Source: Thelephora terrestris
Lineage: Eukaryota > Basidiomycota > Agaricomycetes > Thelephorales > Thelephoraceae
Direction of reading: 5' to 3'
Assembly (NCBI GenBank): GCA_015956445.1
Contig: WIUZ02000013.1
Span: 310,001 to 374,000 of the forward strand
Length of the DNA stretch: 64,000 bases
In this document: piece by piece, positions 1-64,000 of the stretch
How the letters are laid out: every line of letters begins with the position of its first letter
Numbering within the stretch: position 1 is the stretch's first letter
Translations under genes and position numbers: made by a program
Notes under the pieces: model-generated
Databases searched by the model: none
What the model saw: the letters and a program-made list of their open reading frames with translations, nothing else
What the model was told of the DNA's origin: nothing

Positions 1-93
1 AGGCCAAGAAAATAAAACTGCATCTCATTCAGAGAGAAATAAAATACACAGAAAACACGGAGAACAGGAGGAAAGGAGGCACGGAGTCTTGGG
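1..93. repeat. 93-bp block, inverted copy of 30073-30165
   Basis: Bases 1-93 are the reverse complement of 30073-30165 with no mismatch that I can see. At the right locus the block directly follows the 537-bp transposase fragment; here it directly precedes the same fragment. The two copies are therefore in opposite orientation while the fragment beside them is in the same orientation. What lies left of base 1 is not visible. Confidence 0.9.
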
Positions 94-623
94 CGTAGTT
101 CGCAAACACGTAAAAGGGGAAAGTACTTCTGGAGACATTGAAGCGAACAGTAAAACATATGGAGAGCGGGGCCGAATGATCGTACTGTGCGACGCGGACC
201 GGTCCCAGGAGGGAAAACCTCGAGGAGTACAGATGGCGGGGACGCTCGCGCAAAGACGCTGAGGTCACGGCTGCGGGGACGTCGCATATGGACGGAGTCT
301 GTTGAATGAATGGAGCTAGAATCTCGGGAGAGGGTAGGCCTCGGGGATCCGATAATTGAGCATTTTCTACTTGGAGGTGAGTGGAAGGACTACGACTTCA
401 GCACTGTTTGCGCACCATGTTCAGTGGGAGTACGTGCATCAACATCTCATTTCCAGAGCCAAGTGTGGTCTTCGCGAAGTGGCAGACGACGTCGGTCGAG
501 CGGATAACATGGAGTCGATTGTCCTCTTGCACACTGCAGAGAAACCCCCCCGCAAACCCAAATCGTTTGTAGGTGTTCTGTGCAACGGGATCTGCGATGA
601 GTTTGTGCTGAGAGACGACTAGG
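87..623. repeat. 537-bp block, direct copy of 29536-30072
   Basis: The block matches 29536-30072 base for base as far as I can follow it. It overlaps the preceding inverted block by seven bases (tcttggg). It includes the last part of the Tnp2 transposase reading frame at 398-623 plus about 310 bases of 3' sequence. Here the frame continues into the rest of the transposase; in the other copy it does not. Confidence 0.9.
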
Positions 624-3600
624 AAAGTCATTCCGGACAAGGCAGAATTGTTGGACTGGAAAATCAACTTGATGCATCCCACCCTGTCCGAAAGCCCTCC
701 TGGTCGTCGAAACATGATGTTGCTGTCCCGGGGCAGGCACTTCTCGCTCGCATAGATGACACCAGAAATCGATATCTTGTCGAGTTCTAAGACATGTGGG
801 GATATTGGATGAAGTCCCATTGGGACGTGTGTGTCTTGAACCAACCGCAAGAGAAGGTCGTGCACTCCGGAGTCGAGTTCGGTGTCCCTGGGCGGCCGAG
901 TAGAAGGAAAGTGCATCTCATCGGCGAGTCTCGTTCCTCGGTGATCCTCGGTGGATATCTTTGAAAAAGACTCGGCGAGAGGTTTGGCGGAATACGAGAT
1001 GTCTTTGCTCTGCATCATCCATTCAATATTGGCTGCTCTACACGCTGTCATAGTGAACGTAGCCTCGAGATCGCCTACTTGGATGTGAGGTCCGAAACTG
1101 CGGTTGTCACTAATGGCACTCACCTGATTTCCGGTTGGTACTTTGCAATCCTAACTTCTCGTTAAACCGCTCGAACCCCGGGGTTCGGACTGAGTGAGTT
1201 GGCCCGAAAAGGTTCAAGAACTCCCCCGCGTGTAGCGAGACGTGGTGGATTGGTTGCAGCGGAGTATCCTTGTATAAGACTTTCAAGCCGCTAAGGTAGC
1301 GCCACATGAGCCGCTCGTAATCATGGATGTGTTGGTTGGTGATAACCCGTTGGTTTGCGAGTTGTACCGCGGTGGTGAGGTCCATGAAGTTTTGCAGCAT
1401 AAGTAAATACCGTCCTTCTTTCGAACCCCATAGGCGGATGAGAGTGATTGGTAAATGCACGGTTGAAACCACCTTCCATTGATCTGCGGTCAGCTTCCCT
1501 CGTGTAGCGGTGCCCCAATTCCGTGGTGCTGGGCTAATCCATGACGGAAGTTCGGTACGTTTCATATCGTCCCACACTGCCTCTAAGATATTTTTCCCAA
1601 GGACGTCCCTTGGCCCGTCGCTTCCCCCAGGGGCGTCGGGTTCGGGAACGTTTTCCCGGCGCTAGAATAGGTATTAGTTACCGGGAACAAGGCGGTGACC
1701 CTTTACAGTGGTAACGCACCCAACATATCAGACTTTGAGCCAGGACCCTCTTTTTACCCTCCGCCTCAAGACCTCTCGCCCGACACATTGCCTGCAATAC
1801 ACCCCCGCTCAAATGTAAGAGAGACGACTCCCCAATCCTGTGCTCGGTGAAGGCGGTCTCTGCCTTCTCAAGCCTTTCCTGAAACATAGCGTCCTCTTCC
1901 TCCCCGCTGGATCCATGCAGACTCGCTTCTCCTTCGCTGTGATCGGGGGCCTCCGTTGTGGTTGATCTAGAAGCGTTGGGCACTTGAATGAGAGCGGGGT
2001 CAATCCGATATCGCTGAGGTCACAACATCAGTGACCGAAGGGCAGAGATCCAGAACGCTCACCCAAGCAACGATATTTTCCACAAGCTGCTTCCGCCCAC
2101 CGGCATTCCGCAGGTTATTATCGACGCATATATGCCACAGTGTATCCTTGTTGCATTCATTGAATAAATCCCTGTGCAAATCTCTCGGATTAGATGTGTC
2201 TCGGATGATCTTGAGCCACCGAGAGAGCCTTTGGTCACTGGGTCGGGGTATAGACTTCTTCGGCTGTATTGATGTCCCATCTCCTCCCTCGATAGTCACA
2301 TTTATCCGCCATACCTTCCGACAGTGTGATTGAAAGAGACCAAGGTATGCGGCGTGCATTGAGTCAACAACCGAAAATAGGATGGGGTTCCAGTAGGGAA
2401 GATCGAGTAGAGCCGACCAGCGCACCCCAAATGCTTTGAAACAAGCGTCCTGCTCTGCCTCGCTCTCACAATTTTTCCATATCGTCGCCTGTTTTATTTG
2501 GTCGCCAAGATCACGAGGGGGCCAGCTCTCCTTGTCTAAGTTTTCAATATCTTGAATATTGAGGAGGCAGAAGGTACAGAACAGGGTGGAGGTCGCGCTA
2601 CTGAGCCCGGCAAGTTGGCGGGCAGCAAGCATGTCGCAGACGAGTGGAATCATGACCCCTTTCGTTAAACGACCCAACGACGAGGCGAACGTGAGTGTGT
2701 AGTATACCCCTCTCCAGAATTCCAGTAGTTCCGTAACAAGGAGGGAGAGGACGTGGTTAATCTGGTCAAGGGATGGTTTGCCGGGGCCAGGGATAACGCC
2801 AGCAAGATACATGTTGCGGAAGAGATAGCGAAGATGGGGAGGGAAATTGAGGACGACCATGTAGATGGCGGTACAGGTGAGGGTTTGTTTGGCTTCTAGC
2901 ATGTGGAGCGGGTGGAAACCGTCTGCGTTGAGGCTGAATGCGAGCCGGATTTCTTCTCCTCGATCGTGAAAAAAGCTCTTCTCATCTACATCCCTGAAGG
3001 ACCGGAGCACAGGGGCGTCCCAGATATCTTCCATGAAAGAAGATTCTCTGCGAAGGCAAGGTTCGCGTAGCAAGTCCTCAACCCCGGGACGCATCAACAA
3101 CCTTCCAACCCAATCCTTGAGGCTTTGGTGAACGTACTTACGGCGAGGAGCTCGATAGGTCTTCCCACCGACTTTGCGTTCTTCCCAGAGAGGGACATTG
3201 CATGTAGAGCTCGTCGGTGTTGGCTTGTATGTGCATCGCTCGGTTTCGGGTGGATCTGAGGTTATCGTGCCATTGTAGGGGTGCAAGGCGTAACAAAGGG
3301 GGCATTGGAGATACGTCGAACACGAAGGGTCGAGGTGGAAGCGACTGATAACGGTCCGTAGGTCTTCGGGTATCTTTCTCGTAGTCTCTTCACCGGCTCC
3401 CTGCAGAGCGAGTACGGATCGCATCCCTGCCAACAGGACTATCGTTGCACGCCGAGAAAGGTGAAAGACAAGATGCATTAGCAGGACCGTTAGCAGGGTG
3501 ACGTTAACAACAGGATCGAGAGGTGCGCGATCCATAATGTATCTTTCTGTCGCGCAATCAATTAGTGCTAAGATGGGTGACTACTTCCGTGCTTCTCACC

Positions 3601-4233
3601 GGTATCAACGACAACCAACCCGTTTGCGACGGCATTACTTTTTAGCCTCTGTCTGTCCCACTCATTTCTCTTGTGCTCCATCATTCTCTGTTGGCCGACG
3701 TCGACTTGATCGGACAGTTTCTCGCATGTTTCTTGGGGTGCCATCGACTGTTCGAGTTGCACACGAATCTCAAAGAGACGGCTTTCATTCTCGATAAAAG
3801 CCACATTATAGGGATGAGAGGGGTCCAGGGCATATAAACCAACATTGGGGACGTAATCGGGGGCCAACGATGGATCCTCGAACACGGTATCGGGAGCTGG
3901 TTCTTTGGCGAAGACAAGTGGGCGGTGTGTTGGGGTCCAGGAAATGCGATCGCGAATCTCTCGCTCAAGGGTGAGCAGTTCTTGAGGCTGATTTTCCAGA
4001 GAGAGCGAAGAAGATTCTTGGGCGTTGTGCGGCAGCCCAAGCAGAGGGGACCCGTCCAAAACTGAGGAAGCAACGCGGGAAGCAAATGTATCCAGAACCA
4101 TGGATCGATCATCGTCCCTCCGGTGTAGATATGCAGTGTTTCTGTTGATATACTGCCCTCCATGATACGTTCCACTTTGTAGATCATAAGTGCTGCAGTG
4201 GGATCTGCACGTGCAAAGAACAGTTGGCGGCAT
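398..4233 (-). CDS. CACTA-type transposase, Tnp2 family
   Basis: This is a DDE transposase of a fungal CACTA (En/Spm-like) DNA transposon. The start at 4233 gives an N-terminus with a CTCRSHC-type cysteine cluster followed by YLHRRDDDR, the usual opening of agaricomycete Tnp2 proteins. The largest open stretch (3535-2000) has the core: GVYYTLTFASSLG, then IPLVCDMLAARQLAG with the first acidic residue, a CTFCLL segment, and VVDSMHAAYLGLF with the second. The exon at 1577-1110 has TRGKLTADQW, HHVSLHAGEFLNLFGPTHS and RTPGFERFNEKLG, all family hallmarks. The last exon (1123-398) has the GDLEATFTMTACRAAN segment. At least five exons are all open, so the gene may be intact. I found no clear CACTA termini or target-site duplication, and splice sites are inferred. 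Confidence 0.82.
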
Positions 4234-4728
4234 GCTTGACTGTCAAGTGCATCAGCTCTCACACTTCTGTGAGTTGTACATGTTCGGAAACATACCCGCT
4301 AACCTCAAAATTAGTTGAATCGATGGATCTTCAACGAGAGCGATTTTTAGTGAGGGGGTAACGATGGTGTGATGAGGAAAATAAGGGAAGACAGATCAGT
4401 CGATGATTGAATAAAGGAATCGTGTAACGTCTTGTGTAACATGCATTATTATATTATATTATTATTCTGGATACAAAACAACTTTGGGAAGCGACAAAAA
4501 TTGGCCCGCGGCGAGGGCCGGGTGCTTGAGAGCCTCACGAAGAAAATTCATCACGTAATCTGGGAAATTATCTTCAAGGTAATTCCAACGTCAACGTTCG
4601 AACCCAGGGTACGAGACTGCATCTTGTCGATAGAAGTGGCTATGGTGGAACGGGCGCAGCGAATTTCTGATAGACCAACCTCGAAGTGTGTAAGTTTTAC
4701 AAGCGCAACCACGGGATTAGAGAAAGGC
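4234..4728. other. intergenic, no gene seen
   Basis: This stretch lies between the start of the transposase and the 3' end of the next minus-strand gene. It has an AT-rich run near 4440-4470. It probably contains the right end of the CACTA element, but I could not pick out its terminal repeat. Confidence 0.4.
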
Positions 4729-7075
4729 TCACTGGACTAAATCCGGGTCGTGGTTGTACTGACATGCCGGAGCAGGGTGTACGAGGTTTGCGATGTCTAA
4801 TTGCTCGTCTAGCCAGTCGGCCCTGTATGCGTTTATAGGGAGACCAGATACATATTTTTTTGAGGAACTCGCGATCCTACCAGCGACTCGCCTCCGGGGC
4901 AAGTTCCCGCGTTGGTCCCCAGAATCATCTCCCATGCGACGATGGAGATATAGGAGGTCGAAAATGCGAATCCACGGTGTGAGAATCGGAGCCCTCCATC
5001 TCGGGACGTAAATTCGGTATTGCTTGCCGGTGTCGTTGCCCTCTGCCTCATCACTGGACATGCCATCAATTCCCAGTTGTTCCAGCAGGAGACGTTGTGG
5101 TTCCATCTGGGGAAAATCAAAGGTAACGTCTCGGCGGCGGTGATATAGCTGCGTGATCTGGGCTTTAGACAGGGGTGGGAAACGATGGTCAAGTACTCAC
5201 ATTCGCCTTCCTCTCTCGTCTGTTCTTGATTCGCTTCTTCTCGTCTTTCACCGCCTTGATCTTTGGTACATCGCGGAAGGAGTTGATGAGTGTCTTGATA
5301 TAAGCCCGAGTTTTCTTGAGAACCATAGAACGAACGGTCCAATTGTCGGGGTAAGTATCCGCATGATTGAGAAGGAAGTGATCCGTGAAAACGCGGGTCG
5401 CAGATGCGTTCCATGGATTGCACGTAGTCCCTGCAAGATGGAGTCTGAACGCGTCAGCAGTGCAGCATGCTTCACGCTCCGGATTCCAGCCAGCAATATC
5501 TTGGGCAGAGACAGTGTCTTTGAGCCAATCGTCGTTGTGGATTAAAGATCCCATGTGGAGCCGGATGCGTGCCTGCAAAGGAAGGTCACAATACAACTAA
5601 AGTTATGGGTGACTGAACGAACCGATAAGGTGTTTTCAGGAGCGGGTCGACGCTTGACGCCAGGTGCCTTTGCTTTTTTCTTTCTTAGCCGTCTTCGAGG
5701 CATGTCAGACCTCTGAGGCATGTCAGATTCATCATCGGCGGAGTAGTCCGCTGAACCACGATTGCCCCTGGCATTTCCCCGTCGAATTTCCGTCACGACT
5801 TCCTTGATGAGGTCATGGGCGAGGGTGTGGAAAGATTGACATAACCTGAGGATATCATCCTCAGTCGCGTACCGGCTCTACTCAGAGTTAGCGCCGTAAT
5901 TACAGAAGTGTGAGGAAACGTAAATTACCTGGCCAGAGGGTCTACGTGGAGTGGAGTCAGTCCCCGGATCCACCATGTCACAGTCTTCGTCTTCCTCCGG
6001 GCCGAGAACCCTCTCCTCATCAGAGTATGGTTGTTCCGCACGCTGTTTTCCCTTATTACCCCTGACGGGAGATGAGCCTTGTGAGCTAGCCCGAGACGGA
6101 GAGCCTAGATCTGTGTTTCCAAGTCTCGGCGTCACAGAACCACGGCTAGCCCAATCCTCGACATTTTCTGTTTCTAACGTGAATGTTGGGGATAATGGCC
6201 CTTCTGCTTCCCTCACAGGGTCGTTTGATTCTGTTGGGCGAGCAGGGGAGGCTGGGCGAGACCGACTAGAAATTTGATCTGCGGGGCGGTATAGAACAAG
6301 GGATAGCTCTTGCGGTGCCTGAGAGGTGTCACGGTATGACTGATCGGGAGCCGTCAAATGATTCTGCTCGAAGTTCCCCGGCATGGACGTGTCAGCGTCA
6401 GCTGGGGAACCATGGGCACGGGGAGTTACTTCGGCGGAAGAGTGATGGCCTGATTGAGATCCCTAGGCGTACGATACATGAATGGACAGAACACAGAAAA
6501 ATGGAGGGAGCGTACCTCGGCACTTACTACTTCCCGTGCCCTACCGAGTACCCCTTGCTGTATCTCTTGTTCAACTTCAACTTCGGACATCGCAGAATCA
6601 GGGTCGACCGGCCAACTTTGACCGGTTTGTGGGTCAAGTTCATACGTGATGCCATTTACAATGCATATAATCGGGTTCTGATCAGATCGCATGGAAGCAA
6701 ACTTTGAGAACCGGATGCATGGAAAGAGGCGAGACCAGACTCACGGCAGTAGATCTGGAGGAGCTTTCACTTGTGCCTCTCTGCGCCCGAGATGAGTATA
6801 TCACGCCTGTGTCGTACTAAACTCCCATACCTGTTGGCCACCTGCTTCCGCAGAGACAGCAAGTGTCGAATCTGAGCCAATGCGCATCCTCGTTCGTTGT
6901 CGTTCGTCTGGGAGTAGTCGAGGTCAAGCACTGCGTGAAAGACAGCGTAGATATACGCACAAATCGCGATACCCCTTTCAGCGATCTCGCGGGGAAGTGG
7001 AGCGTGGTCGTAGTTTGGGTGAGCCACCGTCCTTCGAGGGGCTATCGTTCTTCGGGGAGCCTGGTCGCGAGCCAT
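4729..7075 (-). CDS. agaricomycete-specific protein with GMSSDE motif
   Basis: I recognise this as a large lineage-specific family in Agaricomycetes with no known function. The start at 7075 gives a basic N-terminus. An intron near 6840 has a GTATGG donor, and another lies near 6720. The second exon has ICIVNGITYELDPQTGQSWP, followed by a glutamate-rich helix. A serine-rich, acidic, probably disordered section spans 6384-5940. The diagnostic part is 5596-5189 (ARIRLHMGSLI, then CCTADAFRLHLAGTTCNPWN, then a basic helix ending in KKRIKNRRERK) and 5106-4729 (LGIDGMSSDEAEG, PRWRAPILTPWIRIFDLL, LPINAYRADWLDEQ). The basic tract could be a nuclear signal or nucleic-acid contact. Five or more exons are implied and their edges are approximate. 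Confidence 0.6.
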
Positions 7076-7840
7076 GAGAGTTAAGGGAGAGGCTCGGGTG
7101 GAGGTGATCAGAGATCCTGCATCCTGCCTCGTGTCGTCTTGAAAGGATCAAAGAAATCTTTGTCGTGACCGCCGCAATGTCGCTGAGAATCACGCCAGCC
7201 TCGCGTTGCAGTACTACTGAAGGATATAATCGCGTTGGTGAAGACACAGATCCCTCAAATGCAATTTCACTCACCGGGAGGAAATCCCACCAACGATTCC
7301 ACAAAAAGACAGTGATGACGACTTCTGATACTTCAAACATCCTCGGACCACGTCGATGACAAGGACTGAACGCTTATAGCCAACGGCTGTGTGGAAGACC
7401 GTAATCGTGATTGTAAAGCGGGAGGCGGTCATTCCGGCCGCTCCATGACCTGAATGTATGGAACCTCGTGATGGCATCGACAACTAGTCGGTAGCGGCGG
7501 CGCCAAGGCCACAATATGATGTGAGCCGTTCTTACGCAGTTATAACGACTTTCCACGATTTACTGATGACCGATCTGTGAGTCGCACCAGTATATTTAGG
7601 GACGGGGTTATGGAGGTCGAATCCGACTGTATATGTGTTGGAGGGTTTAGTGACGGTTCCCTGTTTTTCGTCCAGTGAATCGCGCAGACTTCGTCTAAAA
7701 TGATTTTCTCGCGGGTAACATACAAATGTGGAAGACAGGGTTCAAGGGAGAGGATATTATAAAGAAAAAGGATTCAAGAGAGAGAGACAGGACGGATGTA
7801 GAGAATTTGTAGTGTAAGAATGGAGGCCGCAAGCCGAAAT
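7076..7840. other. intergenic, no gene supported
   Basis: Only short overlapping open frames occur on either strand, with no recognisable motif. The stretch separates the 5' end of the GMSSDE gene from the 3' end of the gene that enters the left arm of the inverted repeat, so it should hold the GMSSDE promoter. Confidence 0.4.
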
Positions 7841-8720
7841 TCAAACCCTCGGAGCGCAGGAACTGAAACACCTGATTTTCATCGGATCAAGGTAAGGCCC
7901 AACGGAAACGTACGCGATATGAATCAGGAAGAGAACTACCAACGCGGTAACAAGAATTAAGGAACAGAGAAAACTCTTCTTGATCCGGATCTTGAGCACC
8001 CAGGTAGGGGGGCGGCCGGGATGAGTACTGATCTGAGAATGGTTCGTGAGGACTCGAAAAGATCGGGGACTGCGCGAATAAAACAAACAGAATAACGAAT
8101 CCAAGCATGGCTGTTGTTTCGATTTGCAGGGAGGGCTGGGAGGGGAGGCGCCTGTGCGACACAGCTCAGCAACTGAGGAACGAAAGGGGACTACGACGTA
8201 CGGTAGCGGAGGCGATACGGATAGCATCTTGAGCAGAGAAATCGTTGGAGGTAGTATCGGTATGCCTCTGATCCTCGGGAACCTCAGCCGGTCCAACATC
8301 GTTCTGAAAATGGGGGTCAGCCAACTCCGTGCACGGAGAAGAAAACGCAGATATGCACCTCGCTCTCGTCGACCTCTTCAATGGTCGCAATCCTTTCGAT
8401 GCTGTCAGTAGAAGGGCGCGTCTGAGCGAGACTGAGTTAGACCCGCCCAACAGGCTCAAAAAGATTGAAACGACTGACGAAGACAACACCTCGAGACACA
8501 AACGAGCTTGATCTGACCAGGATATTGGCACCGGGCGCAAGATCTCTAGTCTCTGAGGCTGCTCTCTGACCGGTGGTATCTCCGTTTCCACCGGTTTCAC
8601 CTGCGGTTCCTGTGCACAGTAGCACATGAGATCAAGGTAATTGAAAAAAGCGTTAGACAGACCGGAAACGGAAATAGGTCCGTACACAGACGAACGACGA
8701 GCGACGACGGCGTTAAGCAT
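7841..8720 (-). CDS. small membrane-anchored protein, left paralogue
   Basis: I do not recognise the family. The start at 8720 opens MLNAVVARRSS and is inferred from a TATAAAT-like box about 95 bases upstream (mirror of 21290). Several short introns follow. An exon ending in NDFSAQDAIRIASAT can be joined through a GTACGT donor and a GCACAG acceptor. Immediately after that acceptor the left-arm identity ends, at about 8145. From there to the stop at 7841 the sequence is unique and codes for a proline-rich stretch and a hydrophobic helix, SLILVTALVVLFLIHIAYVS, near the C-terminus, consistent with a tail anchor. The N-terminal part is identical to the gene at 21388-22351, but the C-terminal part is not. 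The exon chain is uncertain. Confidence 0.42.
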
Positions 8721-9569
8721 AAGGAGGACTGAGATGGCTGGAGGATAGGGACGAGTGGGGAGCTTCGGTAGAAATCGATACGACGGCAGAATCTGACAAT
8801 CAAGGTCGGCATTTATACATATCTCCCCTGAATCCATATCGATCGCGCGACGCGGGCAGATGTGTCTTTCGTCTTTCAGTCGAAATGATGAAGTCACGCG
8901 TGCATGCTCGTGAGGTGCACGCACGCCCCACCTTTTTCCGACCTTCCGTAAAGTCGACACGTCTAGTTTTGCCTCGTTTTGATGTCAAGACTCGAGGCGG
9001 ACACGCCTGTCTCCCAAGTTCTTTCAGTCGTTTGTAGGATCGAGCTTGGGACCTAGACAAGATCAGTTTCCGAAACTCACCGAGTGGCAAATGAAGAAGA
9101 TATAGATTATCCGTGGGAGCGATCTTCTGGTTGTGAAAGAGCGGGATGGGTGAAATCACCCAAATCGGGTTTAGTCTACGGGGACTTGTGCCCTCGTGCC
9201 TTCAAGCTTGAGGTTTTACGTCCGAAGGCGACGGGGAAAATGCATCCGAGTGGCGACGCGTTCGAACGCGCGTATAGATGGGCGCCGGACAAAGGCGAAC
9301 ATTATCAGTTTTCATTATTTTTCAGAGCCGGACGTGCGTCACAAGTTGCTTCTTTGATCGACACCCGTCGGATCGGTCCAGAATTAAATCAGTAGATCAC
9401 AGTTCGGCGCCAAACTTGCGGCTGAAAGAGGTGGTAACTGAGCGCGACTGATAGTTATTAAATTTGCAACACGAGCTAAGTTCTACAGAATAACGACATA
9501 GCGAGACTCAGCAAAGAATTACATGCGTATCACAATCAAACTAATTGGGCAAAGCCTGGGACGAGCACG

Positions 9570-10187
9570 TCAGCGACAATACATGAGGCTGAACCAGCTT
9601 GAACCAACCTTGCCGAGAATCGAGGTGGGAATACGCGTTCCGTTGGCCCTGTGAGCTTTGAAATCCTTGACAAAACTGTGAGACACGATCAGCGTCGATG
9701 AAGAGAGAACGAGGAACAGGCAGTTACACTCACACCTTGACTGCAGTATTAACCGCGGGCCCATTCTTGACCCTCTTGTTGTACGGAATGTAACGTCCAG
9801 GACAGGTGACGACAATCTCACCTCTCCATACTTCTCCGGTAGTGGTGAAGACGGAACGGTTCGCAACCGCTTTCTGATCCCAGTATGCCGTCACAAGATA
9901 CATGTCCTTGCCGAAAACGACACGGCAATCGTGAATGGCGAGGGAGGTGCGGGTGCGGGTAAATTTCTCTTCTACGGCGATGTATCGGGGATTCGACAGA
10001 GTCTCGTTGGTGGGCACACGGGCCGTGATCTTGATGATCTTCTTGTTGGAGCGCGAAGGATGAAAGTGATAGCCCTCGTTAAATGCCCCGGACTGAAGAT
10101 TTCCTCGTTAGCGTTGCAAACGTGAAAGAAACAAGCGTCACAAAAGCGTACCGTATGCCCAGCGGGATGTTTACGGAGGACTGGCAT
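9570..10187 (-). CDS. arm gene A, unknown protein (left copy)
   Basis: No family is recognised. Three exons: the start at 10187 opens MPVLRKHPAGHT, followed by a 59-base intron (GTACGC donor, TTCAG acceptor). The main exon runs SGAFNEGYHFHPSRSNKKII through CRVVFGKDMYLVTAYWDQKA, EVWRGEIVVTCPGRYIPYNK and ends NTAVKV. A second intron leads to the last exon with VKDFKAHRANGTRIPTS and the stop at 9570. The alternating hydrophobic pattern of the central exon suggests a beta-rich fold. An earlier ATG at 10299 is in frame, but a TATATAAG box lies only about 10 bases upstream of it, so I prefer the later start. The right arm carries an identical copy at 19921-20538. The product is about 160 residues and has no evident signal peptide. 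Confidence 0.5.
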
Positions 10188-10522
10188 CGTCTCGAAGTCT
10201 GGTTGGACCGTGGAGGAGGGTTTTTGAGAAGAGGAGCCGAGATAATTGTGTGCGACGCGCGGCGTGCACAGGAGAGCAGTGGATGTGGAGGTTTGCATGG
10301 TCAAACCAACCCTTATATATGTCGAGTCTTTTGGGTGACGCATGGACGTCAGCCAGTAAGGAATCGATTGTAAGTCTTGCATGATCGCATCGGGCCGATT
10401 AGCCCTCGCGCTTAAGTCTTTGCTGAGTCTTTCGCCTTTCGATGGTGGACACTCACCTTTTACTCCCCCTCGATGAATATAAGACGAGCAAACCACCTGC
10501 CGAGGCCGACGCAGAAACAACC
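10188..10522. promoter_or_regulatory. bidirectional promoter between arm genes (left)
   Basis: About 335 bases separate the divergent starts of arm gene A (10187, minus) and arm gene B (10523, plus). Reading toward gene A there is a TATATAAG box at about 10313-10321; reading toward gene B there is GAATATAAG at about 10475-10483, roughly 40 bases before the ATG. The same arrangement is mirrored at 19586-19920. Confidence 0.45.
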
Positions 10523-11621
10523 ATGAGCACGCCCAAGTATACGCTACGCTTCCCCCGCCCGTCTACCTTCCTTCGTCGGGCGGTTATACGAGCTCGAGAC
10601 TGACGCAAGAGGTAAGTGCTTGCCTTGCTGCCGAAAAACTCTAGCGCTTCCTTCTGCCGAAAAACTCGGACGTGAACTTACATCTTGTTTCCCCCAGCCT
10701 TTCCACCGCCGTGTTTTTGCATTCCGTCGGTGGAGTATAGACGAGGACGGGAGATTGGTTTGTAAGGCAAGACACGCAGGTCGTGACTCGTGCGTTTTTC
10801 CTTTCCTTCGGAGATATGTACTCTACTGATTACTGAATATTTACCAGCCGCCCAAAACCCTACGACCGCATTTCAAGGCCGCTTGCTTTCGCAACGCCGA
10901 GCGACCAGGACACTCGCTCCCCGACCTCTCGGAACCATCCTACAAGGATGAATATCGACGGTCCAACCCTGGGTCGATTATTTCACAGCCTCGCTCCCCT
11001 CGTCAAGGAATCATCCTCGGACTTCGACTCCAAGGCCGCAGCGATATGCACTTCGCTCGGATTGGACTCCGTCACGTCTGAAGAGATCGTCAGTTCGTTC
11101 AAGACGCAATTCCTGGCCGGAGGCAGTCAAGAATCGAGGTAAGTAAGGGGAATACTGCATCACACATTCCAACGCTGATGTAGGGTCCCAGCGCTCCCGG
11201 TCGTCTGCCGCCAGAAAGTGGGCCTCACACCGGAACGATCGTGCAGCCCACTCCTGCCACTGTCATCCCATCCACGCCTACCGGTTCTTCGGTTCCTATC
11301 AGATCTCAGCGTGCCTTCTCCTCCGGTTCTAGAGGATATACTACCTGGTATTCCACGGAATCTAACGATTTCATCACTTCCCCGCCCTCCACTCTCCCAA
11401 CGTCTGCCGGGATTCTTTACCTTCACAAGAATCTTACATGTGGCACGACTCAAGTCTGGCTGTGCGACATCCGAAGAAGCTGGATCAATATCACAGATGC
11501 AGAAGGCGTCAAGCATCCAAGCCTTGCTGACAGAATTCTCCTACTCCGGTCAGATGGGTTGCCGTCGTGGCTTACGGCCACCAACTATGCCGCTGTCCAG
11601 GCTCGAAAGGAAAAGAAATGA
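10523..11621 (+). CDS. arm gene B, unknown protein; first exon frameshifted (left copy)
   Basis: No known family. Exon 1 opens MSTPKYTL as in the right copy, but a five-base tandem duplication (acgctacgct near 10540) shifts the frame and brings a stop at 10601. Downstream exons remain open: one from about 10850 contains MNIDGPTLGRLFHSLAPLVK and SLGLDSVTSEEIVSSFKTQF. It splices through a GTAAGT donor near 11140 to an acceptor near 11190 (SAPGRLPPESG), then runs through VQPTPATVIP and QRAFSSGSRGYTTWYSTES to a stop at 11621. Arm identity ends at about 11270. Beyond it the protein is only a diverged relative of the right copy (shared FSSGS, TTWY, VWL, HP.DR.L, G.P.W.TA positions). If translation starts at the ATG at 10948, a shorter protein remains possible; otherwise this copy is a pseudogene. 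Confidence 0.5.
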
Positions 11622-11823
11622 ACTTTCTTTCGCCGGGCGCTTTTAGATCTTACCCCTTTAACCAAATTCTAGTACTTATCATAGTTACTCCCACGATAAC
11701 GAGCACGAAATTATATGCATTTTTAAAAGTTGCCAGAAAGAACTCGAAATACATCCAAACTGTATCAGCGCTATAATCCCTTGTTGGGGAAGCATCCCGG
11801 CCGTACGAGTAGCTGATGGAGGC

Positions 11824-13440
11824 TCACGGGTTCTCCAACGGCAAATGGGTTGCTTGAGAATTGATGTCGTCATTGACTCCTGCCAAAATATACCGGGCTA
11901 TTGGTGCGACCAGCCGTAACAGCGGAAGCCATAAATTTTCTCCGAGTGCTCGTAATCCTGGAAGATATATCATGGAGACTACAGAAAGCACTACCAGCGC
12001 TACGTTGAGGAGATGTTGGCGACGGGCAATCCTCTGGAACACACATTAGCTAACAACTTCTTGTGAGGTAAAAAAAATCGTACGGCTGTCATGGAAGGCT
12101 GTTCTGAAGGTTGGTTTGCCAAATTTGCACTTGATTCCGTCTTTGACGTCCATATTTGAATCGAAGCCGCATTGGAAGTCCCAGTTGCAATATATCTCGT
12201 GTCATCCTCTGCGAGGTGGAATGCCTGACAGGTACTGGTAAGGTGACAGGTTGGCATAGCGGATTCTAATCCGCACCAGTGCTTGGACGAAGTCCTCGGC
12301 TGCACCGAAACAAATTAGCAGGTAGCGATGATGGAATCGAAAACTACACACGGGTATGGTCTAACGTTTGCATCGTCTCGGCGGTGTGCGCATTGAGGAT
12401 TTTGACGGTCCCAGATGTACCTCCGACGATTAAAGTATTACCCCCATCCACAAGCAGAACGGGAATCGGAACGTTGTGGTTGATGTGAAGAAGCACGGAA
12501 CGACTGAAAGTGCGATCTGGTATACTATACCAATCCAATCCATCATATAGATTAGCCACGATGATAACTTTCTCGTCAAGAGAAACCGCAGAGCTAGAGC
12601 TAGAGAAGAATGTCAGTTACAGTCACCAGGAGTTGTGCATACATACATATTGCATGTCCTCGGCGTAATCTGCCACTTCAGTTCCAACGAGTCAACGTCC
12701 CAACACCTGCAGCGGCATCCATAAATTGAGCTCTCGAATGATCAGATGTGAGGTCGGAAGAATCATACACAATACCATGATCAATGTACGACGCTACCAG
12801 CAATTTGCCGCCATCGAGAAAATGGAGGGCGCAGGCAGACGGAGTTGGAAGCTCTTCATCCAAACCGGGAAATGAAGGCGGTTCAGGGAGAGTTTGTGCG
12901 TTGTTCCAGGTAGCTGTAGTTGATTCTCGGTTAGTCGTAGGGAGAACAAGGAAAAATTCAAGGATGGCTCACAGATCGTGTGTTGCTCGAGGAGAGCAAC
13001 GTCGGGTCCATAGGAAATCGCAACCCTTGTCCCTGTTTTGTCTGTAGCGATGCAATGGATCGAACCCCCCAGCTTATCGGTCCAGACCTTGTTACGTTCA
13101 TCAACCTTCAAGTGTGTTTGTTAACGTAGTAAGTCGTGAAAGGCGAGGTAGATAAGCTTACGATCGAATGGTTCTCAAAGTGCACAGTGTGTATGTCCCC
13201 GCTTCGATAGCCGCAGAGAAGTGTCTTCGGGAACACGGGATGCCATAGCAAGGTACTGACCGGGGATACATCAATGAACCGCTTGATGGGTTTCCACGTC
13301 GACGTGGAGAAGATGAGCAGAACCCCGTCGCCACTTCCACTCGCCAAAAACTTTCCGTCCGGGGAGAATTGCAAAGCCGTGATAGAGTCAGTGTGACCAT
13401 CTGGTAGAGTTATATTGAGGGAGTATCTCGGCGTAGCCAT
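11824..13440 (-). CDS. WD40-repeat protein with C-terminal membrane anchor
   Basis: The start at 13440 opens MATPRYSLNITLPDGHTDS and leads into a textbook WD40 blade: ITALQFSPDGKFLASGSGDG, VLLIFSTSTWK. A second blade follows (LLWHPVFPKTLLCGYRSGDI). Later exons carry further blades: GGSIHCIATDKTGTRVAISY, NTLIVGGTSGTVKILNAHTA, and TRYIATGTSNAASIQIWTSK. The last exon (about 12042-11824) has a hydrophobic segment, LLNVALVVLSVVSMIYLPG, close to the C-terminus. A beta-propeller that exposes a binding platform at a membrane is the likely design; partner unknown. It is a paralogue of the genes at 14008 and 24032. At least five short introns are needed, so the edges are approximate. Confidence 0.65.
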
Positions 13441-14007
13441 GAGCAGAAGCGGGATCGAGTTCTCAGTTATGGTCGCCTATGTCTTTGAAGCCTCGACAAG
13501 GCCTCGCGCACAAAACAACTGTTGCAAAAATCCCACGTTAATCATAATCAAAGTCAGCAAGTCCGCCAATCACAAAATACTGTAATCTATGTACTGTAAT
13601 ACAAATCAGAAAAAAATCGACCGTAATTCCCGTGGGATTTTTGCGACGATATATGGATTGTGCACGTGTCTGGCAGCCGCGTCGCCCCATCGTCACCGTG
13701 CATCAGTTCCAATTTATCGATTTCACAGCCTCAGTACTCACGCTCGAGGTCAAGACGACTGATCGAGATTGTCTGCCGATGCCGGCGCGATGTACATTTA
13801 TCGACGGTTCGGAGATCCCAGTCAGGTTTGTGAGACGTCTGTAATGTACTAAAGCTAATCGTCTGGTGTTCTTTGCCATGCAGGCGATGCCGATTGTCAT
13901 TCGGGAATACCCTTGACGCATTGAAGAGATCTCAAAAAGGGCGCACAGGTGGCTCAGCATCTCTTTCATTCTTCTTCACCTCCAACTTCCAACGAATCCA
14001 ACGAACG

Positions 14008-15409
14008 ATGGTCCACTACGAGTTGACTTTCACTGTCCCCTCTCCCGGGAGTTGCACCGCTTTCGTCGAGTTTTCCCCCAGCGGTCGATTCCTTGCGGTT
14101 GGAGATCGAGATTCTTCATTGTTGTATATTCTCGACCGACGTGCTGGATTTCACCCAAATCTTTCGGTCGTTGCGCCTACAAAGCCCACAGCCCTTGTAT
14201 GGGAAACTCCCCAAACGTTCTACGTTGGTTTGGGTGACGGACGCTTCATACATTACCGAATCGATCTCAAGGGCATGAAAGTGGTGGCGGGTGTTGCGAA
14301 CCACATGTTTCGTGGAGCGTTTCCTATCACGGCGATGGCCCTTGATACAAAGTCCAAGACGCTTGTATTATCCGTAGGCCCAGGAGTCTTTGCTTTTCGA
14401 AGGGTCCGCACGACAAGTATATTTCGTCTGCTAATGGTTTGGACCAGCGCACTCACGTTCCTCAAGGTGAATTTCGCTTCATCGCCGCCATATCAAGCCG
14501 TTTCAACTTTTCAAGCGACCCTGGAAGTCCGGGGCCACCCTTCCCGAAGTCTATTTGTTTCACTGCCAACAATACACTCGTCGTTACATTTTCCCGCCAA
14601 CACATAATGTGAGCAATATGATTGCCCACCCAGGTTGTGGCCACCTCACCCTCTGCTAACAGGTCAACCGTGCTGGAGTTCGATGGAGACTCACGCCTTC
14701 ATTCTTCATTCCAGACAGCGAGGATGTGGGCGCAAATTTTTCATCTTTAGTCATCTACTAATGCAGTCAGCAATACAGAGATTGCACCGGCCTCCCCGTC
14801 TTGAAGGCCATCACTTCTGCAAGTGAGGAGGAGGTTCACCAACTTAACCGCTGTTGGATATACGGCGACAATCACATGTCCCCATTCCTTTTCATCAATG
14901 GGGGCGCAGCGACCCTCTCGAGCTCCACGACTGGTGCGGCAATAATCCGAGATACCGTCACACAGCGCGAGATCCAGTCGCTGGAACACACAGGTATTTA
15001 CCGTTTCTGCCTTTCCATGACACTTTTTGACACTTCTGCAAGGCACCACCGATCACCACGTCACGGCGATGGTAAGATCCGATTTTGGTTTTGCATTCAA
15101 ACATACCAAACATACTAATCGCATCCTTGCCCGCAAAGTCATATCACGTTTCGACTGGCAGGTACAGCGTTGTAACGGCAGATTGTGGAAAAAACGCCAA
15201 GATAAAGGTTTGGACGGCGCAGAGACCCTCCTCCCACCCTCAGGGTAAGGTAAGCCGATATCTTTTCAGGTGGGAGCTTGGGATCCTCGTTAATTAGTTT
15301 GCAGAATTATGGGTTAGCTGCACGAAAGGGATTGATTGCTGTCGTCCTGGTCGTCGCGTCGATCATCATAATGCAGGACCAAATGGGTAGGATCCTCAAC
15401 GAGGTGTGA
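14008..15409 (+). CDS. WD40-like protein with C-terminal membrane anchor
   Basis: The start at 14008 opens MVHYELTFTVPSPGS. The first blade is CTAFVEFSPSGRFLAVGDRD followed by SSLLYILDRRAG. The next is TALVWETPQTFYVGLGDGRF, then FPITAMALDTKSKTLVLSVG. Several short exons follow through STVLEFDGDSRLHSSF, SPFLFINGGAATLSSSTTG and VVTADCGKNAKIKVWTAQRP, a clear WD-type strand. The last exon begins after a TTGCAG acceptor near 15303 and codes for a helix, LIAVVLVVASIIIM, then a short tail and a stop at 15409. The blades are degenerate compared with the 13440 gene, but the architecture, propeller then single terminal helix, is the same. It is divergent from the WD40 gene on the other strand, with about 570 bases between starts. 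Confidence 0.58.
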
Positions 15410-16539
15410 CCAACATACCCATGCTTATGACACAGACTAACCTGTACCCCAGGTCTTGTGGGTTTTCTCTCATGCCACGATGATGCTCGCGCGAATGTGC
15501 ATTAATATTGGGTATTTGATTCACGGGGTTGCTGAGGACGTTGCGACAGGTTTGGCGGATAGCTTAGGTTAAACTTACTCATAAGACAACGGCGTAATAG
15601 GTAACAAACTCAGAGACGAAAGTTGGCAGGCCGTTGTGATTCAGTTGCGCTCGATTCCTGGATAAACCAAACGCGTCATAGTATGTTCCCAGGCCGGGCG
15701 TGGGCCATGCCGTCCCGGATCTGATCCGGTGATTAAAGTTAAAAGTCCCTGATCCGACTCCGGTACCTGAACCAGTATTCCGCTCGTGAGCGCTAAGTTC
15801 TTCACTCGGCTCCCCAAATCCCTCACTGTTCTCTCTCCGGTCGTCCACCATCTCTCTTTTCCGCCCTCGGAACGTGACAAAACGACCGGCCGTTTTTCGA
15901 CACATGGCGCAACACCCTTCGTTTGGCCTCAACACCACTGGTTCTTTACCTGTGCACGCGTAGCGTCCACCGCGACTCATCTCCAACCCACCCAATGCTT
16001 CGTCCTTCAGCACCTCCACCTTTGCCCTTGCCGCTCCCAAATTTCTCTCTCCTAACTGTACGGGTGTCAATCCATTGATCCCGGTTATTTTTACGCCCAA
16101 CGGTTTCGGCCACCAGTACCTATCCCAAACTTTTGTTCCCCTCCCTCGTCCTCGACTCTCCCCATCTCTCTCACTCTCCTCCCTCTCGAATCTCGCCTCT
16201 TCACGCAAATCGGCAACTTCTCAGCCCCTCGTTACCCCAACACCTTGAATTCTGGAACAAATTCGGAGGGACAACGAGTTAACGCTGAGTGGATCGCGCC
16301 CTTTCTTTGTACCCTCTCTTTTCTCTCTCGTCTTATTGACCCATTTTCAATTTGATTCTCGCGTATTTTTGACTTCTATCAAATCCTCCTTAGCCGCTTC
16401 CAGACCAACGTCGGACCCCCCCCCCCCTCACTTCCCCGGACTCACCGACCTCCGCGACGCCAACACCTGCTGCACCGCAAAATCTCCTCCCTCTCTACCC
16501 TCCGGTCGAGTTCTGAGAACTCGCGCCTCAACACTTCCC
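15410..16539. other. gene-free stretch with low-complexity C/T tract
   Basis: The longest frame is a minus-strand one at 15579-16208 rich in arginine, glycine and glutamate, with no motif I trust. The plus strand from 16130 to 16530 is pyrimidine-rich, with a run of ten or more C near 16420. I see no gene. Confidence 0.4.
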
Positions 16540-16760
16540 TCAATATTCATCATCGACATCCAATCCGAGCTCAGGCCAGATTACGAACAGGCGAGCAACG
16601 TGTTGCTCGAGATGCTCCTCAACGCCGCCACCGGCACCCTGCCCCAAAATTCTGCGGCATCCATATCTCGATGGACCGGCCCCGATCCCGTCGTCGTCCA
16701 GGTTCAATACATTCTCTACGCGACGCTGTGCGGCCAATCGTCCTCCCGGAAGCGGCGGGA
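16540..16760 (+). pseudogene. DUF6535-domain remnant
   Basis: One exon-sized piece matches the start of the DUF6535 domain found complete at 34971-36500: IFIIDIQSELRPDYEQASNV, then WTGPDPVVVQVQYILYATL, against FIIDVQSNLQP and WTGPPPEIIKVQSLLYSSL in the intact gene. The reading then breaks into an arginine-rich run where the second membrane segment and the GKQWVNRY motif should be. The upstream LIFAGLFSAV segment is also missing. It is a decayed fragment of a multicopy membrane-protein family of unknown function. Confidence 0.6.
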
Positions 16761-17155
16761 TCGCCGACGGACACCCCAATTCGTGGGAGGGGGGTGGTGT
16801 ACCCGCCGCTGGAAGCCACGCCCACAATACATGACACGCTGAGGGACGTATATTTCGGTACTTGATAGACCTTCCGTGATGTACGTAGGGCTCTTACAAA
16901 AAATGACTTGCCAAACATACCGTTCGTGCTAAGAAAAGACTTCCTGTTCCCCCTCAGTCGTGGGCCATGCCGCTTGTCGGCGCTAAGTATTATATACACT
17001 TCCACCCTTTCCCGATATAGGACAATGATCCCCGATTTGGAAAATGAAGAAAACATAAGCAATGAGATGTATACGCGACGCGAACTTGAAGGCCATAGAT
17101 ACTGGGGAAAACATCTCGTGGGTTCTCTAACAACTTAACGGCAATTAATTGGCCT

Positions 17156-18217
17156 CTAATCATCGATGCCTGTAAGGTCGATGGTGTTGGAAGGCTCCTC
17201 ATTCTCGCTCAACTGGTAATCCATATCATCGGTGTCCATTTCCTCCACATCTTGTTCCTCAAAAAACTCCGCAAAATCCAAGGGAGGTAGCGGCTCTACT
17301 TCTGCAACCTCTCCGGACGTTGCACGAACTGCCTCGATCAACGTTTCGTGCGAATGATCTCGCACCGGGAGCTGCGTCGAGACCCTTCGGCAGGAGGGGC
17401 AGGACGTTCCACCGCTAGCGTGCCACCAGGTAATGAGGCATGCGGCGCAGAAAATGTGCCTGCATTCGGTGCTTGGATGATTCTTAAGCCCAAGATCGAC
17501 CGCTATCATGAGAATGAAAACTCACCTGTAGGGTTCGTTGAGGGTACCTTGACACACTCCGCATATCACGGACTCCTCAACGCGTGTTCGCAAATCTTGG
17601 AGCTCCTGCAAGGCGGTTTGAGCGAGCAAGTTTTGTGGGACAAAGTTTCATACCGATTTAGACGCAGTGGCCTCATTGCGAATGGCTTCTGTCTCTGCAG
17701 ATAACGTAGCGCTGCGGGTTTCTGCGCTGCGGACCTTCTCTTTCAGTCCCTTGATCTTGTCTTTCATTTCGCGGACCCGCTTATCTTGCTCAAGATCCTT
17801 TGCTTTGGTGATACGGTGCAGTTCTGCGTGAGCTCCAATAAGTCCTTCAGCGATATGAAGTTTCTTTTGACAATCTTCGAATCTGGCCCCGAGAACTTGA
17901 AGACGTTGCGTGAGTGCTTCGCATTTCTGTCGTGATGGCTGTCAAAGCTAAGAACATCCGCAATGAAGATCACTTACCTTCTGTAGGGCCGATAGCCCTG
18001 GGTCTGTTTCGTCGCTGAGGGTGCCTGCGGACAGAACCGCCTTATTTTCACCACGAGCGTGAAAGTCACTCTTGATCTTTCGGGTCTGGCTGGGGATAGT
18101 TTTCCCATAGCGAGCGCGAGTGGAAGCGCCGGGACTCGCACGAGACTGATGAGTAGAACTGCCTACGCGATGCATAATGGCCGCGAACTCTTCCGAAAGG
18201 ACTTGCGAGCTCGACAT
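17156..18217 (-). CDS. RING-finger protein with coiled coil (probable E3 ubiquitin ligase)
   Basis: Four exons. The start at 18217 opens MSSSQVLSEEFAAIMHRVG, a basic serine-rich head. After an intron with a GTAAGT donor near 17975, exon 2 encodes a long heptad-rich helix (DQDKRV-like, then KDKIKGLKEKVRSAETRSAT) that should form a coiled coil. Exon 3 starts ELQDLRTRVEESVICGVCQG. Joining it through the CCAAG acceptor gives a full C3HC4 RING: C-x2-C, then TECRHIFCAAC, then TSCPSCRR. A tail of about 70 residues is very acidic (EEQDVEEMDTDDMDYQLSEN) and ends near DLTGIDD. RING proteins of this kind pass ubiquitin from an E2 to a substrate; the substrate is unknown. The gene sits in the spacer of the inverted repeat, convergent with nothing nearby. 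The choice of last intron acceptor is mine, because it restores the third cysteine. Confidence 0.75.
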
Positions 18218-18460
18218 GAGGGGACACGGTGAGCAGTGGCGTAGGGTACGAAGCGAAGGTACAAGAGAAGGAGGTAATAGCCTCGTGCCTGTCAGGTGAC
18301 ATCTTCCGGAACTTCTGGAGGCCGAGGAACTCAAGGTGAAGTGCGGCGAACACGAGGGAGTTTCACTTTCACGAGTGCCTGGCAGCCGGAACTAGTTCCT
18401 TCTGGAGATGAGGACGAAATAGCATACGGCACACAGCTACTAAACACGTATGATGACAAG

Positions 18461-19585
18461 CTACTCAAAAACTTTGGTCTTGCCTTTGCGACCACGAATT
18501 GTGGTGAAACTAGCGGCCGTGATCCAATTTGGAGTCCCATTCGCCCTCATGCTCAGCACCCGATCGTCGATGGCTGGATGGTACACCTTCTCCATATCTG
18601 TGACGCACTTCCACTTGTAATCCATTCCCCACAACCAGACGTGGTAAATATCGAGTACTCTGTTATGATGGATATAGAGATCACCAATCGCTGGCGCGAC
18701 ATCTCTGGGCGGGGAGTCAATGTCGCAAGCGGTAGAGGTGGTGTACCACGTAGTTACGCCAGGAGATCCAGATGAGAACGCCCGCTGTTGCTTAAACGGA
18801 GTGAGGTTGGATGTGGAGGACGAAGCGGTGGGGGGGGGCGGGGGAACGGGAGCGGATGAGGGTGGGATGACAGTGGCAGGAGTGGGCTGCACGATCGTTC
18901 CGGTGTGAGGCCCACTTTCTGGCGGCAGACGACCGGGAGCGCTGGGACCCTACATCAGCGTTGGAATGTGTGATGCAGTATTCCCCTTACTTACCTCGAT
19001 TCTTGACTGCCTCCGGCCAGGAATTGCGTCTTGAACGAACTGACGATCTCTTCAGACGTGACGGAGTCCAATCCGAGCGAAGTGCATATCGCTGCGGCCT
19101 TGGAGTCGAAGTCCGAGGATGATTCCTTGACGAGGGGAGCGAGGCTGTGAAATAATCGACCCAGGGTTGGACCGTCGATATTCATCCTTGTAGGATGGTT
19201 CCGAGAGGTCGGGGAGCGAGTGTCCTGGTCGCTCGGCGTTGCGAAAGCAAGCGGCCTTGAAATGCGGTCGTAGGGTTTTGGGCGGCTGGTAAATATTCAG
19301 TAATCAGTAGAGTACATATCTCCGAAGGAAAGGAAAAACGCACGAGTCACGACCTGCGTGTCTTGCCTTACAAACCAATCTCCCGTCCTCGTCTATACTC
19401 CACCGACGGAATGCAAAAACACGGCGGTGGAAAGGCTGGGGGAAACAAGATGTAAGTTCACGTCCGAGTTTTTCGGCAGAAGGAAGCGAGAAGACGCTTA
19501 CCTCTTGCGTCAGTCTCGAGCTCGTATAACCGCCCGACGAAGGAAGGTAGACGGGCGGGGGAAGCGTATACTTGGGCGTGCTCAT
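18461..19585 (-). CDS. arm gene B, unknown protein (right, intact copy)
   Basis: This is the unbroken counterpart of 10523-11621. Exon 1 from 19585 reads MSTPKYTLPPPVYLPSSGGY and ends at a GTAAGC donor. A short exon PFHRRVFAFR follows; an exon containing MNIDGPTLGRLFHSLAPLVK comes next, and a last exon runs from about 18940 to the stop at 18461. The joined model is about 300 residues with open phases throughout. The upstream and middle exons could instead be two separate genes. Inside the arm (above about 18863) the sequence equals the left copy. Below it the tail has its own proline/serine linker, then QRAFSSGSPGVTTWYTTST, IGDLYIHHNRVLDIYHVWLW and PNWITAASFTTIRGRKGKTK. The paired Trp and aromatic positions suggest a folded beta domain. 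No function is assigned. Confidence 0.52.
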
Positions 19586-19920
19586 GGTTGTTTCTGCGTC
19601 GGCCTCGGCAGGTGGTTTGCTCGTCTTATATTCATCGAGGGGGAGTAAAAGGTGAGTGTCCACCATCGAAAGGCGAAAGACTCAGCAAAGACTTAAGCGC
19701 GAGGGCTAATCGGCCCGATGCGATCATGCAAGACTTACAATCGATTCCTTACTGGCTGACGTCCATGCGTCACCCAAAAGACTCGACATATATAAGGGTT
19801 GGTTTGACCATGCAAACCTCCACATCCACTGCTCTCCTGTGCACGCCGCGCGTCGCACACAATTATCTCGGCTCCTCTTCTCAAAAACCCTCCTCCACGG
19901 TCCAACCAGACTTCGAGACG
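19586..19920. promoter_or_regulatory. bidirectional promoter between arm genes (right)
   Basis: This is the mirror of 10188-10522 with identical sequence. TATATAAG at about 19788-19796 faces gene A (start 19921), and the reverse-strand GAATATAAG near 19626-19634 faces gene B (start 19585). Confidence 0.45.
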
Positions 19921-20538
19921 ATGCCAGTCCTCCGTAAACATCCCGCTGGGCATACGGTACGCTTTTGTGACGCTTGTTTCTTTCACGTTTGCAACGCTAA
20001 CGAGGAAATCTTCAGTCCGGGGCATTTAACGAGGGCTATCACTTTCATCCTTCGCGCTCCAACAAGAAGATCATCAAGATCACGGCCCGTGTGCCCACCA
20101 ACGAGACTCTGTCGAATCCCCGATACATCGCCGTAGAAGAGAAATTTACCCGCACCCGCACCTCCCTCGCCATTCACGATTGCCGTGTCGTTTTCGGCAA
20201 GGACATGTATCTTGTGACGGCATACTGGGATCAGAAAGCGGTTGCGAACCGTTCCGTCTTCACCACTACCGGAGAAGTATGGAGAGGTGAGATTGTCGTC
20301 ACCTGTCCTGGACGTTACATTCCGTACAACAAGAGGGTCAAGAATGGGCCCGCGGTTAATACTGCAGTCAAGGTGTGAGTGTAACTGCCTGTTCCTCGTT
20401 CTCTCTTCATCGACGCTGATCGTGTCTCACAGTTTTGTCAAGGATTTCAAAGCTCACAGGGCCAACGGAACGCGTATTCCCACCTCGATTCTCGGCAAGG
20501 TTGGTTCAAGCTGGTTCAGCCTCATGTATTGTCGCTGA
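19921..20538 (+). CDS. arm gene A, unknown protein (right copy)
   Basis: Identical copy of the gene at 9570-10187 and the same three-exon structure. Exon 1 is only 36 bases (MPVLRKHPAGHT). The second intron is joined so that the GTGAGT donor leaves GT, which with the next exon gives VFVKDFKAHRANG. The last exon ends FSLMYCR at 20538. No frameshift separates the two copies, so either or both could be expressed. Function unknown; the alternative upstream ATG is at 19809. Confidence 0.5.
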
Positions 20539-21387
20539 CGTGCTCGTCCCAGGCTTTGCCCAATTAGTTTGATTGTGATACGCATGTAATTCTTTGCTGA
20601 GTCTCGCTATGTCGTTATTCTGTAGAACTTAGCTCGTGTTGCAAATTTAATAACTATCAGTCGCGCTCAGTTACCACCTCTTTCAGCCGCAAGTTTGGCG
20701 CCGAACTGTGATCTACTGATTTAATTCTGGACCGATCCGACGGGTGTCGATCAAAGAAGCAACTTGTGACGCACGTCCGGCTCTGAAAAATAATGAAAAC
20801 TGATAATGTTCGCCTTTGTCCGGCGCCCATCTATACGCGCGTTCGAACGCGTCGCCACTCGGATGCATTTTCCCCGTCGCCTTCGGACGTAAAACCTCAA
20901 GCTTGAAGGCACGAGGGCACAAGTCCCCGTAGACTAAACCCGATTTGGGTGATTTCACCCATCCCGCTCTTTCACAACCAGAAGATCGCTCCCACGGATA
21001 ATCTATATCTTCTTCATTTGCCACTCGGTGAGTTTCGGAAACTGATCTTGTCTAGGTCCCAAGCTCGATCCTACAAACGACTGAAAGAACTTGGGAGACA
21101 GGCGTGTCCGCCTCGAGTCTTGACATCAAAACGAGGCAAAACTAGACGTGTCGACTTTACGGAAGGTCGGAAAAAGGTGGGGCGTGCGTGCACCTCACGA
21201 GCATGCACGCGTGACTTCATCATTTCGACTGAAAGACGAAAGACACATCTGCCCGCGTCGCGCGATCGATATGGATTCAGGGGAGATATGTATAAATGCC
21301 GACCTTGATTGTCAGATTCTGCCGTCGTATCGATTTCTACCGAAGCTCCCCACTCGTCCCTATCCTCCAGCCATCTCAGTCCTCCTT

Positions 21388-22351
21388 ATGCTTAACGCCG
21401 TCGTCGCTCGTCGTTCGTCTGTGTACGGACCTATTTCCGTTTCCGGTCTGTCTAACGCTTTTTTCAATTACCTTGATCTCATGTGCTACTGTGCACAGGA
21501 ACCGCAGGTGAAACCGGTGGAAACGGAGATACCACCGGTCAGAGAGCAGCCTCAGAGACTAGAGATCTTGCGCCCGGTGCCAATATCCTGGTCAGATCAA
21601 GCTCGTTTGTGTCTCGAGGTGTTGTCTTCGTCAGTCGTTTCAATCTTTTTGAGCCTGTTGGGCGGGTCTAACTCAGTCTCGCTCAGACGCGCCCTTCTAC
21701 TGACAGCATCGAAAGGATTGCGACCATTGAAGAGGTCGACGAGAGCGAGGTGCATATCTGCGTTTTCTTCTCCGTGCACGGAGTTGGCTGACCCCCATTT
21801 TCAGAACGATGTTGGACCGGCTGAGGTTCCCGAGGATCAGAGGCATACCGATACTACCTCCAACGATTTCTCTGCTCAAGATGCTATCCGTATCGCCTCC
21901 GCTACCGTACGTCGTAGTCCCCTTTCGTTCCTCAGTTGCTGAGCTGTGTCGCACAGGCGCCTCTCTCCGTTCCCTCCCACCAAATCAGAAGGGCAGGGGT
22001 GCGGGCACCACTTAGAAGGGTAGGCGGTGCAACATGCAGCCATAGAATCGATGGCTGACTTTCATCTACCTTAGGTTGTTTATCACCGAAGCGAGATACG
22101 GATCGTGGTACGCTCTGCTCTGATCCCCTTCCTATACCCAACTGACAAGTCCATAGCTCCACAGCCAAACAAACCCTGGGTATATCGACGTGAAAGTCCG
22201 TGTCTCCATGGCATATCTGATCTGGTTCATGGTTTTTCTAGCCCTTCTTGCCGTTCTTGGCCAGTGGGCTAGCGTTTCTTTTGTGCGATACCTTGAGTAT
22301 CTTGAAGAATTCTACATCTGTTGGGGCAATTGTTACCGCGTTGTTGCGTGA
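21388..22351 (+). CDS. small membrane-anchored protein, right paralogue
   Basis: The start at 21388 (MLNAVVARRSS) lies about 95 bases after a TATAAAT box at 21290-21297. Exons up to about 21912 (ending NDFSAQDAIRIASAT) are identical to the left copy at 7841-8720. The next acceptor (GCACAG, 21956) lies just inside the arm, which stops at 21963. Beyond it the sequence is unique. The last exon encodes a hydrophobic helix, MAYLIWFMVFLALLAVLGQW, and a tail with LEYLEEFYICWGN before the stop at 22351. Both paralogues therefore end in a membrane helix, though with unrelated bases. The middle exons are uncertain. An alternative upstream frame from 21148 is open across part of the gene, but it runs through likely introns. 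Confidence 0.42.
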
Positions 22352-22542
22352 TTAAATCTTACATAACTTTGTAATCTCCCTCTTGAATCTCCCCCTTGTT
22401 TACGCTCTTCTGTGCAACCTCTTTGTGCGATATTTCAAGAAGAACGACTAAGAACTTCCTCGAATGTTTCTGACGCGTGACCAGTGACCACCCCTCTCCT
22501 ACAACCATACCCCTACAACCATACCCCACGTAGGTTCTATCA

Positions 22543-23932
22543 ATGTCCCACCCACGGCCCAGCGCCAAGGCATATCGGAGAACACCATACCATCGCCCCC
22601 ACTCACAGCGCGGTTTAGGCGGTCCTTCGGCCGAGCAAGGTGCGCCCGGGAGTGTCTCAAACATCCCAGAGGATCTCATATCTTTCTTCCAGAACGCCGG
22701 TCCCGTCATGCTCAGGAATTTGGGGCTGGGAGTCCGAGTAATTACCAGTCAGTCACGAGATGCGTCTCAATCACCAAAGATCTAATGTTTTGGGCATAGG
22801 AACGCCTCTAGATCGCAAAGATCTAACGATCCACCATCACCTCTGCTGCGACCGACGCAATTGAACGTATGAACTTTTTCCTAAGTTACGCCCCTTTCTG
22901 CTGACCCTGCGATTAGGGTAGTACATGGGTCAAATTCTTCTCTATCGAGAAAAACGAACATCAACTTTATAATCCTGTTACGGGGGACACTATTCCGATA
23001 CCGGAGTCCATGGTCGAACCCCAACCTCAGGATGGAGGTTCGATCTTCGAGGACGCCCGAACGCAAGTAGAGGTTTCCGTGAGTGACTCCAAAACACTAC
23101 CGTGCATTCTAGCAACATGCTAATAAACGAATTCAGCGTCCCGGAACTGGCACCAGCGGGTCCTTCAATTTAGAGGAACCAGAAATGTCCCACTCCAGCG
23201 ATTTGGTGGGACAGAAACCGCCATCACCGTTTGCCCGCCGTGAAGATTTTCCTACCGACCAGTACCCACCCCCGTCGCCGTCATCACTGCCAGACCATTG
23301 CGAGTTGTTAGCACCCCATGAATTTTCCAGGTACGCCCTAAATCGCGAGCTGACCGCACCCAGTGAATTTACAGGGTATCCCTCAAGTCACGAACAGCCC
23401 AAACCCCACCAATTTCGGAGGCGTATCTCAAATCAAGAGCCAACCCTGCCCCATGAACTTTCAAGGGATTCCTCGGGTCGCGAGCCCCCCACACCCCGTC
23501 AATTTTCGAGGTACTCCTCAAATAAAGACCCCTCCGCATCCCACGAAATCCCGAGGGATTGCTCCGGTCACGAGGAACCAACACCCCACGAATCTTTAGA
23601 GGGCTCCTCAAACCGCGAGCCGCCCATATCCCGCCAAGGTTGGGAGGATTCCTCCAACCCAATGCGTCGTAGCATCCAGATCATTCCAGTGACTAGCACG
23701 ATACGGACCGCACAACAAAGTTCAACTCTCGCCGATGATAAAGTGAGTGCTAACACCGAGCCTTTTACCCAGACCCTGAATTTTGTAGGATCGGCCGGTT
23801 ACTGTGAGAGATATGGAACAATTCACAAGGGCAATTCAAGATACTATGCGTGAGATTGGTGTTCAGTTCATTGGGGCGTTATCAGAGGTCCGTCAAAGAG
23901 GAAGCGAATCCGAAGATGAATCGGAGGAGTAA
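22543..23932 (+). CDS. unknown protein with 15-residue tandem repeats
   Basis: No recognised family. The start at 22543 opens MSHPRPSAKAYRRTPYHRPH, then IPEDLISFFQNAGPVMLRNL. After a splice to an acceptor near 22918, the next exon reads GSTWVKFFSIEKNEHQLYNP and VTGDTIPIPESM. This resembles IVNGITYELDPQTGQ in the gene at 4729-7075 and may be a distant relative. A further intron ends near 23137. The exon beyond holds about eight 15-residue repeats (23311-23661). The last exon, after a TTTGTAG acceptor near 23789, encodes a predicted helix (TVRDMEQFTRAIQDTMREIG) and an acidic tail ending ESEDESEE at 23932. Phases agree at every join I tested. The repeat tract is probably disordered. Confidence 0.55.
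23311..23661 (+). repeat. 45-bp coding tandem repeat, about 7.8 units
   Basis: Each unit encodes a version of a 15-residue motif, roughly TPHEFSRYSSNREPP. Successive units are APHEFSRYALNRELT, APSEFTGYPSSHEQP, KPHQFRRRISNQEPT, LPHELSRDSSGREPP, TPRQFSRYSSNKDPS, ASHEIPRDCSGHEEP and TPHESLEGSSNREPP, then a partial unit. The length of 15 residues never slips, although the residues vary. Confidence 0.9.
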
Positions 23933-24031
23933 TACATATTTGTGTACCAATCATCATTTGTTCCCATCCCACAAGTCGAATTTATCTCGTTGTAGTCCTC
24001 CACGTGACCGATTTCACCACAGACAACGATC

Positions 24032-25655
24032 ATGATGTCCGGGGGTGAGTACTCCACCGAGGCAATCCTCAAAGGGCACACCTCTTCCATCGTCGCCTTG
24101 GAATTTTCTCCTGACGGAAAGTTTCTCGCAAGCGGCGCCAAAAACGGTGTCGTGCTGATTTTTTCAACGTCCTCTTGGGTGTCCTTAGGCAATTTTATCG
24201 ACGCCTCTCCTATCTCCGTCGTGAAGTGGTACGTCGGGAGGCGGTACCTCCTATTCTGCGGACACCAGAGTGGGGATGTACATCTTTTGACATTCACGGG
24301 AGCAGTGGTGATTTCTTCCTTGTTGACGCTATCCTCCCCCTGATCACCACCGTGCAGGAAAGGATCGTCGTCGGGACTTCAACGTTCAATGGACCCATCC
24401 GCTCTATGTCAATATTCCCCGCGTCCCGTCGCGCTGCTATCGCTTATGGCAGCGAAATAGTTCTAACGAAGGTTCTCTTCAACCCACCCCAACTCAGTGA
24501 CGAACGGAAACCATTGCCAAAGCCACCTTCCGCCTCCCAGTTCTCTACAAAACTATCCGAGCCAATTGCGACGTCACTTCATTTTTTCGGGAACAAGGAC
24601 CACCTTCTCGTAACGTACGCAACCCACGGTATAATGTACGTTATAACGCTTGTCCGATCTACAAATCTCTCACACAACCAGTCACTGGGACACTTCTTCC
24701 ATGACAGTCGTCCGAAGCATTACCCCAAGGACGTGCACAATGTACGTGGGGTTGCAGTCATGCGATATCTCCTGGAAACTGACACACCGGCAGAGGGAGA
24801 TCGGTCGTCAATCGGGAAAACACCATATTGGCGGTACCGAACCTCATCGATGGCGTGGACTGGTATTCTCTGTCTAAATATACCTTCATATCCACCACCA
24901 AACCTCTCTATGCACAAAAACTGTCCGACTCCTCGACACCTACCTTTCTCGAGGGTGATAAAATGATCGTTGGTGGGACCAATGGGGAAGCTCATATCTT
25001 CGGCCCGGAGAATCTCTTTGGCAGCTTGGGGCACACTGGTACGCGTCTCCTTCTATATTCTCCTTTATCTATGCTCCTACAACGAACGTCCCAGGTGCAG
25101 AGGATATATTATCGACGGTGCGCAAATGTTTTGTATACTTAGGTGCGCCAATCCTTACGTCTTCTCTCTTCGACCAGTCGTTTGCATCCAATGTAAGGGG
25201 TCGAAAGTTCATTGCCATCGGGGCTGCAGGATTTCCCGGAGCAGCGGGGATTACAATTTGGTCGGCAGTGTCGAGAAGGAAGTACATCAGGCCGTTTGCC
25301 ATGTTCAAAGATGCCATCCCTACGGTAAACTTGACCCACTATTGCTAGATTCGTGCTCACTGATTCCGACAGACCCTCGCTTGGAACCAAATTTTGGTCC
25401 TCACCACATTGCTACTCCTCAGTTCCGCCTGGGTCGTTCACCTGATTGGCGAGTTGATGCCAATCTAGATCGCGTACTACATCATGGGACAGTTTTCCAG
25501 TGCGGCTGTACTTTCGTTTATCTTTTGTACGGGGGCGGTATCTGCGCGATTGGAATCAGGCGTCGTGATCCAGATTTTTTCAAAGTATTATGTAAGCAAC
25601 ACACTCTTGATCATCATGGATCCAGGTCATGAAAATTCCTCTGGCCCGCTGTTGA
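24032..25655 (+). CDS. WD40-repeat protein with C-terminal hydrophobic segment
   Basis: Two ATG codons in tandem at 24032 open MMSGGEYSTEAILKGHTS. The first blade is SIVALEFSPDGKFLASGAKN followed by GVVLIFSTSSWVS, very close to the gene at 11824-13440. Further exons have KWYVGRRYLLFCGHQSGDVH, GPIRSMSIFPASRRAAIAYG, GDKMIVGGTNGEAHIFGPEN and RKFIAIGAAGFPGAAGITIW. Near the end a hydrophobic stretch with SSAAVLSFIFCTGAV matches the terminal anchor of the two sister genes. A GTAAGC donor near 25592 and a CCAG acceptor near 25624 give a short last exon (VMKIPLARC) and a stop at 25655. Without that splice the frame stays open into the next gene. The position between the repeat protein and the JmjC gene suggests a clustered, co-oriented set. 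Confidence 0.62.
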
Positions 25656-28600
25656 GCAGCGCAAAGTTCAAGTCCATCAACGCCGTCTCAATCAAAGGGG
25701 AGCATCCTGAAGAAATTGTTCAGTGCATTCTCGAACATGAGGCCAATGGAACGCCACTTGTGCTCACCGGGCTCAACTCGTGCTCCAGCTGGCCATCCGT
25801 GATTCCACACTTGCTTGGACGAGGCGACCTCACAGCTGAAGGTTTGGACTCAACAAAACCACTCCGAGGACAGGGTCTGACATCGTGACATCCAGGTAGA
25901 GACGAACGGAACGATCGTGCTGTTGGGGACGTGTCGGCATTGCTCAAGGAGTTGTCGCCCTTTTCCAATTATGTGTTACCCGACCAGACGGCAACCTGCT
26001 CTCCTCTCAATCTCGGCGATCTGCGCTGTGAGGTGGATCATGTCGGACGTGGTGAAGGAATCGCGCCGAGGTCTTAGTTGCATCAAGAACTGACCAGATC
26101 TATGCAGGTCAGGTCTTCCAGCAGACGCACTGCGCGGCCACTTTGCAGCAATTGGTTCTTGATTCTACAAATCAGACGCCGTACGTGTGGTTCATCTCAG
26201 AAGCGTCCTCAGCGCAGCAAGTGGCAGAATATCTGCTACGCACTTCACCTTCCGCACCCATGGATACATCAGAACTTCTTTCATGCCCATTTCCGCTCTA
26301 CACTCACCGTCAATCCGTCGGCGATCTCCTTATTTTACCTCCTCACTGGTGCGTTTACTTAACCACATTTGACCTTGATCTGATGCGGTTCGACAGCTAT
26401 GCCCAAAACATTCAAAATGGGAAGGTCTCGTTTGTCTCGTGGTCGCGAATGTCACACTATGGTCTGAAATTGGCTATATACCACGAGTTGCCAACATACA
26501 GAAGGTGAGTCCCGTTCCCTGCCGCATCAGTTGCCGTCCGATATACATTTCAGATTGTGTCATCCCGAGCGCTATGGTATCCGTAAGATGATCTACAAGT
26601 CCCTGATCACTCACACTGCGGCCCTCGATACTCTACCCGCCCCTGGACAACATGATCTCAACATGCAACACATTGATAAATGGCTCCAAATACTACTACA
26701 ATTATTTGACGAGGTCCTCCTGGAAGAATATTGCAGGGACCATGAATCACTCGACCTTATAAACCACACACCGAGCGACCCAGTCTGTCACTTCTGCGGG
26801 TCGTGTCTGTTCCTATCCTGCTTTCGTTGCGTTAACAGCTGTTTGGACCCGGAATGGAACTCGCTACCTGGGATTTCGTCGATATACATCTGCCCAACTT
26901 GTTATGTTGAAGGTCGTACGTGCGGTTGTGGAAATATGCGTCCCGAACGCTTTTCTAGCCTCTCGGATATGGTCGAAGTTAGGAATCGTGCGGCAGAGGC
27001 ACTCTCCAAGTTCCATCTTGCTCAGGGGGTCCAAACGAAGGACTTTGCGCAAATCTCAGAAAGGTAAACGCCTGGATCTTATCGCCGGAATGTAACTTAC
27101 AATTAAAACAGCTTTTTTTCGTGGCCACGAGTCGCGGTGCTCCAAGCTGCCAAGGAGCTGTGGAAGTCAAGAGAAGCTCTAGAAGTTGATAGGGTCAGTG
27201 TATTTTTTGCAGTTGAGTGACCCAGGCGATTAAAGATGTTCTTAGAGAGGAAAGACGTGCACTCCTCGTGGAAGGGAACGCTCGCATCCAGCTCCTTCCG
27301 CTTCTCTGATCAATTGCAAGAAGTGCCACGCCGCGAAATGCTTTTTGCACCTTCTCCAATCTCAAGTGCATTCTTCTGAGGCGCTTTTGGCAACTGCGAC
27401 AGATTCCACCAGCGTTTTCTGGCATCAGCTTCACCAAACTGCCCGCCAACGCGATCCAATCCTGCCAAATGACCCGACGACATTCCTAAAAAACCCAGAG
27501 CGACTCACTTTCTATGCCACGAAATTTCCCACCGCTTCGGCTCTCTGTCCCGCGACGTCTGCCGGATTTTACGATACGCCAAACCTGGTAAGATCTTCCA
27601 AGGCTATGTACCATTTCCTTAGCTGATCTCCCCGAACAAGATCTCAGCAGAGTCGGGCGGTCCCTCCGTTGTACCTCCGGTTGCATCAGGTTCTGGAGCA
27701 GGTGTAGCCAACTTGCTCGCAGACACCGAATCAGCGAGTGTTCCGTCTCAAAATTCCCCCAGTACACAAGTCCAAACTCCAGAAACCGATGATGACAACG
27801 CTGAAGCAAGCCAAAACAGACCCAAACGAGGGAGAAGCCCCGAAAGTGAAGGTAGTGAATATGCACCAAATAAGCGTCCTAGGTTGCGTAGGGATGCTTC
27901 CACCAGAGTCCTCCGTTATGTACGTCCTACACCCCAACATTTTCAAGAACCAGTTTTTTTACCTCTTACGTCTACCCAGACAAGTTCTCCTGCATCTGTG
28001 GACACCGTGGTGCCGGAAAATGCTCGAACTCGCCTGCGGAGGAGGGGAACTGAGGATTCTATCGGCACGAGTTCCATGAACACAGTTGCGTCTCGATCTG
28101 AGGACCAGTCAGGTCATGTGCCAGGGAATGAACCTGTTGACCTCCCGCCCGATTTTGATGAAACGGCTCCCCGTTCACGGAAGACCTCAAGAGCCTCGTT
28201 AGTGAATACAATCCACTCCAAATTTACTGCCATGGTATGTTCATTTAACCAGAGCTTCTCACGCTCTCCAACTGTGAAACAGAATCAAGATGTGCCCGTT
28301 GCGTTCACCTTCTTCAACCCTACCACCGACTTACCGATTACCTCGAGCGGCGACGGGGCCAGGCCATTCTCGGATGTGCTACACGAATCATCCATAACGC
28401 GGATTGGCCAACCCCTGGCGCATCAACGTGACAAAGGGGTAGGGGCAAACTTACGAAGAGATCGACTGTATACTTCTTCTAGAATCGATCGGGCCACGAC
28501 GGGCCGCCGGGACTCCTCACACCGAAGTTTGCATTCCAGCGCAAGAGATCCATTTCCATTTACACCAGCCGCAGGTACCACACCCTCCTCGCTTCGCGTG

Positions 28601-29082
28601 GGAAATCATCTTGGAGGTGATATACGACAGCCCCAAGATGCCCACACAACTCTCGGTGCACCCAGCACTGGTGGATCGCTGACCGTGGATCATCCCAGGC
28701 AACAGGGGTCCTCATCAAAACCGAGCGTCCGTCACCTCTCTCGGCGATCCTCGCGCCCCATCGGTGAAGGTTACGGTCCCAGCACTGGTATGTTCTGACC
28801 TTGACAGGTGGCAACACATCGTCAGGTTCATTGACTTGCAGGAAACCCGGGTCTCCCTAAGAATATCACTCCTCACGAACAATTCACGATGAGAGGTTTG
28901 CGAGACCTTGATGCCGAGGCTAAAGAGGGTACGTTTTGTCAGATGTTTTAGCTTGCACATCTCACAAACCTCTAGTTCTCGAAACAATGGAAGGCGATTC
29001 GTTGTCCAGGAAAAACGTGGAGCGATATCTTGGCCTCCTTAACCTATCTAACCTATCTACCGTGTTTGAAGATCCGGCGTAG
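25616..29082 (+). CDS. JmjC-like protein with cysteine-rich module, probably catalytically dead
   Basis: The start at 25616 opens MDPGHENSSG. The N-terminal part has ANGTPLVLTGLNSCSSWPS, the usual entry to an agaricomycete JmjC (cupin) domain. The core is at 26100-26510: VFQQTHCAATLQQLVLDS, VWFISEASSAQQVAEYLLR, GDLLILPPH, and VSWSRMSHYGLKLAIYHELP. Next comes LCHPERYGIRKMIYKSL, then a zinc-ribbon-like cluster CHFCGSCLFLSCFRC and ICPTCYVEGRTCGCGNM. This order is typical of a mushroom JmjC family linked by homology to histone demethylases. The tail (27713-28800) is long, polar and contains KRGRSPESEGSEYAPNKRPR, a plausible nuclear signal. Two small exons end with a stop at 29082. The iron ligands appear to be replaced (see findings). 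At least eight exons. Confidence 0.6.
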
Positions 29083-29535
29083 TCCGCGTCCAATACTCAA
29101 CCACACCTCTTCGTTAGTTATCTCTAGAACGTTTGTCTATGCACCGCAATCATTACCTGACCATTCTCGAGCCACTGAATCAAAAATCACCAGCTCCGAC
29201 AAATTTCCAACACCCCGCCAACGACTGGAATGCTTTTTTGGCAGTGTTTCATGTAGCCGCCGCGCCTTTATTCGGAACCGCTTATTGCTCACTCGGACAA
29301 CGACCCACAGTGGATGCAAATTGTCAGACCCCAGCCCCAGCCCGGGTTTGATCGTGGGTCCCGAAACCAACTTGCGGTTCTCCATTCTTGAAGCTCACTC
29401 ACACGGTTAGCACTTATGTTTCCTGATTTTGAGGGAATCCTCCTCATCCTTACATCGGTTCCTGACTTGACGCGCAGCATTCCATGTTGAACCCCGAGGC
29501 GTCCAATGAGGGCTTCGCCACTCGTTCGAATATAT
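29083..29535. other. intergenic, no gene supported
   Basis: Short frames occur on both strands without motifs. It separates the JmjC gene from the truncated transposase fragment. Confidence 0.4.
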
Positions 29536-30072
29536 TCTTGGGCGTAGTTCGCAAACACGTAAAAGGGGAAAGTACTTCTGGAGACATTGAAGCGAACAGT
29601 AAAACATATGGAGAGCGGGGCCGAATGATCGTACTGTGCGACGCGGACCGGTCCCAGGAGGGAAAACCTCGAGGAGTACAGATGGCGGGGACGCTCGCGC
29701 AAAGACGCTGAGGTCACGGCTGCGGGGACGTCGCATATGGACGGAGTCTGTTGAATGAATGGAGCTAGAATCTCGGGAGAGGGTAGGCCTCGGGGATCCG
29801 ATAATTGAGCATTTTCTACTTGGAGGTGAGTGGAAGGACTACGACTTCAGCACTGTTTGCGCACCATGTTCAGTGGGAGTACGTGCATCAACATCTCATT
29901 TCCAGAGCCAAGTGTGGTCTTCGCGAAGTGGCAGACGACGTCGGTCGAGCGGATAACATGGAGTCGATTGTCCTCTTGCACACTGCAGAGAAACCCCCCC
30001 GCAAACCCAAATCGTTTGTAGGTGTTCTGTGCAACGGGATCTGCGATGAGTTTGTGCTGAGAGACGACTAGG
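29536..30072 (-). pseudogene. truncated 3' end of the Tnp2 transposase gene
   Basis: Direct copy of 87-623. It holds the last 76 or so codons of the transposase (from SQHKLIADPVAQNTYKRFGF to the stop at 29847) and the 3' flank, but nothing of the rest of the protein. At 30072 the similarity to the transposase stops and the 93-bp inverted block begins. It is a dead fragment. Confidence 0.85.
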
Positions 30073-30165
30073 CCCAAGACTCCGTGCCTCCTTTCCTCCT
30101 GTTCTCCGTGTTTTCTGTGTATTTTATTTCTCTCTGAATGAGATGCAGTTTTATTTTCTTGGCCT
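30073..30165. repeat. 93-bp block, inverted copy of 1-93
   Basis: Exact reverse complement of bases 1-93 by eye. It adjoins the transposase fragment on the left and ordinary single-copy sequence leading to the ubiquitin remnant on the right. Confidence 0.9.
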
Positions 30166-30179
30166 GAAACTCAAACTAG

Positions 30180-31400
<1,221 letters not shown>

Positions 31401-31839
31401 CCTACTACTGCTTGTACTGTATATACGCATATCTATGAGATCTATAACCCGGGCACGCTCGATTAGGTCGCGATGTCGACATCGTCCACGAAGGCCCCGA
31501 CGTTGAAACGAGCGACCCCGAGCGACTCGCTAACAACCCCCGACCCGACGCGCGATGCGACCGGAACCGGATGTAGATAGATCCCGACGGCAAGTCTGAT
31601 CTCCACACAACAACGAGATCCGACGTCGTTTTCGTGTCGGGATGTACCCAAACCGAAAATGTGGCGCGAATGCTGAGTTCTTTCTTAAATCAGGCCAGCA
31701 TGGAGTTGGCGGATACATTGAAGGAGTAAATTTAAAAAGAAGGCTCTCCACGAGCATGGGAGATACATAAGTAATTTCATATATAAAGTATTTACTGTAA
31801 AGGGCGCGAGCCCGCCTTGGACCCATCCTGGTGTCCTTT

Positions 31840-32340
31840 GTAAAATCGATCTCAATGTGCCCTGGCGCTTCGCGCTGGGCACATTCCCGATCACTTTTTG
31901 ATCGGCCGCGGGATTTTCTTTCAAAAAGTGCCTCGCGCGTTCGTCGCGCGCGAATAGTGGCCACTTTTGCAATGTAACCACCCCGGGTACATGGGGTGCG
32001 TGTTGGTGGCATGTAGTTCAAATTAGTAGAATATTTACCATAATTTCTGACTGACCTTGGGAGGTTTAATGTGGTCACATATAGAATTAGTTTGCTGGGT
32101 ACATTTTGAAAGTGACCCGCAATGTGACCTTGCTGCGATCGGGGGGTCCTGTGCTGGGTTGATTGAGGTGAAATTTAAAAAGTAGTTGATGGGGGATTGT
32201 TTGTATATATTGAGGTTATGTTGGAAAAAAAATCAGGCCGGGTTGCCAGGGTCTGGTGTGGCTGAATTGTGAGGTACATTGTAAAAGTGACCTCTATGTA
32301 ACTGGTGGTTTCGTGGTGGAGGCTTTGTTTAAGAAATCAC
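31840..32340. repeat. hairpin-rich non-coding repeat
   Basis: Several perfect short inverted repeats occur in a row: aatgtgccc/gggcacatt at 31853-31885, cgatca/tgatcg around 31890-31905, and cgcgcg/cgcgcg near 31938-31950. The motif gtacattttgaaagtgacc recurs in variants at 32088, 32272 and (reverse form) near 31955. It looks like remains of a small non-autonomous element or a stack of related elements. No coding capacity. Confidence 0.45.
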
Positions 32341-32389
32341 AATGTAATCAGGATGGAAACCCCGGGTAAGTGGGGGTCTGCCCCAGTGG

Positions 32390-33906
32390 GAGCAGTTGTC
32401 TAGCACTGCGAAGGTTGTAGAGAATAAGCATCCTGGCTCGAGTTTCACGTTTCACGATATCGATGGGATGAGCCTCGGAGAATCCATTTGGTCGAAAGGG
32501 TTGACCGGGGAGTCGATTCCCCATCCGCCGTTGGCCAAGAGCCGAGAGCAGGGTATAAACAACCTCATGCATATGCTAGCGGGTTGGAGTGGAAAAGGTG
32601 AGGAGCCCATTATTGTTATCTTGCCCCCTGTGCGACTTAGATGCCGATGGCTCGCCATTTCATAGAGTACGTCAGAATCGTCGACAGTTGCAAGAACATT
32701 ATAAATGCGGTCGATCCTAACATTGTGGTCGTGGACTCGTTCTTCGGCGCGGGTTGCGAAGCGTGCTGGTCCTTGAGCAAGAGGTACATCGTTAACTCTC
32801 CCATGGCGCCCTTGGACGTCGCAAGACCTCTTCAGCCGATGTGGAAGAACTTTTTTTACTACCCCTTGTAAGCCCTTCAATACTCCCCTTCATCACCGGC
32901 GGCGACTTACACCCCGTCTTACGGGCTCGCAGTATTGGGAGTGGCATACCATTCCCGATTCCATGGTCTTACGTCCTCAAAAACGTGACGATACTCCTCG
33001 TTTTCATGTGGCGTGTACTCACCGACCCAGACGTCAAAGAACTGACAAACTACCGTCACGAGCACAGTCTCCCGGGGAGGCTCCCATTTGGAGATCTCTC
33101 AATCATCCGATCCGTTCACGCATTCTGCTTCGGTATACCCGAACTCGAACTCCCCCTAATCCTTCCGCCAAAAGTCGGTCTCTACGGACCGGTCACTCTC
33201 GATTCTATCCCGCTTTCAAGGGGAGACGAGTTGAGCGAATGGTTGGATGGGGGAAGGACGATCGTGATGTGCATGGGATCCCACTTCCACTACTCCGAAG
33301 CTCAAATCCGTAGCACCATCAGAGCATTCAGAGCAGGGACTTCACCTACGGACCAGGTGTTATGGAAGATACGGAATATGGCAAAGTTCCGGCGTGTCCT
33401 CGACGAGGAGTTGGAAAATGAGAGGGTGAAGGAGAGGTTCAGGATCGTGGAGTGGATCGATGTGGATCCGGGTGAGGTTATCAAGCACGAGAACGTTGTG
33501 GCTTATGTCCACCATGGAGGCGCGAACTCATATTTTGAGGCAGCGCGGTAAGCGTGCGACCTTCCTCCTCCTCTCGTAATGTGAACTCGTCAGCTCAGGT
33601 TGCTGACGGTGTCTTCACAGAGCTGGCGTCCCTCAAATTATCCTCGCACAATGGTTAGACCTCTACGACATGGCGGTCCGTGCAGAGTACGTCGGTATCG
33701 GGATCTACGGCAACCAAAGCGTCGCACCCGACATCGATGCTGTAGAGTTCGGAGCTGCGATCTCTCGATTACTCTCTCCAAGTGAGGAAGCGGAAAAGTG
33801 CGCGCGAAGGGCGAGAGAGATTGGGGAACTATGTAGGGCGGCTCCTGGGAAGAAAGGCGTGGCCGCTAAGATTCTGGACTTGGCTGAGGACGAGAACCTT
33901 CAGTAG
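32390..33906 (+). pseudogene. 5'-truncated, frameshifted UDP-glycosyltransferase copy
   Basis: It aligns with 38820-40349 at roughly 95 percent. The copy starts abruptly inside exon 1 at the SSTAKVVENKHPGSSF position, so the N-terminal 50 or so residues with the start codon are absent. Near 32650 a deletion replaces the LAENVDRIEYV section and shifts the frame, giving a stop at 32665. The remaining exons are still open, including VHHGGANSYFEAAR and LYDMAVRAEYVGIGIYGNQS, so the decay is recent. No promoter from the intact copy is present. Confidence 0.82.
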
Positions 33907-34794
33907 GACCACACATATTCATGAACTTGACGCGTTTGGACCAATCATCAATAAATTGCTTGCCGAGAGCTTCACCAGCAATGACTCCCGTTTCCAGAGT
34001 TGGGTAGTTTTGAAGAGGAACGACGGCGAGAATGCTGAGCTCGGGGTGCAGTGGACGACATTAATCCGAGGGGTCCGAACGGCCCCTCCGATATCACCGA
34101 GTACGAGCTCCTTGGGTCCGGCGAACACGTGGACTGGAAAAGCTTCTTATAGCACCGGTCTTCGCAGTTCTGCTAGGCGGAGCCGAGTTGCAGCTTATTG
34201 TCTCGTTGGAGGCATCCGGGACATCGCTAATGGCGCGAAGGCGGTGTGCTATCCATTCAAAGCCACGAGTGGCAGGGTCGTAAACAACAGACAAAAGCTT
34301 TCCACTGAATGCTGGGTGATAATGAATTGTCGGTATAGTGGGGAGCAGCAGCGCGGACGCAGTACAACGGAAAGCCGTCTTGGGTTCAGATCGATGTCGG
34401 GAAGGCCGCGCGCGGCACTTTGCAATTGCCTGAACGTGTCTACAAGCTGTATCTACACGATGTTGCCACTCCTGCAACGTACGATCATAAAATAAGATGG
34501 AAAGGTCCAAGGTCACAATACCCTGTTTGCACGGTTTGAACTCGTTTTTGGGGTATGTGAACGTACGCACTTGTACGTACTTGAGAGCGCTCCAGACGAG
34601 CCGGTCAAGCGCCAAACCTTTCCACCTCGCCACAACCATCGAGTATGACCACGCTTGCACCTGGGGACCCCACCCAAACGAATCTTCACCCACAACAGCC
34701 TGCGCTACTCCAAATCGATCCCAAGTGGTGCGCCCAACCATGTTTCCGTCTGACTATAGCGGCAGGTTATCGCTGACATGGGCATGTAACTCAG
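33907..34794. other. uncertain stretch, no gene assigned
   Basis: Long frames overlap on both strands (plus 33782-34495, minus 34094-34741). Neither has a motif I recognise. A minus-strand gene with introns is possible but not supported. The first exon of the DUF6535 gene should also lie at the right end. Confidence 0.3.
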
Positions 34795-37700
34795 CCTCCA
34801 TTCCGCCCTCAAGGAATTCTTCGACCCACTGAGGACTGGCGACTCGCGGGCCGACTTCTTCGCCGTTTATCGGAGGGAATCTGAAGAGTTTGACAAGGAT
34901 TACGCGGGAAAGTACGACGATGACTTGAACACATCTCTCATCTTCGTAAGTAATCGGGTGTTCGTGCTCTGTGCGAAACTCTGAACTTCGACTCACACAG
35001 GCTGGTCTGTTCTCTGCCGTCAGTTCGGCGTTCATCATCGATGTCCAATCGAACCTTCAACCCAACCCGAACACGATGACCGCCGCCTATCTGCAAATTC
35101 TCATCCACAGCATGAACAACACCCTCTTCCCCGACACAGATCCCAATTCGACCATCTGGACCGGACCTCCACCCGAGATTATCAAGGTCCAATCACTGCT
35201 CTACTCCAGCCTCGCTACCTCGCTCTTCGCCGCGTTCATCGCGATGCTCGGCAAACAATGGGTCAATCGATATATCCGGAAACAAGGAGGTTCTGCCGCA
35301 GAGAAGAGCCGGGACCGACAGCGAAAGCTAGATGGATCCAAGGATTGGTACTTCCAGCTTGTCATCGAAAGCCTCCCGGTGATGCTTCAGTTCGCGTTGC
35401 TGCTACTTGGCTGTGCCCTGACGCTATATCTGTGGACGATCAGCCAAATGGTTGCTGGAGTCATCCTTGCCTTCACGCTTTTCGGGACCGCCTCATACGC
35501 CTTCTTCACTTTGACAGCGACATTCCACTACGACTGCCCCTACCAGACACCTCCTTCCATCCTCATCAGAGCCGTCATCCGGCGGCTAGAGCAGAGCGAC
35601 CCCGTGTTCGTTCGCTCACTGCGATGGCTCACCTCATTCCTCCCTTCCATCAAAGACCTTATATGGCTGCTTGGGTGCCTTGTATCTGGACTTTGTCTGG
35701 GGTTGAGGTGCTTTCATTGCGGTTCAACTGTTGACGGAGGAGCAGAGGGTATGGAGCAAGTAGTCCCCGTCGTGCCATACACCCGGATCTTCTGGGACAT
35801 CTCTGTAGACCTGGAGGTTTGCAAAGGAGATTGCCGTTGTGTCTGGTGGGTGCTCGATTACACCACGGACAGCGATGTCATATTCTCCACCGCCCGGTTC
35901 GCTGGGGACATGATCTGGTATCCAGAGATTGCGGATGTCGTGTCACTCCATGTTCTGGCGGATCTCTTTTTCAGCTGTTTCTTGAATGGGCAGGTGATTT
36001 CCGGGAAGTTGGAGCAGGCAATTGCAACAGGGATGGCACTGGTTTCAGTCGTTAGCATTCGTCTCGCCATAGCCCCCGGACAGGCAATTGTGGAACTCTA
36101 TCTGCGCTTATTGGTTGATCGCTGTTATTCACCCGATCCCACATGTTCTTTGGTGGCGCGCGTTCTCAGAATCGTTGCGATGGGTGTTCCCGACGTGACT
36201 CTGTTTCACAGTCTCTACTCTTTTCCCCGCCAAACATCCAAACATCTTTCCACTACACAAAATCTCTGGTTGAGTAGGGTAGTGCTCCAATGTTACTGGC
36301 GAAAGAGGCTTTCATCCGACTCCACCACCGTCTTATCCACCCCACCATCTGAGCTCTTCCGCGAGGGAGGCATGACAGCCAATGACGATATCCCCACCAT
36401 CTTAAAAACAACCCATCTCCTTGTTGCGGCAATTTCTCTGGGCCTCCAAATTGACAGTCGTGATTTATATCCTCCCGACACCACGTATGTACTCTTCAAT
36501 CCTTCCCATGGGTTTCGCTGATTGAGTCATAGCGAAGCATTGAAAACAACGGCCAATGTTGTGTATGAACAGTTGCGAACAACAATCAAACAGGGCGTGG
36601 TGTCCCAAGACCAGAATATAATTCAAGTTCTAAACACGTTGGTTCAACTCGACCTGTTGAGGGTCACAGAAGACCCAGACAGGGGCTTTGCGTTGATCGA
36701 AGAAATTCTCGGCTCCAGTTTTTCAGAGGAGATTCGTTATAATATGGCAGGGATTGTGGTGCGACTCCTGGGAAACCTTTACCGGAGAGGCGGCAGCACT
36801 AACCACTATCGCCTGATGTCGATGAGCGCTAGCGCTCCCCTCTTGAACTTCCTGTTGCTAAGCGAGAAGTTCTACACCGAAACATCCCCACCATTTCCAG
36901 AATCCATTGCTCTCTACCTTCTTCCATACACGTACAAGTCCACTGGTTCCAGCAAAAAAATCCTCCCGATTCTCTCATCGACGTTACTCCCAACCAACCA
37001 TCTGCAATCACGTAGTCTGGCCCTCAAAGTTTTCAATACATTCTCCCCGGGGTTGTTGTCTTCACAGATGGAGAAGATCAGTGCAGGTAACCTCGAGAAC
37101 CTTCTACGAGCGGTCGGTGACCCTTTCCTGTTCAACCGGGACACTCCTCTACCGGATGGGCTACCAACACAACCTTATTACAAACCCATCAGCACGGCAG
37201 TTGTCCTGATCCAATTCGCATCGTCGAGCTTGTGGCGAAACCACCTTCGCCAATCAAACTTCACCACGGTCGAAGAGGTCCTGTCCACGGAAGAGGGCAA
37301 GAGGGCTGCTATTCAACAAATGCTTGCAATAGGTTGTGGATCTCTGCCGGAATTCCTTCGTACGGCTGCAAAGGTTGTCGCGGCCATTGGACGCCTCGAA
37401 GAGCTCCAGTGTTTGAACACAGCTGAATTTGTGATCATGTGGGCTTGGACTGCTGGCGTCAGTGATATGGAAGATTGTGATGGCTGGCAGTCGATTGAGC
37501 GCAGTACACTTTCGTTCTACCAAACCCATGGAATAAGACGTCTGAAGGCTTTGGAACGACATATCACCACCGAGATTGAATATTTGGTGTTCTATTTCCC
37601 AACACGCCGCAGGCTACCAGGCTCGCTTAACGCAATCGACTGCGGACCTATTGCCCGGGCTTGTCTTTTGAAGAGGTTGCATTACCTCCTTGGACGTGAT

Positions 37701-37811
37701 CCAACAACAGGAGGGAAAGTGGTTGCAAATGAGGAAGAAGAGAGGAAAATGGACTTGTCGTCGGTCGGAAAGCCAGTGTCGTTTGTAGATTGGGCGTGTG
37801 ACTATCCATAG
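34795..37811 (+). CDS. DUF6535-domain membrane protein
   Basis: A multipass protein of an agaricomycete expansion with no known function. The model begins after a probable acceptor (CTCAG) at 34794; the first exon is not identified. It reads SALKEFFDPL, then RESEEFDKDYAGKYDDDLNT, an intron near 34945-35000, and then AGLFSAVSSAFIIDVQSNLQ. Next are membrane helices LYSSLATSLFAAFIAMLGKQ with WVNRYIRKQGGSAAEKSRDR, LPVMLQFALLLLGCALTLYL and VAGVILAFTLFGTASYAFFT, and the QTPPSILIRAVIRR motif that closes the domain. A GTATGT donor at 36485 and CATAG acceptor at 36531 join it in phase to a helical C-terminal half ending at 37811. Total length near 960 residues, usual for the family. No frameshift seen. 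Confidence 0.72.
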
Positions 37812-38669
37812 TGCTTCGGCGTCGTGTGTTGTTTTCCCCCGCAACTATGAATTGTAGCTCAAATTTGTGGTCTGAAGTTGGGATTCAACCAGGCCCACGA
37901 ACTGATACCAAATGTTCGCCAGTCACCGGTTGGAAGGAGTGATTGTGGGGTACATCACCGACGGATTCTAGCGATACTGGCTTTTCCAGTAGTACTATCA
38001 CAATGGTCCATGATTTACTTGAGGAGACGGGCCGAGCACCAACTTTCCCCCACTATAAGCGCGTTTATCTCAAGCCACCTATCTGGGGAACTCAGACACA
38101 CTCATGCAAACTGCAATGCGACGGCTACTCAAAAGGTGAGAGAAACGTAGCGTAAGCAATACTGATAAGTCGTAACAATATATTTTGACCGATGGATAAG
38201 ATGTGCACGCGTGGTACATATGCGCGTTGTCGCGATTTGTCTTGAATCAATCGATCACCGACAGTGTGAGGCTGGAGATGCGACGAAACAATGAAACCCC
38301 TCCAAGCCCTCGAACGAATCGTTGACTGCGTCTATGACGAACAATTCGTCAATGTCGGGGGCCACCGGTTCAGACTGAATGAACGACACACCTCTGTTAT
38401 GGGCAACTCCGCGAAGATGTCTTTCAAAATAACTGAAAGGCCCTTCACGTTCGCCGTCGACTTTGGTACCAAACGTGTTCCAGTTGGGAGCGACGAACGT
38501 CAGTCGACCCATCTACTCAAGGGGCTTCAGCGCTTTACTAGTTACTATTCTTGGATACTAGTATTCCTCCCAGTGTGGAACCAGTCACGGAATCGCCGTC
38601 AATTCATTGGCATCGAGTCCTCGGCCTCAACTCTCCTCGTCTTGGAGCCCTCCCATCTCTCCTACCACG
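37812..38669. other. intergenic, one doubtful small ORF
   Basis: A plus-strand frame from 38291 opens MKPLQALERIVDCVYDEQFV and stays protein-like for about 80 codons before running into the glycosyltransferase leader. I cannot name it. The stretch must also contain the promoter of the glycosyltransferase. Confidence 0.3.
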
Positions 38670-40349
38670 ATGTCCTCACACAATCGAAAGACAGTACTAT
38701 TCCTCACCGTCTCCGAAGCTGGTCAATCCAACTCCATCTTAGCGCTCGCCCTCGAACTTCTCACCCACCCGAACATCGACGCGCACGTCGCCTCGTTTCC
38801 CATTCTACGAAAACGCGCGGAGCAGTTATCTAGCACTGCGAAGGTTGTGGAGAGTAAACATCCTGGCTCGAGTTTCACGTTTCACGATATCGATGGCATG
38901 AGCCTCGGAGAATCCATTTGGTCGAAAGGATTGACCGGGGAGTCGATTCCCCATCCGCCGTTGGCCAAGAGCCGAGAGCGTGGTATGAAAAACCTCATGC
39001 ATATGCTAGCGGGTTGGAGTGGAAAAGGTAAGGAGTCCATTATTGTTATCTTGCCGCCTATGCGACTCGAATGCCGATCGCTCGCTGAAAATGTTGACCG
39101 TATAGAATACGTCAGAATCGTCGACAGTTGCAAAAACATCATCAACGCTGTCGATCCTAACATTGTGGTCGTGGACTCGTTTTTCGGCGCGGGTTGCGAA
39201 GCGTGCTGGTCCTTGAGCAAGAGGTACATCGTCAACTGTCCCATGGCGCCCTTGGATGTCGCAAGACCCCTTCAGCCGATGTGGAAGAATTTCTTTTACT
39301 ACCCCTTGTAAGCCCTTCAACACTCCCCTTCATCACCAGCGGCGACTTACACCTTGTCTTACCGGCTCGCAGTTTTGGGAGCGGCATAGCTTTCCCGATT
39401 CCATGGCCTTACGTCCTCAAAAACGTGACGCTAAACCTCGCCTTCATGTGGCGTGTACTTATCGACCCAGACGTCAAAGAACTGACGAACTACCGTAACG
39501 AACACGGTCTTCCGGGAAGGCTCCCAATGGGAGATCTCTCAATCGTCCGATGCGTTCACGCCTTCTGCTTCGGTCTACCAGAACTCGACCTCCCCCTAAT
39601 CCTTCCGCCAAAAGTCGGTCTCTACGGACCTGTCACTCTCGACTCTATCCCGCTCTCAAGGGAGGACGAGTTGAGCGAATGGTTGGACGGGGGACGGACG
39701 ATCGTGATGTGCATGGGATCCCACTTCCACTACTCCGAAGCTCAAATCCGGAGCATCACCAGAGCGTTCAGGGCAGGGACTTCACCTACGGACCAGGTGT
39801 TATGGAAGATACGGAATATGGCAAAGTTCCAACATATCCTCGACGAGGAGTTGGAAAATGAGAGGGTGAGGGAGAGGTTCAGGATCGTGGAGTGGATCGA
39901 TGTGGATCCGGGCGAGGTTATCAGGCACGAGAACGTTGTGGCTTATGTCCATCACGGAGGGGCGAACTCATATTTTGAGGCAGCGCGGTAAGCGTGCGAC
40001 CTTCCTCTTACTCTCCTAGCGTGAACTCGCTAGTTCAGGTTGCTGACGGTATGTTTCCAGAGCTGGTGTCCCTCAAATTATCCTCGCACAATGGTTTGAC
40101 CTCTACGACATGGCGGTCCGCGCAGAGTATGTCGGTATCGGGATCTACGGCAACCAAAGCGTCGCACCCGATATCGATGCTGTAGAACTCGGAGCTGCGA
40201 TCTCCCGATTACTCTCTCCAAGTGAGGAAGCGGAAAAGTTTACGCGAAGGGCGAGAGAGATTGGGGAACTATGTGGGGCGGCTCCTGGGAAGAAAGGCGT
40301 GGCGACCAAGATTCTGGAGTTGGCTGAGGACGATAGCGTTCACGCTTAA
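38670..40349 (+). CDS. UDP-glycosyltransferase, GT family 1
   Basis: It likely transfers a sugar from a UDP-sugar to a small hydrophobic acceptor in the cytosol or on a membrane. The start at 38670 gives MSSHNRKTVLFLTVSEAGQS with the usual N-terminal strand and SILALALELLTHPNIDAHVA. Exon 1 ends in KNFFYYP with a GTAAGC donor at 39309. Exon 2 runs FGSGIAFPIPWPYVLKN to IVEWIDVDPGEVIRHENVVA and YVHHGGANSYFEAAR; exon 3 runs AGVPQIILAQWFDLYDMAVR to the stop at 40349. The HHGGANS...GVPQIILAQWFDLYDMA region is the fungal form of the sugar-nucleotide signature at the C-terminal domain. All joins are in phase. The acceptor substrate is unknown. The 33-kb copy is a degraded duplicate. Confidence 0.83.
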
Positions 40350-41472
40350 GTCCGACCGGGAGGCGTTTCGCTGGGTGTAGTGGGTTATGTACATGAAGCC
40401 CCCTCGTCATCTCCATTGGGAAAACTTACATCGGGGCTGGACGCCAATTAGATCACTTCGTTAGCGTGCTTATCATCGTGGATCAGCAAATCATGGAAAG
40501 AAGTTTGGCAATTGAGTGTGTTCTTGTGACAACAGCTCATCAGAGGGTCGTGATGCGTTGTATCGCAATACATAACCCCAGTCTCGGCCGCCGCCCAGGA
40601 AGCAGGCGTTGAGTTGTGGCGAGTTGAAAGCGGCCGGTTATATGGCCTTAAGGGGCTATGTCAGCTGTAGCCAGGGCCAGGGCCCTTGAAGGAGGCACTT
40701 CGATCACCAGTGCTTAAAGTTCAACGTCAGCGTTCGAACCTTTCAACGACGTGTGATGGCGCGTAGCATGGCATAACACGAACCGGAATGTAACCAAAAG
40801 TTTTGGGCAGAGGGGGGCCAGGCACAAGTGTGGTGAATGATCTTACACATTCCTTCGCATAAGCGAGGCGATTCTATAGTCTACGGTTAAGGATGTTAAG
40901 GAGGGGACGCAGAGGGGCGGAGAATATAAACGGACGGTTACGCTAACGGGAACGGGAAGGAAACGAGAATGATAGCCAGCTGGAAATAATAAAGCGCAAA
41001 CGAGGCAACAGCGAGACGCAAAGCGAGATGAAGCATGGGGATAAGTCCAGAGGATAGCATAGGATGGGAAAGTGAGAATATAAAATAACACCACAAACAC
41101 CGGGTGACCGGATAATGTAAACAGATGGACAAGGAGAGGCTGAGATGTACGAGAATCCACGAGCAAAACAGAAAAGAGACAACAGGGGGTTAGGTGGATG
41201 TGGTGTTGTTACACGGTACACACAATCGTGTTACACCTTTAATTTCATAAAAATCCCAGAGCGCAACCGGAAGGGAGAGATGAGAGGGAAAATGGAAGCA
41301 AAGAGTGGCTGGGATGCGGGTGTGGCCTGAGAGAGAGGTTGCGGTCGGCAGACCTGGGCTAAACGCCCCTTCTCCCTCTCCACGGCATCTCCGCTCTAAA
41401 CAGTCTATCAGAAAATGTTAAAAGAGACCAGGACCACAAAGTTGTGTGGAATGTGGGATCGCCAGGGAGGCC
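40350..41472. other. intergenic, no gene supported
   Basis: Frames near 40840-41330 are short and unconvincing; they probably cover the 3' flanks of the converging glycosyltransferase and methyltransferase genes. Confidence 0.4.
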
Positions 41473-44400
41473 TTAGAGCTTCCACGCGACCCAAACCCGG
41501 ATAGTTCGGCACGACCTTTTCGACGGGTGTACCAGATTCAACAACGGAGGTAAACAACATAGAGGCTCCTCTTCACCGTATCGACTGTTCCGGTGACTTC
41601 CGCTCGAGGAGGCGCATCCGATAGATTGGGCGAGGGGTGAAGGTAGCTTTGGATGTAGCTGGAGATAATCCTCGAGCTTCTGGCACGCCTCGTCGAAGGT
41701 TTTACGATGTTCGCTCGGCTCGGTGGAGTATGGGGCACAAGCTGCTCTCGTGGTCATGGCACGCGTAAGCTGGGTGGAATCATCCATATCACTACGATGA
41801 TGACGAGGGTCAGCCTACACGGATCAAAGGGCGTGAAAGTGGTACTTACAACTGGAACCACGAAAGAACTTCATCGAACCGTTGCCTCGTCATATGCAGA
41901 AGCTCCTGCCTGATGCTCAGCTCGAGATGATCGAACGGATCCTCAGACTTCCCAGATCCATTCGAAGACTTCGAGTACAGCGATGGACTTCTCCCAGTTT
42001 GTCCCGGCCTTCTTGATTGCACAGGAGAGTGGATGGTGCTACCGCTGTTCGCCCTCTCTCGAGGACCGGGGTTCCGAACGGGTTGGTGAAAGTAGGACAC
42101 CCTCCCACCTCCAACACGTTTGGGCTTTGCTGGCTTCTCCCCGCTGGTCTTAGTGACCGGGGGCAGCGGTTCTCTGTTGAGCTTGGCGACTGGAGAGGGC
42201 GGTCCTCTGTTGATCTTGGCAACCGGAGACGGCGGTCCTCTGCTAGTCCCCATGACGGGAGGCATCGGCTCATGATTGGTTTTAGGAGCTGGGATTGGCT
42301 TTGCGCTGCCTGCTCCTCCTCGACCACCAGGGTTCCGAACGCGGACATTATGGCGGGCCGCCACCCTTCCGCCTCCAACACCCTGCACGGTCTTCGCGGC
42401 CATCTCCTTACGCTTACGCTCTCTCTCGAGCTCCCGAGTCTGGAACTCCTTCACCCACTCCCACATCGCCTCAGAACACTCAAGGATCTCGACGACCCTG
42501 ACCCTCAAATGAAGGCTCAATGTCCTAGGATCCGTCTTGCTGCATGGTGTGTCCAGTTGAGCCGCCTCGGCCATGGTCAACGCCCGTTTTCCCTTCCCAT
42601 AGTCGCGTTGGTTGATGGTAGAGGAGGAGGAAGAATCAATGGATGGAGGGTTCTTGTACACGAATGCGGAAGGTGGTGGTAGCGAGCCAGCGGTGGCAGG
42701 TCGGGTGAGAGTAAGAGCAGACACAGGTAGTTCCCTCCTTGATTCGCGGATTCCTCCCTTCCCCCTCGCGTCGATCGGAGGCGTGAACAACGAATCACTC
42801 CGCTGCCTGTAGAGCTCCCTTTCATAACTTGCAACCCTGGCGGGAGGAGTACCACCAACCGCATACGCGCTCAGTCCTTCCCCCGTAACGATAACCCTGT
42901 TTTGCGCGTGCCCATCCTTCTGTAGAAGGGAAGGTGTCGAGCCTTTGGAACGGAGTGATCGGTGATTACCGGTGTCGGGGCTGACATGGCTTGACTGGAA
43001 GCTAGAAGACCTCGCGCTCGAAGGTCCAGGCTCGTTGGCAGTGACGCTTCGGCTCCTCTCTCGGGCACGACGCGGCGCAGTGGACCCCAGCAGCGGTACT
43101 TTGGACGAGGACGGGGTAGAGGGGCGACTGAACGGAGGGGTGTCATCAGATTCGCAGCCAGGGGGGAGTGGAAACGAGGAGATCAGGGGTGAGAGGTTTG
43201 ATGGCTGTAATACGTCACGCTTTAGGCCCCGATCTAGGCCGTCGTCGGCCTTCCGCAATTGATTGAATGTTCCTTGTCGAAGCTCTCCTCCATCAAACTC
43301 AGGTCGGTGACGGCAACCAGGGGGCGGTGGAAACGCAAAGATCAAAGGCGGACGTGTACACACGTCTTAATCGACAAACAAAAAAAAGAGTAAGTGCGAG
43401 TCCGACGCGGGAAAACGCGACACGTACTCTTGAAATGCGTTCGAATCTGGTTCTCAATCAAACTTGTCGGCGCGAGATTCACGGATCTGGCCGCGTGCAT
43501 CTCCGCGTAGATCACGTCCAACAGCTTGTGTTGGCGGGGATTTGGAGGCCTTTCCGCGATTGGAGATCTGATGGAGTTGGCGTCCAAGCCCGAACTGTTG
43601 GTGGAGTTGCATTTCTGAGACCGCGGAGATGCCTGGCCGGTAGTGAATTTGGTGGTGATTGCCAACGAAATCGTCGATAGGGATTTCATCGGCGCTGATG
43701 TGATAGAGGTAGGAGCAAAAGAATGGCCCTCGTCATCGGAGTTGTCACTGAACCGGCTCTCTGGGATAGAGAGAGATAAACCGGTTGAACTGGAAACCTC
43801 ACTCGACGACGGACTTAACGGAATTGTCACCGGTCTCGGCAGCCCTGGGATGTCCTTCGGATGTGGAGGTGGCGGAATCCCTGCAAGTCTCTCGTTCCAC
43901 TCGTCCGAATCCACGGATTCCTCTCCGTGAAAGAAACCAGAGTTTTGAGAGCTCAGAATGTTTGCTGGAGGTTGCCACCGTGCGACGTCCTCTGGAAGCG
44001 GATCAGAAAACAACTGTGAGATCAGCTCCTGGAATTCGTCTTCCTGTTCATCCGGGAGCGGCTCATCCTGCATGAAATCAATCTCGAAATCTTCACTCGC
44101 GATCTCTACTGGCGGCAACGTCAACGGATAGCCCAATTCGCCCAGTCTGTGCTGCCCCTGCGATGACATCGGAAGGGCGTTGATCGTCGTATTGGATCCC
44201 AGCGTCATGCTCGACAAGGCCCCGGTCGTGTTGAAGTAAGGTCTCGAAGGCTGCGAACTTCCAACGGAAAACGAGGGCCTACGCAGGTCCTTCGTGAAGC
44301 ATGTTCATGTCAGTACGGCAGAACTCCCAGAGATCGAAGAAATAGAACTCACCATCGATGGTGCAGGAATGATGGAATCAGCCTTGGCTTTTTGGGACTG

Positions 44401-46155
44401 TTCTGCGTCCGCCGAGGGCCCATCTTCGCGAACAGATCGTTTCGGAAACAGGTTCTTGAAACTAGCGAGAGGTCGACTCGTGGTTTTGGGAGGCTTCGGT
44501 CGGGGGAACACCCGGGAGCGGGACGGTTGGACGGGGGGAGGTAGTGAAGGTCCATCGGAGGCGGCTTGGGTCGCCAAAGGTCGTTCGTTGCGTCTCTCTG
44601 ACGTTGACCTCCGCAATCCCTGTGAGCCGGAGTAATAGGCGGCAATATCTGGTAGTGAAGCGGAGGGTCTCGGCGCGGAGGGCACGCATAGCCTGCCGTG
44701 CTCGTCGGATGATTCGATGGGGCTTGCCAATGTCGATGCGTCGTCATTGATGGAATCCATCGTCTGACCGGGGATGTAGAGATCTTCCTCCACCATCTGC
44801 AAACGCGTATCAGGAACCGCCACAACACGGAAGACGCGACAAAGTTTGGCGTACCTCCAATACAGCCCCAGACTTCATGACGCGAAGAATTTCCTATTTC
44901 AAATGTTTATGCCGATGTCGGGATTAACGTGGGAAATTCACCGTACCTCGAAAAGGGGACCCCACTACGGAAAACGTCAGATCGAGGGTTAAACGAGTTG
45001 AAGGAATGAACTGCCAACCTTTTGCTCAGGAACGCCTCTGGCGATGCGCTTGACGTGACTGGGAAAATAGTCAGGAAACACGGCCACGATCAACACGAGA
45101 TCGGTGCGCACACAAAGTCAAACTCCCCGCTCGGAAACGGAAGGGGTTCAAGGCTAAGGGGAAAAGAGGGTCGGTTATGCGTCGGAGGAAGAAAGGGGGA
45201 TGCAACCCTCACAAGTTCGCTTGAACCCATTTGACCCGTTGGCCTAATTCTGATCGGCCGAGGTCTGGGTGCAGGGGTACAATGTCGAGACCTGGATGAC
45301 GAGGGGGACGGATGAGGATGGGACGTTTGTTGGCAAGAGAAGTGCTCACCAACAAAATGACAATGCTTCCACCGCCTCGCACACGCCATGATCCAGGACC
45401 CTGAGCCGCACCCAAGGTCAAGACTGGTACCGATCACGCGCATTCTCAGTCAGCGACTATTCGGACAGATACTTGGAACGCGAAAAAACACGTACACCTT
45501 TCTTGGAGGGACATCGAAGGTATGAAAGGAGATATTTCCGCAATACTGTTCACAGAACACGGTCTCCCAAACATCGGTGTCGATGCATCTGTGGTCATAC
45601 GATCTCGGATACGGCACCTCGTCCGAGGGGAACGGATGGTGCTTCGTATGGTTCTTGAGGGTGAACTGGGCAGAACGCGCGAGCATCGACTGCTTCAGTT
45701 CTTGGAGGATTTTGCGATCGAGGGTGTTTATCTGGGGAAGAGGAGTCTCTCCGACCGACCGTTTCTTGATAACTGGGAAATTGGGGGGAGGCTATATGTA
45801 AACCGGGGACCATATGGGCGGGATGATGGGTATCAATATTATCAATATTGGATAATAATTTGAATATCGTCATCAAGGTACTTACAGCATTGACGGGTGG
45901 ACTGCATCCCCCATTTCCGATTTCCCCTTCTCTGCGATCAGGCTCAGACGCCGATATGGGATTGGACGAGGGCCGAGGCGGTGGCACCAGCAGCTCCTCG
46001 CCGAGAGTTGGGAGTCTTCCAGGGATCCGGAGCGGAGGCACCGGTGCACTTGTATTAATCTCGGGAGGCCTCCGGGCCCGCAGTTGACCAACTGGGAGAG
46101 AATTCGATCTCGGTCTGTTCTGTATTGGAGGCGGATTTGGGCGATTGGACATCAT
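41473..46155 (-). CDS. SAM-dependent methyltransferase with long disordered tail
   Basis: A class I methyltransferase of an agaricomycete family. The start at 46155 is followed by a proline-rich head. After an intron, one exon has INTLDRKILQELKQSMLARS, HHPFPSDEVPYPRSYDHRCI and FHTFDVPPRK. Motif I follows an intron: LDLGCGSGSWIMACARRWKH CHFVG (45440-45350), then LDIVPLHPDL, RVKWVQANL, LPFPSGEFDFV, HVKRIARGVPEQK, WGPLFE, EILRVMKSGAVLE and MVEEDLYIPGQ, each on its own short exon with good splice sites. Motif I binds the methyl donor. From 44700 to 41473 the protein continues for about 900 residues rich in Pro and Ser. A few ordered islands remain, such as HKLLDVIYAEMHAARSVNLA, TLSLHLRVRVVEILECSEAM and RQELLHMTRQRFDEVLSWFQ. 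Substrate unknown. Confidence 0.75.
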
Positions 46156-46339
46156 GATGAAAACGGAGGGAGGACGTCAGTACATGACGGCGGTGATGGT
46201 CGGAGAGGGAGAGGAGGAAAAGTGGCCCGGAGCCTTTTCTAATGACCGAACAGTTTTTTTGTGCGATAAGCACTCTCTGTTCCTCCCACCCGACAAATGA
46301 TCGCGTCAAGATGCGGGATCGGCTGCGACGGCGATTACC

Positions 46340-46742
46340 ATGTCTTCCGCTCACTTTGCCTTCGAGCTCGCGTCAGCTCTCAAGGAGAACTCGTTTGGCC
46401 TCAAAGAATACCAGGTCACTCGAGAGTCCCAGCTCGAGTCCACCGCGACCGTCGTCCTGCTCGAGGGGCACACAATCACGGTATCACTCAGCCCTCGCGG
46501 TTTCGAGGTGAGGTTCTCCGATCATCCGCATCTGTTTCTCATCCCTGGCTCCCGACCGGAAAAACTAGGTGCTGGATAAGGAAACCAGGGCCGTTCACGA
46601 GTCGCTTGAACAGCTTTTGGATTCTCAGAGCCCAGCTTATCGCCTTGCGAGCCAGCAGGCCTTGTTCTCACGCCTCGACGAATTCGCAAATCCACGCACG
46701 GACCGGGACGAACGTCTGGCTGATTCTACCGTTGACGACTAA
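46340..46742 (+). CDS. GSKIP-domain small protein
   Basis: Two exons. The start at 46340 reads MSSAHFAFELASALKENSFG, then QLESTATVVLLEGHTITVSL. A GTGAGG donor at 46509 and a CTAG acceptor near 46567 join to VLDKETRAVHESLEQLLDSQ and SPAYRLASQQALFSRLDEF, ending at 46742. The pattern of a short beta region with a LEG-type turn followed by a LLDxxSPAYR helix is that of the GSKIP domain, named for an animal protein that binds GSK-3 and PKA. The product of about 115 residues is a normal single-domain length. It is divergent from the methyltransferase gene; only about 185 bases separate the starts, so they may share a promoter. A role in fungi is not established. Confidence 0.62.
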
Positions 46743-49700
46743 TGAGGCACACGCGATAAGCACCTCGTTTTCGTCTCCTCTAGTCTACCAAAATCCAAAC
46801 TATTTTAGTGTCTTTCTCTTGAGCCCGTGGGAAATAGCCTGGCACGCACCCTATAGACCTCTCGAAAAGATAAGTACCTGCGGCCGCCGCCTGAACAAAC
46901 AACACCAACAACCAGAGGATGTGCAAAACGTATCCGCCTGCACGAGCCGCTGACCTTTTGGTGTTCTATGCGGGGAACCCGCGCCCCAGCGGTGCTTCTA
47001 GATCGTTTGGAGCCGCATTCAGTCGTCAGCTGGTCGTTGCTATCTGGACGCCCATGGTGGCGTTTACGTAGACGGCCATATTCAGGCAACTCGGTGAATG
47101 CTGTGAATCGCCAACCCGCTGGTTTCCGAGATGGTTCTCATGTTATGTCTAATTGGCATGACACGCCAGAACGTCGGTGAAATACTTTACGGAATTGATG
47201 GCGTGCCTGCAAAAGGCCAAGTAACGGTACGACATTCTGGTGCTAATTTTAGGACTTCATCATGACGAATCGCACGACCCCATTCTTGTGAGTCCGAGAT
47301 AAGGAAAGGGAGGGGTCCAACAGCGAAAAAGGTGCGGCCCGTGGTCACCGCCCCGTGATTTTCGAGACAACACCGTCCAAACTAAACGCCTTGTCAAACA
47401 CCCACAGTTGCGCGTCGGCGGCGTGAGCATAGTCTCTGCACCCAACGAGTACTCCACCGGGGCCAGGCACGAACGTCATTGCGCTGTCGAAACAAAGCAA
47501 AGGTCAATCGGTGTCCGTGCAGGGCTAGGCGGGGATTGACAAGATCTCCCCGATCCAGATCGAGAAACTCGCCTTGAAGCTGTTTCTTAAATTTGATCCT
47601 TGGGAACCCAATCATGCATCTCTACTTCGTCGTTTGCCCCGTCGGGCCTTGGGGACTTTTACGCCAAGGCTCGTCTTCGCCCCCAACCTGCTCCGGCACA
47701 TCCCGGCCTCGGCGCCTAGCTCGTCTCCCCCTCCTCCGTTCATGTCGGAATGAAGGTCGTCTACTTTTTCCTCGCGTACTCAAAAAGCCGATTACACAGG
47801 ATTCGAATGAATCGCAACGCGATCATGATCAGGACAATCGCTATAACCGGATTTCGTTCGAGGAAAGCGGTTAACTCTTCTAGGTAGGGCACTCTCATGT
47901 TCATGAACGTGGGGACGTAAGGATTGCGGTGAGATGTCAAGGCGGCTGATCTGGAGCGAGAGGAGTTAACTTATGAGCGATCAAACATTCGAGTTGATAT
48001 GTGGTGATGCCCAAGAAAGCGAGATGAACTGAAGGAGGCGGTTTCGCTGCGTACTGGGCGCGAAAAACCCTATTCCCTCGAAATGTTCACATAGGGGTGC
48101 AGGGGGGCGCAAACCGTAGGAGGAAATGCTCACCGGTAAGCTGATGGGTAGACCTGCATCTTTGGAAGTGGCTTTGTCGAAGAGAGCTAGGGCGAAGCCC
48201 GGCTTATATACGACAAAGGGAGAGCCGTCTGTATAGTGGACTCGAAGAGCAGGGAAGAGGCGTTGATGCCTTTCTTCCTCAGGAGTCAGGAGGCCCAGCT
48301 GACCTCATCCAAGCCTCTGTTTGGAGGTCACCCGCCCATGAACATGTGATTCTGAATTCTGATCGCATCCTTCCGGGCTAATCGAAATCCGTACACTTCA
48401 ACCCACGAGACCCCGTCTAATCTCTCTATTCCATCCATGCGGGCAATCGATCTCAAAGCCTAGAAGGTGATGACCCCGGTTCAGCAATCTCGCGTGGGTC
48501 CCGCGCCAAGCTGAACGTAATCACGGAATACGTGGCCCGGGCTTTGGTCATTCTGTTTTGCCTCCAACCGCTGCGCCATTCAGGCGAACCGACGCGACAA
48601 CACAGCTCATGGAGTGACCGCTGCGGTCGCAAGAACCTGCAAGTCCCAGATCTGGATCCCACCGTCCATCGGGGTTCATTTCAGTTTGTCCTATCAGCCC
48701 AATCAGGACGACGGACGTTTGGGGCTGGCTCCTGGGAACCTGCATCTAAACGTTTCATAGTCTGCCCCCTTATGCGTTTCGCTTTGGTTGGATCTCGACC
48801 AGGACGGCTACATGAACGGCGCGTATCAGTGATTCATGCACACTACAACAAGTAAACTCTTTCCCGAACCCTGCCTTTCAATAGGGGCGCTCGAACTTTC
48901 GCGGGGAGCAGCGCCAATCCTGGCTATTCCTTTCTCCAGGGAACCTCCACATAACTACACAGGGTCCGCGAACGCATCGGATCGCCTATGCCCTGAAACC
49001 GCGAAGGGTACAAGGTGATATCTGTATAGAATAGGGTCACGATAATCTCGAGCCGGTGAGCCGTCAAGCTCCCAATATCGTCCCTATTCCTTTGTCATTT
49101 AATTCTCCGGCCTCTACTTTGAAAGGCGACCCCACTGCATCGCTTTAATGATGCTGCGGGAATAATAGATGGACGCTGTACGCGTCTCAAATAAGTCGGA
49201 AGCCAACAACTATACGTTGTGTGCATTCCTCCAAGATCCAATATAATCCCTCACATCTTTTTTCTCATCCACCCGAAGGAGGGCGTTTACTGAGTGCTGA
49301 TCGATGATCAGGCCAAATTTCAAAGCTTGGGGGACGGAAGCCTAAACTCAAACTGATCGTGGCTGGTGGCGATCACAAACGTGAGTGTGAAATCTCCTTG
49401 ACCGGCGCGTTTTCTATAGGTGAAGGAGTGATTAGTGATGGGGCGCCTCGAACTCGTTTCGCAGATGTTACTCCCCAGCACGTGGGGTCTACTACTCAAC
49501 GCAACAGAGCCTGAAACAAGCGCTCCCATCATGATCTCCTCCCCCCTGATCAAGAACTCGTTTTCATACAGTTCTGGTTGTGGATTCCAAGTTTCTTTCC
49601 GCACTGGGACAGACGCTGGTGGTGCACGTAAGGCTGCAAGTTTGGCGACTTGATTCCCCCGTTGTGTCGGTAAAGTGGCCGGTGAAACAAGTCCAGTGTG

Positions 49701-50139
49701 AGGTGTTGTGTACGTGGGTACTCAATGAATCAAGTATCTTGTCCGATCGGAAGGTGAACAGTCAACGTTCGTATGCGGGAACGATGGCCGTCGTCACGAA
49801 GCAAGTCAATGAACGATAGATTACACGGCGGCGGTTATCGTTACATTAGTTGGTAGTGTGATAATGAGCAGTGTCTAGATTGTTTTACCCGAAGCGAGAT
49901 ACTGTGCTGACCGGCCGGGCTTCCTCCGGCCGTAGACTCTTTATGAGGTCGTGTCAACCCTTGCCCGATGCCTCACCGGGGGCAAAGAATTCCCGGGACA
50001 TTACTCAAGGTCTTTCCTTATAGTATACATGGCGATGCAGATTTTCGGATGGTACATACATACATACATGCGCACGCGTAAACACGAAGTACACAACATA
50101 ACGAGGACAACCCAGCATCCAAAATAAACATGAAATCAG
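46743..50139. other. mostly gene-poor; possible WD40-like exons on the minus strand
   Basis: On the minus strand, 47480-47337 reads AMTFVPGPGGVLVGCRDYAH and ends FSLDGVVSKITGR with a stop, after a good acceptor. Around 48660-48620 there is DGGIQIWDLQVL, a WD-type strand. These could be exons of one decayed WD40 gene, but stops interrupt the chain. A minus-strand frame at 49604-49320 has no motif. A short acat-type microsatellite lies at about 50052-50068. Confidence 0.3.
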
Positions 50140-51471
50140 TTACAACGCTTTTCCGATCATTTCGATGTCAACAAATCTATCGAGCCTCACGACGTCGACG
50201 TCTTCGGTCAGCAGTCTGCTGGGGTGGAAGATGCTGAGAACCAACATCGCGAGAATGATCATGCCAGCGTCGAATCCGACTGTAAACCTTGCGGTCAGTA
50301 GGTCATAGGGGTATCAAAGTGGGTCCTACTGACGGAAGAGGGACTGATTCGAGATGACGCTGCCACTCCAGCCACCTGTCAGTTCGATAGTACGGTACAC
50401 ACCCCTGTGCGACAGACTCAGCCGTCTGATGATGCGGTAGACACGGGTGGAAGCAGGAAATACCGAATGGATATGCAGAAGGAGCTGAAGAAAACCCCGA
50501 ATATCATCTGGCTTGTTTTGGAGTCGACCGTGGAAGATGTTTTGATGAACGTGTCGTTCAGCCGGTGGAAGGGCTTGTCCAGATAGAACCGAACCAAGAA
50601 CTCGATAGTGAGAGCCATGTATACGACGATGGCTGCAAACTGAAAGACGATACCGCCTACCAGGTGTACAGTTTAGCATCTACATTGTCCTGGGTGAGAG
50701 AAACGATTCACCAAGCGCGATGTGTCCGCCTCTGTCGGCATCGGTCGCACCTTTGTTCGCTGAGGCAATCGCCCCACCAACGGATTGTACAATCAAGGCA
50801 ATCACATCCTGAAGCAGTCATCAGCTCCGGTTCAAGAGCGGCAGATAAAGTGTGTGTACACAGGAACAAAACACGATGGTGTCTTCAAGGCGGGCTTGAG
50901 CACGAAAATCCATCGCATGAGGGTAGAGTGATACTTACACATATGGGGTTTCAAGCGACTGTATTGTTGCCCAAGCTTTGGGATAATCCGCATGAGTATT
51001 ACGAAGTTGGCAGCAAGGATGAACGTGGGACTGATAATCGTCGTCGTGATCCTGTGTGCAAGGGAGGATCCGTTAGCTTTGCCGACCGATAAGCAAAGCG
51101 GAAGCACGAACTGCATAAGATATGGGTTCATAGATGTTGGCTCCTTGTTTCCCCACAGCCTGCCAACCCAACCGATAATTTCTCCCACACCGCCCGTCAC
51201 CACTGTCGGGAGCAACCACCACATCCTCCGGTGTAGGGCCTGGCCGATATGGACGCCTGTCATGAAGCGTGTCAGAGGTCTCTCCTGGATGTATGTAGGG
51301 CAAAGATGTGCCTGTCAGAAGACTGAACAGTATGATGAACGACGTTCCGGCAGCGAAGGATGGGACGTAGTTGAACCAGTATATAGCACTCGGCATTTGT
51401 CCTGTCTGTGGGATCATGTACACATCGCGGGGAAGGTGTTCCATGTGCTGGCCAGAAGGAGTGGATGACAT
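50140..51471 (-). CDS. RTA1-like seven-helix membrane protein
   Basis: A member of the fungal RTA1/RSB1-like family, linked to lipid translocation and tolerance to toxic compounds. The start at 51471 gives MSSTPSGQHMEHLPRD and a first helix near YWFNYVPSFAAGTSFIILFS. After an intron come GQALHRRMWWLLPTVVTGGV and GEIIGWVGRLWGNKEP, the family hallmark. Then ITTTIISPTFILAANFVILM with RIIPKLGQQYSRLKPHMC, a loop and helix with GGHIALG, FAAIVVYMALTIEFLVRFYL with DKPF, CISIRYFLL, RIIELTGGWSGSVISNQSLF and GFDAGMIILAMLVLSIFHPS. The stop is at 50140. All seven helices can be placed, but one intron near 51060-51110 must be removed in frame, and at least five introns are needed. Sequence changes near some motifs are tolerable. 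Confidence 0.72.
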
Positions 51472-54400
51472 CCTGGGTGAGACGGGCAAGGAAGGGAGGA
51501 ACGGTCTGGGGGGTTTTTAACCCCGTACGAAACATTTTGCCGATGAGATGGGTCGAGGAGCGAGGGTAAAGCTTTTCCGAATGATGTGTGTTCAGTTGGT
51601 ACGGTTTTGAATAAAGTTCTGTACGGCAGGTAGATGTCATGATACACACGGTTGTCTTCCTCACAAAGTTGGTTTTCGACTGGGCTTGCAGTAAGCCCGT
51701 ATTCTTCGCAACTGAGTGCAGCCGACAGTTAATCCTCCCGCAGTTTCCGTGGACAAGTGCTTTGAAAACAGGAGTGCAAGACGCACTCGGAGCTCCACGT
51801 CTGTGGCTGGCACCCGACGGGCATCCGGCGGACGGGACCATACATGCACCGACAATTGAGCGTACTTTTGAATAGAAGGCTTATCAGCAAGTCGTGCGGG
51901 TCAACCGTTCACCAGTGAATGAACCGTGTGTGTGAAAATAAAAACTGGACGCAGGCTGTCTATGCAGGTGATGTTTGGGAGGGCGCTTACGAGTATGGGT
52001 TGGTACCGGTCGCGAAATATGCTTGTAGTGAGGTATACGGCCCGTTCTTGCCCTTTATTTGCTATCATTTCCCCCGAGTTCCGACCACGACAACGTCACC
52101 GCCGAGTGGGATGCTGGTTACACAGATCGTAGTCCGACATATTCAGCGGAAGGGGATGTATGGCGCACGTGATGCCCGGTGACAGCCTGTCAGTCCGGTT
52201 CCGGCAGCCGAAGTTCCAACTTCCAACTTCCAAGTCGTAGATTCCTGAGCGAACTGAGTCCTCATCTCCGCACCCTGCCGTTCATGAAATAAACTGACAA
52301 CAAGAAATACAGCCCCAAATTCCTTGAATTCTTTGTACACTTCAACGATGGGCGTAGGGCACATGGGTGGCAGATCGACGCCCATTCCACCCAGAAGGGT
52401 CGGATCTGCGCCCTAGGACGAAGCCCAGTCTCCAGCACGTTGTAGTAAATCCACAAAAACTACTGTTTATACCCGTTCCAGTCTTCTGCATAGGGTAGGG
52501 TTGGATGGCTTCCTCTCATAACTACAGCAATCGCGACATGATGCCTATGCATTCTACCCGCACGCCTTTCGTTCAAAGCGTTCTCCGGAGCCCTGAATAC
52601 ACCCCTGGTAATTGACGCGAATCCCGGCAGTCTGTACGGCTCCAGACTCATTGAAAAGTTCCTGCCAGAGACCCCCGTGTTGATGCCTATTCCAGAACAC
52701 CATAACACACCGGACCCGATGAGAGACCGCAATGCATTCTCAGGGGCCTGGAAACGTCACCTATTCGACCGATAACTGACTGTGTCATTCTATAATTACG
52801 GCTTGGTGCCTCCCCATCTGTCATCGAAAAAGTGACGAAGGGGTTGATGTTCGGAGCGTGGACACTGGATCACAATTGAGAATCTACCAGATAAGCTCGT
52901 GACGTCCCCGCATGGCACGAAGAGCTTCATTATATTTGGAAAGAGCCTGCTGATGACTAAGTATCTGTAGAACGCTGTGCACCGGAAGTTAGGCCTCGTG
53001 GGCCATTTTCGCATGTGCGTCCACGAAACCGCCAATTGGGTCATCAGGCATCACACGTTGCTCTCGTGATGGAAATGCGAAGGAGGTGGCGGGTGGGTGG
53101 CGAGGTGCTGTGGGGTCAGGTCTCCCCATGTTGGGGCTGACATGATAATCGGCACAATTCGGGTTACTTTTATCGTCACTCCTTTTGTGAGCGTTGTTGG
53201 GCGTGTTCTGACACGTTGTTCTTACGAGCGTACGGTAGTCCTCCGCACCCTGTTTACAAGCGCTGCAATTTGCTGCGGCATACCCACCCAGAGCTTTAAA
53301 TGTAGGAATGTGGCAAAGCGGAGCAAAACCCCTTATGACTCGGGTTTGATTGCTGTCGCTAGATATCATCTGGCATTTATTCGCGGAATGTACGCTTGCG
53401 CAGAGTGGGGAGGGTGTAGGCTGGATTTCAGCCTCGAACTCAGAGGCGAAGCGGACACGATTTGCGAGGGGACGGTACCGAGAGGGTGAACTGTACCAGG
53501 AATCCGGTACGAATCACTCGATCGCTGTCAATCCATTCCGCGCGCCAGGTGTGGGAGTCTAATGCCTTGGCAATACTCCGACACCGCAGGAACTTGTGTG
53601 GTTCCTCTCCTCACCTTGCAGCGCCTTTGTTCCCCTCGGCTCATTCATCGTCCCTCACATGAGAGCTATTGCACTGCAAACGCTACTGCGTCATATCATC
53701 ACGTCAATCCCCCCACGCCTATGTAGTTTGTTCTCTATACCGCTTTCTATTCCCCACAACCCCGTTGACCCATCCTTCTTTCCCGTTCTCTCGGCAGGCC
53801 CCCTTTGAGCACTTTGGCGACCAGGGCGATGGCGAGACAGGTACCGCAACCCGATCCTTCGGCGACATTGGCGAGCATCGTCTCATTCCTCACGCAATCT
53901 GTCGGACCTGACAAAGGAGCTCTGTCGACTGCGGGGACTATGTGCATCACGCTCGTGGTGCTTGTGAGAAAGACGAGGATGAACGACACAGTACGTACTC
54001 TCCCGATTACTGCGGTGTTGACCATCCCTGCGTCTCGAGCCCTTTTCGGTGGCGCGCCTCCATTTCGGCATCCTCTCGGGTGCGGTTACGTGCAATTCCT
54101 GTCTGATTCCTTCCATGGAGCACCTTTCCCGTTGCAGGCGTTGTTGGATTTTCTCCAGATCATACTCGTTGCGCCGTGCTCACTGCCGCTCCTGTACGCC
54201 GTTCTATAGCCGTCCCGAACTCAACAGCTCGTATCCCAGGACTCCGAGGAGTGGAGTGACGTCAAGTTGTGCTTATAGCCCGCTACTTTTTAATAGGTTT
54301 TCATAACGGCAATTCATGTAGTCTATCCCATGGTCATATTTCCGTCATGATGCCGTACGGGTCCTATTGTTGCAGGGTGGGATGCGTCCATCATCAGCGA

Positions 54401-55115
54401 TTGTGAGTGGTATTACGTGGTCTGCTTGAGGGGCCAGCCGCAGACGTGGTGGTTTTTGAGCCTTTTTTAGTCACCGTTCACGTCCCAACATGCACTCAAC
54501 TGGACTCAAGGTCTAGGGCTTCTTCCTTTGGCGGAGCCGCGAGGAGACGAGCTTACGCGCCTAGATTCGGTGTTCAGGTACTGGGGTCATTTCCCGTTTT
54601 ATTATCCTCCCTTTCAGGATCATTTATATCTGTTCTGTCGGACGCATAACACCAGCGTTGAGGGCAATCCAACATCTCAGCAGCGGGGACGAATGAACTC
54701 GGACCGTGACGGCGTTCTGGACGCTTACGCACCCCAAGCCACACCCACGCAGGATTCCAAAGGCAGCTAGCGTAATCTCGGGTGGGGATACTTGGTTTGC
54801 AGTTGAGTTTTCGAACCGAAACTGCGAATTATGTTTATCGGGGTTGTCAACGAATTGGGGTTGCTCCTCAATCTGTCATACTACCTCGACCCCAAAATCG
54901 TCCTTCGAATTATTCCTATCAAAGTCGGGATTTCCGCATTTTTAGGGTTTAACGATTTAACGTTAACCTAACATACCGTTTCGTCATCGGCCCACTCCTA
55001 TCCGGATTCGCACTCTATATATGATGCTCCGGATGGCCGCTGATCCTTCTGTTTCAGTGTTTTAGCCTAACTCCTGGCAGTAATACCGGGATATATACAC
55101 GAGAAAGCGTAAACT
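51472..55115. other. gene-poor stretch, only doubtful ORFs
   Basis: No family is recognised over 3.6 kb. A plus-strand frame at 53805-54209 has ASIVSFLTQSVGPDKG and one hydrophobic stretch, and could be an exon of a membrane protein. A minus-strand frame at 52385-52143 has no motif. The rest looks non-coding. Confidence 0.35.
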
Positions 55116-55445
55116 ATGACGGATGCGGGAAGGCCCTTACCCGGAGTTTACGTTGAAGACTGTATACAAGATAAGGGGTCCCAGTCTGCAGATCTCATTG
55201 TCTGGCGTCCACGGGTTCCCGTCGGTTCAAAGTCAAATAGCCTGAGTTCTTGGTACTACGGCATATTACATCACTACAATCCAGGAGGTTGGCCACAGCT
55301 AACCAAGATTGTCAGCAATGACCCGGAACAGCTGAAAGAGTGTTCCTGTTTCGTATACTTGGTTGCGGTGCAGATACAGAAGTGTCTACTGACAAATTAC
55401 TCATTGGTAAAGGATTACGAACTGGGGTGGATCAGTTACCCTTGA
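55116..55445 (+). CDS. hypothetical ORF upstream of the pseudokinase
   Basis: A 109-codon frame from MTDAGRPLPGVYVEDC to a stop at 55445. It contains WYYGILHHYNPGGWPQLTKI and a cysteine-containing helix. I do not recognise it. It lies 44 bases before the pseudokinase start in the same direction, so it could be an upstream exon of that gene rather than a gene of its own. Support is only its open frame and plausible composition. Confidence 0.25.
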   Translation: MTDAGRPLPGVYVEDCIQDKGSQSADLIVWRPRVPVGSKSNSLSSWYYGILHHYNPGGWPQLTKIVSNDPEQLKECSCFVYLVAVQIQKCLLTNYSLVKDYELGWISYP

Positions 55446-55488
55446 CACGCCGTCCTTGCAATTTGGGGTCCTGGCACTGAGGGCAAAC

Positions 55489-56912
55489 ATGCCGTCCGGC
55501 CACTTAAAAAGGAGCCTACCAGCAACTTGGGTTTTCCTTGTCCCCGCTCACATGGATCATAACCCTTGTCTGTACGCGCAAAGGATAGTCACCGGTGTAG
55601 CCGAAGTAGAGGACGGCTTCATTCGCGGGGAAAGAGCAGGAGAGAGTCAGAAGGAATCAGTTCTCTCTGTTGTAGAGGTGTTGGACGAGGTATGCGATCT
55701 TCTTTTCGGGCTATGCACGGGGTGCTCAGACAGACTAGGCTTCGAATTCCCCTCTCTGTCCCTCCCCTCTGCGCAAAGGATGCTTGGTCGCCCTTCCAGC
55801 CATTTGTGCTACTGATGGCATACTGCCTTCCAGGTGCTTGCTTGCCGGTCACCTCGTCGTCGATTACCAATCCACGATTTGTGTGGGTGGTGCTGACGTA
55901 CGACGTGGTACCTTGGATGGGATTACGGTGACCGTAAAGACCATTTCATGCTATCTGAAGGGATCCTTGGACGACCCCCAAGAGGTAACGCTAGGCTTTT
56001 GAATTCGGTCTTGTCTCGCTCGTTCACCCTATCACCAGAACGCCTACAGAGAAGTCATCATTTGGAAGAACCTGAAGCATCCGAACATTTTACCTCTCCT
56101 TGGGGTCGACGCCTCAATTTTGCCGCTTACTACGGTCTCGGAGTGTATGGAATACGGGAACTTGAGAGAATATCTCGCGCGTTTCCCCAACGCCTCAAGA
56201 TCGAACTTGGTAAGACAACATTTGGACGTTGTTAGCCTTTCCTCACGCCGCGCTAGTTGTTAGATGCCTCTCGAGGCCTGGAGTATATGCATGGCGTGGA
56301 TTGCATCCACGGTGACCTGAAGGCTGTATGCTGCTCATCTAGTACATCCATAATTCCACCTAACACTCTCTTAGTTCAACGTTCATGTTAGCAGCGATCA
56401 CTCCGCCGTCTTGACGAACTTCCGACTGGCGTCTTTCCTCCCAGACTCAGAAGCTGACGCCGGTGCCTCCGTTTCGGAATGTGACCCTTGGTCAGTTCGG
56501 TGGCTTGCACCCGAGTTACTCTTTCCAGAGAAGTTCGGTCTGGAAAGCGCACGTCGTAGCAAGGAGACGGATGTCTACGCTTTCGCAATGGTCATGTACG
56601 AAGTGGGTCCCCTCTCCGTGTTCCGCTTTTCTTCACCCCCACACGTTCGATTACGTAACTGATTCTCCATAACAGGCGTTTTCTGGATCGTTCCCTTTCG
56701 AAGACCTTCGAAACGAATCTTCGATACTTTGTATCCGATCGGGTGATCGTCCACATCGGCCTGAGAGCGGTTGGGATTTCGGTCTCACTGACGAGCTATG
56801 GAAGGTGATGAAGACTTGCTGGAAACGTAGAGACCGTCGTTGGAAGATCTCGCACGTCGTTTCCACCCTCGAACACCACGCTGTGGCCGCAGTCACGGCG
56901 CTGGCAGGGTGA
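55489..56912 (+). CDS. tyrosine-kinase-like protein, probable pseudokinase
   Basis: It belongs to the mushroom-expanded TKL kinase family. The N-lobe strand carries RGTLDGITVTVKTIS with the ATP-site lysine. After an intron come REVIIWKNLKHPNILPLLGV (helix C glutamate region) and the hinge VSECMEYGNLREYL. A small exon has GLEYMHGVDCIHGDLKA. The next exon begins FNVHVSSDHS, so the catalytic loop HGDLKAFN keeps Asp, Lys and Asn. The magnesium motif, normally DFG, is read as NFR (VLTNFRLASFLPD, near 56410-56450). Then SVRWLAPELLFPEKFGLESA replaces the APE segment, with TDVYAFAMVMYE and LWKVMKTCWKRRDRRWKISH. The stop is at 56912. The start at 55489 is uncertain, because the part before the kinase domain has unclear introns. 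Confidence 0.62.
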
Positions 56913-58915
56913 TGTCCTCAAGCAGGCCGCGGCTCCGATGAGCCTTCCGCCCAGTCCACATGGGGGTCACGTGAAGCGAGCCCGGATAGATGTCATCACC
57001 CTGAAGATTCTGGAAGAACCCGAAAGCATTTACTTGGTGCTTTTTTCCGCAAGTGGATGGAGCATTAGGGTTATACTCTTGACTGTTTTGTACTAAGATA
57101 TCCTTCATGTTCTTAATCATGTCATTTAGTCTGTTACGTCGGTGTCGTAGCTTACAAAGGAGGCTGTTTTACGAGGCTCCGAAAACGATTACAATTATCC
57201 TGGCAGGGTGATGTGGCATCGGCCCTCAAGCTTCAAGTTTGACTTGGATCTCGTCCCTCTTTCCTTCCACGTCTGATTTCCGTCCCTCAAGGTGGATAAC
57301 ACAGGACGTGATAGAGGAGTCTTTTGATATGCAGGCCCAAGCGACAAGCGAGTGAGCTCGACTGGAAGCTCTTGCTAATGTATCCGGTTTCGTATATCGC
57401 AATAGAGATGGCTGATCCTCCAATTGCATACGGAAATCCCGACCTTGGGGCTGAGAAACGGATGCAGGGTAGACTTCGGGGTATCCTTCACCGAGACCGA
57501 GGGGTTGCCATATAATATCGCGCATAGTGCATTTATCGCGACCGTGCCATCAACGAGCGCGCCGCCGAGAATGAGGGCCATGTGTTGCCGACCTTCATGT
57601 GGGTTTCATGATCGGCAGCGAAACAGTTGTGTGGCGGGCTGCTGAATATGACGAGAAGGACCAAGCTTTGATCGACACTCTTGTCGTGATTATCAGCGAT
57701 TATTCTGGTCGGTAAGGTGTGTTTTGGTGGCGATCTCCACAAGTATCCCAACTAGAGGCACTTGTGGGATGGCATCGCCTCGAGAGAGCATTGAGCGCTC
57801 CCTCCAAACAAGGAGGACGGACCGTCGAGTGAGCCTCACGAGCTGATGAACCTCAAACACATCATCCCGACACCGTTCACTGAATGGCGCCAATAGCGGA
57901 AAATGGTATATCGGTTCTGATTGCTGGGCGAAACGGCTTCCGACTATCCAGCGAGCAGTGCTGCGGGGCTATGGCGAGACAAAACAGGTGGATAGACAGT
58001 GATGGAGCCAAGACATCGACACAGCTTTCTCGGTGCTGGCAGGCCGGCATCCTGACACTTGTTTGCATTTGTTTGTCCCCGGACGCGAAAAGCAACACGC
58101 CGGTGCACGTGACCTCAGACAGCGCTGGACGGTGACTACCTTGGTGCTGAAGTGACGCGTTCCATCTCCAGATGCTTGTTTCAAAATTACACTGAATACA
58201 GTGGCACGGGCCTCCAGACAGTGCCTGCAACAATCTCTATTGTATTCTTGGCTGATTGCGTTGTGATGATCTTTTTGCTGGGAACTTTCGTCGCTCCTTG
58301 GTGATGTTTCGGGTGAATCGGCTGCGGCTCTACCCTGCGCGGTTTCAACTAAACCTGCTAGTTGTATCGGTGGGACACTTGGGGCGATTTTTGGTGAGTT
58401 GTCCTTGCCTTTCTTCAGTGTCTTGGTTGCCCGCACAGGTTGTGACGCATCCCTCAGTTTCTGTATGCCGTCCTAATTTTGCGGCGCAATGCCGACGTGT
58501 TGATACCAAGAAATTTGTCATTCCTGTTCAGTGAATGCGTTTCGGTTCCGTGACTGGGGAACAGCAAGGGGTGGCAATTTTCAGTTGATCAATCCCTCGC
58601 AGGCGCCATCAGTTGATCACCCCGGTGATGGAGAATCATGAATTCGTCTGAGCTAGCGACTCACTTATAAGACCACGAACCCCTGGGCTTCCTCACCGCC
58701 CCCCGCTATTTTTTGCTTGTTTTTTCTTCTCCATTCACTGACGAGAAGACTCGTGTCTGGTCTTTAGAAAACCCGACAGCTCTTGCGACGACGACGACTC
58801 TTGGACTTTTTTATCTCTCATCTCCTGCGACGCTCCATTAAATTATCACTTAAAGCATCCTCAAGGTCCTACCCTCTCGACCCACAACTTACGACTTTTA
58901 AACCTACAGCCCGAA
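56913..58915. other. intergenic, no confident gene; PKS promoter at the right end
   Basis: A plus-strand piece near 57597-57711 (VGFMIGSETVVWRAAEYDEK, ending at a GTAAGG donor) could be an exon, but I find no partner exons. Several minus-strand frames (57226-57581, 57877-58436) lack motifs. A TATAAG box lies near 58666-58671, about 245 bases before the polyketide synthase start. Confidence 0.35.
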
Positions 58916-61900
58916 ATGTCCGCTGAGATTCCCCTCGCCATCATCGGTATCGGTTGCAAGTTCCCTGGAAATTCTGACACCAAGGACTTGTATTACGAGT
59001 TCCTTCGGAACAAGGTACGTCCGCGTACCAGGTGGCGGCAAAACGATGCCTAACACTCCGCTAGGGTGATGGTATGATTCCACCCCCACCTGAACGCTGG
59101 AACCATGCGGAGTGGCATGGTAAGATTCCTTTCTTTTCACCTAGGGGCATAGTTTCACGAGAAAATGTCAGGATCAAAGTCCGAGCCCGGGAAATACGCC
59201 TCTACCCTCGGTGGTTTTGTTTCCAATGTTGATCTATTCGACCCTCTGGAGTTCGGTATCAGCCAGAAGGAAGCTCAACACCTCGACCCGTCACTCCGTC
59301 TGACACTCGAGGCGGCTCACCAGGTGCGCAACTATCTGACTTGAAACTCGCTTGGCGTGATTGCTGACGTTCCGCCTTAGGCTTTGATCGACTCCGGTAT
59401 TGACTACCGTGGTTCCAACACCGGTGTCTACCTTGGCCAGCTCCTCACATCTACCGCCGAATTGCAGGATGACCGTTACGAAGTCGACAACCATAATGGT
59501 GTCGGCAAATGTGTCGCAATACGTGCAAACCGAATCTCTTTTACTTTCGACTTGAAAGGTCCCTCATTTGTTCTCGACACTGGTATGTGCGCTAATTAAG
59601 CGTGTCTCACGAGTCCCTTATCCCCTGCTACAGCTTGCTCCGCTTCCGGTTATGCTATGCATCTTGCTGGTTCCGCAATCCGCCTTGGAGAAATCGACCA
59701 AGCACTCGTTCTTGGAGCAAGCACCATGGTCAACCCCCTTCACACCGTCTCCTTCTCCAAACTCGGCGTCTTGTCCCCGACCGGATCTTCTAAATCTTTT
59801 GATGCCGCCGCAGATGGTTACGCCCGGGCTGAAGGCTTCGCTGCTGTTCTCATCAAGCGTCTGGACCTCGCTTTGAGGGACGGAGATCACATCTACTCTG
59901 TGATCACCGGCAGTGCTATCAATGCCAACGGAAAGGGCAAGTCTCTTACGATGCCTGAAGGAGAAGCTCAAGGATTAACCGTCCGTGCCGCCTACGCTCG
60001 AGCCCAAAGAAACCCCGCTGATGCCTTCTTTGCGGAACTGCACGCAACCGGTACCCTGGTCGGCGATCCCATCGAAGTTAACGGTGCGGGAAGAGTCTTT
60101 TCACAAGGGCGGGACCCTAAGAAGACGCTCAGGGTCGGCTCAGTCAAAGCTAATATGGGCCATGCTGAAGGCTGCTCCTTCATGGCCAGTCTAATCAAAG
60201 TCTCTCTAATGATTCACAACAAAGAAATCATCCCCAACGTCCGTTTCAACAAGCCAAACCCGAAGATCGATTTCGTTGGTGGGATGATGAAGGTTCAGAC
60301 GGAACTCGAGAAGATCACTCCGGACATGGCAGCTCCCGACGGCAAATTTGTTGCTTCCATCTCCACTTACGGTGTCGGCGGGGCCAATGCCCACATCGTC
60401 GTCGAATCCTATGAGACCGCTGCGGAGGTCGAAGCCGCTGCCGCTCTCATTCGTGAGCCCAAAACCAACACCACCCCCCTCTACTTATTCGCAGTTGGTA
60501 CTCTCACGGAGGGTTCGCTCGGCCGCTGGCAGAACGCTCTAACTTCACACTTCAGTCATCTGAACGAACCCAAATCCCTCCGTTCTCTCTCCCGTGAACT
60601 CACCCGTCAGGCCCGTGCTTCCCCCTACCGTTCCTTCGCCGTCGGACCCGCCCTTACCCCCGATCTCAAATGGTCCAAGTCCATTCTTGTTTCTGCCAAG
60701 CCTAAATTGTGCTTGGTCTTCGCCGGACAGGGTCCTCAGCACATTTTCATGGGTCGTCAACTCTCCGAAGCCTTTCCCGCCTTCCTCAATGCCATCAGGG
60801 CTAACGACGAGATCTTGGTCAACAAGTACGGTCAACCCTCCTTCGTCGAGCGCTCTGGACTCTTCATTCCCGGAAAACAAGCCAGCCTCGCGGCCAATGG
60901 TGTTTGGCCTGTTGCTGATGTCGTCGTTTCTCTCGTCTTTATTCAAATCGCCCTTACCGACCTCCTAAAGAGTCTCGGAATCAAGTACGATTACGTCATC
61001 GGCCACTCTATCGGCGAGATCGCCATGGGCTACGCTTCCGGCCACTATGACCGTGAAACTGCCGTTGGTATTGCCATCGGTCGTGCTGCTGCTATGACTC
61101 AGGCCGAGGGCAACGGTGGAATGGTCGCTCTCGGTGTTGGTGTCCAGAAGGCGAAGCTGATGATCAAGAAGGTCCTCGCCCGGGCCGGAGTCGACAGTGG
61201 CCTTTGGATTGCCGGTATCAACTCCCCCAAGGCTGTCACCATTGCGGGTCAACACGAACTCATCGACCTCATGGTTGAGGTCGCTGCTGATCCTTCAGAC
61301 AAGGTCTTTGCTGCCAAGCTTCGCGTTACCTGTGCCTTCCACACTCCTCTCATGGAGGCCCAAGAGAACGTCTTCAAGGACTTCGTCAAGGGCGCTCTCA
61401 CCTCCACCCGTGAACCCGTTGCCAAGGTCATGTCCACCGTCGACGGCAAGTGGCTCGAGCGCGACTTGGACGTCCAATACTGCTGGGATAACATTCGCCA
61501 GCCTGTGCTCTTCGGTACAGCTCTCAACAAGATCGTCCAGGAACTCGGCGCTGATAACGTGTCGTTCTTGGAAATCGCTCCTCACCCCGTCTTGAAGTCT
61601 TATATCGAGGAGATTGGTGGTAACCCCATCTCCCTTATCCGTCGCCCCAACCCCAAGGTTCCCGCCCAGAACACTGGCGAACATTTCCAGTTCCTCGAAG
61701 GCATCGGCAACCTGCTGATGACCGGATACAATCACATCGATGTTAACAAGCTCGCCGGTCGCACCGACGGAATCGTCGATTTTGTGAAGGTTCCTCTCCC
61801 CGCTTACCCTTATTCCAAGATCTCCTGCTGGGCAGAGGACGGCGCTGCTGCTTCTCTCAGGCTTCGGGAACGTCCCCGCCCATTGGCCCAAGAACACTTC

Positions 61901-64000
61901 CGCATTAACGTTGACACCCATCCTGATCTTACTGGACACGTCGTCATGGGTGCTGTCCTGTATCCTGGAGCTGGGTGAGTTTTTTCTGTCAAGATGGTGC
62001 AACTCTTTTTGACTTTATGCCGCAGATATACTGAGGCCATCCTCGAGAACGGCGCTTTCATCGTTGAGAACATGAAGGTTCTCAAGCCATTCGTCCTCAA
62101 CGGACACGACTCGATCCCTGGTCACGCTGGTGTAATCATCAATGGTGACCAATGGGAATTCCGCGGTTCTGCTGACAGCAAGTATTCTAATGGAAAGGCT
62201 GTCCTCGAGACTGTCTACGCCAGCGGTTACTTCAAGCGCGAGAACCCCGACTACGACCCCGAGAACCTGCCTTTCCTCGACGTCAAGACTCTCCTCAATT
62301 CCTCTCTTGTCAGCATGACTGGCGACGAGTTCTACGGCAACCTTCCATCCAGCTACGGCTACGTCGATCACTTCCGCGACTACACCAAGGAGCTTCATGC
62401 GGTTCCATACCCTGAGTGTTGGGCAGGAAAGGCTTACATCGCGCGTCTCGAGATCCCCGAGGGTACTCCCTACGTCTATGGTGCTGGTTACTGTATCCAC
62501 CCCGGTATCCTCGACTCCATCACTCAGATCGGTCTCTGCATGTTCATGAACATGACCAACAAGACCTTCGACTTCAACGGCACCTTCCTTCCTGTCTCGA
62601 TGAAGAGGCTCACTCGTTGGGACCCCGTCGATGCTCTTTCGATGGAAGAACATCTGAAAAAGGGTATCTACGTCCTGTACAAACCCAAGGTCTGGGGTGC
62701 CAAGGGAGCCTTCATTTCCGATTACGTCATCTCAGACTCGTCTGGGCGAATCTTCTTCACCATTGACGGGTTCGAAATTGCCCTCGCACCTGAGCCCGAG
62801 CCTGTCCCCATCACGGACTACTCCATGCAACAACGTATTGTCACCACATGGCAACCCAAGGCGTTCATCACCCCCGGCTACACCCTGCCACCGGTCGCTG
62901 CTCACGGTGGCCACAGCTACTTGGCTGAAGTCCTCGAGAGCCTATGCGTTAATGCCAGAATTCACACGAACCGCTTCGTTTCCCGAGTTCTTGATCTCGA
63001 CCCCACAGATTCTATTGCCCGAGCCGTTGATGCCAAGTTGTCGGGTCTCTTGGCCACCCACAGGTTCGCTGTAGATTACTTCGCTGCTGGGGTCGATGGG
63101 GAATCGGCCGATGCCAAGGTTAATGCCCTTAATTACCCCCACGGACGCTCAACGATCATCGACACCACTACCTTCTCGTCTGAGAATGTCTCTATTCGCG
63201 CCGCTAGCGTCGACGTTATCCTCGCCAACCTTGATATTTCTAGGACTCCTGCTGCCCTTGACCTTCTCCCCAGACTGTTGGCACCGTCCGGTGTCGCTAT
63301 CTTCCTCGTCCACTGTTTGTTTTCCCGTCGATTTCCCTATTTTATCCCACTCATATGTCACTTATTTAGCGGGCGCTCCCTCTGAGGAGGACTCAGGATT
63401 CTCCTCACTCACCATCCAAGAGTTCGTTTCCAAACTCGAGAACCTTTCCGCTCAGGAGGTCCAAGTTCAGCAGCTTCCCGCCGGACAGTGCGTTGTCTTT
63501 GCCAGGAATTTTACTCCTGCCTCTGTCCCTCCCGAGGAACTCACTACATGCGTCGTCGTTCACCACTTCCTCCACGGAAACGAGGGTGAGCTTGTGGAAA
63601 AGGTTAAAGCCATGCCCACTGGGGGAGAGTTGTGGATCGTTGGGAACGACGATGCTGCCGGTATTGGCGCTTTGGGTGTGGCTACTGGTCTCATAGCCGA
63701 GGAGGCTCAGTTCACTGTGCACTCCGTCCTCTTCGAAGACACCACCTTGTTTGTAGAGGAGCGCGAGGGATGGGTTCACACTATCCGCCACAACCCCAAG
63801 ATCCTTGAGGACCATCTCAAGGTAACGGGTGCTGGTGAAGTTTTGGTTCGCCGGGCTGTTCAGGGATCTCCGAGCGTCAGGACCACGGTTATCAATAATG
63901 CTGGTTACTCGAGGAATGCCCATGGCCACCGTTCTGTTGCTGCCGCTTATCCCCCATCCGTCGGCCCCGGAGAAATTGAGGTTGCTGTTGAGGCATTCGG
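58916..64000 (+). CDS. highly reducing type I polyketide synthase (partial, 5' part)
   Basis: A multidomain enzyme that builds a reduced polyketide chain from malonyl units. The start at 58916 opens MSAEIPLAIIGIGCKFPGNS. The ketosynthase spans several short exons, then a long one: the active cysteine is in DTACSASGYAMHLAG; the histidines are in ELHATGTLVGDPIE and GSVKANMGHAEGC. The acyltransferase has LVFAGQGPQHIFMGRQL and the serine motif GHSIGEIAMGYASG. The dehydratase begins after HPDLTGHVVMGAVLYPGAG and has the second-half motif IHPGILDSITQIG. A methyltransferase-like region follows (about 62900-63330) without a clear donor-binding motif. After an intron near 63316-63370 and a linking stretch, an enoylreductase start is visible (PPSVGPGEIEVAVEAFG) at the window edge. 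Ketoreductase and carrier domains lie beyond 64000. Product unknown. Confidence 0.88.

Follow-up and report, generated by a model that had tools for sequence, protein, structure and literature searches.

Facing gene pairs in Thelephora terrestris combine arms recurrently homogenised within loci with two old classes of tail

How can two oppositely oriented copies of a gene block be identical up to an edge that lies inside their genes and be diverged homologues beyond it? The question is raised by a 64,000-nt stretch of DNA from the soil fungus Thelephora terrestris (GCA_015956445.1, contig WIUZ02000013.1, positions 310,001 to 374,000 of the forward strand), hereafter called the window. Here, the window's own locus, labelled C5, is compared with other loci, all of them from a single T. 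terrestris assembly. The inverted arms and the differences between them are listed first, in window coordinates.

8145..11273, no strand: left inverted arm (copy A), the exact complement of 18860-21963 except for two indels
18860..21963, no strand: right inverted arm (copy B), the exact complement of 8145-11273 except for two indels
10540..10544, + strand: 5-bp tandem duplication in copy A only, from the arm alignment (base numbering within the tandem duplication is arbitrary)
10616..10645, + strand: gene B first intron, local insertion or replacement confined to copy A, from the arm alignment (ends approximate)

The arms consist of three exactly complementary blocks of 2401, 72, and 629 nt, with zero substitutions in approximately 3.1 kb of DNA, whether coding, intronic, or intergenic, and the copies differ solely by the two local indels, both in copy A. 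Within each arm, gene A and gene B start divergently from a presumed shared promoter, and gene B runs on past the inner edge into a tail of its own.

9600..10298, - strand: gene A, copy A (start codon at 10298; end approximate)
19810..20508, + strand: gene A, copy B (mirror of copy A)
10299..10522, no strand: presumed shared promoter, copy A, 224 bp separating the gene A start codon (10298, - strand) from the divergent gene B start codon (10523, + strand)
19586..19809, no strand: the same 224-bp stretch, copy B (mirror of copy A)
10523..11621, + strand: gene B, class II copy (the arm contains its N-terminal part, and a C-terminal domain of its own lies beyond; exon 1 frame disrupted)
11274..11621, + strand: class II tail beyond the arm, from the identity drop at the inner edge and tail comparison
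18464..19585, - strand: gene B, class I copy, BJ322DRAFT_1111514 (315 aa; ATG at 19585; the spliced model matches P0001 with 100% identity)
18464..18859, - strand: class I tail beyond the arm, from the identity drop at the inner edge and tail homology

A Pfam search returned no significant match for gene A or gene B, and all database matches to gene B with a named organism were from Thelephora. The class I tail, when modelled alone, is a predicted beta-rich domain (mean pLDDT, 91.2). In the class II copy, the frame of exon 1 is broken by the 5-bp indel, a point on which the earlier note was silent; barring an assembly error at the indel, this gene carries a frame disruption. The NCBI model for the copy (P0007, 206 aa) starts further downstream than 10523.

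The inner edge (11270 and 18863) lies within the last exon of gene B, where identity per 50-column window drops from 1.00 to approximately 0.5. As the earlier note had claimed, the gene B copies are identical upstream of this edge, and their tails are diverged homologues (41% identity over 126 aa; E value, 4.9e-28) that have FSSGS and TTWY in common. Over the last ~110 codons, outside the arms, the copies remain homologous with saturated synonymous sites. A fresh inverted duplication, in which one block was copied once and recently and its flanks were never duplicated, would account for window arms without substitutions, but it is very improbable beside tails that are both homologous and saturated past the edge.

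A wider search found 28 places with gene B tails, 22 of which form 11 facing pairs, convergent in 11/11 cases. After near-duplicates were merged, these pairs represent 8 loci, every one of which joins a class I tail with a class II tail; in every pair, a class I query scored at least 135 bits against one member and at most 107 bits against the other. Full arms are 99.7% identical at C2 (over 3068 bp) and 99.6% identical at C59 (over 3062 bp). Comparisons of partial arm sequence gave 98.9% at C20, 99.7% at C56, and 97.8% at C45a, and lower values, also from partial arms, at C12b (85%, with many gaps), C45b (86%), and C16/C23 (75%/74%).

Arms and tails tell conflicting histories at these loci. 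An IQ-TREE analysis of 16 rows (one pair per locus from 8 loci, leaving aside the near-duplicates C56, C12a, and C23 and the singles C1a, C60, and C16b) gave support of 100 to the tail class split and to all 8 arm pairs. Tails cluster by class and arms by locus, and AU tests on the same rows reject the swapped groupings (p = 5e-6 and 3e-55), as expected of converted arm segments joined to unconverted tails. A larger tail tree held 24 of the 28 places (omitting C12:1545402, the C12a partner; C12:1432101 and C12:1444425, which are distant; and C1:3382718, which is partial), and the arm tree held 22 of those 24 rows, without the singletons C60 and C16b. In the 24-row tail tree, C60 branches off basally to class I with support of 0.79, and there is little support for a rooted class II clade. 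Arms within a locus are more alike than they are to the arms of other loci, in coding and noncoding DNA alike. Deposited protein models display the same boundary: P0046 and P0068, whose tails are 100% identical to those of C56, agree at 228/235 aligned positions upstream of KQERPF and at 44/110 positions from KQERPF onward.

Divergence estimates point the same way. Between class I and class II tails, dN is 0.52 to 0.60 and dS is at least 1.5 or incomputable at 8/8 loci, against zero synonymous divergence inside the window arms. Within a class, tail dN/dS for the closest pairs of loci is approximately 0.06 to 0.18, and both classes are thus under constraint in the pairs compared. The two tail classes are old and conserved, one of each standing at every paired locus, and class II is present in T. 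ganbajun too (P0067). A single recent copying event does not explain arms that track the locus and tails that track the class at 8 loci.

Shared variants in near-duplicate loci carry the argument further. In the near-identical copies C20 and C56, the two arms of one copy agree and jointly differ from the two arms of the other at 16/22 variable sites in the arms (AABB), and 1/22 groups by side (ABAB); homogenisation within loci is therefore recurrent and recent, which again does not fit one fresh duplication. Among three arms of C45a and C12a, 14/23 variable sites have the pattern AAB, and 9/23, none of them more than 55 columns from the tail start, lack a converted pattern. At C16/C23, with 75% identical arms, the shared-variant signal is absent (0/610 sites). 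Together with the tail homology, the lack of synonymous change in the arms, and the two tail classes, the C20/C56 pattern supports what the earlier note had proposed, namely, gene conversion between old inverted paralogues.

Could two alleles, or a collapsed repeat, have been misplaced as an inverted pair? The reliance on one assembly leaves some room for such an artefact, as does the occurrence of some loci twice at 97.8 to 99.9% identity, which suggests partly separated haplotypes. Nevertheless, we regard it as scarcely credible: the sequences past the arms differ on both sides at C5, C2, and C59; the arms of C2, C59, C20, and C45a contain differences; and the same design recurs at 8 loci.

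Beyond the outer edge (8145 and 21963), approximately 24 bp are weakly similar before similarity falls to background. The earlier note described an unrelated C-terminal helix on each side; identity does end here, and each side has its own ORF with a hydrophobic stretch, but that these tails are unrelated is unproven. Also, genes with recognisable domains lie between the arms and beyond them.

7841..8144, - strand: outer C-terminal ORF with hydrophobic stretch, type b, past the left arm (similarity to C2 type b)
22157..22351, + strand: outer C-terminal ORF with hydrophobic stretch, type a, past the right arm (similarity to C2 type a)
12347..13476, - strand: interior WD40 gene exons, W1 (Pfam WD40, 5.6e-10; counterparts at other loci)
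17156..17521, - strand: interior RING-finger gene, last exons (Pfam zf-C3HC4, 2e-6; counterparts at other loci)
24008..24343, + strand: outer WD40 gene exon, W2 (Pfam WD40, 7.8e-9; WD40 matches beside other loci)

The window type b ORF resembles C2 type b more than 500 shuffles do (0/500), and a search with the C2 query finds it at an E value of only 0.023. For type a, 1/500 shuffles reached the resemblance to C2 type a, and a genome search with the C2 type a query did not list the window ORF. The two types recur at C2 and C45b and were detected otherwise only at C1 and, weakly, in the window. Gene A was not found at C59 or C12b, despite the 99.6% identical arms of C59, and is single at C45b and C16, both of low arm identity. 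Because gene A was not found at two loci and the outer types were found at few, these data do not establish the three-gene arm (outer ORF, gene A, and N-terminal part of gene B) as a general design.

These neighbours bear on a transposable element with long terminal inverted repeats, of which the arms would be the ends and the loci the insertions. In favour of such an element, arm length varies little among the three loci with full arms (3062, 3068, and ~3129 bp), and the loci are dispersed and have interior genes in common. However, its flanks should be unrelated, and the outer ORFs and outer WD40 gene are common to C2 and C45b and, more weakly, C5; moreover, no transposase was recognised among the 20 window ORFs scanned. 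We consider this origin improbable.

We are highly confident instead that gene conversion keeps the facing arms alike within loci. The arms would descend from an old inverted pair of gene blocks, and repeated nonallelic conversion between the facing copies would hold them identical. In the window and at C2, such a block carries an outer ORF whose tail is membrane-like, together with gene A and the N-terminal part of gene B. Conversion would end where the copies are too diverged to pair; on the inner side this is the C-terminal domain of gene B, and on the other side the outer tail. Selection for two distinct tails may help to exclude conversion from them. An occasional event would resolve as a crossover, flipping the block between the arms. 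One clear case of an inversion with breakpoints in the arms comes from the sister loci C2 and C45b: in both, the left side bears type a and the outer WD40 gene and the right side bears type b, but the left-side tail is class I in C2 and class II in C45b. The enclosed block is opposite in the two, and crossovers between arms therefore also invert it.

Does the uniformity of the arms serve the cell? Homogenisation is not indispensable, because it is weak or gone at 3/8 loci (C12b, C45b, and C16/C23), where conversion has weakened or ceased. Passive concerted evolution invokes the same mechanism and disputes the benefit alone: repeats convert because they are near and alike, and equal N termini follow without advantage. 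We give this reading close to an even chance. It accords with lapses at some loci and with intronic and intergenic arm DNA that equals coding DNA in identity, and the authors of the Saccharomyces flip/flop study, in the portion of the paper available, did not identify the source of the pressure (PMC9731477). Standing against it are a pair organisation kept at 8 diverged loci and the constraint on both tail classes in the pairs compared. Gene loss does not decide the matter, since gene A is single at low-identity C45b and C16 yet missing at high-identity C59.

The purpose suggested by the earlier note, uniform N termini with variable C termini, fits the sequence. Tentatively, and as the least certain part of our account, we propose that the benefit may be a pair of coexpressed proteins with a common N-terminal part and promoter and two effector tails, that is, a paired-protein system. 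A broader and unlikely extension is that Thelephora-specific flip/flop cassettes across the genome each encode two-flavour protein sets, with conversion equalising common parts and promoters and inversion re-pairing outer types (a, b) with inner classes (I, II); this would amount to a recombining recognition system, for example, for self/nonself between mycelia. In any case, one genome holds 8 natural replicates in which to follow the reach of conversion, its stopping points inside a gene, when it lapses, and how it turns into inversion.

Known systems offer instructive parallels, drawn here from those parts of the cited papers that were available. CEACAM and CD300 have activating and inhibitory receptors treated as pairs, and gene conversion is among the papers' terms (PMC2832619, PMC12447643); they resemble the T. 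terrestris loci in paired genes and conversion but are animal immune receptors, a parallel by description only. The Saccharomyces flip/flop region has a gene-bearing Centroid inverted repeat of ~4 kb that is homogenised within strains and within species; the region between the repeats has inverted recurrently, and the gene family is lineage restricted (PMC9731477). It shares with T. terrestris a fungal setting, homogenised gene-bearing inverted repeats, an inverted enclosed region, and lineage restriction. It is one locus, for which the available text does not describe class-specific diverged tails, whereas T. terrestris has several loci, edges inside genes, and two old tail classes.

Primate SIGLEC11 and SIGLEC16 are oppositely oriented genes ~9 kb apart, in which a ~3-kb region with N-terminal exons is kept alike by repeated gene conversion, clusters within each species, and adjoins a diverged remainder (PMC5701461). 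The opposed genes, converted N-terminal part, diverged C-terminal part, and within-unit grouping all recall the T. terrestris pairs, as does a small frameshift in one partner (4 bp in a SIGLEC allele, 5 bp in window gene B) (PMC5701461). The SIGLEC genes occupy one locus, head to head, and encode immune receptors with known opposite signalling (PMC5701461); the T. terrestris pairs, known from sequence alone, occupy 8 loci in one genome, tail to tail, with both window arm edges inside genes and proteins without recognised relatives. SIGLEC11/16 and the flip/flop repeat thus appear to be the closest analogues, and if the paired-protein reading is true, T. terrestris would hold a fungal equivalent of the paired receptors of animals, kept up by the same DNA process.

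The inverted arms of the window (copy A on the left at 8145-11273 and copy B on the right at 18860-21963) share three exactly complementary blocks of 2401, 72, and 629 nt. The earlier note had placed both arm edges inside genes, with identical DNA inside and diverged DNA outside, and direct alignment bears this out: identity is 1.00 in 50-column windows except at two indels, drops to background past both edges, and both edges lie within open reading frames (ORFs). Coding, intronic, and intergenic DNA are alike included. One indel is a 5-bp tandem duplication near 10540 that breaks the class II gene B reading frame, and the other is a local insertion at about 10616 to 10645, beside a splice donor, that resembles adjacent sequence. 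These sole two differences between the arms (10540-10645) lie about 75 bp apart, both in copy A, and possibly reflect a single event or an assembly error.

Within each arm, gene A and gene B are divergently oriented, their start codons separated by 224 bp, such that the presumed promoter is equal in both copies. When spliced from the window, the class I gene B encodes 315 amino acids identical to the deposited Thelephora terrestris protein BJ322DRAFT_1111514, while the class II gene B is deposited as a 206-amino-acid protein that starts downstream of the frame disruption. The gene A query matched BJ322DRAFT_1111515 (98% over 94% of its length), in a cluster of three member sequences. A Pfam search of 20 window ORFs identified interior WD40 and RING-finger genes, plus a further WD40 gene outside on the right, and no other family.

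The window has other repeats as well. A 2323-bp inverted repeat (99.87%) and the 537-bp direct repeat that adjoins it (100%) enclose the whole module, spaced about 30 kb apart (window 1-623 and 29536-32388; C5 307777-310623 and 339536-342388); perhaps both are copies of mobile elements. Positions 32389-33902 and 38819-40342 form a further direct repeat, about 1.5 kb long and 91.6% identical.

The arrangement recurs across the source genome (40.6 Mb, 60 contigs). Searches with the class I and class II tails each returned 28 places. Of these, 22 fall into 11 pairs whose genes face each other at 3.6 to 12 kb, convergently in all 11; the remaining six, on C1, C12, C16, and C60, are single or fragmentary. 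In each pair, one member scores at least 135 bits with the class I query and the other at most 107 bits.

Facing gene B pairs, with within-pair arm identity and the state of gene A (paired copies have equal within-pair identities; "no match" refers to the genome search)
C5 (window): gene A paired
C2: arms 99.7% over 3068 bp; gene A paired
C59: arms 99.6% over 3062 bp; gene A, no match
C20: partial arm pieces 98.9%; gene A paired
C56: partial arm pieces 99.7%; gene A paired
C45a (C45 at 50 kb): partial arm pieces 97.8%; gene A paired
C12a (C12 at 1.55 Mb): gene A paired
C12b (C12 at 2.29 Mb): partial arm pieces 85.1%, with many gaps; gene A, no match
C45b (C45 at 2.1 Mb): partial arm pieces, main piece 86.5%; gene A single copy
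C16: partial arm pieces 75.0%; gene A single copy
C23: partial arm pieces 74.3%; gene A single copy

Identity is 97.8 to 99.9% between C20 and C56 and between C16 and C23, and 98.9% between C45a and C12a on the class I side; these near-duplicates, whether alleles or recent copies, were counted once, giving eight loci. Deposited models display the shared front and differing tails directly. The T. terrestris models BJ322DRAFT_1108087 and BJ322DRAFT_1108084, whose tails are 100% equal to those of C56, are identical at 228 of 235 aligned positions upstream of the tail motif and at 44 of 110 from the motif on; their contig is recorded as 2,502,072 bases long, compared with 2,487,500 for C56 in the genome searched. 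A broken-up relative of the module occupies C1 at 3.31 to 3.40 Mb (regions L028, L029, L034-L037, L048, and L049); it has a class I gene B and part of a second tail, is rich in internal repeats, and contains pieces of gene A, one of which includes a stop.

Phylogenetic analysis separates the histories of tails and arms. In a 24-row tail tree (FastTree, re-rooted), class I forms a clade (0.99) with the singleton from C60 at its base (0.79), and class II is unsupported as a rooted clade; the 22-row arm tree resolves each locus as a separate group (support 1.0 for seven, 0.96 for C20/C56). IQ-TREE analysis of 16 rows gave a support of 100 to the tail-class split and to each of the eight arm pairs. 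With the same rows, the log-likelihood falls by 408.7 units when tails are constrained to group by locus (AU P = 5.3e-6) and by 7486.6 when arms are constrained to group by class (AU P = 3.2e-55), and both constraints were rejected. Therefore, the tail-class split predates the spread to the loci, and the arms have been equalized per locus since. Synonymous divergence also differs inside and outside the arms, as conversion, proposed in the earlier note, would entail: the window arms carry no substitutions, while class I and class II tails within a locus have a dS of 1.5 to 4.3 at four loci and an incomputable (saturated) dS at the other four, with a dN of 0.52 to 0.60. Between loci, dS is 0.49 for the N-terminal part and 0.76 for the class I tail in the sister loci C59 and C12b, and 0.53 and 0.78, respectively, between C5 and the C1 copy C1a, indicating that N-terminal parts diverge between loci about as fast as tails, their equality being confined to single loci.

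Near-duplicate loci provide evidence that homogenization is repeated. At 16 of the 22 variable arm sites of C20 and C56 (1518 ungapped columns), the two arms within each copy agree and the copies differ; one site divides by side, and five are single. Three arms compared for C45a and C12a gave 14 of 23 sites that set both C45a arms against C12a; the remaining nine are all no more than 55 columns from the tail start. At C16 and C23 (arms about 75%), 605 of 610 sites divide by side, five are single, and none divide by copy, which indicates that conversion has ceased there. An assembly artifact might also produce inverted pairs, but the contrast of the C20/C56 and C45a/C12a patterns with that of C16/C23 argues against it.

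C2 and C45b, sisters in tail and arm trees, exemplify inversion. Each has the outer WD40 gene (C2:604973, C45:2102759) and a type a outer tail (C2:606814, C45:2104593; 59% identical, E = 3.6e-19) to the left and a type b outer tail (C2:619063, C45:2118551; 69%, E = 1.6e-26) to the right, and at each the interior WD40 gene adjoins class II. The class I tail, however, occupies the left side at C2 (610144) but the right side at C45b (2115301). Relative to its flanks, therefore, the block enclosed by the arms has been flipped, and the breakpoints fall within the arms, the outcome expected of crossovers between them. WD40 and RING ORFs are common to the interiors of six loci compared at the protein level (C5, C2, C59, C20, C16, and C12b), in four arrangements of order and strand, which implies more interior rearrangement than inversion through the arms alone would give.

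The window is arranged like C2, but the signal for its outer types is weak: type b was detected at E = 0.023, and type a was recognized only against shuffled sequences. The C5 and C2 outer tails correspond by type, the a-a score being reached by 1 of 500 shuffles and the b-b score by none of 500. The earlier note described the outer tails, whose ORFs contain stretches scored as hydrophobic on a simple scale, as unrelated. Two types do recur, at C2 and C45b; types a and b exceeded shuffles in one of four comparisons, which proves neither unrelatedness nor common descent. Counterparts at C59 were not evident.

A profile search with gene B, in which scoring was limited to 7991 candidates, returned at least 69 proteins, and every one with a named organism comes from T. 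terrestris or Thelephora ganbajun. The class II tail is present in T. ganbajun (protein P0067), so the tail classes are probably older than the species. Another T. ganbajun model, BDM02DRAFT_3132981 (P0048), apparently combines gene A-like and gene B class I parts in one protein, possibly by fusion of neighboring gene models.

Together, these data demonstrate recurrent conversion, two tail classes, and one inversion. Selection may maintain the distinct tails. Least certain is the benefit, which might lie in having two proteins that share one part; a serious rival is a passive process that brings no benefit.

In anatomy, a close match is SIGLEC11/16, which lie about 9 kb apart with about 3 kb converted, the rest diverged, and a frameshift allele (PMC5701461), although the proteins, the number of loci, and the orientation differ. 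The Saccharomyces flip/flop system (PMC9731477) exhibits the same DNA behavior: its inverted repeat is homogenized, and inversion recurs. Among the literature matches listed, none combined several loci, arm edges within genes, two old classes of tail, and conversion together with inversion.
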